DNA from: Aquiflexum gelatinilyticum | GTDB taxonomy: Bacteria; Bacteroidota; Bacteroidia; Cytophagales; Cyclobacteriaceae | DNA: 64,000 nt | Direction: 5' to 3' | Assembly: GCF_024741135.1 (NCBI RefSeq) | Contig: NZ_JANSUY010000015.1 | Coordinates: 62,001 to 126,000, forward strand | Shown here: piece by piece, positions 1 through 64,000 of the stretch | Layout: every line of letters starts with the position of its first letter | How positions within the stretch are numbered: the first letter of the stretch is position 1 | Program-made: the position numbers and the translations under genes | The notes under the pieces: model-generated | What the model saw: the letters and a program-made list of their open reading frames with translations, nothing else | Told to the model about the DNA's origin: nothing | Database searches by the model: none

Positions 1-1623
1 CAGGTAGCCCAAAGCCAAACCTGCAGGTATCAGCAAAATGAAAACTCCAAAGCTGAGTTTTTTATAACTGAAAACCTTTTTGAACAGGCTTTTATAGCCT
101 TTTAAAATGATCTTGAAAAACCTGCTGTCATCTCCCTTTTCTTCTTGCACCGCCTTTTTTCTATAGAAAAAATGATACAGCATCGGTAGGAAAATAAATG
201 CCACCAAAAGGGAAACCCCCAAAATCGCAGCCACAGAAACGGCCTGATCAAAAAACAAGGCTCCCGAAATCCCACTCAAAAACACCAAAGGAATAAATAC
301 CGCCAAGGTCGTCAGCACCGAACTGACCAAAGCCGACATCACTTCATTGACTCCCTGAACACAGGCTTCAAATATCGGCAATCCGTCAAGCCTCTTTCGG
401 GTGATATTGTCCAATACGATGATGGCATTGTCTATCAACATCCCCAAACCCAAGGCGAGGCCTGACAGGGATATGACATTGATCGAGATTTTGAAGAAGT
501 AAAAAACCAGAAAACTGATCAGCAAAGAAGTCGGCAAGGAAATACCGATAATGATCGGCATGCGGTAATTGCCCATAAAGAGGAACAATACCCCAAAAGC
601 AAACAATCCCCCAAATAGCAAGCTTGTCTGCAGGTTGCTGATGCCGGCATTCAGCAGAACGGATTGGTCTTGCGTCAACTCAAAATCCACTTGGTTGTAA
701 TCCGCTTTGAACAACTCTATTGCTTCATAAACCTTGGGAAGGAGTTCATTCATCTTGGCGGAAGCCTGCTTGTGCACAGTGATGACAAGCCCTTCTTTTT
801 CTCCAAAAAGGTGATGTCCCAAAACCTCATTCGTCTCGTATTGTACCATCGCGACCCTAGCCAAATCAACAGTAACTCCCTTTTCGGAAGTGACGGGCAG
901 CTTCATGATATCATGAGGGGAATCCACCCTTGTCGCCAACCGCAGGTAATACCTGAACTGACCGTCCTCCACACTGATCCCGGGTAGTTCTTCATTGCCA
1001 AATTGGATGGCATTGATCACATTGTCTTCCGTCATGCCAAGGGCACGGAGGGCAGCTTTGTCCGGGGTGACAGTGATGATACGCTCCTTCTTGCCATTGA
1101 TGTCGACCAAGGAAACCCCTTCCAACTGTTCGATCCTTTTCTTCAGGACATTTTCGGTCAACTGACTAATTTCTGTAAAGTCAAATCCAGGTTTGGGAAT
1201 GACCTGCACCCGGACGACAGGAATGTCATTGGTATTGATCCGGATGACTTGGGGACGGGCAAGGTCCGAAGGAAGGCTGTTGGTAAGTCTATCGATCTTT
1301 TCATTGACGTCGATATAGGCGAGTTCCATTTTGGTGCCATAGTCAAAAGTCAGTCGGATCGTGCCTGTTTCGCTTCCGGCTTTACTTTCTACATCTTCTA
1401 GCCCATTGAGTGTCATCAGGCCTTCCCTGATCGGGGAAAGCACATTCTGCTCTATGGCCTCAGGAGAAGCATTGGGATAGTTGACCTTGATGACGATCTG
1501 CGGGACATCGATCGGAGGCAAAAGTGAAATCGGAAGCGTCCTGAACACGATGACCGAAAAGACCATCAAGGCCAAAAAAACCATCAATACAGCTATGGGT
1601 CTTGCCAGTAAAAACCTTACCAT
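1..1623 (-). CDS. RND efflux permease, AcrB/HAE1-type (partial, C-terminus outside window)
   Basis: Translation of the minus strand from ATG at 1623 gives 541 residues with no stop before the window edge, about half of a usual ~1,000-residue RND pump. The N-terminus has the typical cytoplasmic start and first membrane helix (residues ~10-30), then a long periplasmic porter region, then helices 2-4 with the motif GLGMLIDNAIIV. The Asp at about residue 398 matches the proton-relay Asp of helix 4; the usual second Asp is Asn here. The protein is expected to drive proton-coupled export of drugs or other compounds through a tripartite pump. It starts 5 bp after the stop of the adaptor gene, so the two form an operon. 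The substrate cannot be read from sequence. Family is clear; the missing half was not seen. Confidence 0.93.
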   Translation of the reverse strand, partial: MVRFLLARPIAVLMVFLALMVFSVIVFRTLPISLLPPIDVPQIVIKVNYPNASPEAIEQNVLSPIREGLMTLNGLEDVESKAGSETGTIRLTFDYGTKMELAYIDVNEKIDRLTNSLPSDLARPQVIRINTNDIPVVRVQVIPKPGFDFTEISQLTENVLKKRIEQLEGVSLVDINGKKERIITVTPDKAALRALGMTEDNVINAIQFGNEELPGISVEDGQFRYYLRLATRVDSPHDIMKLPVTSEKGVTVDLARVAMVQYETNEVLGHHLFGEKEGLVITVHKQASAKMNELLPKVYEAIELFKADYNQVDFELTQDQSVLLNAGISNLQTSLLFGGLFAFGVLFLFMGNYRMPIIIGISLPTSLLISFLVFYFFKISINVISLSGLALGLGMLIDNAIIVLDNITRKRLDGLPIFEACVQGVNEVMSALVSSVLTTLAVFIPLVFLSGISGALFFDQAVSVAAILGVSLLVAFIFLPMLYHFFYRKKAVQEEKGDDSRFFKIILKGYKSLFKKVFSYKKLSFGVFILLIPAGLALGYL

Positions 1624-1628
1624 AGCGC

Positions 1629-2696
1629 CTAGTCTTTGAGGATTTGTACCGGTGCCTGATGTGCAAGCTGCAGGTTGTTGGAAGTGATGACGGTCATTCC
1701 GGATTCAATGCCGCTGAGGATTTCAACTTCCTTTCCGTTGTCTTTTCCTACCTCCACATAATTCCATTTTGATTCGTCTTTTTCAATCGTAAAGACAACG
1801 GGCCTTTGGGAACGGTACACCAATGCTTCTTTGGGGACGACGATGCTGTTGTTTTGTGGGGCGCGGATGATGGCGCGTGCGTTCATCCCTGGAAGCAATC
1901 CTTTGCCTCCGTTGATCAGGATATTGACCTGAACAAGTCCGTTTTCATCCACTTTGGGATTGATACTCCTGACCGAACCGCTGATGCCTTCCCCGCCACC
2001 GACGGGAAGGATTTCGGCTTTTTGACCTAGGGAAATAAGGTTGATGTCTGATTCGAGGACTTTCACTTTGAGTTCGAGCGCAGCCGTATTGATGACTTCA
2101 AGCATTTCGTCACCTGACTTGACAAGGCTTCCCGGCTTGGTCTTGAGGTCTGCCACCCGACCCGAAATCGGGGATTTGATGACAGTTTTGTCCACATCCA
2201 TCTTTGCTTCCTTGACGCCAATCTCTGCTGAAAAAAGTCCACTCTTCGCCTTAAGCTGTTCCTGTACCTGAGCTATTCTTTCTTCATCGCCGCTGTTCAT
2301 GATACTTTCGAAGCTCAGGATTTCCGAACGGTAAGTGGCGACTGCATTTTTGAGTTCTATGTTTGCCTTTTCAAGGTTCAATAAGCTTTCTGTCTGATCG
2401 AGGCGGGCGAGGATTTTACCTTTTTCGACAAAGTCACCTTCTTTCACGGTAAGTTCAATGAGGTATCCCGGCCGCTCGGCGATGATTTTGACCTGCTCTG
2501 CAGCTTCGATTTTGCCGGAGGCATTGATCAGGTAATCAAAAGTCCGCTTCTCGGCTTTGGCTATCCGGACAGGAGTAGCAGCCACTTCACCCCGGAAGGC
2601 CTCCAAGGGCTGATCCTGACTTTCGGCTTTTTCTTCCTTGCAGGAAATGGAAACAAACAATAAAAAAACAAATAAAAACAGATGGACAAACCGCAT
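1629..2696 (-). CDS. RND efflux periplasmic adaptor (membrane fusion lipoprotein)
   Basis: 355 residues. The N-terminus is a lipoprotein signal (SISC, Cys19). A biotinyl-lipoyl-like half motif (AERPGYLIELTVKEGDFV, residues ~73-90) is followed by a short coiled-coil hairpin (~100-165), the second lipoyl half (VIKSPISGRVADLKTKPGSL) and beta-barrel/membrane-proximal domains. This is the HlyD/AcrA adaptor layout. It should link the inner-membrane pump encoded directly downstream (5 bp gap) to an outer-membrane channel. The ATG at 2696 sits a few bases from a ~90-bp repeat that recurs three more times upstream, so its promoter or leader may be the source of that repeat. No outer-membrane TolC-like gene lies in this window. 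Confidence 0.93.
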   Translation of the reverse strand: MRFVHLFLFVFLLFVSISCKEEKAESQDQPLEAFRGEVAATPVRIAKAEKRTFDYLINASGKIEAAEQVKIIAERPGYLIELTVKEGDFVEKGKILARLDQTESLLNLEKANIELKNAVATYRSEILSFESIMNSGDEERIAQVQEQLKAKSGLFSAEIGVKEAKMDVDKTVIKSPISGRVADLKTKPGSLVKSGDEMLEVINTAALELKVKVLESDINLISLGQKAEILPVGGGEGISGSVRSINPKVDENGLVQVNILINGGKGLLPGMNARAIIRAPQNNSIVVPKEALVYRSQRPVVFTIEKDESKWNYVEVGKDNGKEVEILSGIESGMTVITSNNLQLAHQAPVQILKD

Positions 2697-2707
2697 ATTT
2701 TTTGAGA

Positions 2708-2794
2708 TTATTGAACAGGATTACAATAAACTAAGTTATTAAACAAAATCCAAAAGGGTGGATGTTAAAAAGTTTGAAAAAGTGAGTTCGAAAT
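2708..2794 (-). repeat. Direct repeat R1 (copy upstream of efflux adaptor)
   Basis: First of four same-orientation copies of a ~60-120-bp sequence. Shared stretches include GATTACAATAAACTAAGTT and GATGTTAAAAAGTTTGAAAA, as read on the plus strand. This copy lies between the adaptor start codon (2696) and the end of the first peptide/propeller block (2829), so on the minus strand it forms the 5' leader of the adaptor gene. Other copies are near 5260, 8159 and 11681. Confidence 0.85.
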
Positions 2795-2828
2795 CAATTA
2801 GGAGTTATTCCAAAGGAAAATTAATCTT

Positions 2829-3197
2829 CTAAATTAACTTAGATAAATCAACAACCATTTTCGTTTGCTTATTGCTATATTCTATCAAAAATGGACCATT
2901 TGTTTTCATTATTCCCTTCAGCAATGAAACAATATCTTTATCATGAACTAAATAGGAATTGTTCATTTTATTATTTTTTTTGCCCTCATGAAGAAAAATA
3001 ATTTTCCTAGAAGAAAAAACTGAAGGGAGATTTTTATTAAAATCAAATTGAGGGGAATCAGAAGCGACTACTATAATGACTTCGCCAGAACAATTACAGT
3101 TTCTTAGTTCAGTCTCTAAAAATAAATCCAACTCATTTGTGACTTTAGAAAATAGAAGGAGATTCGTCCAAAGAAATAATATCAGTAATTTTTCCAT
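2829..3197 (-). CDS. Small secreted or anchored protein, possibly a degenerate thioredoxin-like fold
   Basis: 122 residues. A hydrophobic N-terminal segment (residues ~3-19) suggests export or membrane anchoring; there is no clear lipobox. A CNC motif (Cys34, Cys36) precedes a predicted beta strand (EVIIVVAS). The C-terminal pattern PFLIEYSNKQTKMVVDL resembles PYLIKLNYGKITDIISL of the gene just upstream, suggesting that both are small thioredoxin-like proteins, this one without CxxC. It overlaps the upstream gene by 53 bp in another frame, so the pair is translationally linked. It is the last gene of the first block. No family is recognised with certainty; the fold is inference. Confidence 0.6.
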   Translation of the reverse strand: MEKLLILFLWTNLLLFSKVTNELDLFLETELRNCNCSGEVIIVVASDSPQFDFNKNLPSVFSSRKIIFLHEGKKNNKMNNSYLVHDKDIVSLLKGIMKTNGPFLIEYSNKQTKMVVDLSKLI

Positions 3198-3567
3198 AGT
3201 TTAATTTGATTAGATAGGGTTCTTTATAGTTTTTTGTAATATTTGCTACCTCATGTATCACAGAATAATCATTCAAATAAATGAAATTATCGAAATTTTG
3301 GATGCTTTTTTGACCACTTTTATTGTCAGTAAAATATAGGATTAATACCTCACTTTTCTTGTCTATTGAATTAATCTGATCGTAACAAAATTTACATGAT
3401 CTATCAGAAACCAGCACAACAAAATTAAAGTCTAGACATTCTTTGGGAAGCAATATTTGAATTGATGAAAATTCCAAATTTGATTTTCCACAACCCACAA
3501 TTCCAAAACTTAAAAACACAATTACAAATAGCCTAATCGACAATAATTTCAAGAATTTCATACCCAT
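3145..3567 (-). CDS. Thioredoxin-like lipoprotein with CxxC motif
   Basis: 140 residues. The N-terminal lipoprotein signal ends at GIVGC (Cys26). After a predicted beta strand (FNFVVLVS) comes DRSCKFC, a CxxC at Cys58-Cys61 placed where thioredoxin-fold proteins carry the redox motif. The C-terminal PYLIKLNYGKITDI resembles the cis-Pro strand of such folds. It may be a surface or periplasmic disulfide reductase/oxidase, possibly acting on the Cys-containing peptide of the same block. It overlaps the propeller gene upstream by 35 bp and the next gene by 53 bp, so the three are one transcript. The redox role and partner are inference from motif and context. Confidence 0.65.
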   Translation of the reverse strand: MGMKFLKLLSIRLFVIVFLSFGIVGCGKSNLEFSSIQILLPKECLDFNFVVLVSDRSCKFCYDQINSIDKKSEVLILYFTDNKSGQKSIQNFDNFIYLNDYSVIHEVANITKNYKEPYLIKLNYGKITDIISLDESPSIF

Positions 3568-4771
3568 CTGACTTATTAAAGTTTTTATTAATTAAAATTG
3601 ATTTATTCTCTAAAAAAATTGGTCCATAGGGAGAAAAGTCATCTGCTAAAGGAATATAAAGTTGATTTGATTTCCCATCGGTATTATTAATTACTTGAAG
3701 AAAAGAATGATACAAATAGTTGTTTTCTTCAAAAATATTGGAAGGGATCTTATTTTTTTCAACTACCTCATTATAGAGTAAAGCGATTCGATTAGAATCA
3801 ACTTTTATGTCAACAATTTGTGGCTTGGAATGCCTTAACAAAAATTCAATTTTTACACTTTCGTTTGGATCACTTCTCTCACCATTGTTCAGCCCAACAG
3901 AAAACGGCGTAAAAGACTGATTATAAAACTGAATTGGAATAATTTTCTCAAGGTTGAAGTTCAAATCATAAATAAAAATTTGATCAGAAAATTCATATAC
4001 AACATAAACTTTATCATTGTAAACATCAAATTTTGGAATGGAACTTGACCAATATCTCTTATTGGTTTTTATGGATTTTTTTATTTCATCGTATTCATTT
4101 AACCTTAAATGAAAAGAATGCGACAAATAATTATCTGAGGAATCTAAAACCACTTTAAGGAAAACATAGCTCGAAGAGAAAAAATCTTTAGTGTTTTTCA
4201 TGAAATCCATGCTTTCCGAAGTCATTAATAGAGTTTTTTTTGAATCATTTTTTAAAATTTTTGCCCTTGAAGCAATGGATGGCAAATAGAAGTTTTCATC
4301 TATATATTCGTTTAATTTTAATTTTTTAACAAATTGAAAATTTGAATCAAAAAAGGTAAGCATTGGAATATTACCTTGTTCTACAATAATTATATTATTG
4401 TCTAGATCCCAAAGTGGTTCTATAAAAGAACCTTGAAACCCTCCTTTAGAATCGGAAACCAGACTAATTAAGGCTAAATCTTCAAATCCAATATTACTGA
4501 AATGCAAATCAAGGTCAGGGTAATTAAAAAGCAATAGAGAATCACTCCTGAATTTCTCGATATTTGAAAATCTAAAATTAACTGAATCGGAATTCAGTTT
4601 AAGAGTATCAATAATTGAATAAGCCCCCAAATCAACGGTGATGTCTTTAATTTGAGGTATATTTTCCTGACTTTTTGTTTGGCAAGAATAGCCTATAGAG
4701 ATGAGAAACAAACTAAGGAAATTAGAATAAATACGGTGTTGAATGATATCAATGCAATTTTTAACAATCAT
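3533..4771 (-). CDS. Six-bladed beta-propeller lipoprotein (DUF4221-like)
   Basis: 412 residues. Lipoprotein signal ending GYSC (Cys30). The rest is beta-rich with recurring blade-like patterns such as FDSNFQFVKKL and YDLNFNLEKII. The length, repeating strands and lack of enzyme motifs match the TolB-like/DUF4221 six-bladed propellers that Bacteroidota carry beside small secreted peptides; this assignment comes from family memory and was not searched. It lies 93 bp downstream of a peptide gene, separated by an intrinsic terminator, and overlaps the thioredoxin-like gene downstream. A binding or sensing role for the peptide is a plausible guess only. Confidence 0.65.
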   Translation of the reverse strand: MIVKNCIDIIQHRIYSNFLSLFLISIGYSCQTKSQENIPQIKDITVDLGAYSIIDTLKLNSDSVNFRFSNIEKFRSDSLLLFNYPDLDLHFSNIGFEDLALISLVSDSKGGFQGSFIEPLWDLDNNIIIVEQGNIPMLTFFDSNFQFVKKLKLNEYIDENFYLPSIASRAKILKNDSKKTLLMTSESMDFMKNTKDFFSSSYVFLKVVLDSSDNYLSHSFHLRLNEYDEIKKSIKTNKRYWSSSIPKFDVYNDKVYVVYEFSDQIFIYDLNFNLEKIIPIQFYNQSFTPFSVGLNNGERSDPNESVKIEFLLRHSKPQIVDIKVDSNRIALLYNEVVEKNKIPSNIFEENNYLYHSFLQVINNTDGKSNQLYIPLADDFSPYGPIFLENKSILINKNFNKSDGYEILEIIVD

Positions 4772-4826
4772 AAATATTTTTTGTGGGCTTTTGCTGTACC
4801 TAATTTAGCTTAAGAATTAAAAAAAT

Positions 4827-4856
4827 AAAGTCTGCCCTAAATATAGGGCAGACTTT
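4827..4856 (-). terminator. Strong intrinsic terminator between peptide 1 and its propeller gene
   Basis: Perfect 13-bp stem (arms 4827-4839 and 4844-4856) with a 4-nt loop. On the minus strand it is followed by a U-rich tract (TTTATTTTTTT). It lies 8 bp after the peptide stop codon and before the propeller start at 4771. Most transcripts should end here, with read-through needed to express the lipoproteins. Confidence 0.85.
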
Positions 4857-4864
4857 GATTAAAA

Positions 4865-5062
4865 TTAGGTTTGTGGTTTCGGTCTTACCGGTTTAGTACA
4901 ATTATCCGAAGGTCCGTCACAGACTGCAATACCTTGAACTGAACTTAAAGTAGCCCATTCCCAATCAGTATTTGCATTAACGTTTTTATTTGAACCTACC
5001 AATATTGGTAAGCTTAAAATAAACAGACTTAACAAAACTTTACTAGTCTTTCTCATAATCAT
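4865..5062 (-). CDS. Small secreted peptide 1 (two Cys)
   Basis: 65 residues. The basic start MIMRK is followed by a hydrophobic core (residues ~9-23) and a likely signal-peptidase site near VNA (28-30). The mature part of ~35 residues has two Cys (48 and 55, CDGPSDNC) and a proline/lysine-rich tail. Together with the neighbouring propeller lipoproteins this recalls the NVEALA-type peptide loci of Bacteroidota, but the diagnostic motif is not clearly present. The start could also be Met3; peptide 2 begins with the same MIM. The 167 bp upstream are almost identical to those of peptide 2, the best evidence that this short gene is real. Function unknown. Confidence 0.75.
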   Translation of the reverse strand: MIMRKTSKVLLSLFILSLPILVGSNKNVNANTDWEWATLSSVQGIAVCDGPSDNCTKPVRPKPQT

Positions 5063-5229
5063 TTCATATTAAATTAAAGCTTCCACACACAGATAGGCAG
5101 TGCGGTTCTCCTAAAAAAGTATGCTTTACCGGTAGATTTACTTTCTGTGAACTAAATTACCCCCCCCATCTGCATTTCCTAATTCTTCCAGAAAATTAGT
5201 CGACTAATTTAAAATTGAAACGGATAAGT
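5063..5229 (-). promoter_or_regulatory. Conserved promoter/leader block of peptide 1
   Basis: About 167 bp directly upstream of peptide 1 match the region upstream of peptide 2 (7942-8109) over nearly their whole length, while the peptides differ. On the minus strand, in order: an 18-bp perfect palindrome, TTAG (5179-5182) as a candidate -33 box, a 19-nt spacer ending in eight G (5160-5167), TAATTTAG (5152-5159) as a candidate -7 box, and a ~90-nt leader. Each box differs by one base from the Bacteroidota consensus TTTG and TAnnTTTG. The leader can pair CACAGA with TCTGTG around a conserved TTTTTTAGGAGAACC segment. Confidence 0.65.
5193..5210. promoter_or_regulatory. 18-bp perfect palindrome (candidate operator), copy 1
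   Basis: AAATTAGTCGACTAATTT reads the same on both strands. It lies just upstream of the candidate promoter of peptide 1 and is conserved without change at 8074-8091 upstream of peptide 2. A dimeric activator or repressor site is the simplest reading. Confidence 0.6.
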
Positions 5230-5259
5230 TTTCAGATAGAAAATTTTATTATCACCAAT

Positions 5260-5319
5260 AAGGGTGGATGTTAAAAAGTTTGAAAAAGTAAGTTCAAAAT
5301 TGGATCCTGAAGGAAAAAC
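5260..5319 (-). repeat. Direct repeat R2 (truncated copy)
   Basis: Contains GGGTGGATGTTAAAAAGTTT and a following segment (AAGTTCAAAAT, then GGAAAAA) shared with copy R4. The GATTACAATAAACTAAGTT half found in the other copies is missing. It lies between the end of the second block (5336) and the peptide 1 promoter block. Confidence 0.8.
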
Positions 5320-5335
5320 CTTACTTAAACTCCCT

Positions 5336-6517
5336 TTACTCTAATTCCTTCAATTTCATTTTCAATATTACAGGAAAATCGGTGTCTCCTTCTTCTTTTT
5401 TGAGTTTTTGGATCTGAACCATGTGCTTCTTCAAAATCGGTTCCTCAGCAATTTCCAGCAATTGATACAGTGAAATGGAAAACAAAACGGAGTTGCCCTC
5501 CACAGCCATTGGGCCTGCCATCTTTTCCGAAAGGCTATTTTCTTTAGTGATATAAGTTTGATTAGTTGATTTGTCATATACCCCGGTTCTATAATCAACA
5601 ACCTTTTCGGCTATAGCTCTTTTCTTTTTGTTCCATGTAAAAAAAAGATGGCTTTCCGATTCCTCAAAAAAGCGCGTTAGAAATGAAATTTGTCCGGAAG
5701 CCAAAGACTCGAAATACTTAATCACTTGATGTTTTTTATCTGTTGGCCACATTGGTTCATTACTTTCAAACTGGTATTTGGGAAAGGTTTCCGCTCCGTT
5801 TATTTCAAAAATCACCGAGTTTGCAGGCTCATGGTACAAAAACCCTCCCTTTTCAGAACCTGAAATATGGCCTGAGATCCATCTAAGCAGCATCGCATCC
5901 ATTCCCTTAGGGAAAGGGAAAAATTTATTGACACTAGTCCCGGAACTATCTAGCGTCTCAAAATTGTAAAAGTCTTCATTAAAATAGGTAATTGACATTC
6001 CAATATTTCTGTCTTTATCGACAGCAATCATTTCGGATTGGCTTTTTAACCTAATCTTTCTTTTGAAGTTCCCTTCCAAATCAAAAAAGGAAATTGACAT
6101 TCCTGACATACTTACCACAAGAAGTTCTTTTGCTGATTTGCTCAAAGCAAAATCAGAATAATCAAGCAAATCCTCAGGCCCCTCTCCCAACTTGCCGATT
6201 TTGGCCAATGCCTTTCCTTCAGGTGAAAATTTGAGAAGTGTCCCAAAATCCAGGTCGAGTAGGTAATAATTACCTTCAAAAGTTTGAAGCCTATAAATAC
6301 TTACCAAAGTCTCCCCATCCGGAACATCCAAAGGAATGATTTCTTCGATTTCAAATAGATTCTCAATTTCGATCTCTGTTTTGACAAAAACAGTATGCAT
6401 TGCTTTGAAATCAGTTTGATCTACTTCTTCTATCACTTTCGCTTCCTTTTTTCCCTCCTTGCAAGAAACAGTCAATATCATTACCAAAGCAAACAATAAC
6501 AAAGGGAGTAGACGCAT
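5336..6517 (-). CDS. Six-bladed beta-propeller lipoprotein
   Basis: 393 residues from ATG 6517. This start gives a clean lipoprotein signal (MRLLPLLLF, then TVSC with Cys19); an in-frame start at 6562 would add 15 residues before it. The mature part shows blade-like strands such as GNYYLLDLDFGTLLKFSPEG and FDLEGNFKRKIRL, and the GEGPE-type turn (GKLGEGPEDL) that recurs in this propeller family. It is probably an outer-membrane or periplasmic lipoprotein that binds a partner rather than an enzyme. It follows another propeller gene by 74 bp, so it is likely co-transcribed with it and with peptide 2 by read-through. Function unknown. Confidence 0.7.
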   Translation of the reverse strand: MRLLPLLLFALVMILTVSCKEGKKEAKVIEEVDQTDFKAMHTVFVKTEIEIENLFEIEEIIPLDVPDGETLVSIYRLQTFEGNYYLLDLDFGTLLKFSPEGKALAKIGKLGEGPEDLLDYSDFALSKSAKELLVVSMSGMSISFFDLEGNFKRKIRLKSQSEMIAVDKDRNIGMSITYFNEDFYNFETLDSSGTSVNKFFPFPKGMDAMLLRWISGHISGSEKGGFLYHEPANSVIFEINGAETFPKYQFESNEPMWPTDKKHQVIKYFESLASGQISFLTRFFEESESHLFFTWNKKKRAIAEKVVDYRTGVYDKSTNQTYITKENSLSEKMAGPMAVEGNSVLFSISLYQLLEIAEEPILKKHMVQIQKLKKEEGDTDFPVILKMKLKELE

Positions 6518-6591
6518 ATTTCTTTTGAATATCGAAAACTTTAAGAAATAACTACAGACCAAATCAAAAGTTAATTTGAGGAACTGGCTTA

Positions 6592-7638
6592 CTATTTTGT
6601 ATCCATCGGAAAAACATAAAGTTTATTGGTAATTAACCCTTGAGCATATATTTTCCTTTCATATTTATCATAATGAAATGACATAAAATTATAATCATCA
6701 TCCTCTGATCCCGTTACAAACCGATAAATATTCCTTAAATAAATTTCATTATTTTTTAATTGAAGTTGAAGTAAATGCCTTGTTCCTGAACGATCCAGAC
6801 CTATCCGATCTGTAAATGTTATAAAAATCATATCACCAATTACTTGTGAGTCTAGAATAAGTTGAGGAATGGATCTTTTATCTTCTGCCTTTTCCAAAGC
6901 AGCTAAGTCTACCTTTAACGAATCAAATCCCCTTTTTATAGGTTCATATTCTTTTAAATCAATACTGCTCAAAATTTTTCCTTTTGAATTATAAATCTCA
7001 AGAACACCAAACGTAACTGATGTAACTATGTATTCGTTATTTTCATTTACTTGTACAAGTTTGGATTGATTGTTTTTTCTACTGAATGGATCAGGTATTT
7101 TTGATCCAAAATCAAATAATTTCTCCCCTTTTTTATTTGCCTTTGTAATTGCATTTCCTGACTCATCAGGAAGTCTAGAAAATAGAAAATTCCCTTCTAA
7201 ATCGATACTAAACCTCTTCCCTGTTGTGGCAAATGGAATTTTGAATGAATTCAAAAATCTACCTGAATTAGATTGAAAAAAATTCATTCTTCTATTTTGA
7301 ATATCCTCAATAAAAAGTGTGTCGTTTTGATAAACAACGTTTATAGGTTGTTGTAACTCACCTGGACCGTCACCTTTGTTATTTATCAAATATTGGGGAT
7401 CAAAATTTTTATCAGTTGCAATTAGAACTCCCTGACTACGATCAACTATGAAAATTTGGTCTTCATTTGAAACTAAGTTAATATTGGCTATATAGTATAA
7501 ATCTTTAATGGATTCTATTTCTCTTTCTGGTTTTAATAATTTAACCTTTATTTCATTATTTTTTGTTTTGCAAGAATTGAACATCAAAATAAAAAAAAAC
7601 ATAATTATAATTGACTTAACCTTCATACTTGTTTTCAT
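6592..7638 (-). CDS. Six-bladed beta-propeller lipoprotein
   Basis: 348 residues. Lipoprotein signal ending FNSC (Cys23); Met5 is an alternative start. Residues ~40-120 hold the first blades with the family turn NNKGDGPGELQQP, followed by DTLFIEDIQNRRMNFF and GNFLFSRLP strands. No catalytic motif is seen. It lies 93 bp downstream of peptide 2 beyond an intrinsic terminator, the same spacing and layout as peptide 1 and its propeller gene. It differs strongly in sequence from the other four propellers in this array, so the copies are old or exchanged between lineages. Peptide binding or surface sensing is inference. Confidence 0.72.
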   Translation of the reverse strand: MKTSMKVKSIIIMFFFILMFNSCKTKNNEIKVKLLKPEREIESIKDLYYIANINLVSNEDQIFIVDRSQGVLIATDKNFDPQYLINNKGDGPGELQQPINVVYQNDTLFIEDIQNRRMNFFQSNSGRFLNSFKIPFATTGKRFSIDLEGNFLFSRLPDESGNAITKANKKGEKLFDFGSKIPDPFSRKNNQSKLVQVNENNEYIVTSVTFGVLEIYNSKGKILSSIDLKEYEPIKRGFDSLKVDLAALEKAEDKRSIPQLILDSQVIGDMIFITFTDRIGLDRSGTRHLLQLQLKNNEIYLRNIYRFVTGSEDDDYNFMSFHYDKYERKIYAQGLITNKLYVFPMDTK

Positions 7639-7676
7639 GTTTTTTATAATTATATAGAGATTTTATAGCACTAAAA

Positions 7677-7720
7677 ACTCTGATGATTGCAAGGTTAAAA
7701 ATTCTTGTAATCATCAGAGT
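7677..7720 (-). terminator. Intrinsic terminator between peptide 2 and its propeller gene
   Basis: 17-bp stem (7677-7693 with 7704-7720) with one wobble position and a 10-nt loop. It is followed on the minus strand by TTTTTAG. It ends 11 bp after the peptide stop. Unrelated in sequence to the hairpin after peptide 1 but in the same position. Confidence 0.8.
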
Positions 7721-7731
7721 AATTAAATAAT

Positions 7732-7941
7732 TTAAGGTATGTCATCGCAGTACGATGAGGAAACTGATCCATTTGCACCATAACAGGTTACATAACTAGA
7801 TCCGGCTTCGCACCGGGTTCCAGTACAAGAAATCCGTTCTGCGTTTGCACACATAGTAACAGATTGGCAAGCAAATACCTCATTCAATGTCGTTAATAAT
7901 AAGGCACAGGATAAAGAAAGAATTAATTTTTTCATAATCAT
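7732..7941 (-). CDS. Small secreted Cys-rich peptide 2 (six Cys after signal)
   Basis: 69 residues. The start MIMKK and a hydrophobic stretch to about residue 19 form a signal; cleavage after VFA would leave Cys25 as the first residue. Whether this is a signal-peptidase I product or a lipid-anchored Cys is open. The mature part has six Cys (25, 31, 39, 44, 53, 65), enough for three disulfides, and is rich in Gly/Ser. It resembles peptide 1 only in its first residues, yet the upstream blocks are near-identical. Candidates are a toxin-like, signalling or structural surface peptide. No known family is recognised. Confidence 0.75.
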   Translation of the reverse strand: MIMKKLILSLSCALLLTTLNEVFACQSVTMCANAERISCTGTRCEAGSSYVTCYGANGSVSSSYCDDIP

Positions 7942-8109
7942 TTCATTTTAAATATACGATTCCACACACAGACAGGCAGTGTGGTTCTCCTAAAAAAGTT
8001 TGCTCAACCGGTAGATTTACTTTCTGTGAACTAAATTACCCCCCCCCCAACTGCATTTCCTAATTCTTCCGGAAAATTAGTCGACTAATTTAAAATTGAA
8101 ACGGGTAAG
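7942..8109 (-). promoter_or_regulatory. Conserved promoter/leader block of peptide 2
   Basis: Near-identical to 5063-5229. On the minus strand: palindrome, TTAG (8060-8063), a 21-nt spacer ending in ten G (8039-8048), TAATTTAG (8031-8038), then the conserved leader. Beyond scattered base substitutions the main length difference from the peptide 1 block is two extra G in the tract, which changes the candidate promoter spacer from 19 to 21 nt. Confidence 0.65.
8074..8091. promoter_or_regulatory. 18-bp perfect palindrome (candidate operator), copy 2
   Basis: Identical to the palindrome at 5193-5210 and at the same distance from the candidate promoter except for the G-tract difference. Confidence 0.6.
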
Positions 8110-8158
8110 TCGTCAATTAGGAAAAACAATTATTCTTAATATTTAAAAATTACCAAAA

Positions 8159-8246
8159 CGCATATCACTCGTGGTTATTGAATAGGATTACAATAAACTA
8201 AGTTATTAAACAAATTCAAAAGGGTTGATGTTAAAAAGTTTGAAAA
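8159..8246 (-). repeat. Direct repeat R3
   Basis: Contains GATTACAATAAACTAAGTT and GATGTTAAAAAGTTTGAAAA. It also keeps CGCATAT at its left end, the reverse complement of an ATATGCG start-codon context as at the efflux adaptor gene. No gene starts here: that frame stops after six codons. It lies between the third block (8275) and the peptide 2 promoter block. Confidence 0.85.
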
Positions 8247-8274
8247 CAATAATCTCTATGCTCTTTCCTTCCAT

Positions 8275-9885
8275 TCAATTTTCCCTTTCTAATTTATAAA
8301 TACTAATTATCCTATATCCAGAGACTTTGATATTAAAAAACTCAGGATTATTGTAAAGGCTATTTTTGTTTATCATTTCAAATTTCTCTTTTTCATCTCT
8401 TGGATTCAATAAGGACATAAAATAATCCGCGTCATTCAAATTGGAAACAAAGTGAAGTCTTTCGGCTTCTTTTTTGGGAAAATTCATGGTATTGATCTTT
8501 CCGATAAAATCATGGCTGTAAATCATCAAACTATCATCATCTGTTTTTTCCAATAGATATTTCAATGCCTGCTTGTAAGACAAGCCATAATAATCACGCT
8601 CAAAGTTGTGTTCGACATTTCGAACCAATTCATTGAAATACACATTTTGATGGGGATGATTTTTAAACATAAAAACCAATGTTTGGATTAGGTTAAAAAC
8701 AATAAAAACACTTAGAATTCCTGAGACAAAGATTCTTTTTTTCAGTAGGAAACTACTTCTTACAAATAAAAAAAGAGACATGAACCCCCTCATTCCGATC
8801 AAAAGAAAAAAAGGATAGATGAAATATAAGTGCCTCCATCCATTATAGAGAACTGAATTAAAAATAATCACCGCAATAAGAGGCCCTAAAAATAAACCCA
8901 GAAATATCAAATCCATTTGATTCGATCGGGATTTTAAATAACTCCATTTTTGATTGTATAAAGATTTAGAAATAGAAAAAATTCCTGCACAAAAAAACAG
9001 GACTATTGAAAGCGGAGTAGTAACCAAAATCCAAGAGGGTATATAATACCAAGGCAAGTTATTAGAATTAACCATTTGACCCCAAAAAAGAATATTACCA
9101 TACCATCTGAACTTTTTCATGCTGTTAAATGAGTACAATAAATTACCAAGTGGGTCCTCCCAAAGTATTGGCCAAAAAATAAGAGTTGAAAGGCATAGGG
9201 AAAAAATAAAAATTGATGATACTACAAGAAAATTCCTAATTAACTGGCTAGACGACCGTATTTGATAGATTCTTAATAAAATAAGCAATAAAGTGAAAAT
9301 AGGCATATAAATACCAACTATTCTAGTGCCTACTACCAGACCACATGCAACTCCATGCCATACAGCACTTGAATTAGTTGGTTGGAAAAAAAATTTAACC
9401 ATTGTAAAGGCGGAAATAATAAAAAAAGACATCAAGGGGATATCTTTAGGATTATAAAAAGAATCAGCAAATAGACGTGGGCTCAGTAAGAAAAAAATCA
9501 CCCCCAATAGGCCTATTTTCCAGTCCTTATACCGCCATTCTATGATTTTATAAAAGAAGATCAAACTCACGCAAAATAGTAAAAAAACCAAAAGATGACG
9601 TAAGAGAAATACGTCCTTACTGTTGTCAATATTAAAAAGTAACTCCAAACTATATGCTGTAAATTGAAAAATAAGCCCATAGTCCCGATGGTCATAATTT
9701 ATTAGATTAATTTCGGTTCCTTTTGGAATACTTGAAAATAAACCAAATTTTTCATTCACATAATCAAATGCTACAATCCCATGTTTCCTTTCAATCGGTT
9801 CATCAATGGAAATTCCATAGTCACCTACTTTCAAAGTCCCAAATAATAAAAGTATTGCAAAGAAAAAATACACATAATTATTCAT
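8275..9885 (-). CDS. Polytopic GT-C-type glycosyltransferase (ArnT/PMT-like)
   Basis: 536 residues with about ten hydrophobic helices. The first extracytoplasmic loop carries an acidic motif (YGISIDEPIERKHG, residues ~24-37), typical of the catalytic Asp/Glu of GT-C lipid-linked sugar transferases. A later loop holds NHPHQNVYFNELV, a motif seen in membrane mannosyl/glucosyl transferases of this type. The C-terminal ~120 residues are soluble. It probably transfers a sugar from a polyprenyl carrier to an acceptor outside the inner membrane. It is the last gene of the third block, 51 bp after a thioredoxin-like lipoprotein, so glycosylation of a block product is possible but unproven. Confidence 0.7.
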   Translation of the reverse strand: MNNYVYFFFAILLLFGTLKVGDYGISIDEPIERKHGIVAFDYVNEKFGLFSSIPKGTEINLINYDHRDYGLIFQFTAYSLELLFNIDNSKDVFLLRHLLVFLLFCVSLIFFYKIIEWRYKDWKIGLLGVIFFLLSPRLFADSFYNPKDIPLMSFFIISAFTMVKFFFQPTNSSAVWHGVACGLVVGTRIVGIYMPIFTLLLILLRIYQIRSSSQLIRNFLVVSSIFIFSLCLSTLIFWPILWEDPLGNLLYSFNSMKKFRWYGNILFWGQMVNSNNLPWYYIPSWILVTTPLSIVLFFCAGIFSISKSLYNQKWSYLKSRSNQMDLIFLGLFLGPLIAVIIFNSVLYNGWRHLYFIYPFFLLIGMRGFMSLFLFVRSSFLLKKRIFVSGILSVFIVFNLIQTLVFMFKNHPHQNVYFNELVRNVEHNFERDYYGLSYKQALKYLLEKTDDDSLMIYSHDFIGKINTMNFPKKEAERLHFVSNLNDADYFMSLLNPRDEKEKFEMINKNSLYNNPEFFNIKVSGYRIISIYKLEREN

Positions 9886-9936
9886 TCCAATAAAATGTTC
9901 ATTAATAAAAAATCCATAATAAAATCATTTAAAACT

Positions 9937-10443
9937 TCATTCATCTTTTAACTCAATCAATTTTTCTTTAAAATCAGGGAATGACGGATTGCCCATTCCA
10001 ACTATCTCATTGTCTTTAACCAAATAGGAAATAAAAGTCCACTCCTTTCCTTTAACGTTTAATTCCCTAAACTCTTCACTTGGATCATGAATAATTGGAT
10101 GGGTAAAGCTAAACTGCTTTAGATTCCTGATCAATTTTGCTGTATCCTTCTCTGATACATAGAATAAAAATGCAATATCTTCAAATTCAGAAATAGCACT
10201 TTGCCAATCCAACTTGAGTGGAGAATGTGTATCGCCGTGTCTTGCAAAAACCACTACCTTATATTTTCTATCATACCAGCTTTTATCAAACTTTTGTGAT
10301 TTATCTATTTCAATAAATTCTAGGTTTTTGGGTAGAACAATTTCTCGAAATTCACTTTCACTTTTTTTATTATTACATCCTGTAATAGCCGTACCTAGTG
10401 CAAAGCTTAATACGAGGACAAATTTGAAATTATCTCTTAGCAT
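9937..10443 (-). CDS. Thioredoxin-fold lipoprotein lacking the CxxC motif
   Basis: 168 residues with lipoprotein signal ending ITGC (Cys23). The region YKVVVFARHGDTHSPLKLDW aligns by position with the strand-plus-active-site of redoxins (usually FWATWCxxC), but no Cys is present. PIIHDPSEEFRELNVKG and FISYLVKDNEIVGMGNP match the later redoxin strands. Apart from the lipobox Cys there is none in the mature protein, so thiol chemistry is unlikely; it may be a binding or scaffold variant. It starts 5 bp after the propeller gene upstream, a tight operon. Fold assignment is from pattern recognition. Confidence 0.65.
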   Translation of the reverse strand: MLRDNFKFVLVLSFALGTAITGCNNKKSESEFREIVLPKNLEFIEIDKSQKFDKSWYDRKYKVVVFARHGDTHSPLKLDWQSAISEFEDIAFLFYVSEKDTAKLIRNLKQFSFTHPIIHDPSEEFRELNVKGKEWTFISYLVKDNEIVGMGNPSFPDFKEKLIELKDE

Positions 10444-10448
10444 TTTTC

Positions 10449-11579
10449 TTATTTTTTGAGTTTCAAGTAAGCCAAAACAGGATTGTCATCTATTTCAATA
10501 CCTGAATTCAATTGTAAATTCAGTAATTCAGCATTTTGTAATAAAACTTTGGGAGGTATTGAAAATATAAGAAGGTTTGAACCTGTCATGCCAATTGGAT
10601 ACTGTAACAGTTCTATCCAAGGTCCCTCTAGCTTATTTTTAACAATTTCTTTTGATCGTTTATCAAAAAATACTTGATATAATTCTGAAGTATTTTCTTT
10701 TTGAAATACCAAATTAGTATAGCCAAGGTCAGGACTTTCAAAGTGATTCCTAATGCTAAAGAACCCATTATTATTTAGTTTCTCAAAAGCGACCATCATA
10801 TCATTTTCAAAAAAATCCTGTTGAATATTATTTCTGCCAAAATCAATAATATATTTTGTTTTTAAAGCTTCCTCTGTTAACTCATAAATTTTATTGCTAA
10901 ATGATTCAGTTAAAAATGTACTGCCATTATTCGTGAAAAAATTCCGTTCAATAACGGGCATCATTTTTCCTGAGTAATCATTATTAAGAAAACCTGAAAT
11001 GATGTTTCCCTGAAGATCTAACTTAGAGACACGATATTCAGCAAAGGGAAAGTTATAACTGGAATATATGTAATATGTCTCTCCAATTTTTTCGAATGAA
11101 AACCCGATAATTTCTAATTTAAGCTTATTCACGATTTTTTCACCTATTATTGAAAAATAGATAATTTCTGAATAAGCTCCTTTTCCACTTAAAATCTCAA
11201 TATTGTCACCTGAAATAATAAAATCGGCTATGCTATTGACCCGCTCAGGTCCTTCACCAACACTTATAATTTGGGAAACATATCTTCCTTTCTGATCAAA
11301 TTTGTGAATCCCATCTCTGATTTTTTCATCAAAAACGAAAATGAAATCTTCTGTAGTCTTGACCGTCAAGTTATTTGAAAGAAAGTTGTTTTGGGTGGTT
11401 TCTAAAGGAATTAATGTGTAAATCTCAAATGAATGGGAATCCATTTGAATCTTGTCAAAAACGAATGTAAAACTTTCTTCATCTCCCACACCTGTATTTG
11501 ATTTGACGGGTTTTTCACAAGCGTAAAAAGTAAATACAAAAGCAAATATTTTAAGTATTCTTAAATTCCTACTTACCAT
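10449..11579 (-). CDS. Six-bladed beta-propeller lipoprotein
   Basis: 376 residues. Lipoprotein signal ending FYAC (Cys21). Blade features: DFIFVFDEKIRDGIHKFDQK, the family turn ISVGEGPERVN, and YRVSKLDLQGNII. It is the first gene of the third block, followed after 5 bp by the Cys-less thioredoxin-like lipoprotein and then by the GT-C transferase. Unlike the first two blocks there is no peptide gene directly upstream; 11580-11906 holds repeat R4 and no convincing small ORF. Likely a surface or periplasmic binding protein; function unknown. Confidence 0.7.
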   Translation of the reverse strand: MVSRNLRILKIFAFVFTFYACEKPVKSNTGVGDEESFTFVFDKIQMDSHSFEIYTLIPLETTQNNFLSNNLTVKTTEDFIFVFDEKIRDGIHKFDQKGRYVSQIISVGEGPERVNSIADFIISGDNIEILSGKGAYSEIIYFSIIGEKIVNKLKLEIIGFSFEKIGETYYIYSSYNFPFAEYRVSKLDLQGNIISGFLNNDYSGKMMPVIERNFFTNNGSTFLTESFSNKIYELTEEALKTKYIIDFGRNNIQQDFFENDMMVAFEKLNNNGFFSIRNHFESPDLGYTNLVFQKENTSELYQVFFDKRSKEIVKNKLEGPWIELLQYPIGMTGSNLLIFSIPPKVLLQNAELLNLQLNSGIEIDDNPVLAYLKLKK

Positions 11580-11680
11580 ATTTAAAATGAATTATGCTGT
11601 AATCAAGACTAAATAGTGAATTCAATTTAACAAGATTTCTGATAATTTTGAGATTTAAAATATTTCCATAATCAAAAAAT

Positions 11681-11800
11681 CGCATATTACTTGTGGTTAT
11701 TGAATATGATTACAATAAACTAAGTTCTTAAACAAATTCAAAAGGATAGATGTTAAAAAGTTTGAAAAAATAAGTTCAAAATGGAATTCTGATGGAAAAA
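11681..11800 (-). repeat. Direct repeat R4 (longest copy); only feature in 11580-11906
   Basis: Carries GATTACAATAAACTAAGTT with one change, GATGTTAAAAAGTTTGAAAA, and the right-hand AAGTTCAAAAT/GGAAAAA segment shared with R2. Its left end has CGCATAT as in R3. A 38-codon frame opens from this ATG on the minus strand and ends at the next gene's start, but shows no signal or conserved pattern. The rest of this 327-bp gap shows nothing I can name. Confidence 0.85.
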
Positions 11801-11906
11801 TTTATAAAGAGTGCCATGACATCAAATAATCAACCTCGCTTTTTAGATCAAAAGATAACTCTGGCTTTTTATTTCCTTTTTCTTTTTTTTAAAATTTCTT
11901 CAAGAT

Positions 11907-13013
11907 TCAATAATCAAATTCAACCACATTTGGATTATCATCCTCTGATAACCCGTAAATTTTTCTCGAAACTTCATCAACAGTAAAGCTTGATAGTTTA
12001 AAGTTGCTTAGGATAAAATGGTTAATTGGTTTTCCCTCAAAATTAAACTCAAAAATTCTGTCAGGTTCTGACGAGTCTGTCAAATTCCTGAAATTCTTAT
12101 TAGAATACAAAAGAAAAAAACTGTCTTTCCCCACATAGGAGTCTAAATATTGGTCCTTAAGGTTGTCAAGGTTATAATCAGGCATCTGATAACCCATACT
12201 GTAAGCGATGGTAAATTCAGGAATTTGGTCAATAGGACCGAAAAAAGTTCTAGTAGTTTGTTTATCTAGATCGATTATTTCAAAATAATCTACTATTATG
12301 CCGGCTTTCACAAACATTCTTTTTTGGAGGTTTCCTTTCAAAACACCTTGATGAATGTTGCTTACCAAATTGGCATCGAGATTTTCAACTTTGTGTCCGT
12401 TGGGTAATTGTCTGCCAATCAAAATATCCTTCCAATTTCCAAAAAATGCTAAGGTATCCCCACTAAATGACATTTCGATGTATTTTGTCCATCCATCTAC
12501 CCCATTTCCAAATATTGAATTTGTTGATGCCAAAGTTGCATCTGTCATAAAAACCGTACTTCTTTTAGGACTTACCTGTTCTGACGCTAATTTGGATGAA
12601 TCTGAAATATCAAATTTTGAGAATAGAATCCGCTCAAAATCATATATCCAAAACTCGTCATTTTCTGAAATATGCTCAATTTGTTGTACTTGGGTTATCT
12701 CACCAGGCCCTAACCCATCTATTCCTTTGCTTGAAACATATTTCCTGTTTAGGGGCTCTAGGATATGAATTTTGTCATTCTGGACTGTTTTACTCTCTGC
12801 AACGATCAAATAATTCCCGGTGAAGTGAATTTTGTATGGAATTAAAAGTTCATCATATAAATGTTTTGTACCGATTAGCTTACTCGGTGCAGGAAGATTA
12901 TCCAAGGAAAAGACATGACGTTCTACATCCTTTTCTGCACAGCCAAAAAAAAGAGCAACTGTGTAAATCAAAAGCGGTAAAAGTCCTTTCCAAAAATTAA
13001 GTGGGTTAACCAT
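11907..13013 (-). CDS. BF3164-like six-bladed beta-propeller lipoprotein (TolB-like)
   Basis: 368 residues. Lipoprotein signal ending LFFGC (Cys25). Residues ~85-130 show EPLNRKYVSSKGIDGLGPGE and a blade (EFWIYDFERILFSKFDI), typical of the BF3164/TolB-like branch of six-bladed propellers. The C-terminus has DRIFEFNFEGKPINHFIL, the closing blade. It stands alone between repeat R4 and a 245-bp upstream gap and is the fifth and most distant propeller of the array. Its family is known mainly from conserved neighbourhoods in Bacteroidota; the ligand is unknown. Confidence 0.72.
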   Translation of the reverse strand: MVNPLNFWKGLLPLLIYTVALFFGCAEKDVERHVFSLDNLPAPSKLIGTKHLYDELLIPYKIHFTGNYLIVAESKTVQNDKIHILEPLNRKYVSSKGIDGLGPGEITQVQQIEHISENDEFWIYDFERILFSKFDISDSSKLASEQVSPKRSTVFMTDATLASTNSIFGNGVDGWTKYIEMSFSGDTLAFFGNWKDILIGRQLPNGHKVENLDANLVSNIHQGVLKGNLQKRMFVKAGIIVDYFEIIDLDKQTTRTFFGPIDQIPEFTIAYSMGYQMPDYNLDNLKDQYLDSYVGKDSFFLLYSNKNFRNLTDSSEPDRIFEFNFEGKPINHFILSNFKLSSFTVDEVSRKIYGLSEDDNPNVVEFDY

Positions 13014-13258
13014 AATCGATTGTTGATAACATCCGCAATTTCATTTCAAACTGATTCCAAATCAATATCAGCTAAAATTAAAAAAATAAAACTAAATCTA
13101 CTTGTATTTCTGTAGAAAAAATTTAGACAAAGACTAGATCAATGATACACATGATCATTTGTAAAAAATAAAATTTTATGATTATCTATTTATAAAAGAA
13201 AAAGCAAAATCAAGATTCTATCTGAAAAAAAACAGAGATTTTAATCAGTCTCGAAAAA

Positions 13259-13801
13259 TCAAATCGAAACTTCCACCTTCTCAGCAAGGTCGATCTCAAA
13301 TCCTATCATACACAGGTCCATTTTGTCAAATAAGATTGGTTCTTCGTAGATCCTCAGCCTGATATCATTCGGCTTGTTGTCCTGATAATGACTCATCAAC
13401 AAGTTCACGGTGGCCTGATCAGGTACCTCGATTTTTACTTTGGCAAGGCCATCTTTGACCATGTCGATTTCTGTGGCGGCGGCACGAGATAAGTCGATGA
13501 TTCTTTTGGAATTTTGTGGAAGGCGGTCATTGACCCGTACCCACACCACTTTGTCGTTTTTGAGATTGGTCACCTTCAGCATGGTGCCAAAGGGAAGGTT
13601 TTTGTGGGCAGCAGTCATTCGCTCCATGTCAAAAATCTCTCCGCTTGCGGTCTTTCTTAAGTGGAATTTGCGCCCATAATAACTTGCGACGCCTTCCTGA
13701 ATTTTCAGCGAATCGCCTACATCAGCCTTAGGACCGCCTGCCAAAAGCGGCATCGGACCCATCAGCATCAGCAAAACGAATAGGATGTTTTTCATTTTCA
13801 T
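13259..13801 (-). CDS. rlpA: RlpA family septal-ring lytic transglycosylase-like protein
   Basis: 180 residues from ATG 13801, which gives a signal peptide (MKMKNILFVLLMLMGPM, then LLAG). The open frame continues 75 codons upstream into a dispersed repeat and is not believed. The double-psi beta-barrel of RlpA is clear: GVASYYGRKFHLRKTASGE, TAAHKNLPFGTMLKVTN, VWVRVNDRLP and RIIDLSRAAA. RlpA proteins bind or cleave peptidoglycan lacking stem peptides at division sites; the His and Asp positions used by active members appear in AAHKN and VNDR. There is no SPOR domain, so septal targeting may differ. It is a single-gene unit. Confidence 0.85.
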   Translation of the reverse strand: MKMKNILFVLLMLMGPMPLLAGGPKADVGDSLKIQEGVASYYGRKFHLRKTASGEIFDMERMTAAHKNLPFGTMLKVTNLKNDKVVWVRVNDRLPQNSKRIIDLSRAAATEIDMVKDGLAKVKIEVPDQATVNLLMSHYQDNKPNDIRLRIYEEPILFDKMDLCMIGFEIDLAEKVEVSI

Positions 13802-13984
13802 TAGCTCGCATTTTACAATTAATGTGCCAATTGTCGTTTCGTTGTATCTAAAGGATACGGTAGATCCAAAACCGATACAAAACAGCAACCCAAAATAGGG
13901 AATAATTGGCATAAAAAATAAATGGGCTAAAATTAACTCTATTGATATTCTTAGTGCCTCAGCAAATCGGTTATTTATTTTACA

Positions 13985-14014
13985 GCTACTTTTTTTCTTG
14001 ACAAAAAAAGTAGC
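13985..14014. repeat. Hairpin element with GC-rich flank in the 13802-14232 gap
   Basis: GCTACTTTTTTT (13985-13996) and its exact reverse complement (14003-14014) are separated by 6 nt. The next ~80 bp hold a GC-rich stretch with the palindrome GGGCCGGCCC (14058-14067), unlike the AT-rich surroundings. I recall similar sequences as a dispersed element in Cytophagales genomes, often mis-called as the N-terminus of proteins. It could also end transcription in both directions. The rest of the gap holds only the toxin-antitoxin operator candidates. Confidence 0.6.
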
Positions 14015-14140
14015 CAAAAAAGTCAAGACGGCAGAATCCTATCCGCGCACAAGGCCTGGGCCGGCCCGGTCCGCCGTCATTCCTCCCCACGTCGAATGTA
14101 TGGAGATCAGTTTTTAAAAAGAAAATTTTGTGGTGTGTTT

Positions 14141-14233
14141 TGTACGTACAACAATGCTGAAACACATTAATTCCTTAAAAGAAAACTGAATAATTTTAAA
14201 AATTTACGTACATTTAAAAAAACCTCACGTACA
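14141..14233 (+). promoter_or_regulatory. Three ACGTACA repeats, candidate antitoxin operator
   Basis: TGTACGTACA (a 10-bp palindrome, 14141-14150), TACGTACA (14205-14212) and ACGTACA (14227-14233) lie upstream of and touching the antitoxin start codon. RHH antitoxins usually repress their own operon by binding such short repeats. The repeats are seen; the regulator is inference. Confidence 0.55.
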
Positions 14234-14481
14234 TGGCCAGAAAACTCACACTTAATGTAGACGAAAACATCATCGAAAAGGCAAAGGTCTATGCTTCAGA
14301 GACGGGGCGAAGTCTATCCGGTTTGGTCGAAAATTACCTAAAAAATCTAGTCGAAGAACATCATCCTGAAAATTCCCAAAAGGAAAAAATAACAAAACTC
14401 GCAGGTAAAATCCAGATCCCCGAGGATTTTGATGAAGAAAAAATCCTTAGAGAATACTTTGAAGAAAAACATCTCAAATGA
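14233..14481 (+). CDS. RHH-type antitoxin (DUF6364-like)
   Basis: 82 residues. KLTLNVDENIIEKAKVYA (residues ~4-21) is a ribbon-helix-helix start, followed by SLSGLVENYLKNL. The acidic, flexible C-terminus should wrap the partner toxin. The stop overlaps the next start as ATGA, typical of toxin-antitoxin pairs. It probably neutralises the PIN ribonuclease and represses the operon through the ACGTACA repeats at 14141-14233. Confidence 0.82.
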   Translation: MARKLTLNVDENIIEKAKVYASETGRSLSGLVENYLKNLVEEHHPENSQKEKITKLAGKIQIPEDFDEEKILREYFEEKHLK

Positions 14482-14900
14482 AAATATTTTTAGACACCAA
14501 TATCCTTGTTGATTTTTTGACAGACAGAGGCGCATTTACAAAGCATGCCACAGAAATTTTCTTGTTGGGGACAGGTAATGTTTTGCTATACAGTTCCACC
14601 CATGCATTTGCTACCACCTACTATATTCTCAAAAAATATTCAGATGAAAAGGAGCTGAGGGCAAAACTCTTGGAATTGACAGAGTTGGTAGATGTGCTTG
14701 ATGTCACAAAGGCACAGTTAAAAAAAGCGCTTATATCTGATTTCAATGATTTTGAGGATGCGCTTCAAATTTTTAATGCTGAGTCCACAGGTGGGATGGA
14801 TTATATTGTCACCCGAAATCTTAAGGACTTCAGAAAATCCCCTATTCCCGCCATTGCTCCCGACGAAATGGTGGAAATAATCAAGAGACTAAAAAAATAA
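14478..14900 (+). CDS. PIN-domain ribonuclease toxin (VapC-like)
   Basis: 140 residues. PIN-domain acidic residues are visible: LDTNILVDFL at the N-terminus (Asp6), DFNDFEDALQ in the middle and DYIVTRNLKDF near the C-terminus, which together bind the metal ion. PIN toxins of this type cut RNA, often tRNA or rRNA; the target here is unknown. It overlaps the antitoxin by 4 bp. A weak AT-rich inverted repeat (14893-14901 with 14920-14928) lies across its stop, before sbcD, and may limit read-through. Confidence 0.85.
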   Translation: MKIFLDTNILVDFLTDRGAFTKHATEIFLLGTGNVLLYSSTHAFATTYYILKKYSDEKELRAKLLELTELVDVLDVTKAQLKKALISDFNDFEDALQIFNAESTGGMDYIVTRNLKDFRKSPIPAIAPDEMVEIIKRLKK

Positions 14901-14933
14901 GCCCGATTAAAAAAGTCTTCTTATTTTTAAACT

Positions 14934-16151
14934 ATGAAAATACTCCATACAGCGGATTGGCATTTGGGAAAAAGACTCCAGGAATTTTCCAGGTTGGAGG
15001 AGCAAAAGCTCGTCTTGGAAGAAATCATCCAGATCGCCGACCGTGAAGAAGTGGATTTGGTGCTGCTTGCAGGAGATATTTTTGACACATTCAATCCCAA
15101 CCATGAGGCTGTTGAGCTCCTGTACAAAACCCTCAAAAAACTCTCCAAAGACGGCCAAAGACCTGTTATCGCCATTTCCGGCAACCATGACAGTACGCAG
15201 TTTGTCGAAGCCCCGGATCCCTTGGCAAGAGAAGTGGGCATCTTTTTCTACAGCCGATATGACAGCGTCATTCCTACAGGAAAATTGGATAACGGCATCG
15301 AAGTTACCCGCAGCGAACCGGGATTTGTGGAAATCTGTATCCCAAAAAACAATTTCCCCATCAGGGTTATCCTCGCTCCCTATGCCAATGAAGTGCTTCT
15401 CAAAACCTACTTGGGAGAGGGAGACAGAGAAGCGGAGTTCAGGGAAGTTTTGGCTAATAAATGGGGGAAAATTGCAGACACCTATTGTCATGACAAAGGA
15501 GTGAATCTCTTTATGGGACATTTCTTTTTTATGAAAGAAGGTGGTCCTGTCGAACCGGAACCGGAATCCGAGCGGCCCATCCTCCATGTCGGTGGCACGC
15601 AGGCTCTTTTTACCCACAATATCCCAAACCAGATCCAATATGCCGCTTTGGGCCATCTGCACCGCTACCATGCCGTGGGCAAAAATCCCTTTCCGGTGGT
15701 CTATTCAAGTTCTCCCCTTGCCTACTCCTTCAGCGAAGCCGACCAACAAAAACAGGTCATTATCATTGAAGCTGAACCGGGAACAGCCGTCAGTTACAAG
15801 GCTATGGGTTTGGAAAAAGGAAGGCCGCTGTATAGAAAAACCTTTGATGATCTTCCTGCGACGGTGCAATGGCTAGAGCAAAACCCCTATTGCTTTGTCG
15901 AAATAACCTTTGTCACGGAGCATTCCATAGATGCCGCTACCCGCAAAGCCATCATGAAGGCCCACGACGGGATTGTCAGCCTGATTCCCCAAATCAAAAA
16001 TCCCCAAGGACAGGAAAGTCTCAGCCTGAAAGTCGAAGACCTCGGAAAGGACATGGTCACGCTTTTCAACATGTATTACAAAAGTGAAAAAGGTCAGGAA
16101 CCCAATGCGGAACTGATCGGGATTTTTAAAGAAGTCATCAGCCAAGAATAG
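14934..16151 (+). CDS. sbcD: Exonuclease SbcD (Mre11-type nuclease subunit)
   Basis: 405 residues, the normal length. Metallophosphatase motifs appear in order: ILHTADWHLGK (residues 3-13), LLAGDIFDTF, ISGNHDS, then the two His motifs FMGHFFF and ALGHLHRYH. It is the nuclease partner of SbcC, forming the bacterial Mre11-Rad50-like complex that cuts DNA hairpins and protein-blocked ends. sbcC follows after 84 bp containing a strong hairpin, so the pair is probably one operon with some control between the genes. The preceding toxin gene ends 33 bp upstream. Confidence 0.95.
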   Translation: MKILHTADWHLGKRLQEFSRLEEQKLVLEEIIQIADREEVDLVLLAGDIFDTFNPNHEAVELLYKTLKKLSKDGQRPVIAISGNHDSTQFVEAPDPLAREVGIFFYSRYDSVIPTGKLDNGIEVTRSEPGFVEICIPKNNFPIRVILAPYANEVLLKTYLGEGDREAEFREVLANKWGKIADTYCHDKGVNLFMGHFFFMKEGGPVEPEPESERPILHVGGTQALFTHNIPNQIQYAALGHLHRYHAVGKNPFPVVYSSSPLAYSFSEADQQKQVIIIEAEPGTAVSYKAMGLEKGRPLYRKTFDDLPATVQWLEQNPYCFVEITFVTEHSIDAATRKAIMKAHDGIVSLIPQIKNPQGQESLSLKVEDLGKDMVTLFNMYYKSEKGQEPNAELIGIFKEVISQE

Positions 16152-16179
16152 TCCAATCCTTTAAGAGTCCAAAACCCCT

Positions 16180-16212
16180 AATCCTCCAAGGGTTCAGAAC
16201 CCTTGGAGGATT
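16180..16212 (+). other. Strong hairpin between sbcD and sbcC
   Basis: Perfect 15-bp inverted repeat (16180-16194 and 16198-16212) with a 3-nt loop. No U-tract follows, so it is not a standard terminator. It could stabilise the sbcD message end or modulate sbcC expression. Confidence 0.6.
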
Positions 16213-16235
16213 TCCTAAACAAACCAAAACTACCC

Positions 16236-19200
16236 ATGATACCCGTTAAGCTCGAAATACAAGGACTTTATTCATACAAAGAAAAACAGACGATTGAGTT
16301 TGAACAGCTCACCGGAGCGGGTCTTTTTGGGATTTTTGGGGCTGTTGGAAGCGGCAAATCCTCCATTTTGGAAGCCATCCTTTTGGCGCTTTATGGCAGT
16401 ACAGAGCGGCTTTCTGACCGGGGAGAGAAGAACAGCATGCTCAACCTGCAGAGCAAAACCCTGCTGATCAATTTTGAATTTCGATCAGGGAAAAACAATT
16501 CCAAATCCTACCTCGCCCGCTATGCTGCCAAAAGAAATCCCAAAAACTTTGAAGAGGTCCGGCCGGGTGAGCATACTTTTTATGAAAAAGACGGAGACAA
16601 TCTGATTCCGATTACCCAAGGCGGTGAAGAAATCGTCGGGATGAAAAAAGAGCATTTCAAGCAGACTGTTATTATTCCTCAAGGCAAATTCAGGGAATTT
16701 ATCGACCTGACTCCCCAACCACGTGCGGAGATGATGAAGGAGCTTTTTGGTTTGGAAAGATTCGACCTTTCCCAAAAAACAGGAAGCCTGCTCAAAGCTG
16801 TCAGGGAAGAAAAAATCAGGTTGGAAACCCAACTTTTGGCTTTGGTAGATTATTCTCCCGAAGCATTGAAAGACAAAGAAAACCTGCGTTCTGAAAAAAC
16901 CATTTTCCTCGAAAAGGAAGAAAAAACCTTCCAAACCTTAGAAGCCGAATCTAAAAAACAGGAAGCACTGCAAGCCAAAAACCTGCAATTGATAGAACGA
17001 CAGAAGGAATGGAATAATCTTGAAATCCAAAGACCGGAAATTGAAGCTAAAAAAGCCATTTGGAAGGATTTTCTCAAAGCCAAAACTTACCTGAAGCCTG
17101 TTTGGGACCAAATTCAAGAAGCCAAAATCGAATTGGAAAAATACCGGGTCAGTGTGAAAAACTGCACTGATTTCAAAAAAACATATGAAGGTGAAGTTGC
17201 TGATCTGGTAAAACAGGAAGCGGAACTCAAAATAAAAGCAGACGACCGCCCAAATAGAGAAGCGAAAATCCGTGACCTCAAAAAGGTGATCGAAATCAAA
17301 GGATTATTGGCGGGTTTGAAGGATGCGGAAAAACAGGTGGAAACGCTCAGCCCGCATATCGAAAGCCTGAAAAATTCTCAAAAGGATATCGAAAATGCAA
17401 TCAAAGAAAAAGAATCCAAAATCGAAGGCATAAAGCTTCCGGATACAGACGAAATCTCAAACCTGAAAAGCGCAGCAAAAGATTGGACAAACCTCGAAAG
17501 CCAATTGGCAAAGTTGACAGAAGACTTCAATTTGCTCAGGCAGACATCGACAAGTTTGGATACAGCCATTTTTGATATCCAAAAACAGATTCCATCAGGG
17601 TTTGACAGCTTTGGAACTTGGATTGAAAACCAAAAAAAGCAAATCCAAAACCTTGAAACCGATAAGGAGAAACTACTCAGCAAAAAAGGTCTTGCTGCCC
17701 ATGTCCATCTTTTGCAGGACGGGGAAGCTTGTCCGCTTTGCGGTGCCACCGAGCATCCTGACCCGATCACAGCAAGTCAGGAAGAAAGTGAATGGAATGA
17801 TCTCTCTAAGCAAATAGAGGGGGCGAAATCGTCTTTGGAAAAAATAGTAAACCTATCCCAACAGCTCTCCGAGCAACAAATCCGTCAGGAAAATCATCGT
17901 CAAAACCTGGCAGCAAAAGAAAAAGAACTTGCCGATTCCAAGAAAGAATTGACTTCCCTGATGGAAAGTCTGAAGTTAAAAAACATTCCTTCCAAAGAGA
18001 GTCTGTCCAAGTTGATCGGAGATACTGATTTGGCTTTAAAGCAAAAAGACCAACTCGCACAGGAAATCAGGGAATTGAGAAAAAGCCAAGAGCAAGGAAA
18101 GGCTCTTTTGGAAAAAGAAGAACAGCAACTCCGTGCCGCCGAACAAAAGCAGGTGGCCTTGCACAGTACCGTTGCCGCCAAAAAAGATGAAATCAAAGAC
18201 CCCATATTCACCAAACCTTTTTTCGAGAAACCTACTGATTACATCGAAAACGCCATCTTCACAGTAGAAAAGGACATCGAAAAAACCATCCAAGACCTGG
18301 ACGGCAAGCGGAAAGTCCTCCAAGAAACCCGGGCGAAGCAATCCACCAACCTTGCAAATCTCAAGAATTTTGAAGATTTGGTAGAGAAGACAATAGTCAA
18401 AATTGTCGAGTTGGAAAGCCAATATGAAACCCTGAAAAAGACACATGGATTTGAAAGTGAGTCCGATCTTCAGGCCTTGTACCATCATTCCTTGGATGCC
18501 GACAAAACCGATGCGGAGATCCGCCAATATGAGGACAGGAGGCTACTTGTTCAAAATAACCTGGACAAACTTAAAGAGGAAGACGGTGTCTTGGACTTCA
18601 GCCAAGAAGCATTTGGGAGACTTTTGGATGAACTGAAGGAGAAAAGGTCAAGTTTGGAAGGATTCAGAAAACAACTGACTTTATTAATTCAGGACATCGA
18701 AGACAGCAAAACCAAATTGAATAAAAAACAAGAATTGGCAAAAGAATTCAGCATTTTGGAAAACAGGGAATCCAACCTGAGGGAATTGGACAACCTGTTC
18801 CGGGGAAGCGGATTTGTCAAGTATGTGAGCACGATTTACCTCAAAGAACTCTGCAATACGGCCAACCTGCGGTTTATGAAGCTCACCAAAAACAGCCTCA
18901 GTTTGGAAATTGACGACAACAACACATTTTGGGTGGTCGATTACCTCAATGGAGGCAAGAAGCGATTACTCAAAACCCTTTCCGGGGGACAGACTTTTCA
19001 GGCTTCCTTATGTCTTGCTTTGGCTTTGGCAGAAAAAGTCAAATCCCTCAATCAGGCCGATCAGAGTTTCTTTTTCTTGGATGAAGGTTTTGGGGCTTTG
19101 GACAGAAATGCCCTTCGTGTCGTCTTCGAAACCCTCAAGTCACTCCGCCACGAAAACCGGATCGTTGGCATCATTTCCCATGTGGAAGAACTCCAACAAG

Positions 19201-19268
19201 AAATCGGCGTCTATGCCAAGATTGAACTCGATCCTGAAAAAGGAAGTCAGGTGGGGTATTCTTTTTAA
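16236..19268 (+). CDS. sbcC: Exonuclease SbcC (Rad50-type ATPase subunit)
   Basis: 1,010 residues from ATG 16236, where the conserved start MIPVKLEIQGLYSY begins; 11 upstream in-frame codons are ignored. Walker A GAVGSGKSS at ~35-43; a Q-loop region (VIIPQGKFREFI); long coiled coils; zinc hook CPLC at Cys499-Cys502; second coiled coil; ABC signature LSGGQ and Walker B FFFLDEGFGALD near the C-terminus. This is a complete SMC-like ATPase that clamps DNA for SbcD. It follows sbcD. Immediately after its stop is a GAGATTTGAGA-type simple repeat of unknown role. Confidence 0.95.
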   Translation: MIPVKLEIQGLYSYKEKQTIEFEQLTGAGLFGIFGAVGSGKSSILEAILLALYGSTERLSDRGEKNSMLNLQSKTLLINFEFRSGKNNSKSYLARYAAKRNPKNFEEVRPGEHTFYEKDGDNLIPITQGGEEIVGMKKEHFKQTVIIPQGKFREFIDLTPQPRAEMMKELFGLERFDLSQKTGSLLKAVREEKIRLETQLLALVDYSPEALKDKENLRSEKTIFLEKEEKTFQTLEAESKKQEALQAKNLQLIERQKEWNNLEIQRPEIEAKKAIWKDFLKAKTYLKPVWDQIQEAKIELEKYRVSVKNCTDFKKTYEGEVADLVKQEAELKIKADDRPNREAKIRDLKKVIEIKGLLAGLKDAEKQVETLSPHIESLKNSQKDIENAIKEKESKIEGIKLPDTDEISNLKSAAKDWTNLESQLAKLTEDFNLLRQTSTSLDTAIFDIQKQIPSGFDSFGTWIENQKKQIQNLETDKEKLLSKKGLAAHVHLLQDGEACPLCGATEHPDPITASQEESEWNDLSKQIEGAKSSLEKIVNLSQQLSEQQIRQENHRQNLAAKEKELADSKKELTSLMESLKLKNIPSKESLSKLIGDTDLALKQKDQLAQEIRELRKSQEQGKALLEKEEQQLRAAEQKQVALHSTVAAKKDEIKDPIFTKPFFEKPTDYIENAIFTVEKDIEKTIQDLDGKRKVLQETRAKQSTNLANLKNFEDLVEKTIVKIVELESQYETLKKTHGFESESDLQALYHHSLDADKTDAEIRQYEDRRLLVQNNLDKLKEEDGVLDFSQEAFGRLLDELKEKRSSLEGFRKQLTLLIQDIEDSKTKLNKKQELAKEFSILENRESNLRELDNLFRGSGFVKYVSTIYLKELCNTANLRFMKLTKNSLSLEIDDNNTFWVVDYLNGGKKRLLKTLSGGQTFQASLCLALALAEKVKSLNQADQSFFFLDEGFGALDRNALRVVFETLKSLRHENRIVGIISHVEELQQEIGVYAKIELDPEKGSQVGYSF

Positions 19269-19472
19269 GACGGGAGATTTGAGACATGAGACAAGATTCC
19301 CCGTGGGTTTCAGTCTCTTCAGACCTATTGGTTCAGTCTTCCATTGGTTCAAGTCTCCTGACTTGGACCTTTAAAATGCAGTCTCCAGATTGCTAAGGCT
19401 GATGTTTGTACTTACTTAAATTCTTTATTCAGCCGATGTTTGTGTCTTCACAAAGATCTTAAAAAGACATTT
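19269..19472. other. Noncoding gap after sbcC with degenerate GAGA-rich and CAGTCT-rich repeats
   Basis: The first ~100 bp after the sbcC stop are made of degenerate GAGATTTGAGACATGAGAC and (T)TCAGTCT/GGTTCAGTCT units. Similar GAGA-rich sequence directly follows the stop codons at 30094 and 32491. No ORF with coding character is present. Confidence 0.5.
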
Positions 19473-19513
19473 TACTCAATTCATTGAGTATTTTTACTCA
19501 GTACCTTGAGTAA
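19473..19513. promoter_or_regulatory. Tandem dyads TACTCA-TTGAGTA, candidate operator pair
   Basis: Two neighbouring inverted repeats: TACTCAAT-TC-ATTGAGTA (19473-19490) and TTACTCA-6 nt-TGAGTAA (19494-19513). Their centres are 22 bp apart, about two helical turns, as expected for two regulator dimers on one DNA face. They lie ~210 bp upstream of the phosphoesterase gene. The remainder of 19514-19723 is AT-rich without a recognised element. Confidence 0.5.
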
Positions 19514-19723
19514 ATTCAAAATTTCATCATATTTTATTTATTATCAACACATTACAAAAATATAATAAGAAAAAATTCAGCTTATTCATGAAAGAATATG
19601 AGACTAAAAGGACAAAAAAATCCTTCCTTTACCATTCATAATAAAACCATAACCTCCAAATAATATACTCCTCGCATGATTGGCTTAATTTCATAACTTC
19701 ATAAATAAACATCCAATCCACCC

Positions 19724-21289
19724 ATGAAAAAATACATACTACTCATCGGACTCTCTTTGTTGAGTTTGTCTGGATATGGCCAAAATACAGTCACCGGCTA
19801 TGTGTATGAGGATCTCAATGCAAACGGAAAAAAAGAAAGACGTGAAAAAGGACTCCCAAATGTATCTGTATCCAATGGGATAGAAGTAGTCAAAACAGAT
19901 GACAAGGGTCAATATGTACTTCCGATCAAGGAAGATCAGACCATATTTGTGATCAAGCCATCGGATTACGCCCTGCCAAAAAACGAAAACAACCTTCCCA
20001 AGTTCTTTTACAGCCATAAGCCAAAAGGTTCTCCCACCAACCTGAAATATGCAGGCCTCAGTCCGACAGGAGTATTGCCCAAATCGGTGGATTTTGGACT
20101 TTTGCCCTCCACGTCCGAAAGCAAATTTACTGCTTTGGTATTCGGTGACCCACAGCCGTACAATATGACGGAGTTGGGATATTTTGAAAAAGGAGTGGTC
20201 AATGAAGTCGCTGGCATTCAGGGAATCCGCTTTGGGATATCGGTGGGCGACATCGCAGGAGATGACCTGTCCTTGTACCCAGCCTATGCAAAAACCATCG
20301 GAAAGGTAGGCGTGCCTTGGTTTTCAGTTATGGGAAATCACGACATGAACCTTGACGCGACAGCAGACGAGCTGACAGACGAGACTTTTGAATCAATTTT
20401 TGGCCCTGCCACCTATGCTTTCAATGAAGGTGATGTCCACTTTATAGTGTTGGAAAATATCCTCTATCCGGATCCAAGAGACGGACAGGGATATTGGGGA
20501 GGATTGAGGGCTGATCAGTTACAGTTTGTCGAGAACAACCTCAAACTCGTTCCAAAAGACAAATTGGTCGTGGTATTCATGCATATCCCGTTGTTTGAAG
20601 AGGGAGAAAGCTACAGGGACGAAGACAGAGAAAAACTGCTGGAACTGCTCTCGGATTTCCCAAATACCGTGTCGCTCTCCGCACATACGCACTATCAGAA
20701 GCAGACTTTTTTCGGAAAAGCGGAAGGGTATAACCAAAGCAAAGCCCATCACCATTATAACATCGGCACTCCTTCGGGAGATTGGTACAGCGGAAGGATG
20801 AGAGAAAGCGGCGTGCCCGAATCCACCATGCGTGACGGTTCGCCAAACGGTTATGTATTCATGGATTTTGAAGGCAACCAATACAAAGCGAGGTACAAAG
20901 CAGCCGGGAAACCCGACACCTATCAGATGGAAATCTTTGCTCCAAAAGTATTGGAGAAAGGAAAAAGAACCTCCACGGGAATTATTGTCAACTTCTTTAT
21001 GGGCACAGCCAATGATGAGGTACGTTACAGGATCGACAATGGCGAATGGAGAAAAATGACCAACCTCACAGATTACGACCCTTCTTATCTGCTCAAAATC
21101 TTCGAATGGGATACCACCGAAACACTCCTTGACGGAAGAAGGCCTTCCAATGCCGCGCGCACAGACCACCTTTGGAGAGCTCCGATATCTTCAGGTTTAG
21201 AATTAGGCGTGCATACCATCGAGGTCGAGGCCACGGACATGTTTGGCCAAAAACATACAGGAACCAAAACGTTTAGAATTGAGCAGTAA
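19724..21289 (+). CDS. Secreted calcineurin-like phosphoesterase with N- and C-terminal beta domains
   Basis: 521 residues. Signal peptide (MKKYILLIGLSLLSLSGYGQ). Residues ~22-115 form an SdrD/CNA-B-like domain (VTGYVYEDLNANGKKER, DDKGQYVLPI). The catalytic domain shows VFGDPQPYN, SVGDIAGDD, VMGNHDMN, FMHIPLF and SAHTHYQ, the metal ligands of calcineurin-type enzymes. The C-terminal ~130 residues (from IVNFFMGTANDEVRYRID) form the usual MetallophosC beta domain. Probably a periplasmic or outer-surface phosphoesterase; the substrate is unknown. It is a single-gene unit with a terminator at 21407. Confidence 0.88.
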   Translation: MKKYILLIGLSLLSLSGYGQNTVTGYVYEDLNANGKKERREKGLPNVSVSNGIEVVKTDDKGQYVLPIKEDQTIFVIKPSDYALPKNENNLPKFFYSHKPKGSPTNLKYAGLSPTGVLPKSVDFGLLPSTSESKFTALVFGDPQPYNMTELGYFEKGVVNEVAGIQGIRFGISVGDIAGDDLSLYPAYAKTIGKVGVPWFSVMGNHDMNLDATADELTDETFESIFGPATYAFNEGDVHFIVLENILYPDPRDGQGYWGGLRADQLQFVENNLKLVPKDKLVVVFMHIPLFEEGESYRDEDREKLLELLSDFPNTVSLSAHTHYQKQTFFGKAEGYNQSKAHHHYNIGTPSGDWYSGRMRESGVPESTMRDGSPNGYVFMDFEGNQYKARYKAAGKPDTYQMEIFAPKVLEKGKRTSTGIIVNFFMGTANDEVRYRIDNGEWRKMTNLTDYDPSYLLKIFEWDTTETLLDGRRPSNAARTDHLWRAPISSGLELGVHTIEVEATDMFGQKHTGTKTFRIEQ

Positions 21290-21406
21290 TTGATCTCTAA
21301 TCCATAAATCAATCGGATATTAATTGAAATCGGATATTGATGGATATTATGAGGTGAATTCTAAGTTTGATACTGGAACACATTGCCCATAAATCACAAG
21401 AAACTG

Positions 21407-21440
21407 AACACCCCAATCCTATACTTGGGGTGTTTTTTTA
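21407..21440 (+). terminator. Intrinsic terminator after the phosphoesterase gene
   Basis: Perfect 10-bp stem (21407-21416 with 21425-21434), 8-nt loop, then seven T within 21433-21439. Confidence 0.9.
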
Positions 21441-21469
21441 TTCCTTTCTTCCAATGACTTGTTTGCGCC

Positions 21470-21631
21470 CGTCACGCTGAACGTAGTGAAGTGTCTCAGT
21501 TAAGAGAGATTCTTCACCTTCGCAGGCTGCGGTTACCAATTACGAATTCGTCGGAGCCGTCACTCTGAGTGTAGCGAAGAGTCTCTTTTTTTGAGATCCT
21601 TCATCCTCGTACCTCGGATTCAGGATGACGG
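21470..21631. repeat. Two REP-like elements in the 21290-21850 gap
   Basis: Copies begin at 21470 (CGTCACGCTGAACGTAGTGA) and 21558 (CGTCACTCTGAGTGTAGCGA). Each continues with AAG, GTCTC and a GAGA-TCCTTC-like inverted part; the second closes with AGGATGACGG, complementary to its start. This CGTCAnnCTGAnnGTAGnGAAG sequence is the widespread REP-like repeat of Bacteroidota. The rest of the 561-bp gap holds only the terminator and AT-rich sequence before dinB. Confidence 0.75.
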
Positions 21632-21850
21632 GAATTCCATCGCCATTACCCTTTCTTAACATTTCAAAATTGTTAAAAACTTAGAATGACAGAGTTCAAC
21701 CCTTATTCGTTTTCTAAAAGTCATAAGAAAGCTACAGGCAATTGTCACAGTATTTTTGGATTTCCGGTAAACCTTCATTTTTCTTACTTTTCGGTATTGA
21801 AAAATATGTCTAAATTATAAACATTAAAATGTTTATTAAATTGACATATT

Positions 21851-23041
21851 ATGGAAAGGAAGAGGAGTATTGTCCACATGGATCTGGATTCGTTTTTTGT
21901 ATCGGTGGAGCGGCTGTATGACAGCAGGCTGAATGGAAAACCCATTCTCATCGGCGGATCGGGAGACCGGGGAGTCGTGGCTTCCTGCAGCTATGAGGCG
22001 AGGAAGTTTGGTGTGCACTCCGCCATGCCCATGCGCACGGCGCGGCAGCTTTGTCCGGAGGCACTGATCATCCGGGGGGATTTTGAGAAGTACAGCCAAA
22101 AGTCCCACGAGATCACCGAGATCATCCGGGAGGATGTGCCGTTGTTTGAAAAGTCCTCCATCGATGAATTTTATATCGACTATACCGGTATGGACAGGTT
22201 TTTTGGTTGCTTCAAGATGGCGCATGAACTCCGCAAAAGGATCATCAAAGAAAGCGGTCTGCCGATTTCTTTGGGGCTTTCGGAAAACAAAACTGTCTCC
22301 AAAGTAGCCACCGGAGAAGCCAAACCCAACAACGAAAAGGAAATCCCCTATGGGATGGAAAAACCCTTTCTCGCTCCCCTATCCGTCCGCAAGATTCCCA
22401 TGATCGGAGAAAAAACTTCGCACACCTTATACAATATGGGCGTCAAAAAGGTACAGACGCTGCAGGTCATGCCCGCCGAACTGCTGGAAGCTACTTTTGG
22501 GAAAAACGGCACCATGATCTGGGAAAAAGCCAACGGCATAGACCGCTCCCTTGTGACACCCTATTCCGAAGCAAAATCCATTTCGACCGAAAACACCTTC
22601 GAGCAGGACACCATCGATGTCAAGATGCTCGAAGCAAACCTCATCGCCATGACGGAGCAAATCTCCACCAAACTGCGCCAAAAACAACAGCTTACAGCCT
22701 GCGTGAGCGTGAAGATCCGCTATTCGGATTTTGACACACATACCGTGCAGCAGCGCGTGCCTTACACTTCTGCGGACCATACGCTGATCCCGATCGTGAA
22801 GGAATTGTTCAAAAAACTGTACAACCGCCGTATGCTGATCCGTCTGATCGGGGTGCGCTTCAGTCACCTTGTCCATGGCAATTACCAGATCAACCTCTTC
22901 GAAGATACGCAGGAGCAGATCCGGCTTTACCAGGCCCTCGACCGGCTCAATACCAGATATGGCGACAAAACCGTCTGCCGTGCCATCGGCATGTCCGTAG
23001 GCAGAAGGCGGTTCAATCCTTTTAATGGGGTGGCGATGTGA
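21851..23041 (+). CDS. dinB: DNA polymerase IV (Y-family translesion polymerase)
   Basis: 396 residues. Catalytic motifs: VHMDLDSFFVSVE (metal-binding Asp residues ~10-12), YEARKFGVHSAMP, and KSSIDEFYIDYT with the second acidic pair. A helix-hairpin-helix region (VRKIPMIGEKTSHTLYNMG) and the little-finger domain follow. Near the C-terminus QINLFED fits a beta-clamp binding motif. It copies damaged DNA at low fidelity. It is alone in its transcription unit; no LexA-type box was recognised upstream. A 12-bp inverted repeat lies downstream at 23155-23196. Confidence 0.95.
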   Translation: MERKRSIVHMDLDSFFVSVERLYDSRLNGKPILIGGSGDRGVVASCSYEARKFGVHSAMPMRTARQLCPEALIIRGDFEKYSQKSHEITEIIREDVPLFEKSSIDEFYIDYTGMDRFFGCFKMAHELRKRIIKESGLPISLGLSENKTVSKVATGEAKPNNEKEIPYGMEKPFLAPLSVRKIPMIGEKTSHTLYNMGVKKVQTLQVMPAELLEATFGKNGTMIWEKANGIDRSLVTPYSEAKSISTENTFEQDTIDVKMLEANLIAMTEQISTKLRQKQQLTACVSVKIRYSDFDTHTVQQRVPYTSADHTLIPIVKELFKKLYNRRMLIRLIGVRFSHLVHGNYQINLFEDTQEQIRLYQALDRLNTRYGDKTVCRAIGMSVGRRRFNPFNGVAM

Positions 23042-23154
23042 GGTATTATTCTACTTCTGAGCAGTTAAATGTTATCTAAAAAGTAATTTCTTATGGATGA
23101 GGAATGCTTTGAAACTTTGATTCCTTGTGAAGCTTTTCCAACCTAACCGAAAAT

Positions 23155-23196
23155 AAACATGTAATTCTTCGATCGTAACCGAAAAATTACATGTTT
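23155..23196. other. 12-bp inverted repeat downstream of dinB
   Basis: AAACATGTAATT (23155-23166) and its exact reverse complement (23185-23196) with an 18-nt loop. It lies between convergent genes and may protect or end transcripts from either side, though no long U-tract follows. Confidence 0.45.
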
Positions 23197-23269
23197 AAAA
23201 GTGGATAGGGCCAAATTGGATGAATTGACCCTGCTCAATTCCATTGAAAAGTCAGGCTTTCAATTTTCC

Positions 23270-24070
23270 TTATTTAACTTCCTCCGGCTTTTCTTTATAA
23301 ACTCTCACATAATCCACTTCCATCCTTTGGGGCCAAATATCAGCAGCAACACCTTTGCTGCCTCCCCAATCTCCGCCAACTGCAATGTTCATGATCAAGT
23401 GAAACGGCATATCAAATGGCCATTCTGCGGTATTTTTTTCAGTATTTACAAAAGTATGGTACAGTTCCCCGTCGATATAAAAATCAATTTTCTTTTCCTG
23501 CCAATCGATGGCATAAATATGGAATTCCTCTGAACAGGTAGGAACTGATTTGGTAGCTCCCTTTTGCGTCCCGATCCTGTGATTGAAAGCCTCAGTATGA
23601 ACCGTCCCGTGAACAGTTCCCTGGTCATAGCCTACATGCTCCATGATGTCGATTTCGCCGCTTTTGGGCCATCCCCCGTATTTGTTTTCTTCGGGAAGCA
23701 TCCATATCGCCGGCCAAGTCCCCAAGCCAGAGGGCAATTTGGCTTTAATCTCAATATATCCATATTGCCACGAAGAATTGCCTTTGGTAACTAATCGTGC
23801 CGAAGTGTAAGCCTTAGCATAACTGCTGTCCTGATGTGCTTCAATGATCAGGTTCCCATTTTCAACCCTTGCATTGGCAAGGGTTTCTTTGGTGTAATAT
23901 TGCAATTCATTGTTGCCCCAACCGTGATCACCGACATCATAAGTCCATTTGGTTGAGTCCGGAAGGCCATTTGTTTCAAATTCATCTGACCAGACTAGAT
24001 TCTGATCCTTTTCATTACATCCAAAAGCCATCAAAAGAAAGAAATAAATTGGTTTTACAATATTTTTCAT
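23270..24070 (-). CDS. GH16 family beta-glucanase lipoprotein (laminarinase-like)
   Basis: 266 residues. Lipoprotein signal ending AFGC (Cys18). The GH16 core starts with LVWSDEFETNGLPDSTKWTY. The catalytic motif GEIDIMEHVG gives nucleophile Glu139, Asp141 and acid/base Glu144. HGTVHTEAFNHR and MNIAVGGDWGG are further GH16 hallmarks. The enzyme should cut beta-1,3(-1,4) glucans such as laminarin at the cell surface or in the periplasm. It stands alone, not beside SusC/SusD genes, so there is no polysaccharide utilisation locus in view. Exact linkage specificity is not certain. Confidence 0.92.
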   Translation of the reverse strand: MKNIVKPIYFFLLMAFGCNEKDQNLVWSDEFETNGLPDSTKWTYDVGDHGWGNNELQYYTKETLANARVENGNLIIEAHQDSSYAKAYTSARLVTKGNSSWQYGYIEIKAKLPSGLGTWPAIWMLPEENKYGGWPKSGEIDIMEHVGYDQGTVHGTVHTEAFNHRIGTQKGATKSVPTCSEEFHIYAIDWQEKKIDFYIDGELYHTFVNTEKNTAEWPFDMPFHLIMNIAVGGDWGGSKGVAADIWPQRMEVDYVRVYKEKPEEVK

Positions 24071-24153
24071 AATAAATATCTAATATTTTTACTTTGGAAT
24101 GGTATTTGTTTCATTTAAAATGTATTTTATTTTAAACTTAAACCAAAGCTATT

Positions 24154-24354
24154 ATGTCACTTGACTTAAAGATTAAAGGAAACTGGAACGAACTGAAAGG
24201 TAAATTAAAAGAAAAATACGGGGAACTCACAGATGATGACCTTGTTTATGCAGAAGGTCAAGAAGACCAGTTGCTCGGTAGGCTCCAAAAGAAAACAGGC
24301 GCAGCAAAAGAGGAACTCAGCAAATTCCTATTTGGAAAAGAAAACCAAAACTAA
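24154..24354 (+). CDS. CsbD family stress-response small protein
   Basis: 66 residues, typical CsbD size. KIKGNWNELKGKLKEKYGEL (residues 6-25) is the family signature, followed by DDDLVYAEGQEDQLLGRLQ. Highly charged and helical, probably soluble. Family members are often among general-stress-induced genes; the molecular role is not settled. It is monocistronic, with a strong terminator 10 bp after its stop. Confidence 0.92.
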   Translation: MSLDLKIKGNWNELKGKLKEKYGELTDDDLVYAEGQEDQLLGRLQKKTGAAKEELSKFLFGKENQN

Positions 24355-24363
24355 AATAAGTAC

Positions 24364-24393
24364 AAGAGCGGCCTCTGCCGCTCTTTTTTTTGC
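24364..24393 (+). terminator. Intrinsic terminator after csbD-like gene
   Basis: 9-bp GC-rich stem (24364-24372 with 24377-24385), 4-nt loop, then a run of T. Confidence 0.92.
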
Positions 24394-24471
24394 TGTCTAT
24401 TTTAATTTCCATCCCGGAAGAATGATATTTCATTTTTTATAAATTTGCTGGATACATAAACCCAAATACAA

Positions 24472-25635
24472 ATGGCTTATTACCACAGATTGGGGAATAT
24501 TCCCCCAAAAAGACACACCCAATTCAGGCAGCCAGACGGAAGCCTCTATAAAGAAGAACTTGTCAGCTCCAAGGGATTTTCCGGCATCTATTCCAACCTT
24601 TACCATATTCACAATCCCAATAACGTAAAATCCATCGGCAAGCCAAGCCCATTTTCTTGGGAACCAGCCAAAGCACATGGATTGCAACAGACACATTTAA
24701 AAACTTCCGGTGTCGGTATTACTGGTAAGAATTATCTTTCTGCCCGCAAAATGCTCATGATGAATAATGATGTGATGATGGGGATTTGCACACCCGAGCA
24801 GCGAAAAATGGACTTTTTCTTCAAAAATGCAGATGGTGATGAACTGATCTATGTTCATGATGGTGAAGGTGTGATGTATTCCCAATTTGGAAAACTGGAA
24901 GTACGCCAAGGTGATTACATTGTGATTCCGAGGACTACGATCTATAGGTTTGAATGGAAAGAAGAAGGCCCTTTGCGGCTATTGGTGATCGAATCTCACG
25001 GCCCGATTGAAACTGTCAAAAGATACCGAAATGAAGTGGGACAATTATTGGAACATTCTCCCTACTGCGAAAGGGACATCCGCACTCCAAGTGAATTGGT
25101 CATCGAATCAGAAACGGGGGATTATCTCGTACAGATCAAAAAAGGAGGAATGCTCCATCCCTATACGTACGGGCACAGTCCATTGGACATCGTCGGATGG
25201 GATGGTTATTTGTATCCTTATGCACTCTCGATCCATGATTTTGAGCCGATCACCGGCCGAATCCACCAACCGCCTCCGGTACACCAGACTTTTCAGGCTT
25301 GGGGATTTGTGATATGTTCTTTTGTGCCAAGGCTGTTTGATTACCATCCTTTGGCCATTCCTGCCCCATACAACCACAGCAATATCGATTCTGATGAGGT
25401 TCTCTATTATGCCGAAGGCGAATTTATGAGCAGAAAAGGCATTGACCGAGGCTCATTTACCATACACATGGGCGGACTTCCGCATGGTCCGCATCCGGGA
25501 ACAGTAGAAAAATCCATAGGGGCAAAATCTACAGAAGAGATTGCCGTGATGCTTGACACATTCAAGCCATTACAGGTCACTACCCAAGGTCTTGAATTTG
25601 TTGACCCAAACTATCCGATGTCCTGGAAGGAGTAG
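24472..25635 (+). CDS. hmgA: Homogentisate 1,2-dioxygenase
   Basis: 387 residues. Cupin enzyme of tyrosine/phenylalanine breakdown that opens the homogentisate ring to maleylacetoacetate. Recognised from MAYYHRLGNIPPKRHTQFR at the start, DELIYVHDGEGVMYSQFGKL in the middle, and the iron-site region NHSNIDSDEVLYYAEGEF and GGLPHGPHPG near the C-terminus. The other pathway genes (hpd, fahA) are not in the window, so the pathway is scattered or lies outside. A repeat of GGTTAAT units follows the stop, then a terminator. Confidence 0.93.
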   Translation: MAYYHRLGNIPPKRHTQFRQPDGSLYKEELVSSKGFSGIYSNLYHIHNPNNVKSIGKPSPFSWEPAKAHGLQQTHLKTSGVGITGKNYLSARKMLMMNNDVMMGICTPEQRKMDFFFKNADGDELIYVHDGEGVMYSQFGKLEVRQGDYIVIPRTTIYRFEWKEEGPLRLLVIESHGPIETVKRYRNEVGQLLEHSPYCERDIRTPSELVIESETGDYLVQIKKGGMLHPYTYGHSPLDIVGWDGYLYPYALSIHDFEPITGRIHQPPPVHQTFQAWGFVICSFVPRLFDYHPLAIPAPYNHSNIDSDEVLYYAEGEFMSRKGIDRGSFTIHMGGLPHGPHPGTVEKSIGAKSTEEIAVMLDTFKPLQVTTQGLEFVDPNYPMSWKE

Positions 25636-25668
25636 GTTAATGGTTAATTGGTTAATGGTTAATGGTTA
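25636..25668. repeat. Short tandem repeat of GGTTAAT(T) units directly after hmgA
   Basis: About four to five 7-8-bp units (GGTTAATGGTTAATTGG and so on) begin at the base after the stop codon. Confidence 0.7.
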
Positions 25669-25690
25669 TTTGAGCAGGTTTTGAAAGCAA

Positions 25691-25731
25691 AACAGCTTCC
25701 CATTAAAAATGGGAAGCTGTTCTTTTTTTTT
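25691..25731 (+). terminator. Intrinsic terminator after hmgA
   Basis: 12-bp perfect stem (25691-25702 with 25710-25721) followed by C and eight T. Confidence 0.92.
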
Positions 25732-25889
25732 GAAAATGATTAACTCTAACATATACTAGTTATGTATTTACACTTTCTTTCCTTAACCATTTAAAACTCG
25801 GAGTGAGGTTCAATTGAAGTGGCAATGGACCGTCGACTGTGGTCTATGGACAGATATTAACCAAATGTCCAGTATCTATTTGGTCCGAA

Positions 25890-27533
25890 TCATTTTTTAT
25901 CCACTATTTCCAATATTGGTTGACCCGTGGCGCCGTTGGGAAGACGGATATTCAGCATCATGGAGAGAGTCGGTGCTATGTCTGTAACGGTCGCGTATCT
26001 TGAACTTTCTCCTTGCGGGACTTTCCATCCCATAAACACAATCGGCACATGGGTATCATAGGTATAGCCAGTTCCGTGTGTTGTTCCTTTAAAAGAGCTA
26101 CTTAACCACGCAGGTTCCAGCACAAGCAACAAGTCACCTGAAGCTTTGTGGTTATATCCCATTTGAAGCAATGATTTTTTTCCTGTCAGATAATCCATTC
26201 TTCTCATATCTGTTCCGGTATACACTTCTTTGATCCCGGGAAATTTTAACAAAAATTCCGCAAGATCTCTTTGCATCTGCTCTATGTTGACCCCTTTTTC
26301 TTTTGCCAGATCATGATTTAGAAAAACCTGCTCGTTGGTAAAACTTGAAATCCAGTTTCCTTCACCATATTTCAAAATTGAAAATCCTCTCATTTGGGTT
26401 AGGATATAACGGGTATTGAAGTTTCCGGCAGGAACATTTTCGCTCAACATATAATCCACAATATCTGCCACTGCATGATCGGCCGTCAGGAAAACCAAAT
26501 ACTCATTTTTGCCATATTCCTTGTCTAGGAAATTGAAAAATTGCTCCAGTTCCCTATCGAGTCTCAGGTAGTTATCTTCTAATTCTACAGCTGTCGGCCC
26601 AAACCGATGCCCTATATAATCGGGTGAAGAAAAGCTGATTGAGAGCAGATCGGTTTCTCCTCTTTTGCCCAACTTCTCCCCTTCAATGGCTGCATAAGCC
26701 ATTTCTAAGGTGAGGGTATTTCCAAATGGCGTCCCGGCAATTATGCCAAGACCCCCATTGTTTTCCATCAAACTTGGCAGGTCATATGGGAAAACTGTCT
26801 TCTCTTGACCTATAAAAGGACCCTCGAATGTATTGTCATCCGCAATACTTTGTTTGTAAGTTTCGATGGGGAAAAGTGTTTCCCATTTTTTGGAACTGTA
26901 TTTCTCTGCCAGTTTCCTTTCATTGAACTTTTGTACCCAAGTGGGCAAAGAATCATAATAGTATGTTGAAGTCATGAAATTGCCTGTAATGTTGTCAAAC
27001 CAATAGGCATCTCCTAAATGACCTGCGGGAAGGGAGGCTCCTCTGTCTTTGATGGCAATTCCAATGACTTTCGACCTTTTGTTTGATGCAAATCTCATTT
27101 CATCAGAGATCGTGGTCGAATACATATTCCGCGGAGAGATTTTCCCGTTTTCAGCATCCCCTCCTACCGCAGTGACTGTGCTGTCTTCCGCACAGTACAT
27201 GGTTCTGCCAAGGCTTCGCACATACCAATCATTGGCTATGATTCCGTGGGTAGCCGGGGTTGTTCCGGTATACACTGAGGCATGTCCAGGCCCTGTGTAG
27301 GTAGGTATATAGTTGTAATGAGCATTTTTCATCATGAACCCATCCTTTATCAGTCTCTTGAAGCCACCCTCAGTATACCTATCCTGAAACTTATAGAAAT
27401 ACTCTTGGCGCATCTGGTCCACTACTATACCAACCACTATTTTTGGTTTGGAAGCAGGTGCTTTTTTTTCGGTTTGGGCAAGTGCAATCAGATTAAAAAA
27501 TAAAAAGATCAAAGCGGCCGATAATTTTTTCAT
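25890..27533 (-). CDS. pafA: PafA-type alkaline phosphatase, periplasmic
   Basis: 547 residues, full length. Signal peptide to about residue 20 (LIALAQ). Zn ligand region VVGIVVDQMRQEY (Asp39) and nucleophile motif YTGPGHASVYTG with Thr80, as in the Thr-nucleophile PafA branch. Further metal ligands lie in SFSSPDYIGHRFGP, FLTADHAV and THGTGYTYDTHVP. It is a periplasmic phosphate-monoester hydrolase that frees phosphate from organic sources; PafA of Bacteroidota is not always phosphate-repressed. It diverges from the aminopeptidase gene across a 173-bp shared upstream region. No Pho-box was recognised. Confidence 0.93.
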   Translation of the reverse strand: MKKLSAALIFLFFNLIALAQTEKKAPASKPKIVVGIVVDQMRQEYFYKFQDRYTEGGFKRLIKDGFMMKNAHYNYIPTYTGPGHASVYTGTTPATHGIIANDWYVRSLGRTMYCAEDSTVTAVGGDAENGKISPRNMYSTTISDEMRFASNKRSKVIGIAIKDRGASLPAGHLGDAYWFDNITGNFMTSTYYYDSLPTWVQKFNERKLAEKYSSKKWETLFPIETYKQSIADDNTFEGPFIGQEKTVFPYDLPSLMENNGGLGIIAGTPFGNTLTLEMAYAAIEGEKLGKRGETDLLSISFSSPDYIGHRFGPTAVELEDNYLRLDRELEQFFNFLDKEYGKNEYLVFLTADHAVADIVDYMLSENVPAGNFNTRYILTQMRGFSILKYGEGNWISSFTNEQVFLNHDLAKEKGVNIEQMQRDLAEFLLKFPGIKEVYTGTDMRRMDYLTGKKSLLQMGYNHKASGDLLLVLEPAWLSSSFKGTTHGTGYTYDTHVPIVFMGWKVPQGESSRYATVTDIAPTLSMMLNIRLPNGATGQPILEIVDKK

Positions 27534-27706
27534 TCTTCTCTAAGGTTTAAATTTTGGCAAATATATAGATTTCCAGTTTGGAAGCTTTTTACCAATTTGT
27601 TAATCGAAGGGTATTTGTCAGAAGGAGGATTCGATTTTCCATTATCGGTTTACTTTTTTTATTAAAAGGGCACTATATTTCCCACTTTATCAAAAAATAA
27701 AACTAA

Positions 27707-29128
27707 ATGAAATTCAAATTCTCCGGCATTTTCCTTTTTGCTTTAATTGCCCACTTTCTATTTGAAAACAACCTACTTGCTCAATCTTTTTTCGCTGATG
27801 GTTTGAGTCCCGAATTCCACAAAGGCCGACGCGAAGCCCTGAGGGCTTTGTTGCCTGAAAATTCGGCAGCTGTTTTTTTTAACAATCCAGTCAAAAACCG
27901 CTCCAACGACACTGATTTTACCTATAGACCAAACTCCGATTTTTATTATTTCACAGGTTTTAGGGAGCCGAATTCTGCTCTGATCATTTTTAAAAGCCCT
28001 CAGACAATAGAAGGAAAAACAGTCAGTGAAATCATCTATATCCAACCCAAAGACCCTGCCAAAGAACAATGGGACGGTGAAAGATTGGGTGTGCAAGGAG
28101 TCAAAGAAAAGCTCGGATTTGAGCATGTTTATCTTTATTCTGATTTTCTAAAAAATCCTGTAATTGACCTGAAGCAACTGAAAAGTGTGTTTTCCTTTGA
28201 TATGGGGGAAATTGAAAGAAACGATTACAACAATCCTCTAAAGGCAATGGTAGCTGCATTAAAATCAGCCAATTCCACTCCGACAAAACCAGCCGATATG
28301 GCTTTGAATAACCTCATGGAAAAATTGAGGGTAGTCAAAACCCCAGAAGAAATTGATCTTTTGAGAAAAGCCGTAGCAATCTCTGGATATGGCCATATAG
28401 AAGCGTTCAGATCTATCGAACCTGGCACAACAGAGAGAGGAATCCAAGGAGCACATGAATTTGTCCATAAGGCCATGGGAGCAGAATATGTCGGATATGG
28501 TTCGATTGTCGGTTCGGGTAACAACTCCACTATTCTGCACTATGTTGACAATGGTGTAATTAATCTCCAAGAAGGAGTCGTGTTGATGGACGTAGGAGCG
28601 GAATACAGAGGCTATTCAGGTGACATCACAAGAACAGCCCCGGTCAAAGGCGTTTTCTCTCCTGAGGAAAAAGCCATTTATGAAATCGTTTTGAAAGCAT
28701 TAGAGACAGGGACAAAAGCTTGTGTGGTTGGCGCTGATTACAGAGAAGTAGATGCCGTTGCACGTAAAGTCATAAACGATGGGTTGGTAGCTTTGGGAAT
28801 CGTCAAGCCGGGAGAAAGGCATCCGTATTTTCCGCATGGTATCGGGCATCATTTAGGTCTGGATGTTCATGACCGGGGTGCTTATGGCATTTTGGAACCC
28901 GGAATGATCCTGACGGTAGAACCGGGCATTTATATTCCAGAAGGCAGTCCGGTAGATCCAAAGTGGTGGAAAATCGGCATCCGGATCGAGGATAATATTT
29001 TGATCACCAAAGAAGGAAATGAAAACCTGAGTGAATTTGTGCCTAGAACCATTGCCGAAATTGAAAAATTGATGAAAGAGGAAGGTCTTCTGCAAAAAAC
29101 CAGGCTTCCAAATTTGAATAAGAAATAA
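27707..29128 (+). CDS. Secreted aminopeptidase P family protein (M24B Xaa-Pro peptidase)
   Basis: 473 residues. Signal peptide to ~26 (NNLLAQ). N-terminal aminopeptidase P domain (NSAAVFFNNPVKNRSNDTDF, then DFYYFTGFREPNSALI). The M24 catalytic domain has metal ligands in VLMDVGAEYRGYSGDITRT (two Asp), HGIGHHLGLDVHD (His), LTVEPGIYIPE (Glu) and GIRIEDNILIT (Glu), so all five dinuclear-metal positions are present. It removes N-terminal residues preceding proline; the signal peptide points to periplasmic peptide scavenging. Terminator at 29171. Confidence 0.93.
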   Translation: MKFKFSGIFLFALIAHFLFENNLLAQSFFADGLSPEFHKGRREALRALLPENSAAVFFNNPVKNRSNDTDFTYRPNSDFYYFTGFREPNSALIIFKSPQTIEGKTVSEIIYIQPKDPAKEQWDGERLGVQGVKEKLGFEHVYLYSDFLKNPVIDLKQLKSVFSFDMGEIERNDYNNPLKAMVAALKSANSTPTKPADMALNNLMEKLRVVKTPEEIDLLRKAVAISGYGHIEAFRSIEPGTTERGIQGAHEFVHKAMGAEYVGYGSIVGSGNNSTILHYVDNGVINLQEGVVLMDVGAEYRGYSGDITRTAPVKGVFSPEEKAIYEIVLKALETGTKACVVGADYREVDAVARKVINDGLVALGIVKPGERHPYFPHGIGHHLGLDVHDRGAYGILEPGMILTVEPGIYIPEGSPVDPKWWKIGIRIEDNILITKEGNENLSEFVPRTIAEIEKLMKEEGLLQKTRLPNLNKK

Positions 29129-29170
29129 GCAGAATCCCCAAAACCTAATTGCTTAAAATAAAGTTGATAG

Positions 29171-29206
29171 TGGTCAGGAATATATCCAAGTTCCTGACCA
29201 TTTTTG
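29171..29206 (+). terminator. Intrinsic terminator after the aminopeptidase gene
   Basis: Perfect 10-bp stem (29171-29180 with 29191-29200), 10-nt loop, then five T. The following prenyltransferase gene starts 16 bp later. Confidence 0.9.
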
Positions 29207-29221
29207 TTTTAATTTTGAATC

Positions 29222-30094
29222 ATGAGCGCTACGGTCAAAGCCAAAAAATTTTCTTTTTGGAGTCTTTTCAAAATCAGCAGACCCTTAAATCTGGTGATTG
29301 TGGCATTTGCGCAGCTCATGACTGCTTATTTTTTGGTAGAGACTACACGAAAAGGTCTTCCGATATTACAGGATATCAATCTTTACCTGATCATTCTTTC
29401 CACAGTAATTTTGACTGCTGCAGGATATATGATCAATGATTATTATGATGTCAAAATAGACTATATCAACAAACCCGATGAAGTCATCATTGGCAAGGGA
29501 ATGAAAAGAAGGGTTGTTATATTCTTTCACTCATTCCTAAACCTCACCGGAGTTGGAATCGGACTTATCGTTAGTCCAAGAATAGCTTTGATCAATTTCA
29601 TTGCTTCTTTTTTGCTTTGGTTGTATAGCAATTCTTTGAAAAGGCTTCCATTTATCGGGAACTTCACTGTGGCCTTATTGACAGGAACTGCCATTTGGAT
29701 GATTGGGTATTACTACCAAAAGTCTGAACTGCTAGTGCTCACTTATGCCATTTTTGCTTTCTTCATTAACTTGATCCGGGAAATCCTAAAAGACATTGAG
29801 GACAGACAGGGCGACAGAAAACACGGTTGTCGCACGCTTCCCATTGTGTTTGGCTTCCGCAATACCAAAAGGATCATCTTTCTGATTGCCTTTTGCTTTA
29901 TCTGTGCGATTTTGGTAGTGACTTTTAAGATCAATAATACCCAGCTGTACTTTTACTTTGGAGGTCTGAGTATTCTCTTTTTCATCTTTATGTATAAAAT
30001 CTATATGGCTGACCGCAAAGCCCATTTCACCCAACTGAGTATTCTTTCCAAGATGCTGATGATTACGGGGATTTTGAGCATGGCTTTTTTGTGA
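29222..30094 (+). CDS. UbiA-family membrane prenyltransferase (GGGP-synthase-like)
   Basis: 290 residues with about eight to nine hydrophobic helices. The two Asp-rich motifs of UbiA enzymes are present: NDYYDVKIDYINKPDE (residues ~75-90) and REILKDIEDRQGDRKHG (~190-206), which bind the prenyl diphosphate through Mg2+. Bacteroidota carry members annotated as geranylgeranylglycerol-phosphate geranylgeranyltransferase; this fits in length, but the acceptor (glycerol phosphate, quinone ring or other) cannot be decided from sequence. It stands between a terminator and purN; GAGA-rich repeats follow the stop. Confidence 0.85.
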   Translation: MSATVKAKKFSFWSLFKISRPLNLVIVAFAQLMTAYFLVETTRKGLPILQDINLYLIILSTVILTAAGYMINDYYDVKIDYINKPDEVIIGKGMKRRVVIFFHSFLNLTGVGIGLIVSPRIALINFIASFLLWLYSNSLKRLPFIGNFTVALLTGTAIWMIGYYYQKSELLVLTYAIFAFFINLIREILKDIEDRQGDRKHGCRTLPIVFGFRNTKRIIFLIAFCFICAILVVTFKINNTQLYFYFGGLSILFFIFMYKIYMADRKAHFTQLSILSKMLMITGILSMAFL

Positions 30095-30298
30095 AAGAGA
30101 CTTGAGATGTGAGATTTGAGATTAAAAAAATTCATAATTAGAATATTGTTTTGAGTTCAATACAATTTTTGGTTAAAATTGTATTGGGTTCAGAACAATA
30201 ATTGTCAGAAAAAACCTTGGATGATTTATTCTAGGATTAAAAAGGAATTTTAAATACCAATCCTCTATTTTTACAGCTTCAAAAAAAGCCAAGCAACC

Positions 30299-30856
30299 TT
30301 GAAAAAAATAGCCATCCTAGCTTCAGGTAGCGGTACCAATGCGGAGAAAATCATGGAGTATTTCCAAAATTCCCAAAAAGGTGAAGTTGTCTTAGTAGCC
30401 TCTAACAAAAAAGACGCTTTCGTACTAGAAAGGGCTAAGAAATTTCAGGTACCAACCTTCATTTTTTCAAAATCAGAACTTGAGTCCGGAATCCTAACCG
30501 ACAAACTTCAGACTTTAGGGATCGATTTGGTAGTCTTGGCGGGCTTCCTACTCAAAATTCCTGATAATCTAATTCAAAAATTGCCAAATCAAATTGTCAA
30601 CATCCACCCTGCTCTGTTACCAAGTTATGGCGGAAAAGGAATGTATGGTGCCCATGTCCACCAAGCTGTGAAAGATGCAGGGGATGCTGAAACAGGAATC
30701 ACCATACACATGGTCAATGAACATTATGACGAAGGAAAAATCATCTTTCAGGCAGCTGTACCTGTACTTCCCTCCGATACTCCTGACGATATTGCTGACA
30801 AAGTCCATCAACTTGAGCACAAATACTTCCCAAATGTGATTGAAAGCCTGCTATAA
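30299..30856 (+). CDS. purN: Phosphoribosylglycinamide formyltransferase PurN (TTG start)
   Basis: 185 residues. Start codon TTG at 30299 gives the conserved N-terminus MKKIAILASGSGTNAEKI; no ATG or GTG lies nearby in frame. The formyl-folate site is clear: VVLAGFLLKIPD, NIHPALLPSYGGKGMYG, HQAVKDAGDAETGITIHMV and DEGKIIFQ, containing the catalytic Asn-His-Asp set. The enzyme transfers a formyl group in the third step of purine synthesis. purH follows after 108 bp, so the two probably share purine regulation; no PurR box or riboswitch was recognised. Confidence 0.94.
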   Translation: MKKIAILASGSGTNAEKIMEYFQNSQKGEVVLVASNKKDAFVLERAKKFQVPTFIFSKSELESGILTDKLQTLGIDLVVLAGFLLKIPDNLIQKLPNQIVNIHPALLPSYGGKGMYGAHVHQAVKDAGDAETGITIHMVNEHYDEGKIIFQAAVPVLPSDTPDDIADKVHQLEHKYFPNVIESLL

Positions 30857-30964
30857 TCCCTTGGTTTTCCTACCTTTGCGACTTGAAAAATTTCCAATAA
30901 ATAAATCACCCCAATAGCACACTATTCCTGATCTGAAAAGTGTCTTTGTGGGATTCATTCAAAC

Positions 30965-32491
30965 ATGGCTACCAAAAAAATACAATCCGCCCTCATTTCG
31001 GTCTATTACAAAGACAATCTCGAACCTATCATTGCCCAACTGAAAGCCCAAGGAGTGAAAATCTACTCTACCGGCGGTACTCAGGCATTTATCGAACAAC
31101 AAGGTGCTGAAGTCATCCCTGTTGAAGAATTGACAGGATATCCGTCAATTTTCGGAGGACGTGTCAAAACCCTTCATCCAAAGATTTTTGGAGGAATTCT
31201 CCACCGAAGAGACCATTCAGGAGATATTTCCCAAGCTGCCGAGTTTGATATTCCTGCCATTGACCTGGTGATCGTGGACTTGTATCCATTTGAAGAAACT
31301 GTCGCCTCAGGTGCTTCCGAAGCAGATATCATAGAAAAAATAGACATTGGAGGCATCTCCCTAATCCGTGCAGCAGCCAAAAACTTCAAGGATGTCGTTA
31401 TCATCGCTTCCAAAGGACAATATGCTGAACTAGAGGAAAGGCTAAGCCGACAGGATGGCGCAACGACTTTGGAAGACAGACGTTATTTTGCGGCGCAGGC
31501 ATTTCAGGTTTCTTCGAATTATGATACCCATATTTTCAACTTTTTCAACCAAACTGAAAATATCCCTGCCCTCAAAATCTCCGAAACAAAAGCCAAGGCA
31601 TTACGCTACGGAGAAAACCCACATCAGGCCGCCCATTTCTACGGGGACATGGAGGCCTTATTTGACCAATTGAATGGTAAAGAGCTTTCCTACAACAACT
31701 TAGTGGATGTGGATGCAGCGGTGGCTTTGATCGCTGAATTTGATGGAGAAACGGCGTTTGCCATCCTAAAACATACCAATGCCTGCGGTGTCGCAACCGC
31801 CAAAACCGTTCAGGAAGCTTATAAAAAAGCTTTCGAGGCGGATACCACCTCCGCATTTGGGGGAGTTTTGATAACCAACCAAAACGTAGACCTTGCGGCA
31901 GCCGAAGAAATGCACAGCCTTTTCTTTGAAGTGTTGATCGCTCCTTCTTTTGACGAGGATGCTTTGGCATTGCTCAAAGGAAAGAAAAACAGAATCCTGC
32001 TCAGGCAGAAAATCCAGATCGAAGGCACCAAGCAAATCAAAACTTTGCTCAATGGCATCATCGAACAGGATAAAGATTTGAAGACCGAAACCAAAGCCGA
32101 CTTCAAAGTGGTGACCAAAATCACGCCAACTGACGAAGAACAGGACGCTTTGGTATTTGCTGCCAAAGTCTGCAAGCATACCAAATCCAATACGATCATC
32201 CTTAGCAACAGCAACCAATTGTTTGCTTCGGGAGTGGGACAGACATCAAGGGTGGACGCACTCAGACAAGCGATAGAAAAAGCAAAGTCATTTGGCTTTG
32301 AGTTGAAAGGTGCCGTAATGGCTTCAGACGCATTTTTCCCTTTTCCTGATTGCGTAGAAATCGCCCATGAAGCAGGCATCTCCGCTGTCGTCCAACCGGG
32401 CGGATCCATCAAGGACCAAGACAGCATCGACTTCTGCGATGCACATGGCATGAGTATGGTGATGACAGGTGTGAGACATTTCAAGCATTGA
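30965..32491 (+). CDS. purH: Bifunctional AICAR transformylase/IMP cyclohydrolase
   Basis: 508 residues, normal length. The N-terminal cyclohydrolase (MGS-like) domain begins KIQSALISVYYKDNLEPI and has GVKIYSTGGTQAFIEQQG and GRVKTLHPKIFGGIL. The C-terminal transformylase domain has KALRYGENPHQAAHFYG, ILKHTNACGVATA with the catalytic Lys-His, and AFGGVLITN. It carries out the last two steps of IMP synthesis. It follows purN and has its own terminator at 32519. Confidence 0.96.
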   Translation: MATKKIQSALISVYYKDNLEPIIAQLKAQGVKIYSTGGTQAFIEQQGAEVIPVEELTGYPSIFGGRVKTLHPKIFGGILHRRDHSGDISQAAEFDIPAIDLVIVDLYPFEETVASGASEADIIEKIDIGGISLIRAAAKNFKDVVIIASKGQYAELEERLSRQDGATTLEDRRYFAAQAFQVSSNYDTHIFNFFNQTENIPALKISETKAKALRYGENPHQAAHFYGDMEALFDQLNGKELSYNNLVDVDAAVALIAEFDGETAFAILKHTNACGVATAKTVQEAYKKAFEADTTSAFGGVLITNQNVDLAAAEEMHSLFFEVLIAPSFDEDALALLKGKKNRILLRQKIQIEGTKQIKTLLNGIIEQDKDLKTETKADFKVVTKITPTDEEQDALVFAAKVCKHTKSNTIILSNSNQLFASGVGQTSRVDALRQAIEKAKSFGFELKGAVMASDAFFPFPDCVEIAHEAGISAVVQPGGSIKDQDSIDFCDAHGMSMVMTGVRHFKH

Positions 32492-32518
32492 TTTGCGAAA
32501 AGCGAGAGATCAGAAACG

Positions 32519-32551
32519 AGACCGTTTGAAAACATTTCAGACGGTCTTTTC
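32519..32551 (+). terminator. Intrinsic terminator after purH
   Basis: AGACCGT (32519-32525) pairs with ACGGTCT (32541-32547); the inner TGAAA/TTTCA pair extends the hairpin; T-rich tract follows. Confidence 0.85.
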
Positions 32552-32723
32552 TTTTCAAACCACTGGAATACTTGGGAAACCTGATTGATTTTTTACCATC
32601 AGGAGATCAATTGAATATTAAAGGCTTATCCCAACCCATTTCTTTTCATTCCCGATTTCTATTTTCTATTTTGCGTCTTCATTTTAAATACCTTTATTCT
32701 TTGGTATTCCGTACCCATATATT

Positions 32724-34214
32724 ATGACTCATAATCTAAAAATCTACAACACTCTTTCCCGCAAGAAAGAAGATTTTGAACCGATCAACCCTCCTTTTGT
32801 TGGCATGTATGTCTGCGGTCCTACCGTATACGGAGATGCGCATCTAGGCCATGCTAGACCGGCAATCACTTTTGATACTGTCAATAGATACCTTACGCAT
32901 CTTGGCTATCGTGTACGCTACGTCCGCAACATCACAGATGTAGGACATTTGCAGGGCGATGCGGATGAGGGTGAGGACAAGATTGCCAAAAAAGCAAAAT
33001 TGGAGCAATTGGAACCGATGGAAGTGGCGCAGCAATATACTGACACTTACCACCGTGACATGGAGGCGCTCAATACATGGAAACCGAGCATTGAACCAAG
33101 GGCAACAGGACATATTCCTGAGCAGATCGCCTTGGTGGAGGATATTTTGAAAGAAGGATTGGCGTATGAGGTCAATGGTTCGGTGTATTTTGATGTATTG
33201 AAATACAATGAAACTTATGAATATGGAAAGCTTTCAGGCCGGGTTTTAGAGGAGCTGATCAGCGGAAGCCGTGACCTTGACGGACAGGGTGAGAAAAGAA
33301 ATGCTGTTGATTTTGCCTTGTGGAAAAATGCTTCTCCCGAACACCTGATGAAATGGGAATCACCATGGGGTACGGGCTTCCCTGGTTGGCACCTCGAGTG
33401 TACCGCGATGAGTTCCAAGTACCTTGGAAAGCAGTTTGACATCCACGGAGGCGGGATGGATTTGATGTTTCCGCACCATGAATGTGAAATAGCACAGGGC
33501 AATGCCTGCAACCATCAGGACCCTGCTAAGTATTGGATGCACAACAACATGATCACCATCAACGGGCAAAAGATGGGCAAATCATTGGGTAATTTCATTA
33601 CCCTTCAGGAGCTTTTCACCGGAGACCACAAACTCCTGGAGCAAGCCTATAGCCCGATGACGATCCGTTATTTCATATTGACGGCCCATTATCGGTCCAC
33701 TTTGGATTTCTCAAATGATGCCCTGAAAGCCGCCCAAAAAGGATATAAGAAAATCATCAATGGTTTACGCATTACAAAAAAATTGGAATTTGCAGCCGAC
33801 GAGAAAGTATCCTTGGATGCGGAGCAGATCAAGCAGGTCCAAAGCAGCATCAACAATGCATATCGAGCGATGGAAGATGACTTCAACACAGCTCAGGCGA
33901 TTGGCCATATTTTCAATTTGTTGAAAAAAATCAATTCCATCTATACAGGCCAGTTGAATGTAAATGTATTTGGCAAGGATGTTTTTGACCAAATGATCCA
34001 GACCTATGTGGTTTTTGTTGAAAAAATATTGGGTCTAAAAGAAGAAGTAGCCAATAACCAACAAGGCCTTTTGGATGTTCTGTTGAAACTTTATTCTGAA
34101 TCAAAAACAGCCCGCAACTACGATAAAGTGGATGAGATCCGGAATGGGTTGAAAGACTTGGGAATAGTGGTTAAGGATATGAAAGACAAAATCGATTGGG
34201 CATATGAAGAGTAA
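32724..34214 (+). CDS. cysS: Cysteinyl-tRNA synthetase
   Basis: 496 residues. Class I motifs: the HIGH-type [10 protein letters not shown] after MYVCGPTVY (Zn ligand Cys), further Zn ligands in LECTAMSS and FPHHECE, and the KMSKS-type KMGKSLGNF. The C-terminal DALR-like helical domain completes it. It charges tRNA-Cys for translation. The 11-bp overlap with the next gene suggests that the M28 peptidase gene is translated from the same message. Confidence 0.96.
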
Positions 34215-35184
34215 TTGGGGAATATATATTCTTGTATTCATTTTCCTTTGGTCCTGTAACGGAGACAAAACAACAGATTCCGGTCAGGTTCAGGTCTCAT
34301 ACAAACCTGTTCCCGATTTTGTGGCAGACTCAGCCTACGCTTATATCCAAAAACAGGTGGATTTTGGTCCAAGGGTGCCCAACACGGAACCGCATAAAAA
34401 AACAAAAGAATGGTTTGTTCAAAAATTTGAAAGCTTTGGATTGGACGTTCAAACCCAAGATTTTCAGGCCAAAACCTATGACAACCAACTTTGGAATCTG
34501 ACCAATGTCATTGCTTCTTATAATCCTTCGGCGAAAAAAAGAGTGCTTCTAGCTGCCCATTGGGACACAAGAAGGATTGCTGACAAAGATACCGAAAGGA
34601 TTGATGAACCTATAGATGGTGCCAATGACGGCGGATCAGGTGTGGGTGTGCTATTGGAAATTGCCAGGATTATCAGCATTTCGGAGCAAAAACCTGAAAT
34701 AGGGATTGATTTTATCCTTTTTGATGGGGAAGATGATGGAGAACCTGAACATACCTCCTTTTCCAATAATTCACAGGTTTGGTGGTGTCTCGGTTCTCAG
34801 CATTGGTCGAAAAATCCTCACCAAGCAGGGTATTCAGCCTACTACGGCATATTGGTAGATCTTGTCGGGGCAAAAGGTGCGAGGTTCTTCAAAGAGGGCA
34901 ATTCCATGCGCTATGCTAAAAACATTGTCAATAAAGTGTGGAATTTTGCCTCAGAATTGGGATATTCAGACTTCTTTATCTTGGAAAATGCTCCTGAAAT
35001 CATTGACGACCATGTTTTTGTAAATAGAGATGCGGGGATTCCGATGATAGATATCATTGAATTTTCTCCTAGGGCAGGATTTGGTCACTACCATCATACC
35101 CATATGGACAATATGGAAATAATAGATAAAAGAACACTTAAGGCTGTAGGCCAAACAGTTTTATTCACTGTTTACCAAGAATAA
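34204..35184 (+). CDS. M28-family lipoprotein, glutaminyl-peptide cyclotransferase-like
   Basis: 326 residues. Lipoprotein signal ending LWSC (Cys18). The M28 metal site is visible: [44 protein letters not shown] and [10 protein letters not shown]. The single-zinc pattern and the WDTR motif resemble secreted glutaminyl cyclases, which form pyroglutamate at peptide N-termini; many T9SS-bearing Bacteroidota use such an enzyme on exported proteins. An aminopeptidase role cannot be excluded. It overlaps cysS by 11 bp in a different frame. Confidence 0.85.
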
Positions 35185-35209
35185 AATCCTATAAAACCAC
35201 CAACAAATC

Positions 35210-36235
35210 ATGAAAAAAGGCCATCAGGTTACAATGAAAGAGATAGCCAAAAAACTTGGCGTGTCGGTCTCTACTGTTTCCCGGGCGATGAAAGACTCGC
35301 CTGAGCTCCATCCCGATACCAAAAAACGGATCGTGGATATGGCCAAAAGCATGAATTACCAATATAACCTTTTGGCACAAAGTCTCAGGATCAGCCGAAG
35401 CAAGGTTTTAGGAGTGATAGTACCTGAATTGACTTCCCATTTTTTCTCGAGCAATATCAGTGGAATTCAAGATACTGCTTACAAGCGTGGCTACAACATC
35501 ATGATCTGCCAATCCAATGAGTCATTTGATCAGGAAAAAGCCAATATCAGGACACTAGTTTCGTCACAGGTTGATGGATTGTTGATTTCATTAAGTAGAG
35601 AAACCAAAACTTATGAACACCTTCAGGACATTTTCGATAGAGGTATTCCTTTTATCATGTTTGATAGGGTAACTGAAGAAATCCCAGTCTCCAAAATTAC
35701 GGTTGATGATGCACATGGTGCCTATTTGGTAGTGAAGCACCTTCTGGACCAGGGATGCAGAAAAATAGCCTACTTCTCGGGGCCAGAGGACCTTTATATC
35801 AGTAAAAAACGGAAAGAAGGATATTTGGAAGCTTTGGCCGAATATGGTCTGTCGGAAAAAGAAAGTAAAGTCTATTTCACTGACCTGACGCCTGAAATGA
35901 ACCGCCAAGTGACAATTGAAATGCTTGAAAGTGGGGATTTGCCAGATGCTATTTTTGCAATGATAGATCCTGTCGCGGTGGATGTCATGATAGTATTAAA
36001 GGAAAAGGGCATCAAAATACCTGAACAGATAGCACTCGCAGGATTTACCAACAATCCAACCTCAGCCGTAGTGGAACCTTCCCTCACGACGGTTTCACAG
36101 CCTGGATATGAAATGGGACAACTTGCGGCCAACCATTTACTTGATCAGTTGGAGGAAATCGTGCCTGACGATCCACAGTCGTTTGTATTGCTGACCACAT
36201 TAGTACCACGTAATTCCTCAAAGAAAAAATCTTAA
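35210..36235 (+). CDS. LacI-family transcriptional regulator
   Basis: 341 residues. Helix-turn-helix and hinge at the N-terminus: VTMKEIAKKLGVSVSTVSRA (residues 8-27), then PDTKKRIVDMAKSMNYQYN. The periplasmic-binding-like sensor domain follows (LGVIVPELTSHFFSSNISG, DGLLISLSRET, GIPFIMFDR, FTNNPTSAVVEPSLTTVSQP). Directly upstream of galM and galK, so galactose or a galactose-containing sugar is the likely effector and the gal genes likely targets (inference from position). No operator palindrome was identified with confidence. A small terminator lies between it and galM. Confidence 0.92.
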   Translation: MKKGHQVTMKEIAKKLGVSVSTVSRAMKDSPELHPDTKKRIVDMAKSMNYQYNLLAQSLRISRSKVLGVIVPELTSHFFSSNISGIQDTAYKRGYNIMICQSNESFDQEKANIRTLVSSQVDGLLISLSRETKTYEHLQDIFDRGIPFIMFDRVTEEIPVSKITVDDAHGAYLVVKHLLDQGCRKIAYFSGPEDLYISKKRKEGYLEALAEYGLSEKESKVYFTDLTPEMNRQVTIEMLESGDLPDAIFAMIDPVAVDVMIVLKEKGIKIPEQIALAGFTNNPTSAVVEPSLTTVSQPGYEMGQLAANHLLDQLEEIVPDDPQSFVLLTTLVPRNSSKKKS

Positions 36236-36256
36236 AGCCTTAAATGGCTTTTTTTA
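36234..36256 (+). terminator. Short intrinsic terminator overlapping the lacI-type stop codon
   Basis: AAAGCC (36234-36239) pairs with GGCTTT (36246-36251), followed by a T-run. The stem is only 6 bp, so termination may be partial, which would allow regulator and gal genes to share a transcript. Confidence 0.6.
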
Positions 36257-36271
36257 TAACCAAACCAGCCT

Positions 36272-37339
36272 ATGCAACCTGTATTAACTTCCAAGAAATT
36301 TGGGAATACTCCAAAAGGAGATGAAATCCAACTTTTTACATTTAGTATTCCTGGTCAAATTGAGGTCTCTGTCATGAATTATGGGGCAACTTGGACGCAC
36401 CTTTTAATACCTGATCGAAATGGAAAATTGGAAGACGTGGTATTGGGTTTTGATACTTTAGACGGGTATTTGCAAAAAGATTATTTGGAACATTATTGCT
36501 ATATCGGATCGACGATTGGAAGGATTGCGGGCAGGATTACTGACAATCGGTTCCATTTGGAAGGAAAAACATATGAACTTCCAGCCAACTTAAACGGGAT
36601 TCATCTGCATGGAGGAATGGAAGGCTGGGATAAGAAAGTATGGGAATCAGAACCATTTGAAACCAATAACTCTGTGGGAGTCACTTTTTATTACCAAAGC
36701 AAAGCTGGTGAAGAAAATTATCCGGGCACAATTGACATTTGGGTGACTTATACATTGGATGAAACAGGCAGATTGGAGATCAGTTATAAAGCGAGCTCCG
36801 ATGAGAAAACAATCATCAATCCCACCAACCATGCATATTTTAACCTCACGGGCGATTTCTCCAAAACAATCGAGGGGCACGGATTCTTTGTAGACGCAGG
36901 GAAATACCTTCCAATGAACCAAAACAGCTTACCAACTGGGGAAATCGCAAGTGTCGGCGGAACTCCATTTGACTTTAGAAACCTGAAAACAATCAGCGAA
37001 CCTATTCACCGGGAACACTCCCAATTAGAAATTGCGGGAGGAATCGACCATTGCTTTGTCCTCAACCAACCTGAGGATTGCGCTGTACTTTATGACCCTG
37101 AATCAGGGAGAAAATTGAAACTTTCTACCACCGAACCTGGGATTCAGGTCTACACAGGTAATTATTTGGGAAATAATTTTGAGGGAAAAAATGGACTGAC
37201 TTATGGAAAGAGAACAGCCATCTGTCTGGAGACGCAACATTTCCCGGATTCCTGCAACCATCCTGAGTTTCCATCCATACTCCTGATGCCGGAAGAAATA
37301 TTCCAATCCAGGACCCAGTTCGTATTTTCGGCAGAGTGA
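36272..37339 (+). CDS. galM: Aldose 1-epimerase (galactose mutarotase)
   Basis: 355 residues. Beta-sandwich epimerase recognised by YIGSTIGRIAGRITDNRF, ELPANLNGIHLHGGMEGW with the active-site His, NPTNHAYFNLTG with the second His, GGIDHCFVL and GIQVYTGNYLG; the catalytic base Glu lies in CLETQHFPDS. It interconverts the alpha and beta forms of galactose so galactokinase can use it. galK follows after 11 bp, forming a tight operon. Confidence 0.95.
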   Translation: MQPVLTSKKFGNTPKGDEIQLFTFSIPGQIEVSVMNYGATWTHLLIPDRNGKLEDVVLGFDTLDGYLQKDYLEHYCYIGSTIGRIAGRITDNRFHLEGKTYELPANLNGIHLHGGMEGWDKKVWESEPFETNNSVGVTFYYQSKAGEENYPGTIDIWVTYTLDETGRLEISYKASSDEKTIINPTNHAYFNLTGDFSKTIEGHGFFVDAGKYLPMNQNSLPTGEIASVGGTPFDFRNLKTISEPIHREHSQLEIAGGIDHCFVLNQPEDCAVLYDPESGRKLKLSTTEPGIQVYTGNYLGNNFEGKNGLTYGKRTAICLETQHFPDSCNHPEFPSILLMPEEIFQSRTQFVFSAE

Positions 37340-37350
37340 AGATTTTATAA

Positions 37351-38496
37351 ATGAAAAAACCTATCGAGACCACCTTCAAGGAATTATTCCAAAAAGAACC
37401 ACTTATGGTTTATTCACCCGGGAGGATTAACCTGATCGGGGAGCATACGGATTACAACGAAGGGTTTGTGATGCCGGCAGCCATTGATAAAAAAATGATT
37501 GTAGCCATCGCTGCCAACCGTACCCGACAAGCGAAGGTTTATTCAGTAGATTTTGAAGAGGAATTCGCTTTCAACCTTGATTCTTTTGGTCCAAAAAAAG
37601 GTCATTGGGCGACTTACATCTTGGGAGTCACTGCCCAATTGCAACAAGCCGGATATGCTGTTCAGGGATTCGATATGGTTTTTGGCGGGGATATTCCAGT
37701 CGGTGCAGGACTTTCTTCTTCTGCCGCCTTTGAAGCCGCTGTCGGATTTGCATTGACCACTTTGTTTGGTTTTCATATTCCAAAGCGCTCATTGATCCAT
37801 TATGCACAAAAAGCAGAACATGTTTTTGCAGGTGTTCAATGCGGCATTATGGACCAGTTTGCCTCTGTGATGGGCAAAAAAGGCCATGTCATCCGATTGG
37901 ACTGCAGGTCAATGGATTTCCAACATTTCCCTCTGAACTTGCCAAATCATAGTATCCTGCTGATTGATACCTGTGTGAAGCATTCTTTGGCAGATTCTGC
38001 CTATAACAAAAGAAGACAGGAATGCCAAGAAGGTGTCCAAGCTGCCAAAAAAAATAATCCAGACATAAAATCTCTACGGGATATGGATTTGGCACTATTG
38101 GATACTATTCAATCTGACATCAGCCTAACAGTTTTCAACAGGTGTAAATACATCATTGAAGAAAACAACAGGGTGGTGGCAGCATCAGCATTATTAGACC
38201 AGAATAACTTAAAAGGTTTTGGAGAAAAAATGTATGCTTCCCACGAAGGTCTTTCTAAACTGTACGAGGTATCCTGTCCTGAACTTGATTTTTTGGTTGA
38301 TTTCACCAAGGAACAGGATTACGTCCTTGGCAGTCGCATGATGGGTGGAGGATTCGGTGGCTGTACCATCAATATTGTCGAAAAAGCAAAACTCAAAGCC
38401 CTTAAAGAAAGTATCCAACCCGCTTTTGAATCCAGATTTGGAGTTACCCCAAAGTTTTATGAGGTAAGTTTGGAGGATGGTACAGGTTTAATTTGA
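37351..38496 (+). CDS. galK: Galactokinase
   Basis: 381 residues. GHMP kinase motifs: YSPGRINLIGEHTDYNEG (galactokinase signature), PVGAGLSSSAAFEAAVG (ATP site) and GSRMMGGGFGGCTINIV (C-terminal motif 3). The catalytic Asp is in CGIMDQFASVMG. It phosphorylates galactose to galactose-1-phosphate. The other Leloir enzymes (galT, galE) are absent from the window. The convergent GH140-like gene ends 28 bp downstream. Confidence 0.96.
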   Translation: MKKPIETTFKELFQKEPLMVYSPGRINLIGEHTDYNEGFVMPAAIDKKMIVAIAANRTRQAKVYSVDFEEEFAFNLDSFGPKKGHWATYILGVTAQLQQAGYAVQGFDMVFGGDIPVGAGLSSSAAFEAAVGFALTTLFGFHIPKRSLIHYAQKAEHVFAGVQCGIMDQFASVMGKKGHVIRLDCRSMDFQHFPLNLPNHSILLIDTCVKHSLADSAYNKRRQECQEGVQAAKKNNPDIKSLRDMDLALLDTIQSDISLTVFNRCKYIIEENNRVVAASALLDQNNLKGFGEKMYASHEGLSKLYEVSCPELDFLVDFTKEQDYVLGSRMMGGGFGGCTINIVEKAKLKALKESIQPAFESRFGVTPKFYEVSLEDGTGLI

Positions 38497-38523
38497 GGCT
38501 TTTAGGAATTGAACCTACCATTC

Positions 38524-39882
38524 TTATTCCACCACCAATACCCAATCCTGACCTTTTCCACTCGATGGGGGGGTAATGTTATTTTTTCCTTTGACCAATT
38601 CAGTTCCTGAATAAGGAAAACTAACACCTGTCCTCGGGTCGTACCAATTGGCTTTCAGAGTTCTATTTTTCATTTTTGAAAAATCTACTTCCACGCTTTT
38701 TCCGGTAGGAAAATAAACCATCGCATAAGATCCTTCTGTATCCCTGGTGGCAATGACAAAATGCTCATCATCTTCTTGCTTGCTAATCACCATGTCATCA
38801 TCAGGAATTCTGGTGAAATACGGTTTTGAAAGCATAAGATTTTTGAGGTGCTTGACCTGATTAGCCATAGGGAGATCCAGAGAAACTTTCCAGGGTCTTA
38901 AGGTTGCATTGATAGGCTGTCGGTCCAAAGTAAACATCTGCCAGACCGCATGGCAGCCATAAGTCTGTCCAGCCCCACCTGCAAAAACATTCCAATACAT
39001 GATTCTTCGAATATCGTCAGGATTACTATAGCCAAGCTCTTTGGCATTGAAGCAGTTGGGATGTTCTTCATAGAGCGGTTCTCCATCGATAGTCGGTTTG
39101 GTTGGATTCAGCCCGTAATCGTGACTGATGATTCGGTATGTGGGTTGATTGGGGCAATGTCCCGTTTGTTGCATGTTGAAATCCAACCAATCCTCCTGAT
39201 GAAACCAAGTCGAAGAACCTGCCGGCCGGTTTGGCTGTGGATGAAAAGTCATCAAAATCGGATTATCCGTTTTGGCTGAAGATTGGATTCCTTTTGCCAT
39301 CTGATTCCAGACTTCCACATCATCAGCGTCTTTTCGGGGATTGCGGTCGCCTCCCAAAACCCAAATCAGGTTTTTCTTTCCGGCGTACCTTGCTCCGATC
39401 CATTTTCCATAAGTGTAGGCATTCTCTTCATTGAATATTTCCGGACCCATTCCCCAACTGTCTTTATACAGCTTGTCACCCCAAGTAGGTAGAAGGGCTA
39501 TATGGATTCCCTTTTGCGCAGCTAGATCAATGATATAATCCACATGCTCCCAATATTTTTCATTGAAGGCCAAAGGTGTAATCGAGCTAAAGGGCATTTC
39601 CCCATAGGAATTTGGTGAATTTAACCCATCCAATTCTGCCAAGGCTACAGCTTGCACCACATTGAATCCCTGAGACACCCTTGTATCAAGATAGTATTCA
39701 GCTTCTGCCCGGTCAGTCCTATGAAACAATTCCCAGGCTGTATCCGCCATCCAAAAAAAAGGAGATCCGTCATATTGGGCCAGGAACCTCTTGTTTTCTG
39801 ACAATTTGATTGGACCATTGACCTGAGCAAAACCGGTAACCAGAGAACCCAAAAAGAAGAAAATAAATACCAACTTTTTCAT
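38524..39882 (-). CDS. GH140-like glycoside hydrolase (DUF4038), secreted
   Basis: 452 residues. Signal peptide to ~19 (VTGFAQ). A TIM-barrel with DUF4038 traits: GSPFFWMADTAWELFHRTD, GFNVVQAVALAELDG, IDLAAQKGIHIALLPTWGD, GARYAGKKNLIWVLGGDRNP, and DGEPLYEEHPN, with the probable catalytic Glu/Asp residues. A C-terminal beta domain (~res 370-452) follows. GH140 enzymes known to me release apiose from pectin side chains (rhamnogalacturonan II), but the family also has uncharacterised members. Its place beside galactose genes and an MFS transporter suggests plant- or algal-sugar use. Confidence 0.8.
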   Translation of the reverse strand: MKKLVFIFFFLGSLVTGFAQVNGPIKLSENKRFLAQYDGSPFFWMADTAWELFHRTDRAEAEYYLDTRVSQGFNVVQAVALAELDGLNSPNSYGEMPFSSITPLAFNEKYWEHVDYIIDLAAQKGIHIALLPTWGDKLYKDSWGMGPEIFNEENAYTYGKWIGARYAGKKNLIWVLGGDRNPRKDADDVEVWNQMAKGIQSSAKTDNPILMTFHPQPNRPAGSSTWFHQEDWLDFNMQQTGHCPNQPTYRIISHDYGLNPTKPTIDGEPLYEEHPNCFNAKELGYSNPDDIRRIMYWNVFAGGAGQTYGCHAVWQMFTLDRQPINATLRPWKVSLDLPMANQVKHLKNLMLSKPYFTRIPDDDMVISKQEDDEHFVIATRDTEGSYAMVYFPTGKSVEVDFSKMKNRTLKANWYDPRTGVSFPYSGTELVKGKNNITPPSSGKGQDWVLVVE

Positions 39883-39906
39883 GATGGAATTTACAAAACA
39901 AAAGAC

Positions 39907-39936
39907 AAAAAAAAAGCAGCCCTTTCGGACTGCTTT
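39907..39936 (-). terminator. Intrinsic terminator after the MFS transporter gene
   Basis: On the minus strand a 10-bp stem (39927-39936 with 39913-39922) with GAAA tetraloop is followed by a run of U. It separates the transporter gene from the GH140-like gene. Confidence 0.9.
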
Positions 39937-39943
39937 GAAGTTT

Positions 39944-41149
39944 TTAGTGTGCCGCAGCTCCTGCGGCGACTTTTGAGTTTTTCTGCCAAATAAAGAATAT
40001 CGTAAACAAGACGATCAATATTGCCGGGAACATGACCATTTTGAGCAAAGTTGCCTGACCAGCAAGTAGGTCTTTATCATGGATGGCCCTTGCTGTGTCA
40101 ATCCATTTTCCAATAATTGGTTGGAAAATCGCTGTTGAGAACATTCCTACTCCACCAATGATAGACATACCCAATGCACCACTCAACGGCACTCTTTGTG
40201 CAACAGCACCCACCATTACCGGCCAGAAATAACAAACGCCTATGGCAAAAACCACAGCAGCTAAATAAGCCATTGGACCTGTTACGGTACTAAACATATA
40301 TATCCCAATTGTGGCAAAAATAGCTCCACCTAGAAGCACACCTGTTTGGCCTAATGTCTTAACAACAGGTCCGGCAAAGAATCTTCCAACTGCCATGATA
40401 CCCGTGGTCAAAGCCAAGATCAACATACCGCTTGCTCCACTTTCGCTCATCACGACGTTTACCCACTGCTGTGGTCCAAATTCGGAAATTGCAGTCAGTG
40501 CCATACAGAAAAATAAGAAAATGAAGACCGGAGAGAACATTGCCTTCAAATTACTGGAAATGGAAGTAACACCCTCCACAGTAGGCTTTGGAAATGCCTT
40601 TCCAAAAAACAAGAATGCATAAATCAAAGTAGGAATCATCAATACCCACATTTGCATTTGCCATCCCATTCCAAAATCAGTCATGAATTTGGAAATCAAA
40701 CTTCCTATTACAATTCCACCTGGAAACCACATGTGAAACCTGTTAAGCATTTTATTCATTTTAAGACCTGAATACATGTCTGCAATCATAGGATTACAGG
40801 CAGCTTCTGTACATCCATTACCGAATCCAATAAATAGGGTAGAAATTAAAAGTCCTGTATATCCTCCTGCATAAATGGTCAAAACAATTCCAAGTGTATG
40901 TGCAATAAAGGCGATTTGCATGATGATTTTAGGACCGATGGTGTGATAGAAAAGCCCACCCAAGATCATAGAAATCGGAAATCCGAGAAACCACATGGAG
41001 TTGATAAATCCAAGCTGTTCGGCAGAAAGACCAAACTGATCTCCCAGCTGAGGTAAAATACCCGCACGGATGGCGAAGGTAAATGCAGTAGTAATTAGGG
41101 CAAAGCAACTGGCATTAAATAATGCCGATTTGTTTAAATTTTCGTTCAT
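39944..41149 (-). CDS. MFS transporter, probably for a sugar
   Basis: 401 residues with twelve predicted helices. N-terminal half: AGILPQLGDQFGLSAEQLGF and GFPISMILGGLFYHTIGPKI, the loop 2-3 region of MFS proteins, then FIGFGNGCTEAACNPMIADM resembling the FucP/sugar:H+ symporter group. C-terminal half: GRFFAGPVVKTLGQTG. It belongs by position to the galactose/GH140 cluster and may import the released sugar. Specificity is inference. A terminator follows, so it is not firmly co-transcribed with the hydrolase gene. Confidence 0.85.
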   Translation of the reverse strand: MNENLNKSALFNASCFALITTAFTFAIRAGILPQLGDQFGLSAEQLGFINSMWFLGFPISMILGGLFYHTIGPKIIMQIAFIAHTLGIVLTIYAGGYTGLLISTLFIGFGNGCTEAACNPMIADMYSGLKMNKMLNRFHMWFPGGIVIGSLISKFMTDFGMGWQMQMWVLMIPTLIYAFLFFGKAFPKPTVEGVTSISSNLKAMFSPVFIFLFFCMALTAISEFGPQQWVNVVMSESGASGMLILALTTGIMAVGRFFAGPVVKTLGQTGVLLGGAIFATIGIYMFSTVTGPMAYLAAVVFAIGVCYFWPVMVGAVAQRVPLSGALGMSIIGGVGMFSTAIFQPIIGKWIDTARAIHDKDLLAGQATLLKMVMFPAILIVLFTIFFIWQKNSKVAAGAAAH

Positions 41150-41297
41150 ATTGGTTGGGTTTAAAAGGTTGCAATTGACTTTTAAATGGGGTTGATTTTA
41201 TTTGAGACGGAAAATATAAAAAATATCAGGTATAGTGATACCCTTTCATAAAAAATTATGAATCCAAGGATTTGATAAAAGAAAAAATCCGGGATTA

Positions 41298-44012
41298 TCA
41301 ATCAAACACAATAAGATTTTGGATGAATTTCTGTTCTAATCCAAACCTTGTACTGACGATCCTCAAGGTGACAGTATACGAACCTACCGGAATTTCTTTG
41401 CCTCTCACCAATCCATCCCACTGACAAAAAGCTACCCGTGATTGGATTTCACTGTTTTCACAGAAATGGATCAATTCCCCGTTTCTATTATGGATCCAGA
41501 TTTGAGCCTTTTCCACTGCATCATTTACATACACTTCAAAATGCTTATTGACATCACTCAAGTTCATTCCTGTTGTAAGAATGGCTTGGAAGGTACAATC
41601 CTCAAAAGTAGAAAAAGAAGATTCAAAGACACATCCATCAGCATTGGTCACCAATAAGGTATAATTACCTTCTCTTCTAAGATTCAATGTTGGTTCATCA
41701 GAAATAAACTCTCCATTGAGAAACCACTCATAAGATTCAAAAATCCCCGGATTAACAATTTCACCATAACTGGACTCGGTGCAAATGGAATAGAAGGGTT
41801 TTATGTCAGGTCTAGTTTCATCATAACTTTTCAACACAAGGATCAAATCCCTTCCGATCTCGCAACCGATGCGATTGTAAACTACAGCTTCATATGTCCC
41901 TTCTTCCCCGGCTTCTATTTCTCTTTCGTTGGCAAACTGCGTCAAATTAGTCTGTGTCCCATCCGCAGCGATAAAAATCCATTCTATCCTTTCTACTTCT
42001 TCAAAATCCGAATCCATTGTTACTGTTGTAAATTGTCCATCACCACAAATCAAACCCGAAGTCAAAGTCACATCAACCTCAAAAACCGGTTGCTTCACTT
42101 CAAAAGGTTTTGGATTGAAACCGCATAGACTTGAGCCTCTAGGCTGTACATCCAAAGAAAAATTACCATAAGCAGTCGGATACCACATTTCTCCCCTTCC
42201 TACTATTTTCAGGTTTTCATCATACCACCTGATTGACACCGTAGAAGGATCTACACCAAATAATTCTGCTTTGTAAAGTTTATTCCCAAAGCAATCCTCA
42301 CTTTCCAAAACCGGTTCGAAATTAGGAACTGCTATGTTTACAACAGAGAATGGTATTGTACGCGGACAAAATTCAGGACTTGGATCCAAACTTGTTCCGG
42401 TCAAAGTATAGCTTCCAGATTGGGTTAACACAAAAGCTTCACCCGCATTTTTTGTTTCTACAGTTCCTGAAGGACTGATCAAAGTAAAGGTCAGGTTCTC
42501 TTCTGTCACAGGTACAAAATCGAAAGCTCCACAAATTGTGACTTCTTCAGGAATAGAAAATGGCACAAATTCCTTCACAGGAATATCCAAAATCCTGTTT
42601 TCAGGAAGTTTACATCCTGAGGGTGAAATTATTTCAATAGCATAATTATTTCCTGGAACAGATACATCAAAGGAACTGACATTGGAAATGGCTCCAGTGA
42701 AGAACACAGCTCCCGAAGCTTCTACAACCCTATATTCCCCTGTGTAGGGTCCATTCAGTAAATTTACCCTGATAATTCCATTTATTTTTCCTGTTTCTGA
42801 ACATGACTCTCCTATTTCAACCACCTCAAACAGCATTTCAGGGTCAGGATTGTTATTTGGAATAATTACCACCTCTGTTCTGTTACAACCATCCAATTGT
42901 GTCTCTAGGACATAAATTCCCGGGTATAAATTGGCGAAAGACCTTGTTTCACCTGCTGAAAGATCGGCTTCCAACAAAGAAAGTTCATTGATTCTAAGAA
43001 AATCCAAATCAGATTGGGCAGTAAACAAAAATCCTCCATCCTGCATATTGCAACCGGAAGCGGCCACGACATTTGAATACATAAATTCAGCTTGGTTCTT
43101 TACAGAAAACCTGATTTCTCTTTCCGAAACACAATTAGGGTATTGGCTGTCCTGAGCTCTAAAAACAGCCCTGTAATTTCCTGACCCAAAAAGATCCTCC
43201 TCTGAATCCAAACTGAGGGAAAATGCATTTCCAAAATCTATCAGTTCTGTTTCGCCGATTTTTTGAATTAACCATTGGCCCGGAATGGGAGTATCCAACC
43301 CGATTTCGACAATTTCTCCCATACAGACCTCATTGCTGTTGATCAACAAACGGAAATCCCGAGGCTGTCCAACGTAAGTTCCGCCGTTTATTTGGCAATC
43401 CGTCCCTCCTGAGGAATTTGTCAAAAACAGTGAAATAAAATAATACCCTTCATCTTGTACACTCAATTCATTTTGGCTTCCTACAATATCTCCTGCAGAA
43501 TTGGTCCATTCAAAAGTGTATTGGCTGATGTTTGGAGTAGTTGGATTAATGGCAGTGAGGACAACAGGAGTACTGCCGCACAATAAATAATCCGGCTGAA
43601 GAACTATTTGAGGGCCTTGGATTACAGAAAGGTTTTTTGAAGCCGTATATATGATATCATTTCCCCGTCTCACACTCAATGTGACAGTATAATTCCCCAA
43701 TTGGGAAAATTGCACACTGATATTCTGAAAAGTTGCTCCTCCGTTTCTGGTAAAATGTTCTCCTCCCGAGGGATTTATGATTACCCAATCATAGACATCC
43801 GTTGTCGGTTCACCACCTCCTGAAAAATCAGCTATGGCACTTCCAAATATGACACATAAGTTGTCCGGACCGGATAATACAGGGTCAACAAATAGATTTT
43901 TTGAATTATTTGAACCTTCGATTTCATTTGCAAAAATCCGGTCACATTCTACAAACAAAATGAAAAGAACCAAAATAATTCTAAGCCTTAAAAAGTCAGG
44001 GGCATTTTTCAT
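41298..44012 (-). CDS. Large secreted multidomain protein A with T9SS type B sorting domain
   Basis: 904 residues. Signal peptide to about 28. Begins with a PKD-like domain (SGPDNLCVIFGSAIADFSGG, then GNYTVTLSVRRGNDIIY), continues with several Ig/SprB-like beta modules, and ends with the gliding-motility type C-terminal domain: VYVNDAVEKAQIWIHNRNGE, CQWDGLVRGKEIPVGSY. That last ~90-residue domain directs export and cell-surface attachment by T9SS (type B). It is a paralogue of the next two large genes on this strand. Probably an adhesin or gliding-surface protein; no enzyme domain seen. Confidence 0.85.
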   Translation of the reverse strand: MKNAPDFLRLRIILVLFILFVECDRIFANEIEGSNNSKNLFVDPVLSGPDNLCVIFGSAIADFSGGGEPTTDVYDWVIINPSGGEHFTRNGGATFQNISVQFSQLGNYTVTLSVRRGNDIIYTASKNLSVIQGPQIVLQPDYLLCGSTPVVLTAINPTTPNISQYTFEWTNSAGDIVGSQNELSVQDEGYYFISLFLTNSSGGTDCQINGGTYVGQPRDFRLLINSNEVCMGEIVEIGLDTPIPGQWLIQKIGETELIDFGNAFSLSLDSEEDLFGSGNYRAVFRAQDSQYPNCVSEREIRFSVKNQAEFMYSNVVAASGCNMQDGGFLFTAQSDLDFLRINELSLLEADLSAGETRSFANLYPGIYVLETQLDGCNRTEVVIIPNNNPDPEMLFEVVEIGESCSETGKINGIIRVNLLNGPYTGEYRVVEASGAVFFTGAISNVSSFDVSVPGNNYAIEIISPSGCKLPENRILDIPVKEFVPFSIPEEVTICGAFDFVPVTEENLTFTLISPSGTVETKNAGEAFVLTQSGSYTLTGTSLDPSPEFCPRTIPFSVVNIAVPNFEPVLESEDCFGNKLYKAELFGVDPSTVSIRWYDENLKIVGRGEMWYPTAYGNFSLDVQPRGSSLCGFNPKPFEVKQPVFEVDVTLTSGLICGDGQFTTVTMDSDFEEVERIEWIFIAADGTQTNLTQFANEREIEAGEEGTYEAVVYNRIGCEIGRDLILVLKSYDETRPDIKPFYSICTESSYGEIVNPGIFESYEWFLNGEFISDEPTLNLRREGNYTLLVTNADGCVFESSFSTFEDCTFQAILTTGMNLSDVNKHFEVYVNDAVEKAQIWIHNRNGELIHFCENSEIQSRVAFCQWDGLVRGKEIPVGSYTVTLRIVSTRFGLEQKFIQNLIVFD

Positions 44013-44272
44013 AAAATAATTGTTCCGTGGGTGATATATCAGCGAGATAGTGTGATTTAAGACCAGAAATCCAAAACCAACATCCCAATGTACAACACAA
44101 AAACAATACCATTAATATCCCTCTGCAAAAAATTACAACTCAAAAATATCGGTCTAACCTTCTAATTATCAATGGAAAATATTTTACACCTATACTTTTA
44201 AAATTAAAATTGTTTGTATGACAAAAAAAACCATCCAACCTTCAAAATCAAAGACCCAAAATCCTGAAGGGG

Positions 44273-47200
44273 TCAATCAACAACCGTAACTGAGCTAATT
44301 ATGGATTTAGAAATATTTTCAAAATTATTTTTATAAATGATCTTGACGGAATAATTCCCGGGCTGAATTGATTGTCCATTGAATTCTCCATTCCATTCGC
44401 AAGAGTCCATTCCAGCATCAAAATTTTGCTTGGTACAATGGAAAACCATCTGACCCCAATTATTAAAGATATAAACCTCAATTTGATCAACCAAAGAATT
44501 GGAATAAACCTTAAATGGCATTGAAACATCCTTTGTGCTCATTCCAGTAGTATGTCTGACTTGAAAAACACATTCTTCCTTTACTTCAAAGGAAGTTGTA
44601 AATAAACAGCCTTCAAAACTCGTCACGGTCAATTTGTAACTTCCTTTCTCTGAAGGTGAAAATGTAGGTTGGTCATTCACCAAAACTCCGTTCAAAAACC
44701 ATTCATACTTTAAGAAAGAACCCGGATTGATAGAAACGACATTTCCCAATGACGGACAGATGATATAATTTTCCTCGACCTGAGGCCTATTTTCATCCAT
44801 ACTTTTCATGAGGAGGATTAAGTCACTTCCCAAAAGACAACCCAGATGGTTTCTCATCTCCACCTCGTATGTACCTTCTTGAGAAACCACGATTTCATTC
44901 TGGTTTAAAAAATTTACCAATGAGATTCTATTCCCATTGAAATCTGTAAAAAACCAATTTATAATGATTGAAGGAGAAAGATTAGCTTCTAATGTAATGG
45001 AAACACTTTCTGTGTCCGGACAGTAAGGCGAGGATACAAGCTTGCCTTCAAATGCAAGTATTGGCTTACTTATTTCAAATTCCTTTTTGTTGGGTTCAGG
45101 ACATGCAAAACTTCCCTTTGGTCTTACCTCCAACTCAAAAATACCGAAACTCTGTGGACTCAAGAATTCTTCGGTTCCGACCAACTCACCAACTTCATTG
45201 TACCAAAAAATATCAACTTCAGCAGTTGGTTTGCCAAACAAGTTGGCTGAATAAACAAGTTTTCCTTCACAGTTTTGTTCTAAAATCTCGGGCTCAAAAT
45301 CCACTGAAGCATTCTTTATTACCTGTATTTTTTTTGTGACAGTACACAAGGCAATATTGCTGTCAGCACTTTCTCCTGTAATGGAATACTCTCCATTTTC
45401 TGATATCAAGAATTTCTCGCCTTTCCCAAAAGTATTTGAAGTTCCATCTGGATTGATAACTGTGAATTTTAAATCCAAATCTGTAATCGGAATAAGTTCA
45501 AAAGTTTCACAGACAACCAGCTGTTCAGGTACTTCAAAGAATGCCAAATCCTCACTTTCTTTTATGCTGACAAGAGCTCTGCCGATTTCACAGGACAAAT
45601 CATTGAATACGACTGCCTCATAGTTTCCAGGACTGCTGACAGAAATCCGGGTTTCATTTTCGAATTGATCCAAAACCGATATGTTCCCCAATAAATCTAT
45701 GTACAACCAGGAAATGGTTTCAACTGACTCTTGATCTGTTGAAAGAGTAATCTCGGAAATTCCCCCCGGGCAAAGTGCTGTAGATTGAAGAGATAACTCC
45801 ACTTCTAAAATTTCACGATCGATTATGAAGGATTTTGGAGGTGTTGGGCATGCCTCTGAGTTTTTAGGCTGCACTTCAAGTTTAAATTCTCCAAAAGAAG
45901 TTGGGAATAAAAACTCTTCTGTTCCGACTATTTCATTTTTTTCATTGAACCAAGTAATATTAAACCTGCTTGGATCAGCGCCAAAAAGATTGGCAACATA
46001 CTGCTTGTTACCAAAACAATCTCTTGAAATCAATTCAGGTTGATATTCGATAGGATTGGAAACAGTCACAAACAGCGTTGTTTCTTTGGGACACAATCCT
46101 CCCTGAGAATCGCTTTCAAATCCCAAAAAAATGTATTCTCCTGATTGGTCAATTCTAAAAGCCTCGTCTTTGGTTTTTGTCACCTTAGAATTGTCAGGGT
46201 AAGTCAAAGTAAATGACAGGTTTTGATTTGTAGTCGGGGTTAAGTCAAAATACCCGCAAACATTCAGTCTATCAGGAATAGAATAGCTAACCTGAGGTTT
46301 GCTGCCGATTACAATTCTCTCAGTTTTTGGATTAACGCATCCTGCGGCTTCACTGATTTCTACAAAATAATTCCCTGCAGGGGCTAAAATGGAAAATTCT
46401 TCCACATCAATTAAATCTCCCTTTTTCACTACCCCACCTGTTGTTGTCAAAAGTCTGTACGTCCCCGAGAAATTTGCCTCAAGCATTTTGATGTAGATTT
46501 GGCCATCAATTTTTCCTGAAATATCACAGGTTTCTCCGACCACTTCCTTTACGGTGTATTCAAGGTTGGATGGGGGATTGGTTAGGGGCAAAATAGCACC
46601 TTTTGATCTTGAACATCCATTCAAGGCACCTGAAGCTGCATATAAACCTGGTGACAATCCTGGGATTTTAATTACTTCTCCTTCGGTAAGGTTTCGGAAT
46701 GTGGCAAAAACAATTCCATCTCTTCTAACCCTCAAGATATCCAAGTCAGTCAAAGCAACGATTTCCAAAATCCCGTCGTTGGAGCCACAATTTTCTGAAC
46801 CCTTTTCAAAGGTAATATTGAAATTACTATGCTGGTTTACTGTGAAATTTACAAAATCTTCAGTTTTACAATATTCGGAAGCGCTGTTATCTACTTCAAA
46901 AATTATCTTATACAACCCGGGGCCCTGCAAATCTCTACCTCCAACAATCTGCCATTTGTTGCCATTTCCAAGAAATACTTTATCATCAGTACCTTCTTTT
47001 TGAAAAAACCAAGATCCGAAAACCGAATTTCCTGCAGACACAATTGTAGATTGGGATCCTTCACAGACCTGATCTGTACTGATGGACAATTGGTACTCCT
47101 TGGGTTTATAGACGTAGGTAGTAATTGAAAATGGACAAACTTCCCCCCCTATTTCATTCAGGGTAAAAAATTCAACACTATACTTATCCTCTTTATTGAC

Positions 47201-47755
47201 TTGGATACTGTTACCTGTTCCGACAAGTTGGCCGCTTCCATCATACCATTTTATTTGGAAAGAACTGAGTTTAGGAGTATTTGGATCCAATAATGTCAGC
47301 GTGGCTGTACCATCATTACATAGCAGATATGAATTTTGTATGATTAAATCCGCTCCTTTGTTGATGATGATTTTTTTTGTTCCGGAATATACTTCTTCTA
47401 CCCCTCTTCTTATGGTCAATTGGATTTCAAACTCCCCTTGTTCTGAAAAGGTATAACTGAAAGATTGAAACCCACCTTCCCTTTCTATTAGAACACTTCC
47501 GTCAGTTTTGATAATTTTCCATCGAAATACATCTGAGACCAAACCTCCACCAAAAAATTCTCCGATTATACTTCCATAATAAAGACACAATTCTTCTGGT
47601 CCTGTTATTCCAAAATCGCTGATCGTACCCGGTAAAATAGCAGAAACTTCTCCCGGATTTTTATGGTCCAAATCTGATTCTATAGAGGCAATTCCCGATT
47701 GCACCGACAAAAAAAGCAATAGAATTGCTATGAGGTGATTTTTTAAACTTTTCAT
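44273..47755 (-). CDS. Large secreted multidomain protein B with T9SS type B sorting domain and internal duplication
   Basis: 1,160 residues from ATG 47755 (MKSLKNHLIAILL, a good signal peptide); an in-frame TTG at 47779 is less likely. The same order as protein A: PKD-like start (ITGPEELCLYYGSIIGEFFG), beta modules, and C-terminal sorting domain (VYIFNNWGQMVFHC, CEWNGEFNGQSIQPGNY). Unlike A it carries the ~245-residue module twice: compare YVANLFGADPSRFNITWFNE with YSANLFGKPTAEVDIFWYNE, each followed by the GTEEFL sequence. It is expected at the cell surface. The duplication suggests length variation by recombination. Confidence 0.85.
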   Translation of the reverse strand: MKSLKNHLIAILLLFLSVQSGIASIESDLDHKNPGEVSAILPGTISDFGITGPEELCLYYGSIIGEFFGGGLVSDVFRWKIIKTDGSVLIEREGGFQSFSYTFSEQGEFEIQLTIRRGVEEVYSGTKKIIINKGADLIIQNSYLLCNDGTATLTLLDPNTPKLSSFQIKWYDGSGQLVGTGNSIQVNKEDKYSVEFFTLNEIGGEVCPFSITTYVYKPKEYQLSISTDQVCEGSQSTIVSAGNSVFGSWFFQKEGTDDKVFLGNGNKWQIVGGRDLQGPGLYKIIFEVDNSASEYCKTEDFVNFTVNQHSNFNITFEKGSENCGSNDGILEIVALTDLDILRVRRDGIVFATFRNLTEGEVIKIPGLSPGLYAASGALNGCSRSKGAILPLTNPPSNLEYTVKEVVGETCDISGKIDGQIYIKMLEANFSGTYRLLTTTGGVVKKGDLIDVEEFSILAPAGNYFVEISEAAGCVNPKTERIVIGSKPQVSYSIPDRLNVCGYFDLTPTTNQNLSFTLTYPDNSKVTKTKDEAFRIDQSGEYIFLGFESDSQGGLCPKETTLFVTVSNPIEYQPELISRDCFGNKQYVANLFGADPSRFNITWFNEKNEIVGTEEFLFPTSFGEFKLEVQPKNSEACPTPPKSFIIDREILEVELSLQSTALCPGGISEITLSTDQESVETISWLYIDLLGNISVLDQFENETRISVSSPGNYEAVVFNDLSCEIGRALVSIKESEDLAFFEVPEQLVVCETFELIPITDLDLKFTVINPDGTSNTFGKGEKFLISENGEYSITGESADSNIALCTVTKKIQVIKNASVDFEPEILEQNCEGKLVYSANLFGKPTAEVDIFWYNEVGELVGTEEFLSPQSFGIFELEVRPKGSFACPEPNKKEFEISKPILAFEGKLVSSPYCPDTESVSITLEANLSPSIIINWFFTDFNGNRISLVNFLNQNEIVVSQEGTYEVEMRNHLGCLLGSDLILLMKSMDENRPQVEENYIICPSLGNVVSINPGSFLKYEWFLNGVLVNDQPTFSPSEKGSYKLTVTSFEGCLFTTSFEVKEECVFQVRHTTGMSTKDVSMPFKVYSNSLVDQIEVYIFNNWGQMVFHCTKQNFDAGMDSCEWNGEFNGQSIQPGNYSVKIIYKNNFENISKSIISSVTVVD

Positions 47756-47946
47756 TTGCGAGATAGGGTAAAGATTCAAAAGAAACCTTGACCCAAATCT
47801 ACAGTATTTTAATTGTAGAAAAAAATATTTTTGTATTTAAAATACATTTATTTAAATATAAAAAACATTTATTCGTATGATTTATAATTTGAAAGTGTTT
47901 TTTAAAATCATGTTTGAATAAAAATATTTGTATGATTTCAAAGTAA

Positions 47947-48696
47947 TTATCTTACAAATCTCCAATTTCCCTCAGCATCCTCTCCTGCCCATTCGTAATT
48001 TGATTCATTGAACGTTTTGAGCAATTCGGGGTCATTAATTCTATTTTTTATGATATGATTAACCATCATTCCACGCGCTTTTTTTGCAAACAATCCAATG
48101 ACCTCATATTTCCCGTTCCGATATTCTTGAAAAATAGGAGTGATTACTTTCATTTTCAAGAATTTTTGGTCCACCGCTTTGAAATATTCCTGTGATGCAA
48201 GATTCACCAATGCTTCTCCTTTTGCTGTTTCATTGATAGCCTTTGCAATCCGGGTCCCCCAAAACTCATATAGGTTTTTACCTTTCTTATTCTCAAGCCT
48301 GACCCCCATCTCCAAACGATATGGCTGAATCAAATCCAATGGTTTTAGCAATCCATACAAACCTGAAAGAATTCGCAAATTTTCTTGGGTAAACTGAAAA
48401 TCCTCTTCCGAAAAATTATCCACATCAATTTGCATATAGACATCGCCTTTGAATGCCAATAGCGCTTGTTTCGAGTTATGCATTTCAAATTCATTTTGAA
48501 AATCAACAAATCGCTGCTTATTCAAAACTGCGAGGTTTTCGCTTATCCCCATCAAATTCTGAAGGTCTGAAAGGGATTTTCTTTTCATTAATCTAACCAA
48601 TTCAAAAGTTTCCTTTTGGAAATCAGGCAATGAAAATAAAGGTAATTCTGAGGTACTTAAATCAAGTGTTTTTGCGGGTGAAATAAGGGTAATCAT
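47947..48696 (-). CDS. yaaA: YaaA family peroxide-stress protein
   Basis: 249 residues, typical. Starts MITLISPAKTLDLST, the family signature. Further conserved parts are AFKGDVYMQIDVDNFSEED, LRILSGLYGLLKPLDLIQPY, RLEMGVRL and FWGTRIAKAI. Known members limit free iron and oxidative DNA damage under peroxide stress and can bind DNA. It sits between two cargo genes; 15 bp separate its start from the end of protein C, so it may be transcribed with it. Confidence 0.94.
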   Translation of the reverse strand: MITLISPAKTLDLSTSELPLFSLPDFQKETFELVRLMKRKSLSDLQNLMGISENLAVLNKQRFVDFQNEFEMHNSKQALLAFKGDVYMQIDVDNFSEEDFQFTQENLRILSGLYGLLKPLDLIQPYRLEMGVRLENKKGKNLYEFWGTRIAKAINETAKGEALVNLASQEYFKAVDQKFLKMKVITPIFQEYRNGKYEVIGLFAKKARGMMVNHIIKNRINDPELLKTFNESNYEWAGEDAEGNWRFVR

Positions 48697-48711
48697 GCTT
48701 ATTTTTAATAT

Positions 48712-51700
48712 TTATTCAATTACTAAAATGGACTTTGTGATTTTGTTGGTAACGTTTTGGTTGTTGCTTTTAAAATTGACTACAACAGGATAAACGCCAA
48801 TTGGGACATAGGTTCCGTTCACTGTCCCATCCCAACTGCAAACAAATGTATCTGCACTTATGTTTTTCTGTTCGCAATAGAAAATCAATTCCCCCCATCT
48901 GTTGAAGATGAAAACTTCCAATTCATCTACAAAATCATTGGTATAAACCAAAAAGTTCCTATCGGGATTGCTTGGCACCATGGCGTCAGGAAATATTACC
49001 CTCAAGGCACAATCTTCTAGAACTTCAAAGCTTACTGTATACTCGCAACCCAAGTTATCAGAAACGGTAAGCAGATAATTTCCCGGTAAAGTAGGTACAA
49101 AAACAGGATCAGGAGAAACTTCATTTCCTTCAAGTTTCCATGAATAAAAATCATAAACCCCGGGGTTAAGTTGAACTGTCACATTTTCTATTGCACAGAT
49201 CGTATAGCTTGGGGCCAATACGGGAGGAACTATTACCGACCTGGAAATCTGCACTTGTTCCCTAGCCAACTCACAACCTAAATCGCTAATTAAAGCAACT
49301 TCAAAAACCCCGACATCAAAAACAGTAACAGTTTGCTGTCCTGTCAAGTCAGGGAGTGGCGTCCTCACAGAACCCACGACACTAAACCAAAGTGTTTCGG
49401 AGACATTGGTAAAATCAGCCTCAACCGTAATGTTGGCAAAGGTGTCTCCAGCACAAAACTGTTGTGCTACCAAGTTGATTTCCAAATCCTCTAAAAATTC
49501 ATCTACTTCAAATTCTATGGTTCTCTCCGGACATAAACCTCCACTTCTTGGTTGAACCTCTAAAGTATATGTTCCTGGACTTGGCGGGAAAAACACCTGA
49601 TTTCGACCTACAATATCCCCGGCTACATTTCTCCAATAGAAATTCGCATTATTGGGATTAAACCCAAAAAGTACAGCTTCATAGGATACTCCCAAATCGC
49701 AGTCTACTATAGGGTCGCTCAAAGAGAAATCGATAGGACTGTTAATGACCACTTCTATTAAACTCAACTCACTTGGACACAAAACCCCATTGGGGTCAAA
49801 TCCTCTGACGGTGTACACACCGGTAAATTCAAACAAATATCCTCCATCTTGATCAGGATTGATCAATTGCCCGTTTGGTCCCCGTACTTCATAATTAAGT
49901 ACTATCTGAGATTGGGGTTCTAAAATATACAAACCACAGGCAGTCACATTGGTAGGGACTGAGAATACAACCTGTTCGGCATTGTCAATGATATAAGAAA
50001 CAGGATCGGGAAAAGCACAATCTACAATATCAATCAGAGTCAAATTATACGTTCCATCAGGGAGTGGGACATTGATGGAATCAGTAGCAGTAAATGTGCC
50101 CGTAAACTCCTGACCATCTTCTTGTCTGATCAATTGATAGGAGCCTGACTGAGGGCCAAGATTAAACACTATATCCATTGATCCAAAGTCAACCCCTGTT
50201 GCGGTACAGGTTTCAGGATTGGCAGTGATTTCAAAATCAGAAATACCAACCGGAGGATTCAAATTTTGAACCACTACGGGTAGTAAAAATTCACAACCCG
50301 AATCACTTGTCGCCACTATTGTATACACTCCCGGTTCCAGTCCAGTCACAACAGGCAACACATCGCCGGAAACCACATTGGTAAATGTTTGGCCTGTTTC
50401 ATCAATCCGTACCTCATCGGCATCCGCCAACATGGTTATTTCAAAACTACCATTGGCTGCGGCACAGTCATCTGCTTGTGTCAAAACCACCACTTCGAAA
50501 ACCGGAATCGGAAATACAATCAGTTCCAATTGTTTTTCAATAATACAACCTGCCAGGATAGGGTCTTCTGTAACAAAAATTATATCATAGACTCCAGGAG
50601 AGGGAAGAGTATTGGGAACCAGATTCAATTCAAAAAACTCTCCTAATGGAACCCTGTTTACGGTTCCCTGAACCTGATAAAACCATTCTCCGGAAATAGG
50701 GGTATTAGGTGCGAATACAACAAGATTTTCATCATAACAAACCTGGTCAGCTGATTGCGTCAGGTCAAATTCAAAAGCGGGGCCTACAAAAACAGAAGCT
50801 TCCGAAGGACATGGGTCAAAAAAGGCCGGATCTACACCCGCACCCGGTCTATGGGATACCGATACGGTGAAAATACTTTCTTCATTTACAATGATAGTAT
50901 TGGAGTTTTGGTCACCAAACAATTGTCCCGCTGCATTTCTCCATTCAAAATCATAAAGCCCATCAGCCGGATTATATCCATCAATCGCAGTAAGACTTAT
51001 AGGAGTTCCCAAACACAAAGTAACAGCCTCGGGCAATGTAAGTGCAGGAGGAGCAATCACCAAAACTTCAAGCCTTCCTTCATAAAAATCAGGATCTCCA
51101 CAGCGGTCTACCCTCAGATCAACTGTATACAGACCAGGTCTGGTAAATTGATGCTCATAAATCTGAAACTGCTCACCAGGACCGCCAAAGTTATTGAGTT
51201 CAACGGTGCCGTCCTCGTGGGTGATTGTCCAGAAATAACTGTCAATATCAGGTTCGCCAGCTCCTTGGAACTGTCCAATCACTCCATTTTGGGGATCAAG
51301 ACATAATTGCGGAGTTCCTGAAAGTAAAGGATCAGGTATGCTGCTACCGGACTGCTGCACAAAAGAAGGCAATCCCAGGTTACTCATCCCTGTCAATGGA
51401 GGTGAACCCATTTCATTGTAAATACTCACATTGCAATCGGTGCCTGAATTGATGGATCCAAGCATATTCTGGCCAGGTCGGGCAACATAGATTTGACCAT
51501 CGGGACCGATTTGCAAGGCTCCAAATGGCCCCGATGTGCTCAACACTCCCCTTACTGAAGAATTCAAAATACATGCCTCTCTTTGAGGTCTTGTGGTGGC
51601 ATTTTCAAAACAGGTTGCGCAGGCTAAAGGAGTGGTACCGTTTTGCTCCGGAGCATGTATCAAAAACTCCTCTACTTTTCCTCCTCCCCCAGTATATGAG

Positions 51701-54207
51701 ACATAAGCACGGCTGCCATCTGGAGAAAATTCCATTCCATATATATCCTCTCCGTTACATCCCAAATCCAACAAAGCATACTCCGTCATCTCTCCGGTTT
51801 CAGGATCAAAATCAAAAATTTCCAATCTGCTACAAGCCCCATCCTGAATAGTAACAGCAACTTTCGTCCCATCAGGGCTGAATTTCATCGTACCTACACC
51901 TGTATTAAATCCATGATTGGATCCAACAGATGAAAATACCGGGCTACCTATCCCAAATATTGAAACAGGATATGCCCTGAATGTATTATTGCCAAGTTCG
52001 TGGAACAACACCCATGTGGTATCTCCCGCTGCCAATGCAGCTGAATGCTCTGTGCTTGGACTGAAAAGGAAATTGTCCTTACTGACTACATTTCCGACCC
52101 CGTTCGGATTTTCGACTTTGATATCTACAACAGAAAATTTAACCTGATTACTTCCATCTGCTGCAGTTTGGGTAGTAAAGAGATAAAATATTGTTTCATC
52201 TTGTGGAACAGGAACAGCCAACACACTTTGGGAAGAAAGGTTACTTCCACCGATGCTGTCTCCGTTTTCCATGACATTCCCATTCAGGTCCCAAACTGTT
52301 TCCCCATCAGTAAAGAACAAGACCTGACCAGTTTCATCTGATATCGTTGTCGTACCTGCAGGGATGTTTTGATTGTGGCTGACCGCTCTCGGTGTGGGTC
52401 CATTGGGATTGTTGGGATCAGGATTAAAATCCAATCCGGCACCATCTCCAAAATACCAAACGTTATTGCTTTGGTCATTTAAATCCCAGATCCTAACTCT
52501 AACACTGCCATAGGCATAGCATTCAGAACCCGGTTCCCTTACTAAAACCCAATACAATCCCGGCAAATCAACACAATTGTCTTTGATTGGTCTCCATTCC
52601 CGGATATTGGACCAAAAATATTCATAAGTTCCACCGCCGCCTCCACCGCCGCCTTGGTCGTCACCCGCCTGGACTTCCAGCATTGAGCCAATATCTACGC
52701 AGGCCCCCTCACAAACCGTGGTGTCTTGCGCGCTGAATTGAACCTGCAATTCATTAGGCAACAATGTGATGGTTTTGTTTACTGTTTGTGTGGTTCCGTC
52801 AGCAAAAGTTACTGTCAAGGTAACATCAATGCTCTCGTTGGAAGTAGCTTCCTCAGGAATCAACAAATGCTCTTGGGTAAAATCGATATCAACCGGAGCA
52901 CCATCTTCATCTGTTAATGGCGGATTAAAAGTCCATTCAAAGCTTACAGGGCGAAAATTTTCGGGTGTAATCAAACTTGTCAACTGTACCGGATTGTTAG
53001 AGCAGGGTTCTTCAGGATTCCATTCAAAATCTACTGTTGCATTGATGTTTTGATTTGGAGCAAACTGTGGAAAAATCCTTCCACAAAAATCTGTTCCATT
53101 AAATGGATCTTCTTCCAATTCGATTTCAGTAAGGTCAACCACATCAGGATTTTCAACACGACCGATCAATTGAGGACCACCAGCTACTTCTTCATATATG
53201 TAATAAAGTCTGCCATCAGGTCCTGTTTTTACATCATAGATCTGAAAAACGTCATTTTCAAAGGGAATTACCTCAGGAGTTGCAGTCAGATCACTCAATG
53301 GAACCCGAAGCAACTCATCACCGCGGGAAAAATAAATAAAATCACCATCAGGGGAAAAGGCAGCTCCTCCAAAATCAGCGCCACTACTTGATTGGGAAAT
53401 CGGCTCCAAAACTCCAAAAGAGCCCGTTGCCACATCAAAGTCTAAAACGACAATATCCGCACTTGGGTCTTCAGGAATCAATATGATTTTTTGGGAAGCT
53501 TCATCGAAAACCATAAACTTTGGAGTGAATGGAATCGCAGCATTTGTATTGAGGATAAATTCACCGGGGTTTGCACCTATTCTTCTTGAAAATATCGTAC
53601 CACCTTCGATACTAAGCAGATATGAGGGGGATTGAGGTGTTTTCACCACCATGATTGGTCCGGAAACTGCACCGACAATTACTTGGTCTTTCTCTATAAT
53701 TTCTCCCAAAGGAGGTTCATTGCCTACCGCTTGTCCGGGAGCATTCATATCAATAAGGGAGTACTGCAAATCCCCTGAAGAATTTTTATAAAAAATGTAA
53801 TACAGTTTATCTCCAGCAGGATCATAATTCAACACTCCAATGGCCAAATCTTGCTGTCCATTGATGTTTCCGTCTATACCTGGAGCTACACCTTCAAGTA
53901 TTTGATTGTTCGCATCATAGACCAAAACACCGTTGCTATAAAAAATAATGTTGCCAGAAATTGGATCGATGGCTACTGCGTTGTTATTTTGTCCTATAAT
54001 CACCCCGCTTGGAAGATTCCTTACTATTGGATCTTCTCCTTTTCCAAATGAAAGAATGTTGTTTTGGCCTGTCCCGCAGTCACCAAAAATCCATTCGTTA
54101 TTGTTAAAACCTTGGGCATGAAGGGGTGCAGTATTTAATGCATTGTTTAAAAATATTAACGCACTAAAAAAAAGGAAAATTTTTATGGAATTACTTAGGC
54201 TTTTCAT
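48712..54207 (-). CDS. Giant secreted multidomain protein C with T9SS type B sorting domain
   Basis: 1,831 residues. Signal peptide to ~31 (TAPLHAQ). The first ~960 residues hold two related propeller-like lobes, each opening with a W-FGD motif (NNEWIFGDCGTGQNNILSFG and NNVWYFGDGAGLDFN), joined by a PKD-like domain and an eight-glycine stretch. From about residue 970 the protein matches A and B: PKD-like (CLDPQNGVIGQFQGAGE), beta modules, and a C-terminal sorting domain (VFIFNRWGELIFYC, CSWDGTVNGTYVPIGVY). It is a surface protein of the gliding/adhesion type. It diverges from the PorP/SprF gene, its probable export partner. Confidence 0.87.
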   Translation of the reverse strand: MKSLSNSIKIFLFFSALIFLNNALNTAPLHAQGFNNNEWIFGDCGTGQNNILSFGKGEDPIVRNLPSGVIIGQNNNAVAIDPISGNIIFYSNGVLVYDANNQILEGVAPGIDGNINGQQDLAIGVLNYDPAGDKLYYIFYKNSSGDLQYSLIDMNAPGQAVGNEPPLGEIIEKDQVIVGAVSGPIMVVKTPQSPSYLLSIEGGTIFSRRIGANPGEFILNTNAAIPFTPKFMVFDEASQKIILIPEDPSADIVVLDFDVATGSFGVLEPISQSSSGADFGGAAFSPDGDFIYFSRGDELLRVPLSDLTATPEVIPFENDVFQIYDVKTGPDGRLYYIYEEVAGGPQLIGRVENPDVVDLTEIELEEDPFNGTDFCGRIFPQFAPNQNINATVDFEWNPEEPCSNNPVQLTSLITPENFRPVSFEWTFNPPLTDEDGAPVDIDFTQEHLLIPEEATSNESIDVTLTVTFADGTTQTVNKTITLLPNELQVQFSAQDTTVCEGACVDIGSMLEVQAGDDQGGGGGGGGTYEYFWSNIREWRPIKDNCVDLPGLYWVLVREPGSECYAYGSVRVRIWDLNDQSNNVWYFGDGAGLDFNPDPNNPNGPTPRAVSHNQNIPAGTTTISDETGQVLFFTDGETVWDLNGNVMENGDSIGGSNLSSQSVLAVPVPQDETIFYLFTTQTAADGSNQVKFSVVDIKVENPNGVGNVVSKDNFLFSPSTEHSAALAAGDTTWVLFHELGNNTFRAYPVSIFGIGSPVFSSVGSNHGFNTGVGTMKFSPDGTKVAVTIQDGACSRLEIFDFDPETGEMTEYALLDLGCNGEDIYGMEFSPDGSRAYVSYTGGGGKVEEFLIHAPEQNGTTPLACATCFENATTRPQREACILNSSVRGVLSTSGPFGALQIGPDGQIYVARPGQNMLGSINSGTDCNVSIYNEMGSPPLTGMSNLGLPSFVQQSGSSIPDPLLSGTPQLCLDPQNGVIGQFQGAGEPDIDSYFWTITHEDGTVELNNFGGPGEQFQIYEHQFTRPGLYTVDLRVDRCGDPDFYEGRLEVLVIAPPALTLPEAVTLCLGTPISLTAIDGYNPADGLYDFEWRNAAGQLFGDQNSNTIIVNEESIFTVSVSHRPGAGVDPAFFDPCPSEASVFVGPAFEFDLTQSADQVCYDENLVVFAPNTPISGEWFYQVQGTVNRVPLGEFFELNLVPNTLPSPGVYDIIFVTEDPILAGCIIEKQLELIVFPIPVFEVVVLTQADDCAAANGSFEITMLADADEVRIDETGQTFTNVVSGDVLPVVTGLEPGVYTIVATSDSGCEFLLPVVVQNLNPPVGISDFEITANPETCTATGVDFGSMDIVFNLGPQSGSYQLIRQEDGQEFTGTFTATDSINVPLPDGTYNLTLIDIVDCAFPDPVSYIIDNAEQVVFSVPTNVTACGLYILEPQSQIVLNYEVRGPNGQLINPDQDGGYLFEFTGVYTVRGFDPNGVLCPSELSLIEVVINSPIDFSLSDPIVDCDLGVSYEAVLFGFNPNNANFYWRNVAGDIVGRNQVFFPPSPGTYTLEVQPRSGGLCPERTIEFEVDEFLEDLEINLVAQQFCAGDTFANITVEADFTNVSETLWFSVVGSVRTPLPDLTGQQTVTVFDVGVFEVALISDLGCELAREQVQISRSVIVPPVLAPSYTICAIENVTVQLNPGVYDFYSWKLEGNEVSPDPVFVPTLPGNYLLTVSDNLGCEYTVSFEVLEDCALRVIFPDAMVPSNPDRNFLVYTNDFVDELEVFIFNRWGELIFYCEQKNISADTFVCSWDGTVNGTYVPIGVYPVVVNFKSNNQNVTNKITKSILVIE

Positions 54208-54289
54208 AATTTACACGTTGCGTTTAAAACAACAAAACGTTTTCGACGTTGCAAAGGTGAATCTAATTGCTAACATAACGAATTACTAC

Positions 54290-55336
54290 TTGCAAAGGTC
54301 TTTAATACTCCGTCTTTTTTTTGTTTCCTCGATTTTTATGGGAACTATGACTTTGCAGGCGCAGGACCCGCAATTTAGTCAGTACTATGCTGCGCCTCTT
54401 TATCTCAATCCTGCCTTTACAGGGTCTGAAATGTTGCCACGTATCGGTGCAAACTATAGAAATCAATGGCCAGGGTTACAGGCACAGTTTACCACTTTCT
54501 CTGCTTACTATGACACCTACCTGGATGATTACAACAGTGGAATTGGATTTATGGTTATGAATGATGTTGAAGGTGGCGCAAAATTACGGTCAACAACTGT
54601 TTCGGGTTTATATTCATATGAGCTCAGGGTCGGTGAAAATGCCTATTTCCGTCCTGGAGTACAAGCTTCCTACATCAGAAGGGATATCGGTTTTTTTGAA
54701 AACCTTATTTTTGCCAATCAGATCAATCCTGCTGACCCCTTAGGTCCTACTCTACCAAGTACAGACCTTCCCGGGTCCGGTGAACCTGTAAATCTTTTAT
54801 CCCTCTCTTTTGGTGGACTTTTCTTTACTGACAAATTCTGGTTTGGTCTTTCTGCCCATCACGTCAATGAACCTAATCAGTCTTTCCTTGACGGAGTTAG
54901 CCCATTGCCTGCTAAATTTTCCATCCATACAGGGTATAGAATTTCATTAGGTTCAGGAAGTTACCGTTCTGATTTTACACACCAAAGAAAACAAAGGTAC
55001 CTGCTTCCTACCTTGAATTATAAGCGTCAAGGTCCTTTTGAACAACTTGATATTGGTGCTTACCTCCACATGGAACCCCTAAATCTTGGAATCTGGTATA
55101 GGGGACTTCCTTACAAACCAGTGGAAAACCAAAACAACCGTGATGCCATCGTGATGATGATCGGGTTTAATTTACCCACAGGGATGAGCATGGGTTATAG
55201 TTTTGATTACACAGTTTCCCAACTTGGGATCCAATCCGGAGGTGCCCATGAAGTCAGCATTTCGTTCCTTTTGGCTGACAAAAACCAAGCAAGAACACGA
55301 AAAAGAGATACCCTTCTTCCTTGTCCAAAGTTCTAG
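54290..55336 (+). CDS. PorP/SprF family T9SS-associated outer-membrane protein
   Basis: 348 residues if it starts at TTG 54290, which gives a signal peptide (MQRSLILRLFFVSS, then MTLQAQ) and the family's first motif DPQFSQYYAAPLYLNPAFTG. The open frame extends 49 codons further upstream, overlapping the divergent giant gene, and is not believed. Beta-strand motifs ANYRNQWPGL, GIGFMVMNDVEGGAKLR and LSFGGLFFTDKFWFGLSAHH are typical. Members help export or anchor T9SS cargo with type B C-termini such as the three proteins encoded divergently. Start codon uncertain. Confidence 0.88.
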   Translation: MQRSLILRLFFVSSIFMGTMTLQAQDPQFSQYYAAPLYLNPAFTGSEMLPRIGANYRNQWPGLQAQFTTFSAYYDTYLDDYNSGIGFMVMNDVEGGAKLRSTTVSGLYSYELRVGENAYFRPGVQASYIRRDIGFFENLIFANQINPADPLGPTLPSTDLPGSGEPVNLLSLSFGGLFFTDKFWFGLSAHHVNEPNQSFLDGVSPLPAKFSIHTGYRISLGSGSYRSDFTHQRKQRYLLPTLNYKRQGPFEQLDIGAYLHMEPLNLGIWYRGLPYKPVENQNNRDAIVMMIGFNLPTGMSMGYSFDYTVSQLGIQSGGAHEVSISFLLADKNQARTRKRDTLLPCPKF

Positions 55337-55340
55337 GCTG

Positions 55341-56573
55341 ATGGAGAGTGAGGATATCAAGTACCTTCTTTTGTTGATTCTTATTTTGGGTTTTTTTGCA
55401 GAAAAATCTCTCAGCTACCTAAATATCAAAAGACCGGTACCTGCGATCCCAAAAACGCTAGACCAATACATCAGTCAACAAAAACTTCTGGAATCCAAAT
55501 CCTATCAATGGGCAAATTTTAGATTTGGCCTTTTGACAAGTACCACAGTATTTATCCTAACAATTGCCTTCATTTATTTCGGGGTTTTTGGTTGGCTGGA
55601 TATTTTCCTAAAAGGACACATCACCCACCCGATCCTCCTTTCTCTGGTTTATTTTGCAGTAGTGTTTATCGGTTCCGACATTATTTCCATTCCTTTCGAT
55701 TATTACCAGACTTTTGTCATTGAAGAAAAATTCGGATTCAACAAATCCACCAAAAAGACCTATTTCTCTGACAAAATAAAGGGATACATCATTTCTATCG
55801 TAATTGGGGGACTATTGCTTGGGACACTTTTATGGCTGATCCATCAGATGGGAAAGGACTTTTGGTGGCAATTCTGGCTCGTCTCGGGAATTTTTATGGT
55901 AGTAGTCAATATGTTTTATACCGCATGGTTTCTTCCACTTTTTAATAAACTTACCCCTTTGGAAGAAGGTGAACTTAAAAACAGTATTGTCAGGTATGCA
56001 AGGTCAGTAGACTTCCCTCTGGACAATATCCTTGTTATGGATGGCAGCAAACGCTCAGCCAAAGCCAACGCTTTTTTTTCAGGCTTTGGAAAGAGAAAAA
56101 AGGTAGTCCTTTTTGATACCCTGATCGAACAACATACTCCTGATGAATTGGTGGCAGTCCTCGCTCATGAAATCGGCCATTATAAGAAGAAACACATTTT
56201 ATGGAGTATGGTCACTTCTGTCCTACAGGTTGGCATCCTACTTTTTATTTTGGCCCAGTTTATCCATAGCGAACAGATGAGTCTTGCTCTGGGGGGAACT
56301 GAAATGGCAATTCACCTGAATATAATTGGATTTACGATCCTATTTTCTCCCATATCCGCCATCCTTGGAATCGGTATGAACCTACTAAGCCGCAAAAATG
56401 AATTCGAGGCCGACGCATTTGCGAAGAAAACCTATGATGGAAAGCCTTTGGCCGAAGCACTGAAAACCCTTTCTGTAAATTCTCTTAGCAATATCAACCC
56501 GCATCCTTGGTATGTATTTTTTAATTACAGCCATCCCCCGCTTTTGGAAAGACTTGAAAGACTGGAGAAGTAG
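55341..56573 (+). CDS. M48 family membrane metallopeptidase (Ste24-like)
   Basis: 411 residues from ATG 55341, five bases after the PorP stop; a longer frame overlaps PorP and is rejected. Seven or so membrane helices. The Ste24 region contains DGSKRSAKANAFFSGFG, KKVVLFDTLI, the zinc motif HEIGHYKKKH (His276, Glu277, His280) and the third ligand in NEFEADAFA. Ste24-type enzymes cut or clear proteins in the membrane; the bacterial role is mostly quality control. Being in one operon with the PorP-like gene hints at a link with outer-membrane or secreted-protein biogenesis, but this is inference. Confidence 0.9.
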   Translation: MESEDIKYLLLLILILGFFAEKSLSYLNIKRPVPAIPKTLDQYISQQKLLESKSYQWANFRFGLLTSTTVFILTIAFIYFGVFGWLDIFLKGHITHPILLSLVYFAVVFIGSDIISIPFDYYQTFVIEEKFGFNKSTKKTYFSDKIKGYIISIVIGGLLLGTLLWLIHQMGKDFWWQFWLVSGIFMVVVNMFYTAWFLPLFNKLTPLEEGELKNSIVRYARSVDFPLDNILVMDGSKRSAKANAFFSGFGKRKKVVLFDTLIEQHTPDELVAVLAHEIGHYKKKHILWSMVTSVLQVGILLFILAQFIHSEQMSLALGGTEMAIHLNIIGFTILFSPISAILGIGMNLLSRKNEFEADAFAKKTYDGKPLAEALKTLSVNSLSNINPHPWYVFFNYSHPPLLERLERLEK

Positions 56574-56760
56574 GTAGTAAAGTCAGATGACGGATGTTTC
56601 TTTTTTCAGGAGTGCAAATATTCCTTTTGAATTAACATCTCTTATCTTTTCATTATTACAATATTCCAATCTTTCAACTTTCTGATTTTTCAATTTTGGA
56701 ATATTCCAATTTTCCCATCTTTCTCTTAACTTCAAGGCTAATACCCAAAAGAACCATCAC

Positions 56761-57624
56761 ATGCAAGACTTATCTCTCATTCACAAACCTATCACCGGAC
56801 TATTCCCCTATCCAAAAACCCAGGAAGAGTGGGAACCGTACAGGTTGAGCCAAGAACAAGTTGATTTTTTTCATGAGCAAGGATACCTAAGTGGCATCAA
56901 GCTCCTTGATGAAAACCAGATCAACATCCTCAAAAAGGAACTTGAAGAAGTCGCAGATCCAAAACATCCTTTCCACCACCTTTTCCATGAATTCCACAGC
57001 AATGAATCGGACGATCCGAATACTGTCTTGTTCCATTCCCTAGGTCATTGGAGGATTTCTAAAGCTTTTCATGATGTGATCTGGAATCCGGCTTTTGTCA
57101 TGGCAGCTAGTCAGCTTCTTGACAATCAAAAAGTCCGGTTTTGGCATGATCAATTATTCTGTAAGCCTGCCCATCATGGAGGCGTAGTGGCTTGGCATCA
57201 AGATTATTCCTATTGGACACGAACGATCAAGATGCAGCACCTCACCTGTTGGTGTGGACTCGACGATGCGACCACCGAAAACGGCTGTCTCCACTATATA
57301 CCCGGCAGCCACAAATGGGGTCTGTTGGAAAAACCAGCTCTTGCAGGCAAAATGGATGGGCTAATGGAGTTTATGACTGAAGAACAAAAAGCTGCATTCA
57401 AACCGGTGGCCATCGAACTCAAAGCCGGATATGGGACTTTCCACCATCCACTGATGGTGCATGGAAGCTACGAAAACCGCTCCCCAAGAAGCCGGAGGGC
57501 TTTTGTTTTGAATGTTTTTGCCGATGGTACTATCTCCAATACAGACGATGAATTACTCAAAGGTGTGCCTGTGATAGCAAAAGGACGAAAAATGGAAGGT
57601 CAGTTTTTCCCCTTGCTGAATTGA
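56761..57624 (+). CDS. Phytanoyl-CoA dioxygenase (PhyH) family Fe(II)/2-oxoglutarate oxygenase
   Basis: 287 residues. PhyH fold with the iron-binding HxD in VAWHQDYSYW and the third ligand and 2-oxoglutarate Arg in HPLMVHGSYENRSPRSRRAF. LTCWCGLDDATTENGCLHYI and PGSHKWGLL complete the core. It should hydroxylate a small organic substrate, unknown here. It is monocistronic, with a 187-bp AT-rich upstream gap and a terminator at 57653. Confidence 0.88.
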   Translation: MQDLSLIHKPITGLFPYPKTQEEWEPYRLSQEQVDFFHEQGYLSGIKLLDENQINILKKELEEVADPKHPFHHLFHEFHSNESDDPNTVLFHSLGHWRISKAFHDVIWNPAFVMAASQLLDNQKVRFWHDQLFCKPAHHGGVVAWHQDYSYWTRTIKMQHLTCWCGLDDATTENGCLHYIPGSHKWGLLEKPALAGKMDGLMEFMTEEQKAAFKPVAIELKAGYGTFHHPLMVHGSYENRSPRSRRAFVLNVFADGTISNTDDELLKGVPVIAKGRKMEGQFFPLLN

Positions 57625-57652
57625 ATGGGTATAAATTGTTTCCAAAAAAATA

Positions 57653-57690
57653 AATGGTCTAAGATTCCTTTCTAGACCATTTTTTTTTAA
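57653..57690 (+). terminator. Intrinsic terminator after the PhyH-like gene
   Basis: 9-10-bp stem (57653-57661 with 57673-57681), 11-nt loop, eight or more T. Confidence 0.9.
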
Positions 57691-57831
57691 TCTCCTATCT
57701 TACCGAATTTTTCATTGAGATTCCTATTGCCGTGAATTTTGCATCTATTTTAATAATTCATGTAATGCATTGATTTTTTGGGTGATGTAAATTTGATCAT
57801 CAATTATTTATCAACATAAACCCATGAATTC

Positions 57832-58170
57832 ATGAACCAACAGAAAAATGAAAACCGCAATCCTCAGGATGGAAAAAATTCAAATCCGAGAACAAACCAA
57901 GAAAGAGGTAGAAATGACCTTAATCCTACTGACCGAGGTGAAAGAAAAACTGATCGGGAATTTGATCTTGATGAGGAAAAGGAAAGTAAATTGAAAGTTA
58001 CTTCCAAAACGATTGATCCCTCAAAAAATAAAGATTTGGAAAAACAAAACGAAAACAAGTCGCTTCCAAGGCATGAGGATCCAAATGTGAATGCTCAAAA
58101 TGAAAACCACAGGGAAAAAACCGGAACGATGAGGAATCTACCAAAAAATCAGGTTCCTGCTGAAGAATAG
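57832..58170 (+). CDS. Small, highly charged, probably disordered protein
   Basis: 112 residues with almost no hydrophobic residues and very rich in Asn, Lys, Glu, Asp, Arg and Gln (for example NRNPQDGKNSNPRTNQERG). No signal peptide, membrane helix or known fold. The ATG at 57832 follows an AT-rich region and a terminator follows the stop at once, which supports a real gene. The composition recalls hydrophilin-like or stress-protective proteins, but no family was recognised. Confidence 0.65.
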   Translation: MNQQKNENRNPQDGKNSNPRTNQERGRNDLNPTDRGERKTDREFDLDEEKESKLKVTSKTIDPSKNKDLEKQNENKSLPRHEDPNVNAQNENHREKTGTMRNLPKNQVPAEE

Positions 58171-58189
58171 AATTTTAATCTGCAATTCG

Positions 58190-58219
58190 CCTCTCCTGAT
58201 AAATCAGGAGAGGTGTTTT
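58190..58219 (+). terminator. Intrinsic terminator after the disordered-protein gene
   Basis: 10-bp stem (58190-58199 with 58204-58213), TAAA loop, then TGTTTTCC. The U-tract is short. Confidence 0.75.
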
Positions 58220-58422
58220 CCACAAAAAACCTCAGAAATATCGATATTCCCTCCGCAACTGATACAATCTGATAAAAAAGGTTAGAAATCGGTATCCAAA
58301 AACCCCTAAAAAAGCATGAACAACCTGTTGGAAACCTTGATCACAGGATATTGAGCAAAAAATTAGGTGGCAGCTGAATCAGAGCCATCATTGTATTTGC
58401 TATTATTTACTTTTTGTTAAGT

Positions 58423-58530
58423 TAGTGCAGCTAGCTCAATCAATAGAAGGATAGACAAAAAGGACATATACTGATTGTCGAATCTTTTTAGCCCGAAAAC
58501 CGTCAGCCTCATCACTGACGGTTTTTTTCT
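58423..58530 (+). ncRNA. Candidate small RNA ending at an orphan terminator
   Basis: A strong terminator (stem 58498-58506 with 58515-58523, 8-nt loop, seven T) has no ORF between it and the previous terminator at 58190. TACTTTTTG (58408-58416) resembles a Bacteroidota -7 box (TAnnTTTG with one extra base); no good -33 box was found. Transcript bounds are a guess. The rest of the 440-bp gap 58171-58610 shows nothing else. It is not a recognised RNA family; tRNA-like pieces inside do not fold as a tRNA. Confidence 0.35.
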
Positions 58531-58610
58531 TTTTAAATCAATAAAATAAGGGGACAATTCTCTACCAATTTTATGCTTTTCTTTAATATGAAAGTTTTAA
58601 CCCTACCTAT

Positions 58611-60305
58611 TTACAAATTCCCCTTATTAAATTCCTCCACGGCATGGTTTGCTGCACGGGCAGTGAAAGCCATAAACATCAGGGTAGGATTCTGGGTACT
58701 TGTACTCGTAAAGCTCGCTCCGTCCGTGACGAATACATTTTTGCAGGTATGTAGTTGATTCCATTCATTCAGCAGTGAGGTTTTTGGATCTTTTCCCATT
58801 CGGACACCGCCCATTTCATGGATATCCGATCCCGGAGGTGCTTTGCTGTCTTCGACTTTGATATCTGTAAAACCCGCTTTTTCGAACATCTCCTGTTGCT
58901 GCTGCAGAAAATCCGCTGTCATCTTATCGTCATTATCAGTCCATTCTACAGAAAGGATAATCTTCGGAATTCCATATTTGTCCTTTTCCTCAGTACTGAG
59001 GCGGATATGATTGGTTTCGATCGGCACAGTCTCTCCCTGCATCCAAGCAGACATGCGCCAGGTACCATATTTTTGGTTGAGCAAGTTGTCACGGAGATCG
59101 TGACCAATGCCACTTGTGTCTGAACCAAGACCTCTTCCTCCTGCCATCCCGATAGAATAGCCACGGAGAAAGTCCGTATCCTGACGGAATACATTCCTGA
59201 ATCTCGGCACATAAGCGTGTCCTGCATGCCTGCCGTCAGTGGCCTTGTCAGCAAATCCCTCATAGCTCGCACTTCCTTTTCCACGGTAATTATGACAGGC
59301 AAGGAACTTGCCCATCAGGCCGTTGTCATTGCCGATACCATTGGGGAATCGGGATGATTTGGAATTGAGTAATATCGCATTGCTCGCAATGGTGGATGCA
59401 TTGACGAAGATGATTTTTGCATAAAACTCCATGGCATCACCTGTTGCCCTGTCAATGATTCTTACGCCTGATGCTTTTCCTTTTGCTTCGTCATAGATGA
59501 TGGATTCCACTACCGAATCAGGACGAATGGTCAGATTTCCGGTCTTTTCTGCCCAAGGCAAAGTAGACGCATTGGCTGAAAAATAGCCACCGTACACGCA
59601 GCCACGGTTACACATGCCTTGGTTTTGGCATTTATTTCTTCCTTGTTCTCTATGTATTTGCTGAGGATCAGTAAGGTGCGCACACCTGCCCTGAATCAGG
59701 TGCCGGTCGCCATAATTCTGCTTGAGTTGTTCTTTATAATATTGCTCGATGCAACTCAACTCAAATCCCGGCTGCACGATGGAATCCGGCAACTCAGGCA
59801 ATCCATCCCTTCCTCCGGCGATTCCTGCAAATGTCTCTACATAATCCAGCCAAGGCTCTAGGTCTTTATATCTCACCGGCCAATCTACCGCATAGCCATC
59901 CCGTGCAGGACCTTCAAAATCGTAATCAGACCAACGCTGTGTGGCCCTAGCCCAAAGCAATGACTTGCCACCGACATGGTATCCACGAAACCACCGGAAT
60001 GGTTTTTCTTCTATGATTGGTTGCTCATCCTCAGCCAAAGCCCAATGCATAGTCTCTTCCCTCGCCCACCTGGCGGCACCGATTCCGGATCGCTTATCCA
60101 CAGGCACGGCACCACGGAACTCAAACTCCCAAGGTGCTTTGGAAGCGGTGGGGTAATCTTCTATGTGACGGACCATCCTGCCCCTTTCAAGGACTAGGGT
60201 CTTCAATCCCTTTTCTGTAAGTTCTTTGGCTGCCCATCCTCCGCTGGCGCCTGAACCAATCACGATCGCATCATAGGTGCGCTTATCTTTTGAATCCTGT
60301 AACAT
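58611..60305 (-). CDS. GMC-family FAD-dependent oxidoreductase (membrane dehydrogenase large subunit type)
   Basis: 564 residues from ATG 60305 (MLQDSKDKRTYDAIVIGSGA); a longer frame overlaps the upstream gene. FAD-binding GSGASGGWAAKEL (residues ~18-30) with VLERG; GMC middle region (GTWRMSAWMQGE); C-terminal HEMGGVRMGKDP and QNPTLMFMAFTARAANH containing the active-site His/Asn region. It oxidises an alcohol or sugar. It follows a gluconate 2-dehydrogenase subunit 3-like gene by 11 bp, so the two form one enzyme. No signal peptide: it is probably co-exported with the Tat-signal subunit. Confidence 0.9.
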   Translation of the reverse strand: MLQDSKDKRTYDAIVIGSGASGGWAAKELTEKGLKTLVLERGRMVRHIEDYPTASKAPWEFEFRGAVPVDKRSGIGAARWAREETMHWALAEDEQPIIEEKPFRWFRGYHVGGKSLLWARATQRWSDYDFEGPARDGYAVDWPVRYKDLEPWLDYVETFAGIAGGRDGLPELPDSIVQPGFELSCIEQYYKEQLKQNYGDRHLIQGRCAHLTDPQQIHREQGRNKCQNQGMCNRGCVYGGYFSANASTLPWAEKTGNLTIRPDSVVESIIYDEAKGKASGVRIIDRATGDAMEFYAKIIFVNASTIASNAILLNSKSSRFPNGIGNDNGLMGKFLACHNYRGKGSASYEGFADKATDGRHAGHAYVPRFRNVFRQDTDFLRGYSIGMAGGRGLGSDTSGIGHDLRDNLLNQKYGTWRMSAWMQGETVPIETNHIRLSTEEKDKYGIPKIILSVEWTDNDDKMTADFLQQQQEMFEKAGFTDIKVEDSKAPPGSDIHEMGGVRMGKDPKTSLLNEWNQLHTCKNVFVTDGASFTSTSTQNPTLMFMAFTARAANHAVEEFNKGNL

Positions 60306-60316
60306 ATCGTCTTGGG

Positions 60317-60874
60317 TTAAGCTTGGGAAGGTACATCGATGCATCCATGGAAATAGCCCGGTGCCACTTTGTATCCCCGGTAATCTACCATCACCTCTTT
60401 GACTGTGGTGAATCCAATGATGGTCTGTGATTTCATGAGGTCAAAAAACTTCTTTTCTTCCTCATTTTCGGATGAGGCAAAAGAGAGTAGAAGTCCTTCA
60501 CGTTCTTCTTGGGTTGCTTTGTCAAAGGATTTTCCGATTTCGGATTTTGACTTTTCCGCAAGTGAAGCCAACTGCGCTTTGATCAAATCCTGATCGTTCT
60601 TTTCATAGCAATGCTCAAAAAGTCTAATCAGGTACTTGTCCGTACCTGTACTCAGGGCACCTATGGGCTGGGCATCCGGGGTAGGGACTTTGGGTGGTAA
60701 ACCTGCAGGAATTATCGTATCGGCAATGGCTGTGATCAATTCCTCTTCCTTGAAAGAGAAAAAACCTTTGTGTGTCAATTGGTCAACGAGCTGCCATTTC
60801 CAGTCCACAAGAACCAACCCTGCGATACCCACAGCGGTACCTCCAAGTATTTTAAGCGATTTTCTTCTGTCCAT
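60317..60874 (-). CDS. Gluconate 2-dehydrogenase subunit 3-like protein with Tat signal
   Basis: 185 residues from ATG 60874, giving the twin-arginine signal MDRRKSLKILGG and hydrophobic core TAVGIAGLVLV; the longer frame from 60916 is not needed. Subunit 3 features: EEELITAIADTIIPAG, QPIGALSTGTDKYL and FTTVKEVMVDYRGYKVAPGY. The subunit accompanies GMC oxidoreductases and carries the dimer out through the Tat pathway. Usual third partners (cytochrome c subunits) are not next to it, so the electron acceptor is unknown. Confidence 0.88.
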   Translation of the reverse strand: MDRRKSLKILGGTAVGIAGLVLVDWKWQLVDQLTHKGFFSFKEEELITAIADTIIPAGLPPKVPTPDAQPIGALSTGTDKYLIRLFEHCYEKNDQDLIKAQLASLAEKSKSEIGKSFDKATQEEREGLLLSFASSENEEEKKFFDLMKSQTIIGFTTVKEVMVDYRGYKVAPGYFHGCIDVPSQA

Positions 60875-61134
60875 AAATGTTATTTCGGGATGCAATACTG
60901 CTGTAATATAGGGCATTGACTTTTAAAATAACAGTCCAAAAACTCCAAAATCTACCAATGGAAAATGAAAGGGATCGGTGGAGGATGGGGGAAAGGAAAT
61001 GAAACATTACTAAAATAAAGGAGGAAGGGTTAGTTTATAAAGTGATTAAAAAAATTAAATTTGACGAAAAATTTATTTTAAAAAAATCGCAGGAAACTAA
61101 AGGCAAGTCACATAAATTCCCATTGAAACTAAAT

Positions 61135-61872
61135 ATGAAGAAAATAGAAAAAAAAGAAATTAGAAGTAAAGTGACTTTATCAAAGTTGACATTCCATAAA
61201 CTCGATTGGTTAGAAAAATTCACCCTAGGGATTGGAATTTGGTTTTTAGTCTACCCAAAACCTTATGAAATCCTATTTTCAATTTTACTAATAATTCCTA
61301 TAGTTGGTCTAATTCTTAATGGATTTACAGGAAGGCCAAGCATTTCCAGTTTGGTTGAAATCTCTAAAAATAGTGATGGCTCAGATAAATATGATGTCGC
61401 TGATTTCATAGACTTCGCTGCATTAATCATTCTTATTCGCGTTTTGATTGACTTTACATTTGAAAGTTTGTATAGCCTGATAATACCCGGGACAATCACA
61501 TTTATAATTATGCTAATCTTGTTGTTTGCTACTCATAAAATAATTGAAAAGACAACAAAAAGCAGAGCCTGGATATATACTTCCCTCATATTTAATATTT
61601 TTTTATACAGTTATTCTGCAGCATATGGATTGAATTGCGTTTTCGACAACTCAGAACCTCAGGTTTTCGAAGCAAAAGTGATTGATAAAACAATTTCGAA
61701 AGGAAGACGGCATACCACTTACTATATTAAAGTTACACCTTGGGGACATCATTATGATCCAGAAGAAATTTCAGTCAGTTCATCTCATTGGGAGAATATA
61801 GAAATTGGGCAAACAGTAAAAATTGATTTAAAAAAAGGATTATTAAATATCCCTTGGTACTATGTTGAATGA
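61135..61872 (+). CDS. Membrane protein of unknown function
   Basis: 245 residues from ATG 61135; a GTG at 61042 could add 31 mostly charged residues. Four or so membrane helices (FTLGIGIWFLVYPK region, EILFSILLIIPIVGLIL, FAALIILIRVLI, TITFIIMLILLFA) are followed by a soluble C-terminal domain of ~75 residues with Tyr/His-rich strands (RRHTTYYIKVTPWGHHYD, then QTVKIDLKKGLLNIPWYYVE). That C-terminal pattern recurs in small bacterial membrane proteins. No family or partner recognised; the base composition is more AT-rich than that of its neighbours, which may point to transfer. Confidence 0.6.
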   Translation: MKKIEKKEIRSKVTLSKLTFHKLDWLEKFTLGIGIWFLVYPKPYEILFSILLIIPIVGLILNGFTGRPSISSLVEISKNSDGSDKYDVADFIDFAALIILIRVLIDFTFESLYSLIIPGTITFIIMLILLFATHKIIEKTTKSRAWIYTSLIFNIFLYSYSAAYGLNCVFDNSEPQVFEAKVIDKTISKGRRHTTYYIKVTPWGHHYDPEEISVSSSHWENIEIGQTVKIDLKKGLLNIPWYYVE

Positions 61873-61941
61873 AAATAAAGTAAAACAGTGTTAGTTCAAT
61901 AAAATTACCATTTACTTTTGTCAAACCCATGTCCCAAAAAA

Positions 61942-62463
61942 ATGAGGATTGAACTAGAAACTGATAGGACTTACTTGCGAAATCTGACAGTCGCAGATGC
62001 GGAAGATTTTTATACTCTCAATCTAGATCCTGAAGTCATGAGATACACAGGTGACAACCCATTCAAGTCCTTCGAAGAAGCAAAAAGATTTCTTGCTGAA
62101 TATGATCAATACCAAAAATATGGTGTAGGACGGCTTGCAGTAATTGAAAAGAAGACCGGTGATTTTTTGGGTTGGTGCGGACTTAAGTATACACCGGAAC
62201 AGGATTATTATGATTTGGGCTACAGATTTTTTCGATCCCATTGGAACAAAGGCTATGCGACTGAGACCGCCTTGGCCAACCTACATTTCGGCTTCAGACA
62301 AAAAGGTCTCGATGAAATCGTCGGAAGGGCATTGTCTGGAAATACGGCTTCCATCAAAGTTCTGGAAAAAATAGGAATGACTTACAGAAAGGAATTGGAT
62401 TTTGAAGGAATGGAAGGTGTTTGGTATTCGATTACAAGAGGGGAATATGAAAGCATGATTTGA
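61942..62463 (+). CDS. GNAT-family acetyltransferase (RimJ/RimL-like)
   Basis: 173 residues from ATG 61942 (MRIELETDRTYLRNLTVADA); an in-frame TTG at 61918 is less likely. GNAT features: GVGRLAVIEKKTGDFLGWCG, YDLGYRFFRSHWNKGYATET (acetyl-CoA loop, residues ~98-117), ASIKVLEKIGMTYRKELDF. It acetylates an amine, possibly a protein N-terminus or small molecule. It stands alone between unrelated genes. Confidence 0.85.
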   Translation: MRIELETDRTYLRNLTVADAEDFYTLNLDPEVMRYTGDNPFKSFEEAKRFLAEYDQYQKYGVGRLAVIEKKTGDFLGWCGLKYTPEQDYYDLGYRFFRSHWNKGYATETALANLHFGFRQKGLDEIVGRALSGNTASIKVLEKIGMTYRKELDFEGMEGVWYSITRGEYESMI

Positions 62464-62591
62464 ATCTATACCTGTTGAGTTTTTTTCTGTGCCGAGAAAT
62501 ATTAAAATTGGTTAGCTGAATTTTTATTGAGAATATTCAGGAAATCAATAACTCACATTTTCGGAAACAAAAAGTCAACCTTTCAATAACC

Positions 62592-63017
62592 ATGGAAGAT
62601 TTCAAAAGCGTATTAAAAGGAGAAGTTGTCATCAATGCCCCGATCGAAAAAGTTTGGGAGCTTTGGATCGATCCTGTGCATATTAAGAACTGGAACATTA
62701 TCTCCAATGAATGGCATACACCGATTGCCAAAAATGACTTTCGGGTTGGCGGGAAATTGTACCTGAAGATGGAAGCCCTAGACAAGAGTGATGGTTTTGA
62801 TTACGAATGTATTTATGACAACATCATCCCCTTCAACGAAATCAGCCATGTAGGTGCTGACGGCCGCAAAACAAAATTGGACTTCGAAGAGACTCCGCAA
62901 GGCGTCAAAGTCACAGAGTCATTTGAACCTGAAAACCATACTCCGCTCGATGTTCAAGAGGCTTTTTGTCAGTCTATTCTTGATAATTTCAAAAGGTATG
63001 TGGAAGAGGGAAGTTGA
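62592..63017 (+). CDS. SRPBCC/AHSA1-like lipid-binding domain protein
   Basis: 141 residues. The START-like fold begins with VLKGEVVINAPIEKVWELWI (residues 8-27) and continues with DFRVGGKLYLKMEA and LDFEETPQGVKVTESFEP; the closing helix is SILDNFKRYVEEG. Such single-domain proteins bind hydrophobic ligands or act as co-chaperones. No enzymatic motif; no linked gene. Confidence 0.82.
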   Translation: MEDFKSVLKGEVVINAPIEKVWELWIDPVHIKNWNIISNEWHTPIAKNDFRVGGKLYLKMEALDKSDGFDYECIYDNIIPFNEISHVGADGRKTKLDFEETPQGVKVTESFEPENHTPLDVQEAFCQSILDNFKRYVEEGS

Positions 63018-63157
63018 AATCCCATTGTTAAAATAGCTTGTCGAAACTATATTTAGGATCATTTGAATTTAAGTCTAACCAGATATTTTTTGATACTGGA
63101 TATTTTTTGATATTGAATTAGAATCAATCATTTCCTTCATAATCTTTTGAAAATAGA

Positions 63158-63994
63158 ATGGACCAAACCCTCACAAATAAGCGATTTGGATTTTCCCAAA
63201 GGAAACTATTTGTCTTGTTTGGGTTTTTGTTCACCTGTATTTTCCTTACTGTACTTATTGATTTTCTGGAATCCAAATTCCAAAACTCTGGTTTTTACAT
63301 TTCGGAATCTTTGTTGTTCAGTTCGTATTGGTGGATTTTCTTACCGCTTTGGTATGGACAGCTGAGTTTCCTGGAAACCCACAAAACCAAAGTAAGATTT
63401 GCACTTATTGTTCTCATTCCGATCATCATTCACCTTTTTGCTTTTCCGGGATTTGTATGGATTATTTCGTTTGTGTTTTATCCTCATACCTTTGAGTTTG
63501 GGCAGACTTTTGAATTTGGCTTGACCCAACATTTCTTTAAAATTTTTCTTTTATACACCATTCCGATCGGTCTGTATGCCTTTTTTAGGGATAGGATCAG
63601 GGATTTCCAAAGTCAAAATAACTCAATAAGTAAAGAAGCAAATGATTTTTTGACCAGTCTAAAAGTCAGGGAAGGAAACAAACAACTCCAAATTCCTACT
63701 AAAGATGTGCGCTATTTTTCTGCCAATCCCCCCTATGTCAATGTCTATTACAAAGACAAAAAACACCTTTGCAACATCACACTCAAATCCCTTTCTGAAA
63801 AACTGGACCGCAGATTTTTTGTCAGGATTCACAAATCTGAAATTGCAAACCTGATTCATGTCCAATCCTATAAATCCCGACAGAACGGGGATTATGATGT
63901 GACGATGGATGACGGAACGTTGCTTAGACTCAGTAGGAATTTTGCAAAGGATTTCAAAAGCAGACTTGAAATCCTTACTCAGGATAAGCTATAA
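63158..63994 (+). CDS. Membrane-bound LytTR-family transcriptional regulator
   Basis: 278 residues. Four membrane helices in residues ~17-150 (LFVLFGFLFTCIFLTVLIDF, WWIFLPLWYGQL, FALIVLIPIIIHLFAF, FKIFLLYTIPIGLYAF), then a C-terminal LytTR DNA-binding domain: NKQLQIPTKDVRYFSANPPY, LKSLSEKLDRRFFVRIHKSE, LLRLSRNFAKDFKSRL. The protein lacks a receiver domain, so it probably senses through the membrane part itself. The gene ends 6 bp before the window edge; a regulated gene may lie just beyond. Confidence 0.88.
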   Translation: MDQTLTNKRFGFSQRKLFVLFGFLFTCIFLTVLIDFLESKFQNSGFYISESLLFSSYWWIFLPLWYGQLSFLETHKTKVRFALIVLIPIIIHLFAFPGFVWIISFVFYPHTFEFGQTFEFGLTQHFFKIFLLYTIPIGLYAFFRDRIRDFQSQNNSISKEANDFLTSLKVREGNKQLQIPTKDVRYFSANPPYVNVYYKDKKHLCNITLKSLSEKLDRRFFVRIHKSEIANLIHVQSYKSRQNGDYDVTMDDGTLLRLSRNFAKDFKSRLEILTQDKL

Positions 63995-64000
63995 TTCCAT

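What the first reader, a model, noticed from the sequence alone, without database searches (positions are those of the whole stretch)
2829..13013. Array of peptide / beta-propeller / thioredoxin-like blocks: candidate undescribed surface-peptide system
Seen: two short secreted Cys-containing peptides, five divergent six-bladed-propeller lipoproteins, one CxxC lipoprotein, two related small proteins without CxxC and a GT-C membrane glycosyltransferase, all on one strand. Known: propeller families of this type (DUF4221, TolB-like/BF3164) cluster with small peptides in Bacteroidota without assigned function. Inference: the peptides are exported, possibly disulfide-bonded or glycosylated by block products, and bound by the lipoprotein propellers.
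Basis: partly seen in the sequence, partly recalled or inferred. Interest (0 to 1): 0.78.

Follow-up and report, generated by a model that had tools for sequence, protein, structure and literature searches.

The report
Phase-variable secreted-peptide and propeller cassettes
A Bacteroidota bacterium carries a row of swappable gene cassettes that make small secreted, probably disulfide-bonded peptides and matching propeller-type lipoproteins, behind promoters whose runs of Gs look like on/off switches; what the pairs do is untested, but rival-killing with self-protection, or self-recognition, would fit.

Summary
The array is real and more organised than reported. Window 2829-13013 (minus strand) is a low-GC stack of blocks directly upstream of an hlyD-RND efflux operon. 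Each of the two peptide genes has (1) a leader 87% identical to the other's, although the peptides and propellers behind them differ; (2) a G-tract (8 and 10 Gs) just upstream of a Bacteroidota -7-like box; (3) a terminator-like hairpin before its propeller. In 31 peptide-propeller pairs from own and related genomes, 18 peptide genes have a simple-sequence repeat within 250 nt upstream, against 0 of 169 other genes (0 of 101 with intergenic upstream). Peptide and propeller types co-vary (28 pairs, r=0.81, shared ancestry not removed); pep2-type peptides occur with propC-type propellers in three genomes outside the family, once beside the orthologous RND pump. The inter-block repeat copies the hlyD upstream region. 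Best reading: phase-variable cassettes of Sec-secreted peptides with cognate propeller lipoproteins, most likely effector plus binding/immunity partner. Switching, binding, export route and function are inferred. Glycosylation is not supported. No paper in the listings searched describes it; NVEALA peptides and double-glycine bacteriocins do not fit.

The parts
11907..13013 (-). propA, lipoprotein, TolB-like propeller via its congener counterpart
   Evidence: 299/358 identical to L069 5170-6276, which matches PF15869 E 1.2e-15
11670..11768 (-). inter-block repeat R (copy of hlyD upstream region plus start codon)
   Evidence: 92/106 identical to hlyD upstream, reaching past ATG
10449..11579 (-). 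propB, PF17170 propeller lipoprotein
   Evidence: E 3.1e-30
9937..10443 (-). small lipoprotein without CxxC
   Evidence: congener copy 150/168 identical
8275..9885 (-). GT-C-like membrane protein, no counterpart in the congener stretch
8148..8246 (-). repeat R (hlyD upstream region plus start codon)
   Evidence: 83/93 identical to hlyD upstream, reaching past ATG
7942..8091 (-). leader of pep2: palindrome 8074-8091, G10 tract 8039-8048, TAATTTAG -7-like box, 5' region
7732..7941 (-). pep2, secreted peptide with six family-invariant Cys
7671..7726 (-). terminator/attenuator-like hairpin between pep2 and propC
   Evidence: -21.9 kcal/mol, z -6.1
6592..7638 (-). propC, NHL-type propeller lipoprotein, partner type of pep2
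5336..6562 (-). propD, PF17170 propeller lipoprotein (likely ATG at 6517)
   Evidence: E 1.9e-22
5243..5300 (-). partial repeat R
   Evidence: 43/45 identical, not reaching ATG
5063..5210 (-). leader of pep1: palindrome 5193-5210, G8 tract 5160-5167, TAATTTAG, 5' region
4865..5062 (-). pep1, secreted peptide with two Cys
4825..4856 (-). terminator/attenuator-like hairpin between pep1 and propE
   Evidence: -22.0 kcal/mol, z -6.3
3533..4771 (-). propE, lipoprotein next to pep1; fold not shown
   Evidence: 92/368 identical to L127 8494-9693, z 32
3145..3567 (-). CxxC lipoprotein
2829..3197 (-). small secreted protein of unknown kind
2681..2779 (-). repeat R in its presumed original place, hlyD upstream region with start codon
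1629..2696 (-). hlyD, RND periplasmic adaptor
   Evidence: TIGR01730 E 9.6e-49
1..1623 (-). RND permease (part; continues outside the window)

Best explanation
The array is a set of exchangeable, phase-variable cassettes. Each peptide gene starts at a promoter whose spacer contains a hypermutable repeat (here G8 and G10), so single cells would switch a peptide on or off by slippage. The peptide is exported by Sec, forms disulfides (perhaps helped in some blocks by a CxxC lipoprotein), and is made in excess over the propeller because of the hairpin between them. The propeller lipoprotein encoded next recognises its own peptide. The neighbouring RND pump, which takes substrates from the periplasm, may expel the peptide. 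Different cassettes carry different peptide-propeller pairs behind similar leaders, as expected for short-range antagonism with a cognate protective partner, or for self-recognition. Shown here by sequence: anatomy, repeats, recurrent pairing by type, insertion in front of hlyD, RND orthology in one second family. Inferred: switching, excess, binding, disulfides, export route, antagonism.
For: Leaders 87% identical in the window while mature peptides are 18% and the following propellers 30% identical; similar in G026, G114, G082. Repeats upstream: 18 of 31 peptide genes (12 G, 1 GT, 5 T) vs 0 of 169 other genes and 0 of 101 genes with intergenic upstream of similar AT content; 7 of 10 in the loci hit by the propC protein searches. 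G-tracts start at -102 to -114 in 12 of 12 G-type cases. Hairpin in the gap: 21 of 26 vs 8 of 22 control gaps. Peptide/propeller co-variation r=0.81 in 28 pairs, 0.79 between loci. All 3 genomes outside the family with a pep2-type peptide also have a propC-type lipoprotein within about 1 kb: G225 and G213 directly downstream, G299 upstream with one gene between. PropE and the CxxC protein have relatives in a block of G233. A pair block or peptide directly precedes hlyD in 7 same-family loci (window, L069, L127, L128, L129, L131, L137) and in G225; the G225 permease's best hit in the own genome is the array-adjacent pump (961 vs 259 bits). Peptide genes with a stop (Aquiflexum), a split frame (G213) or a displaced start (Algoriphagus CAU 1675) lie beside open propC-type genes.
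Against: No toxin or defence family match; mature peptides are not cationic (median net charge -1). Propellers are large for immunity proteins; a 2012 survey states that beta-propellers had not been found among immunity proteins and that only one immunity family looked like a lipoprotein (PMC3482391, passages). In G114 a peptide gene remains while its propeller is interrupted beside a transposase gene, though its upstream region is cut too. Co-variation is partly shared ancestry (signal-peptide control r=0.36, also at the permutation floor; rank correlation only 0.24). Tract-length variation within a strain was not testable. In the own genome the C12 pair has no repeat and C33 a T-tract; 4 of 6 peptide genes of family f22 have none. 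Four tandem blocks of G108 carry similar, not unrelated, cargo. Control gaps also have hairpins in 8 of 22. The window's -33 region is degenerate.
Confidence: 0.5

Rival explanations
1. Peptide pheromone or kin-recognition system: the peptides are ligands and the propeller lipoproteins surface receptors; phase variation diversifies identity, no killing.
For: Same anatomy; neutral to acidic peptides with paired Cys; ligand binding by another Bacteroidota propeller lipoprotein is documented (XusB, PMC13142918 passages).
Against: A propeller lipoprotein alone cannot signal inward; I noticed no regulator or sensor kinase gene inside the arrays when reading ORF lists by eye, but ran no search for one.
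Confidence: 0.22
2. Envelope housekeeping with the RND pump: Cys peptides act as periplasmic chelators or stress buffers, and the propellers as chaperones of pump or outer-membrane assembly.
For: RND neighbour conserved in G225 of another family; Cys-rich peptides; CxxC lipoproteins.
Against: Different cargo behind similar leaders and repeat-bearing promoters do not suit housekeeping; the permease scores best with general multidrug RND models, below the cut-off of each listed model; several arrays were not seen near the pump in the stretch fetched.
Confidence: 0.12
3. Variable surface lipoproteins that dodge phages or predators; the peptides are secondary.
For: Lipoprotein-rich, low-GC array (0.31 vs 0.42-0.48 around) with repeat-bearing promoters.
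Against: The repeat and conserved leader sit in front of the peptide, not the propeller; no PADLOC match in the ten window proteins scanned.
Confidence: 0.1
4. No functional link: fast-evolving lipoprotein genes accumulate at a permissive site and the short ORFs are decaying or spurious.
For: Damaged or displaced peptide reading frames in three loci; transposase genes in the G114 arrays.
Against: Six invariant Cys across eight aligned sequences, homologues in other families, pairing and repeats above controls.
Confidence: 0.05

Closest known systems
DUF4221 (PF13970), PF17170 and PF15869 propeller lipoproteins of Bacteroidota
   Same: propB and propD match PF17170; propA's counterpart matches PF15869; DUF4221 propellers follow peptides in G225 and G082
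   Different: No function in the family names; most members seen in this genome have no peptide; propC and propE have no Pfam hit
NVEALA peptides (PF14055)
   Same: Short secreted Bacteroidota peptides, said to lie near TolB-like lipoproteins (recalled, not tested)
   Different: No model match to either peptide, none over cut-off in the own genome, 0 of 198 phylum genomes drawn, while the Bacteroides ihuae control rang
Promoter-spacer phase variation by homopolymeric tracts
   Same: G-tract lies beside the -7-like box, at a near-constant distance from the start codon
   Different: Known cases that I recall are mainly pathogenic Proteobacteria; here in Cytophagales, and in some relatives with GT or T repeats at other distances
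Polymorphic toxin-immunity cassettes
   Same: Similar leaders, exchangeable cargo, adjacent partner, arrays; partner gene open where the peptide frame is damaged
   Different: No toxin domain found; propeller lipoprotein as partner, which the 2012 survey had not found (PMC3482391 passages)
Double-glycine peptides with C39 ABC exporters
   Same: A propeller-type lipoprotein sits next to such peptides in G070 (L086; peptide type read by eye)
   Different: Here Sec-type signal peptides and no such exporter in the array

Membership tests
NVEALA (PF14055) | match to the curated model | tested here: not met
Six-bladed propeller lipoproteins (PF17170/PF15869/DUF4221) | model match over cut-off or propeller fold | tested here: met
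   propB and propD by Pfam, propC by fold, propA through its counterpart; propE inconclusive
Double-glycine / C39 bacteriocin | GG leader and C39 ABC exporter in the cluster | tested here: not met
   hydrophobic Sec-type N-termini and no ABC exporter ORF among those listed (by eye; families)
Simple-repeat phase-variable locus | repeat tract in promoter or start region | tested here: met
Simple-repeat phase-variable locus | tract length and expression vary within a clone | not testable with these tools
   needs reads from cultures
Polymorphic toxin-immunity cassette | similar leader with exchangeable, pairwise matched cargo | tested here: met
   shared ancestry not excluded
Polymorphic toxin-immunity cassette | recognised toxin domain | tested here: not met
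Polymorphic toxin-immunity cassette | partner protects against the peptide | not testable with these tools
   needs experiment
Thioredoxin-like lipoprotein (3145-3567) | CxxC and thioredoxin fold | tested here: inconclusive
   CxxC conserved; no thioredoxin among PDB sequence matches; fold not predicted

The most novel reading that the evidence does not exclude
A new class of inter-bacterial system: phase-variable cassettes of Sec-secreted disulfide peptides, expelled by a dedicated RND pump, each neutralised by a cognate propeller lipoprotein acting as immunity protein, with the arsenal growing by insertion of cassettes in front of the pump adaptor gene.
Probability: 0.27. Interest if true: 0.9.

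Novelty: categorically new. Interest (0 to 1): 0.72.

Why it matters
It would point to a function for several large orphan lipoprotein families of Bacteroidota (DUF4221, PF17170, TolB-like), suggest simple-repeat promoter switching in Cytophagales, and link a particular RND pump to peptides instead of drugs. Each step is testable: the pairs, the tract and the pump are named.

Tried and rejected
Structured-RNA reading of the leader: no Rfam match reaching its curated score, no consensus pairs, single folds no better than shuffles. Anti-phage defence: no PADLOC match in ten window proteins. NVEALA: no match. Thioredoxin homology by PDB profile: none. Peptide fold: modelled (pLDDT 79), no PDB match with E under 0.1. 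Three of five G8TA places in the own genome are not such leaders. Leader-model hits outside the family (10 of 22 genomes, E 2.8e-4 or weaker): four of the ten were read and none had such a pair. A short leader-like match of 31 nt on contig C1 was read (L071) and had no pair.

Literature: searches and 85 of the held PMC library; I saw listings (for and later, partial ones) and no listed paper is on such a system. One search found one paper that holds 'BF3164' once; it was not read. One search was for the promoter consensus. Subscription papers are not covered.

Caveats: several loci were fetched because they resembled the leader or the peptide, so repeat and peptide counts are partly circular; the propC-only scan and the 7-of-10 subset are the less biased counts. 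Rows dropped: one search dropped 6 of 24 candidate ORFs by eye; searches dropped 8 and 5 of 32 (spurious, duplicate, near-identical) and added 4 pairs of L156 by hand; the hairpin count left out 5 of 31 pairs with gaps under 35 nt. Identities are over aligned columns only, and one value (L156, mature 1.00) is an artefact of a tiny alignment. A regex for the -7 box missed or misplaced several leaders; spacings were then read by eye and carry no statistics.
Full report
Setting. The window lies in a 5.0-Mb genome.

Observation. The array 2829-13013 is on the minus strand. Going with transcription: propA; propB, a small lipoprotein and a GT-C-like protein; pep2, propC, propD; pep1, propE, a CxxC lipoprotein and a small protein; then hlyD and two RND permeases. 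GC is 0.31 against 0.48 in hlyD and 0.42 on the right. Four of five large lipoproteins are supported as propellers; propE is not proven.

(a) Leaders. The two peptide genes share an upstream region, 87% identical over 200 nt, although the mature peptides are 18% and the following propellers 30% identical over aligned columns. Each leader has an 18-nt palindrome, then a G-tract (8 and 10 Gs), TAATTTAG, and about 100 nt before the ATG. TAATTTAG resembles the flavobacterial -7 box TAnnTTTG (PMC9723704, passages). Reading by eye, several relatives show TTTG or CTTG 18 to 23 nt upstream of that box with the G-tract inside the spacer; the window's own -33 element is degenerate. (b) Between peptide and propeller there is a hairpin (z -6.1 and -6.3). 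(c) The inter-block repeat is 83/93, 92/106 and 43/45 identical to the region upstream of hlyD; the first two run past its start codon. A query of leader plus repeat found copies only in this array. In two relatives (L128, L137) a 5' piece of hlyD (342 and 275 nt aligned, 81-83% identical to the full gene) lies between blocks. So blocks were inserted or duplicated in front of hlyD; the order of events is not known.

Comparative evidence. A scan of named genomes by propC-family protein alone found 6 loci. The pep2-type peptide gene is upstream in 6 of 6: intact in 4, with a stop in the signal peptide in Aquiflexum lacus, and with its usual start out of frame, a later in-frame ATG remaining, in Algoriphagus CAU 1675. 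A pep2-family profile matched 11 of 390 genomes of the order, three outside the family. All three have a propC-type lipoprotein nearby: G225 and G213 directly downstream of the peptide region, G299 upstream with one gene between (z at least 11 in each comparison with five propC-type proteins for G213 and G299; G225). In G213 the peptide frame is split. In G082 the propeller after the pep2-type peptide is only distantly propC-like.

A sequence model of the leader matched 22 of 390 genomes at E<=0.01, 12 of the same family. Of the 14 hits with E below 1e-8, 13 abut a peptide gene; of 9 same-family hits not used to build the model, 6 do. The exceptions are G053 C9 (a 169-aa lipoprotein), G233 and G033. 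A leader copy in G070, used in the model, precedes a lipoprotein without a detected peptide.

Repeats. Within 250 nt upstream, 18 of 31 peptide genes have a simple repeat, against 0 of 169 other genes in the same loci. A stricter control with only intergenic upstream sequence gave 0 of 101, mean AT 0.65 against 0.68 for the peptide genes. Twelve are G-tracts starting at -102 to -114; one is a GT repeat at -71; five are T-tracts at -59 to -125, which are weaker evidence in AT-rich DNA. In G108 four tandem blocks have leaders 94-99% identical, one with a pure G9 and three with interrupted tracts of equal length. This suggests that spacer length matters, with some copies locked; that is inference.

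Pairing. In 28 non-redundant pairs, similarity of mature peptides and of propellers correlates (r=0.81; between different loci 0.79; permutation p at its floor 2e-4). The signal-peptide control gives r=0.36, also at the floor, so common descent contributes; no partial test against a species tree was made. Rank correlation is weak (0.24), because most pairs are unrelated; the signal comes from the few related types. A second possible type: propE and the CxxC lipoprotein have relatives in one block of G233 (z 32 and 11), whose peptide resembles pep1 by eye only; alignment scores do not separate it from background.

Site. In the window the order is sbcD - (toxin-antitoxin-like genes) - rlpA - array - hlyD - RND. 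In relatives with other block content, blocks lie between sbcD and hlyD-RND on either side of rlpA: L127, L128, L129, L131 and L137 on the hlyD side, L124 on the sbcD side. In L079 the pair lies between sbcD and rlpA, with hlyD not seen. In a congener (hlyD 331/355 identical), propA, propB and the small lipoprotein are kept (84-89%), while the rest has no clear counterpart in the 14-kb stretch; propC and pep2 were not found in its whole genome either. In family f22, G225 has five pairs between hlyD and a permease, and G213 has propellers and peptides within 4 kb of hlyD and a permease, without sbcD or rlpA in the stretch read. The G225 permease matches the array-adjacent pump at 47% (961 bits) and the next pump at 22% (259 bits). 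The G213 permease was not tested. Arrays or pairs in G108, G026, G039, G114, G001, G418, G496 and others were not seen next to the pump within the fetched stretch, and genomes without any array were not checked for this gene order.

Mechanism. Shown: secretion-type signals, cassette structure, repeats, hairpins, pairing by type, insertion in front of hlyD. Inferred: phase switching, excess of peptide, disulfides (27 of 31 with even Cys; pairs were selected for at least 2 Cys), peptide-propeller binding, RND export, and antagonism or recognition. Antagonism is favoured because cargo differs behind similar leaders and because damaged peptide frames lie beside open partner genes (one clear stop, one split frame, one doubtful start). 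Against it stand the lack of a toxin domain, near-neutral charge, and a G114 peptide gene whose partner is interrupted.

Known context. PF17170, PF15869 and DUF4221 carry no function in their names. A Bacteroides propeller lipoprotein, XusB, binds siderophores (PMC13142918, passages), so ligand binding is a known role for a propeller lipoprotein, though XusB is seven-bladed and another family. The 2012 polymorphic-toxin survey had found no propeller immunity protein (PMC3482391, passages). I rate the system categorically new as a combination, while its parts are of known kinds; the literature check is limited to the held library.

Noticed in passing
L086 (G070:C18) 3084-8867: Double-glycine-type peptides (by eye) next to a propeller-like lipoprotein and a C39-type ABC exporter: another export route for peptides near such lipoproteins.
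   Followed up: partly
own genome C12 (L029 7889-9317) and C33 (L034 7317-10160): Two further Cys-peptide plus propeller pairs with hairpins in the gap but without the G-tract leader (C33 has a T-tract).
   Followed up: partly
L026 (C13:14000-25671): Tandem run of DUF4221 lipoproteins without a peptide gene kept as real, at a contig end (five hits).
   Followed up: no
window 14233-14900: Small protein followed by a PIN-domain-like protein, looks like a VapBC toxin-antitoxin pair (by eye).
   Followed up: no
window 5193-5210 and 8074-8091; also L070, L067: Perfect 18-nt palindrome upstream of the promoter, also (core) in two other genera and, in L067, near a double-glycine-type peptide; possible operator.
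   Followed up: partly
L077, L080 (G114): Transposase genes interrupt or cut blocks of this array.
   Followed up: no
L094 around 6749 (C55): Short tandem repeats beside a G-tract, unrelated to the leaders.
   Followed up: no
L068 13921-17978 (G108): Six neighbouring genes of about 210-250 aa, several with related starts, next to the peptide array.
   Followed up: no
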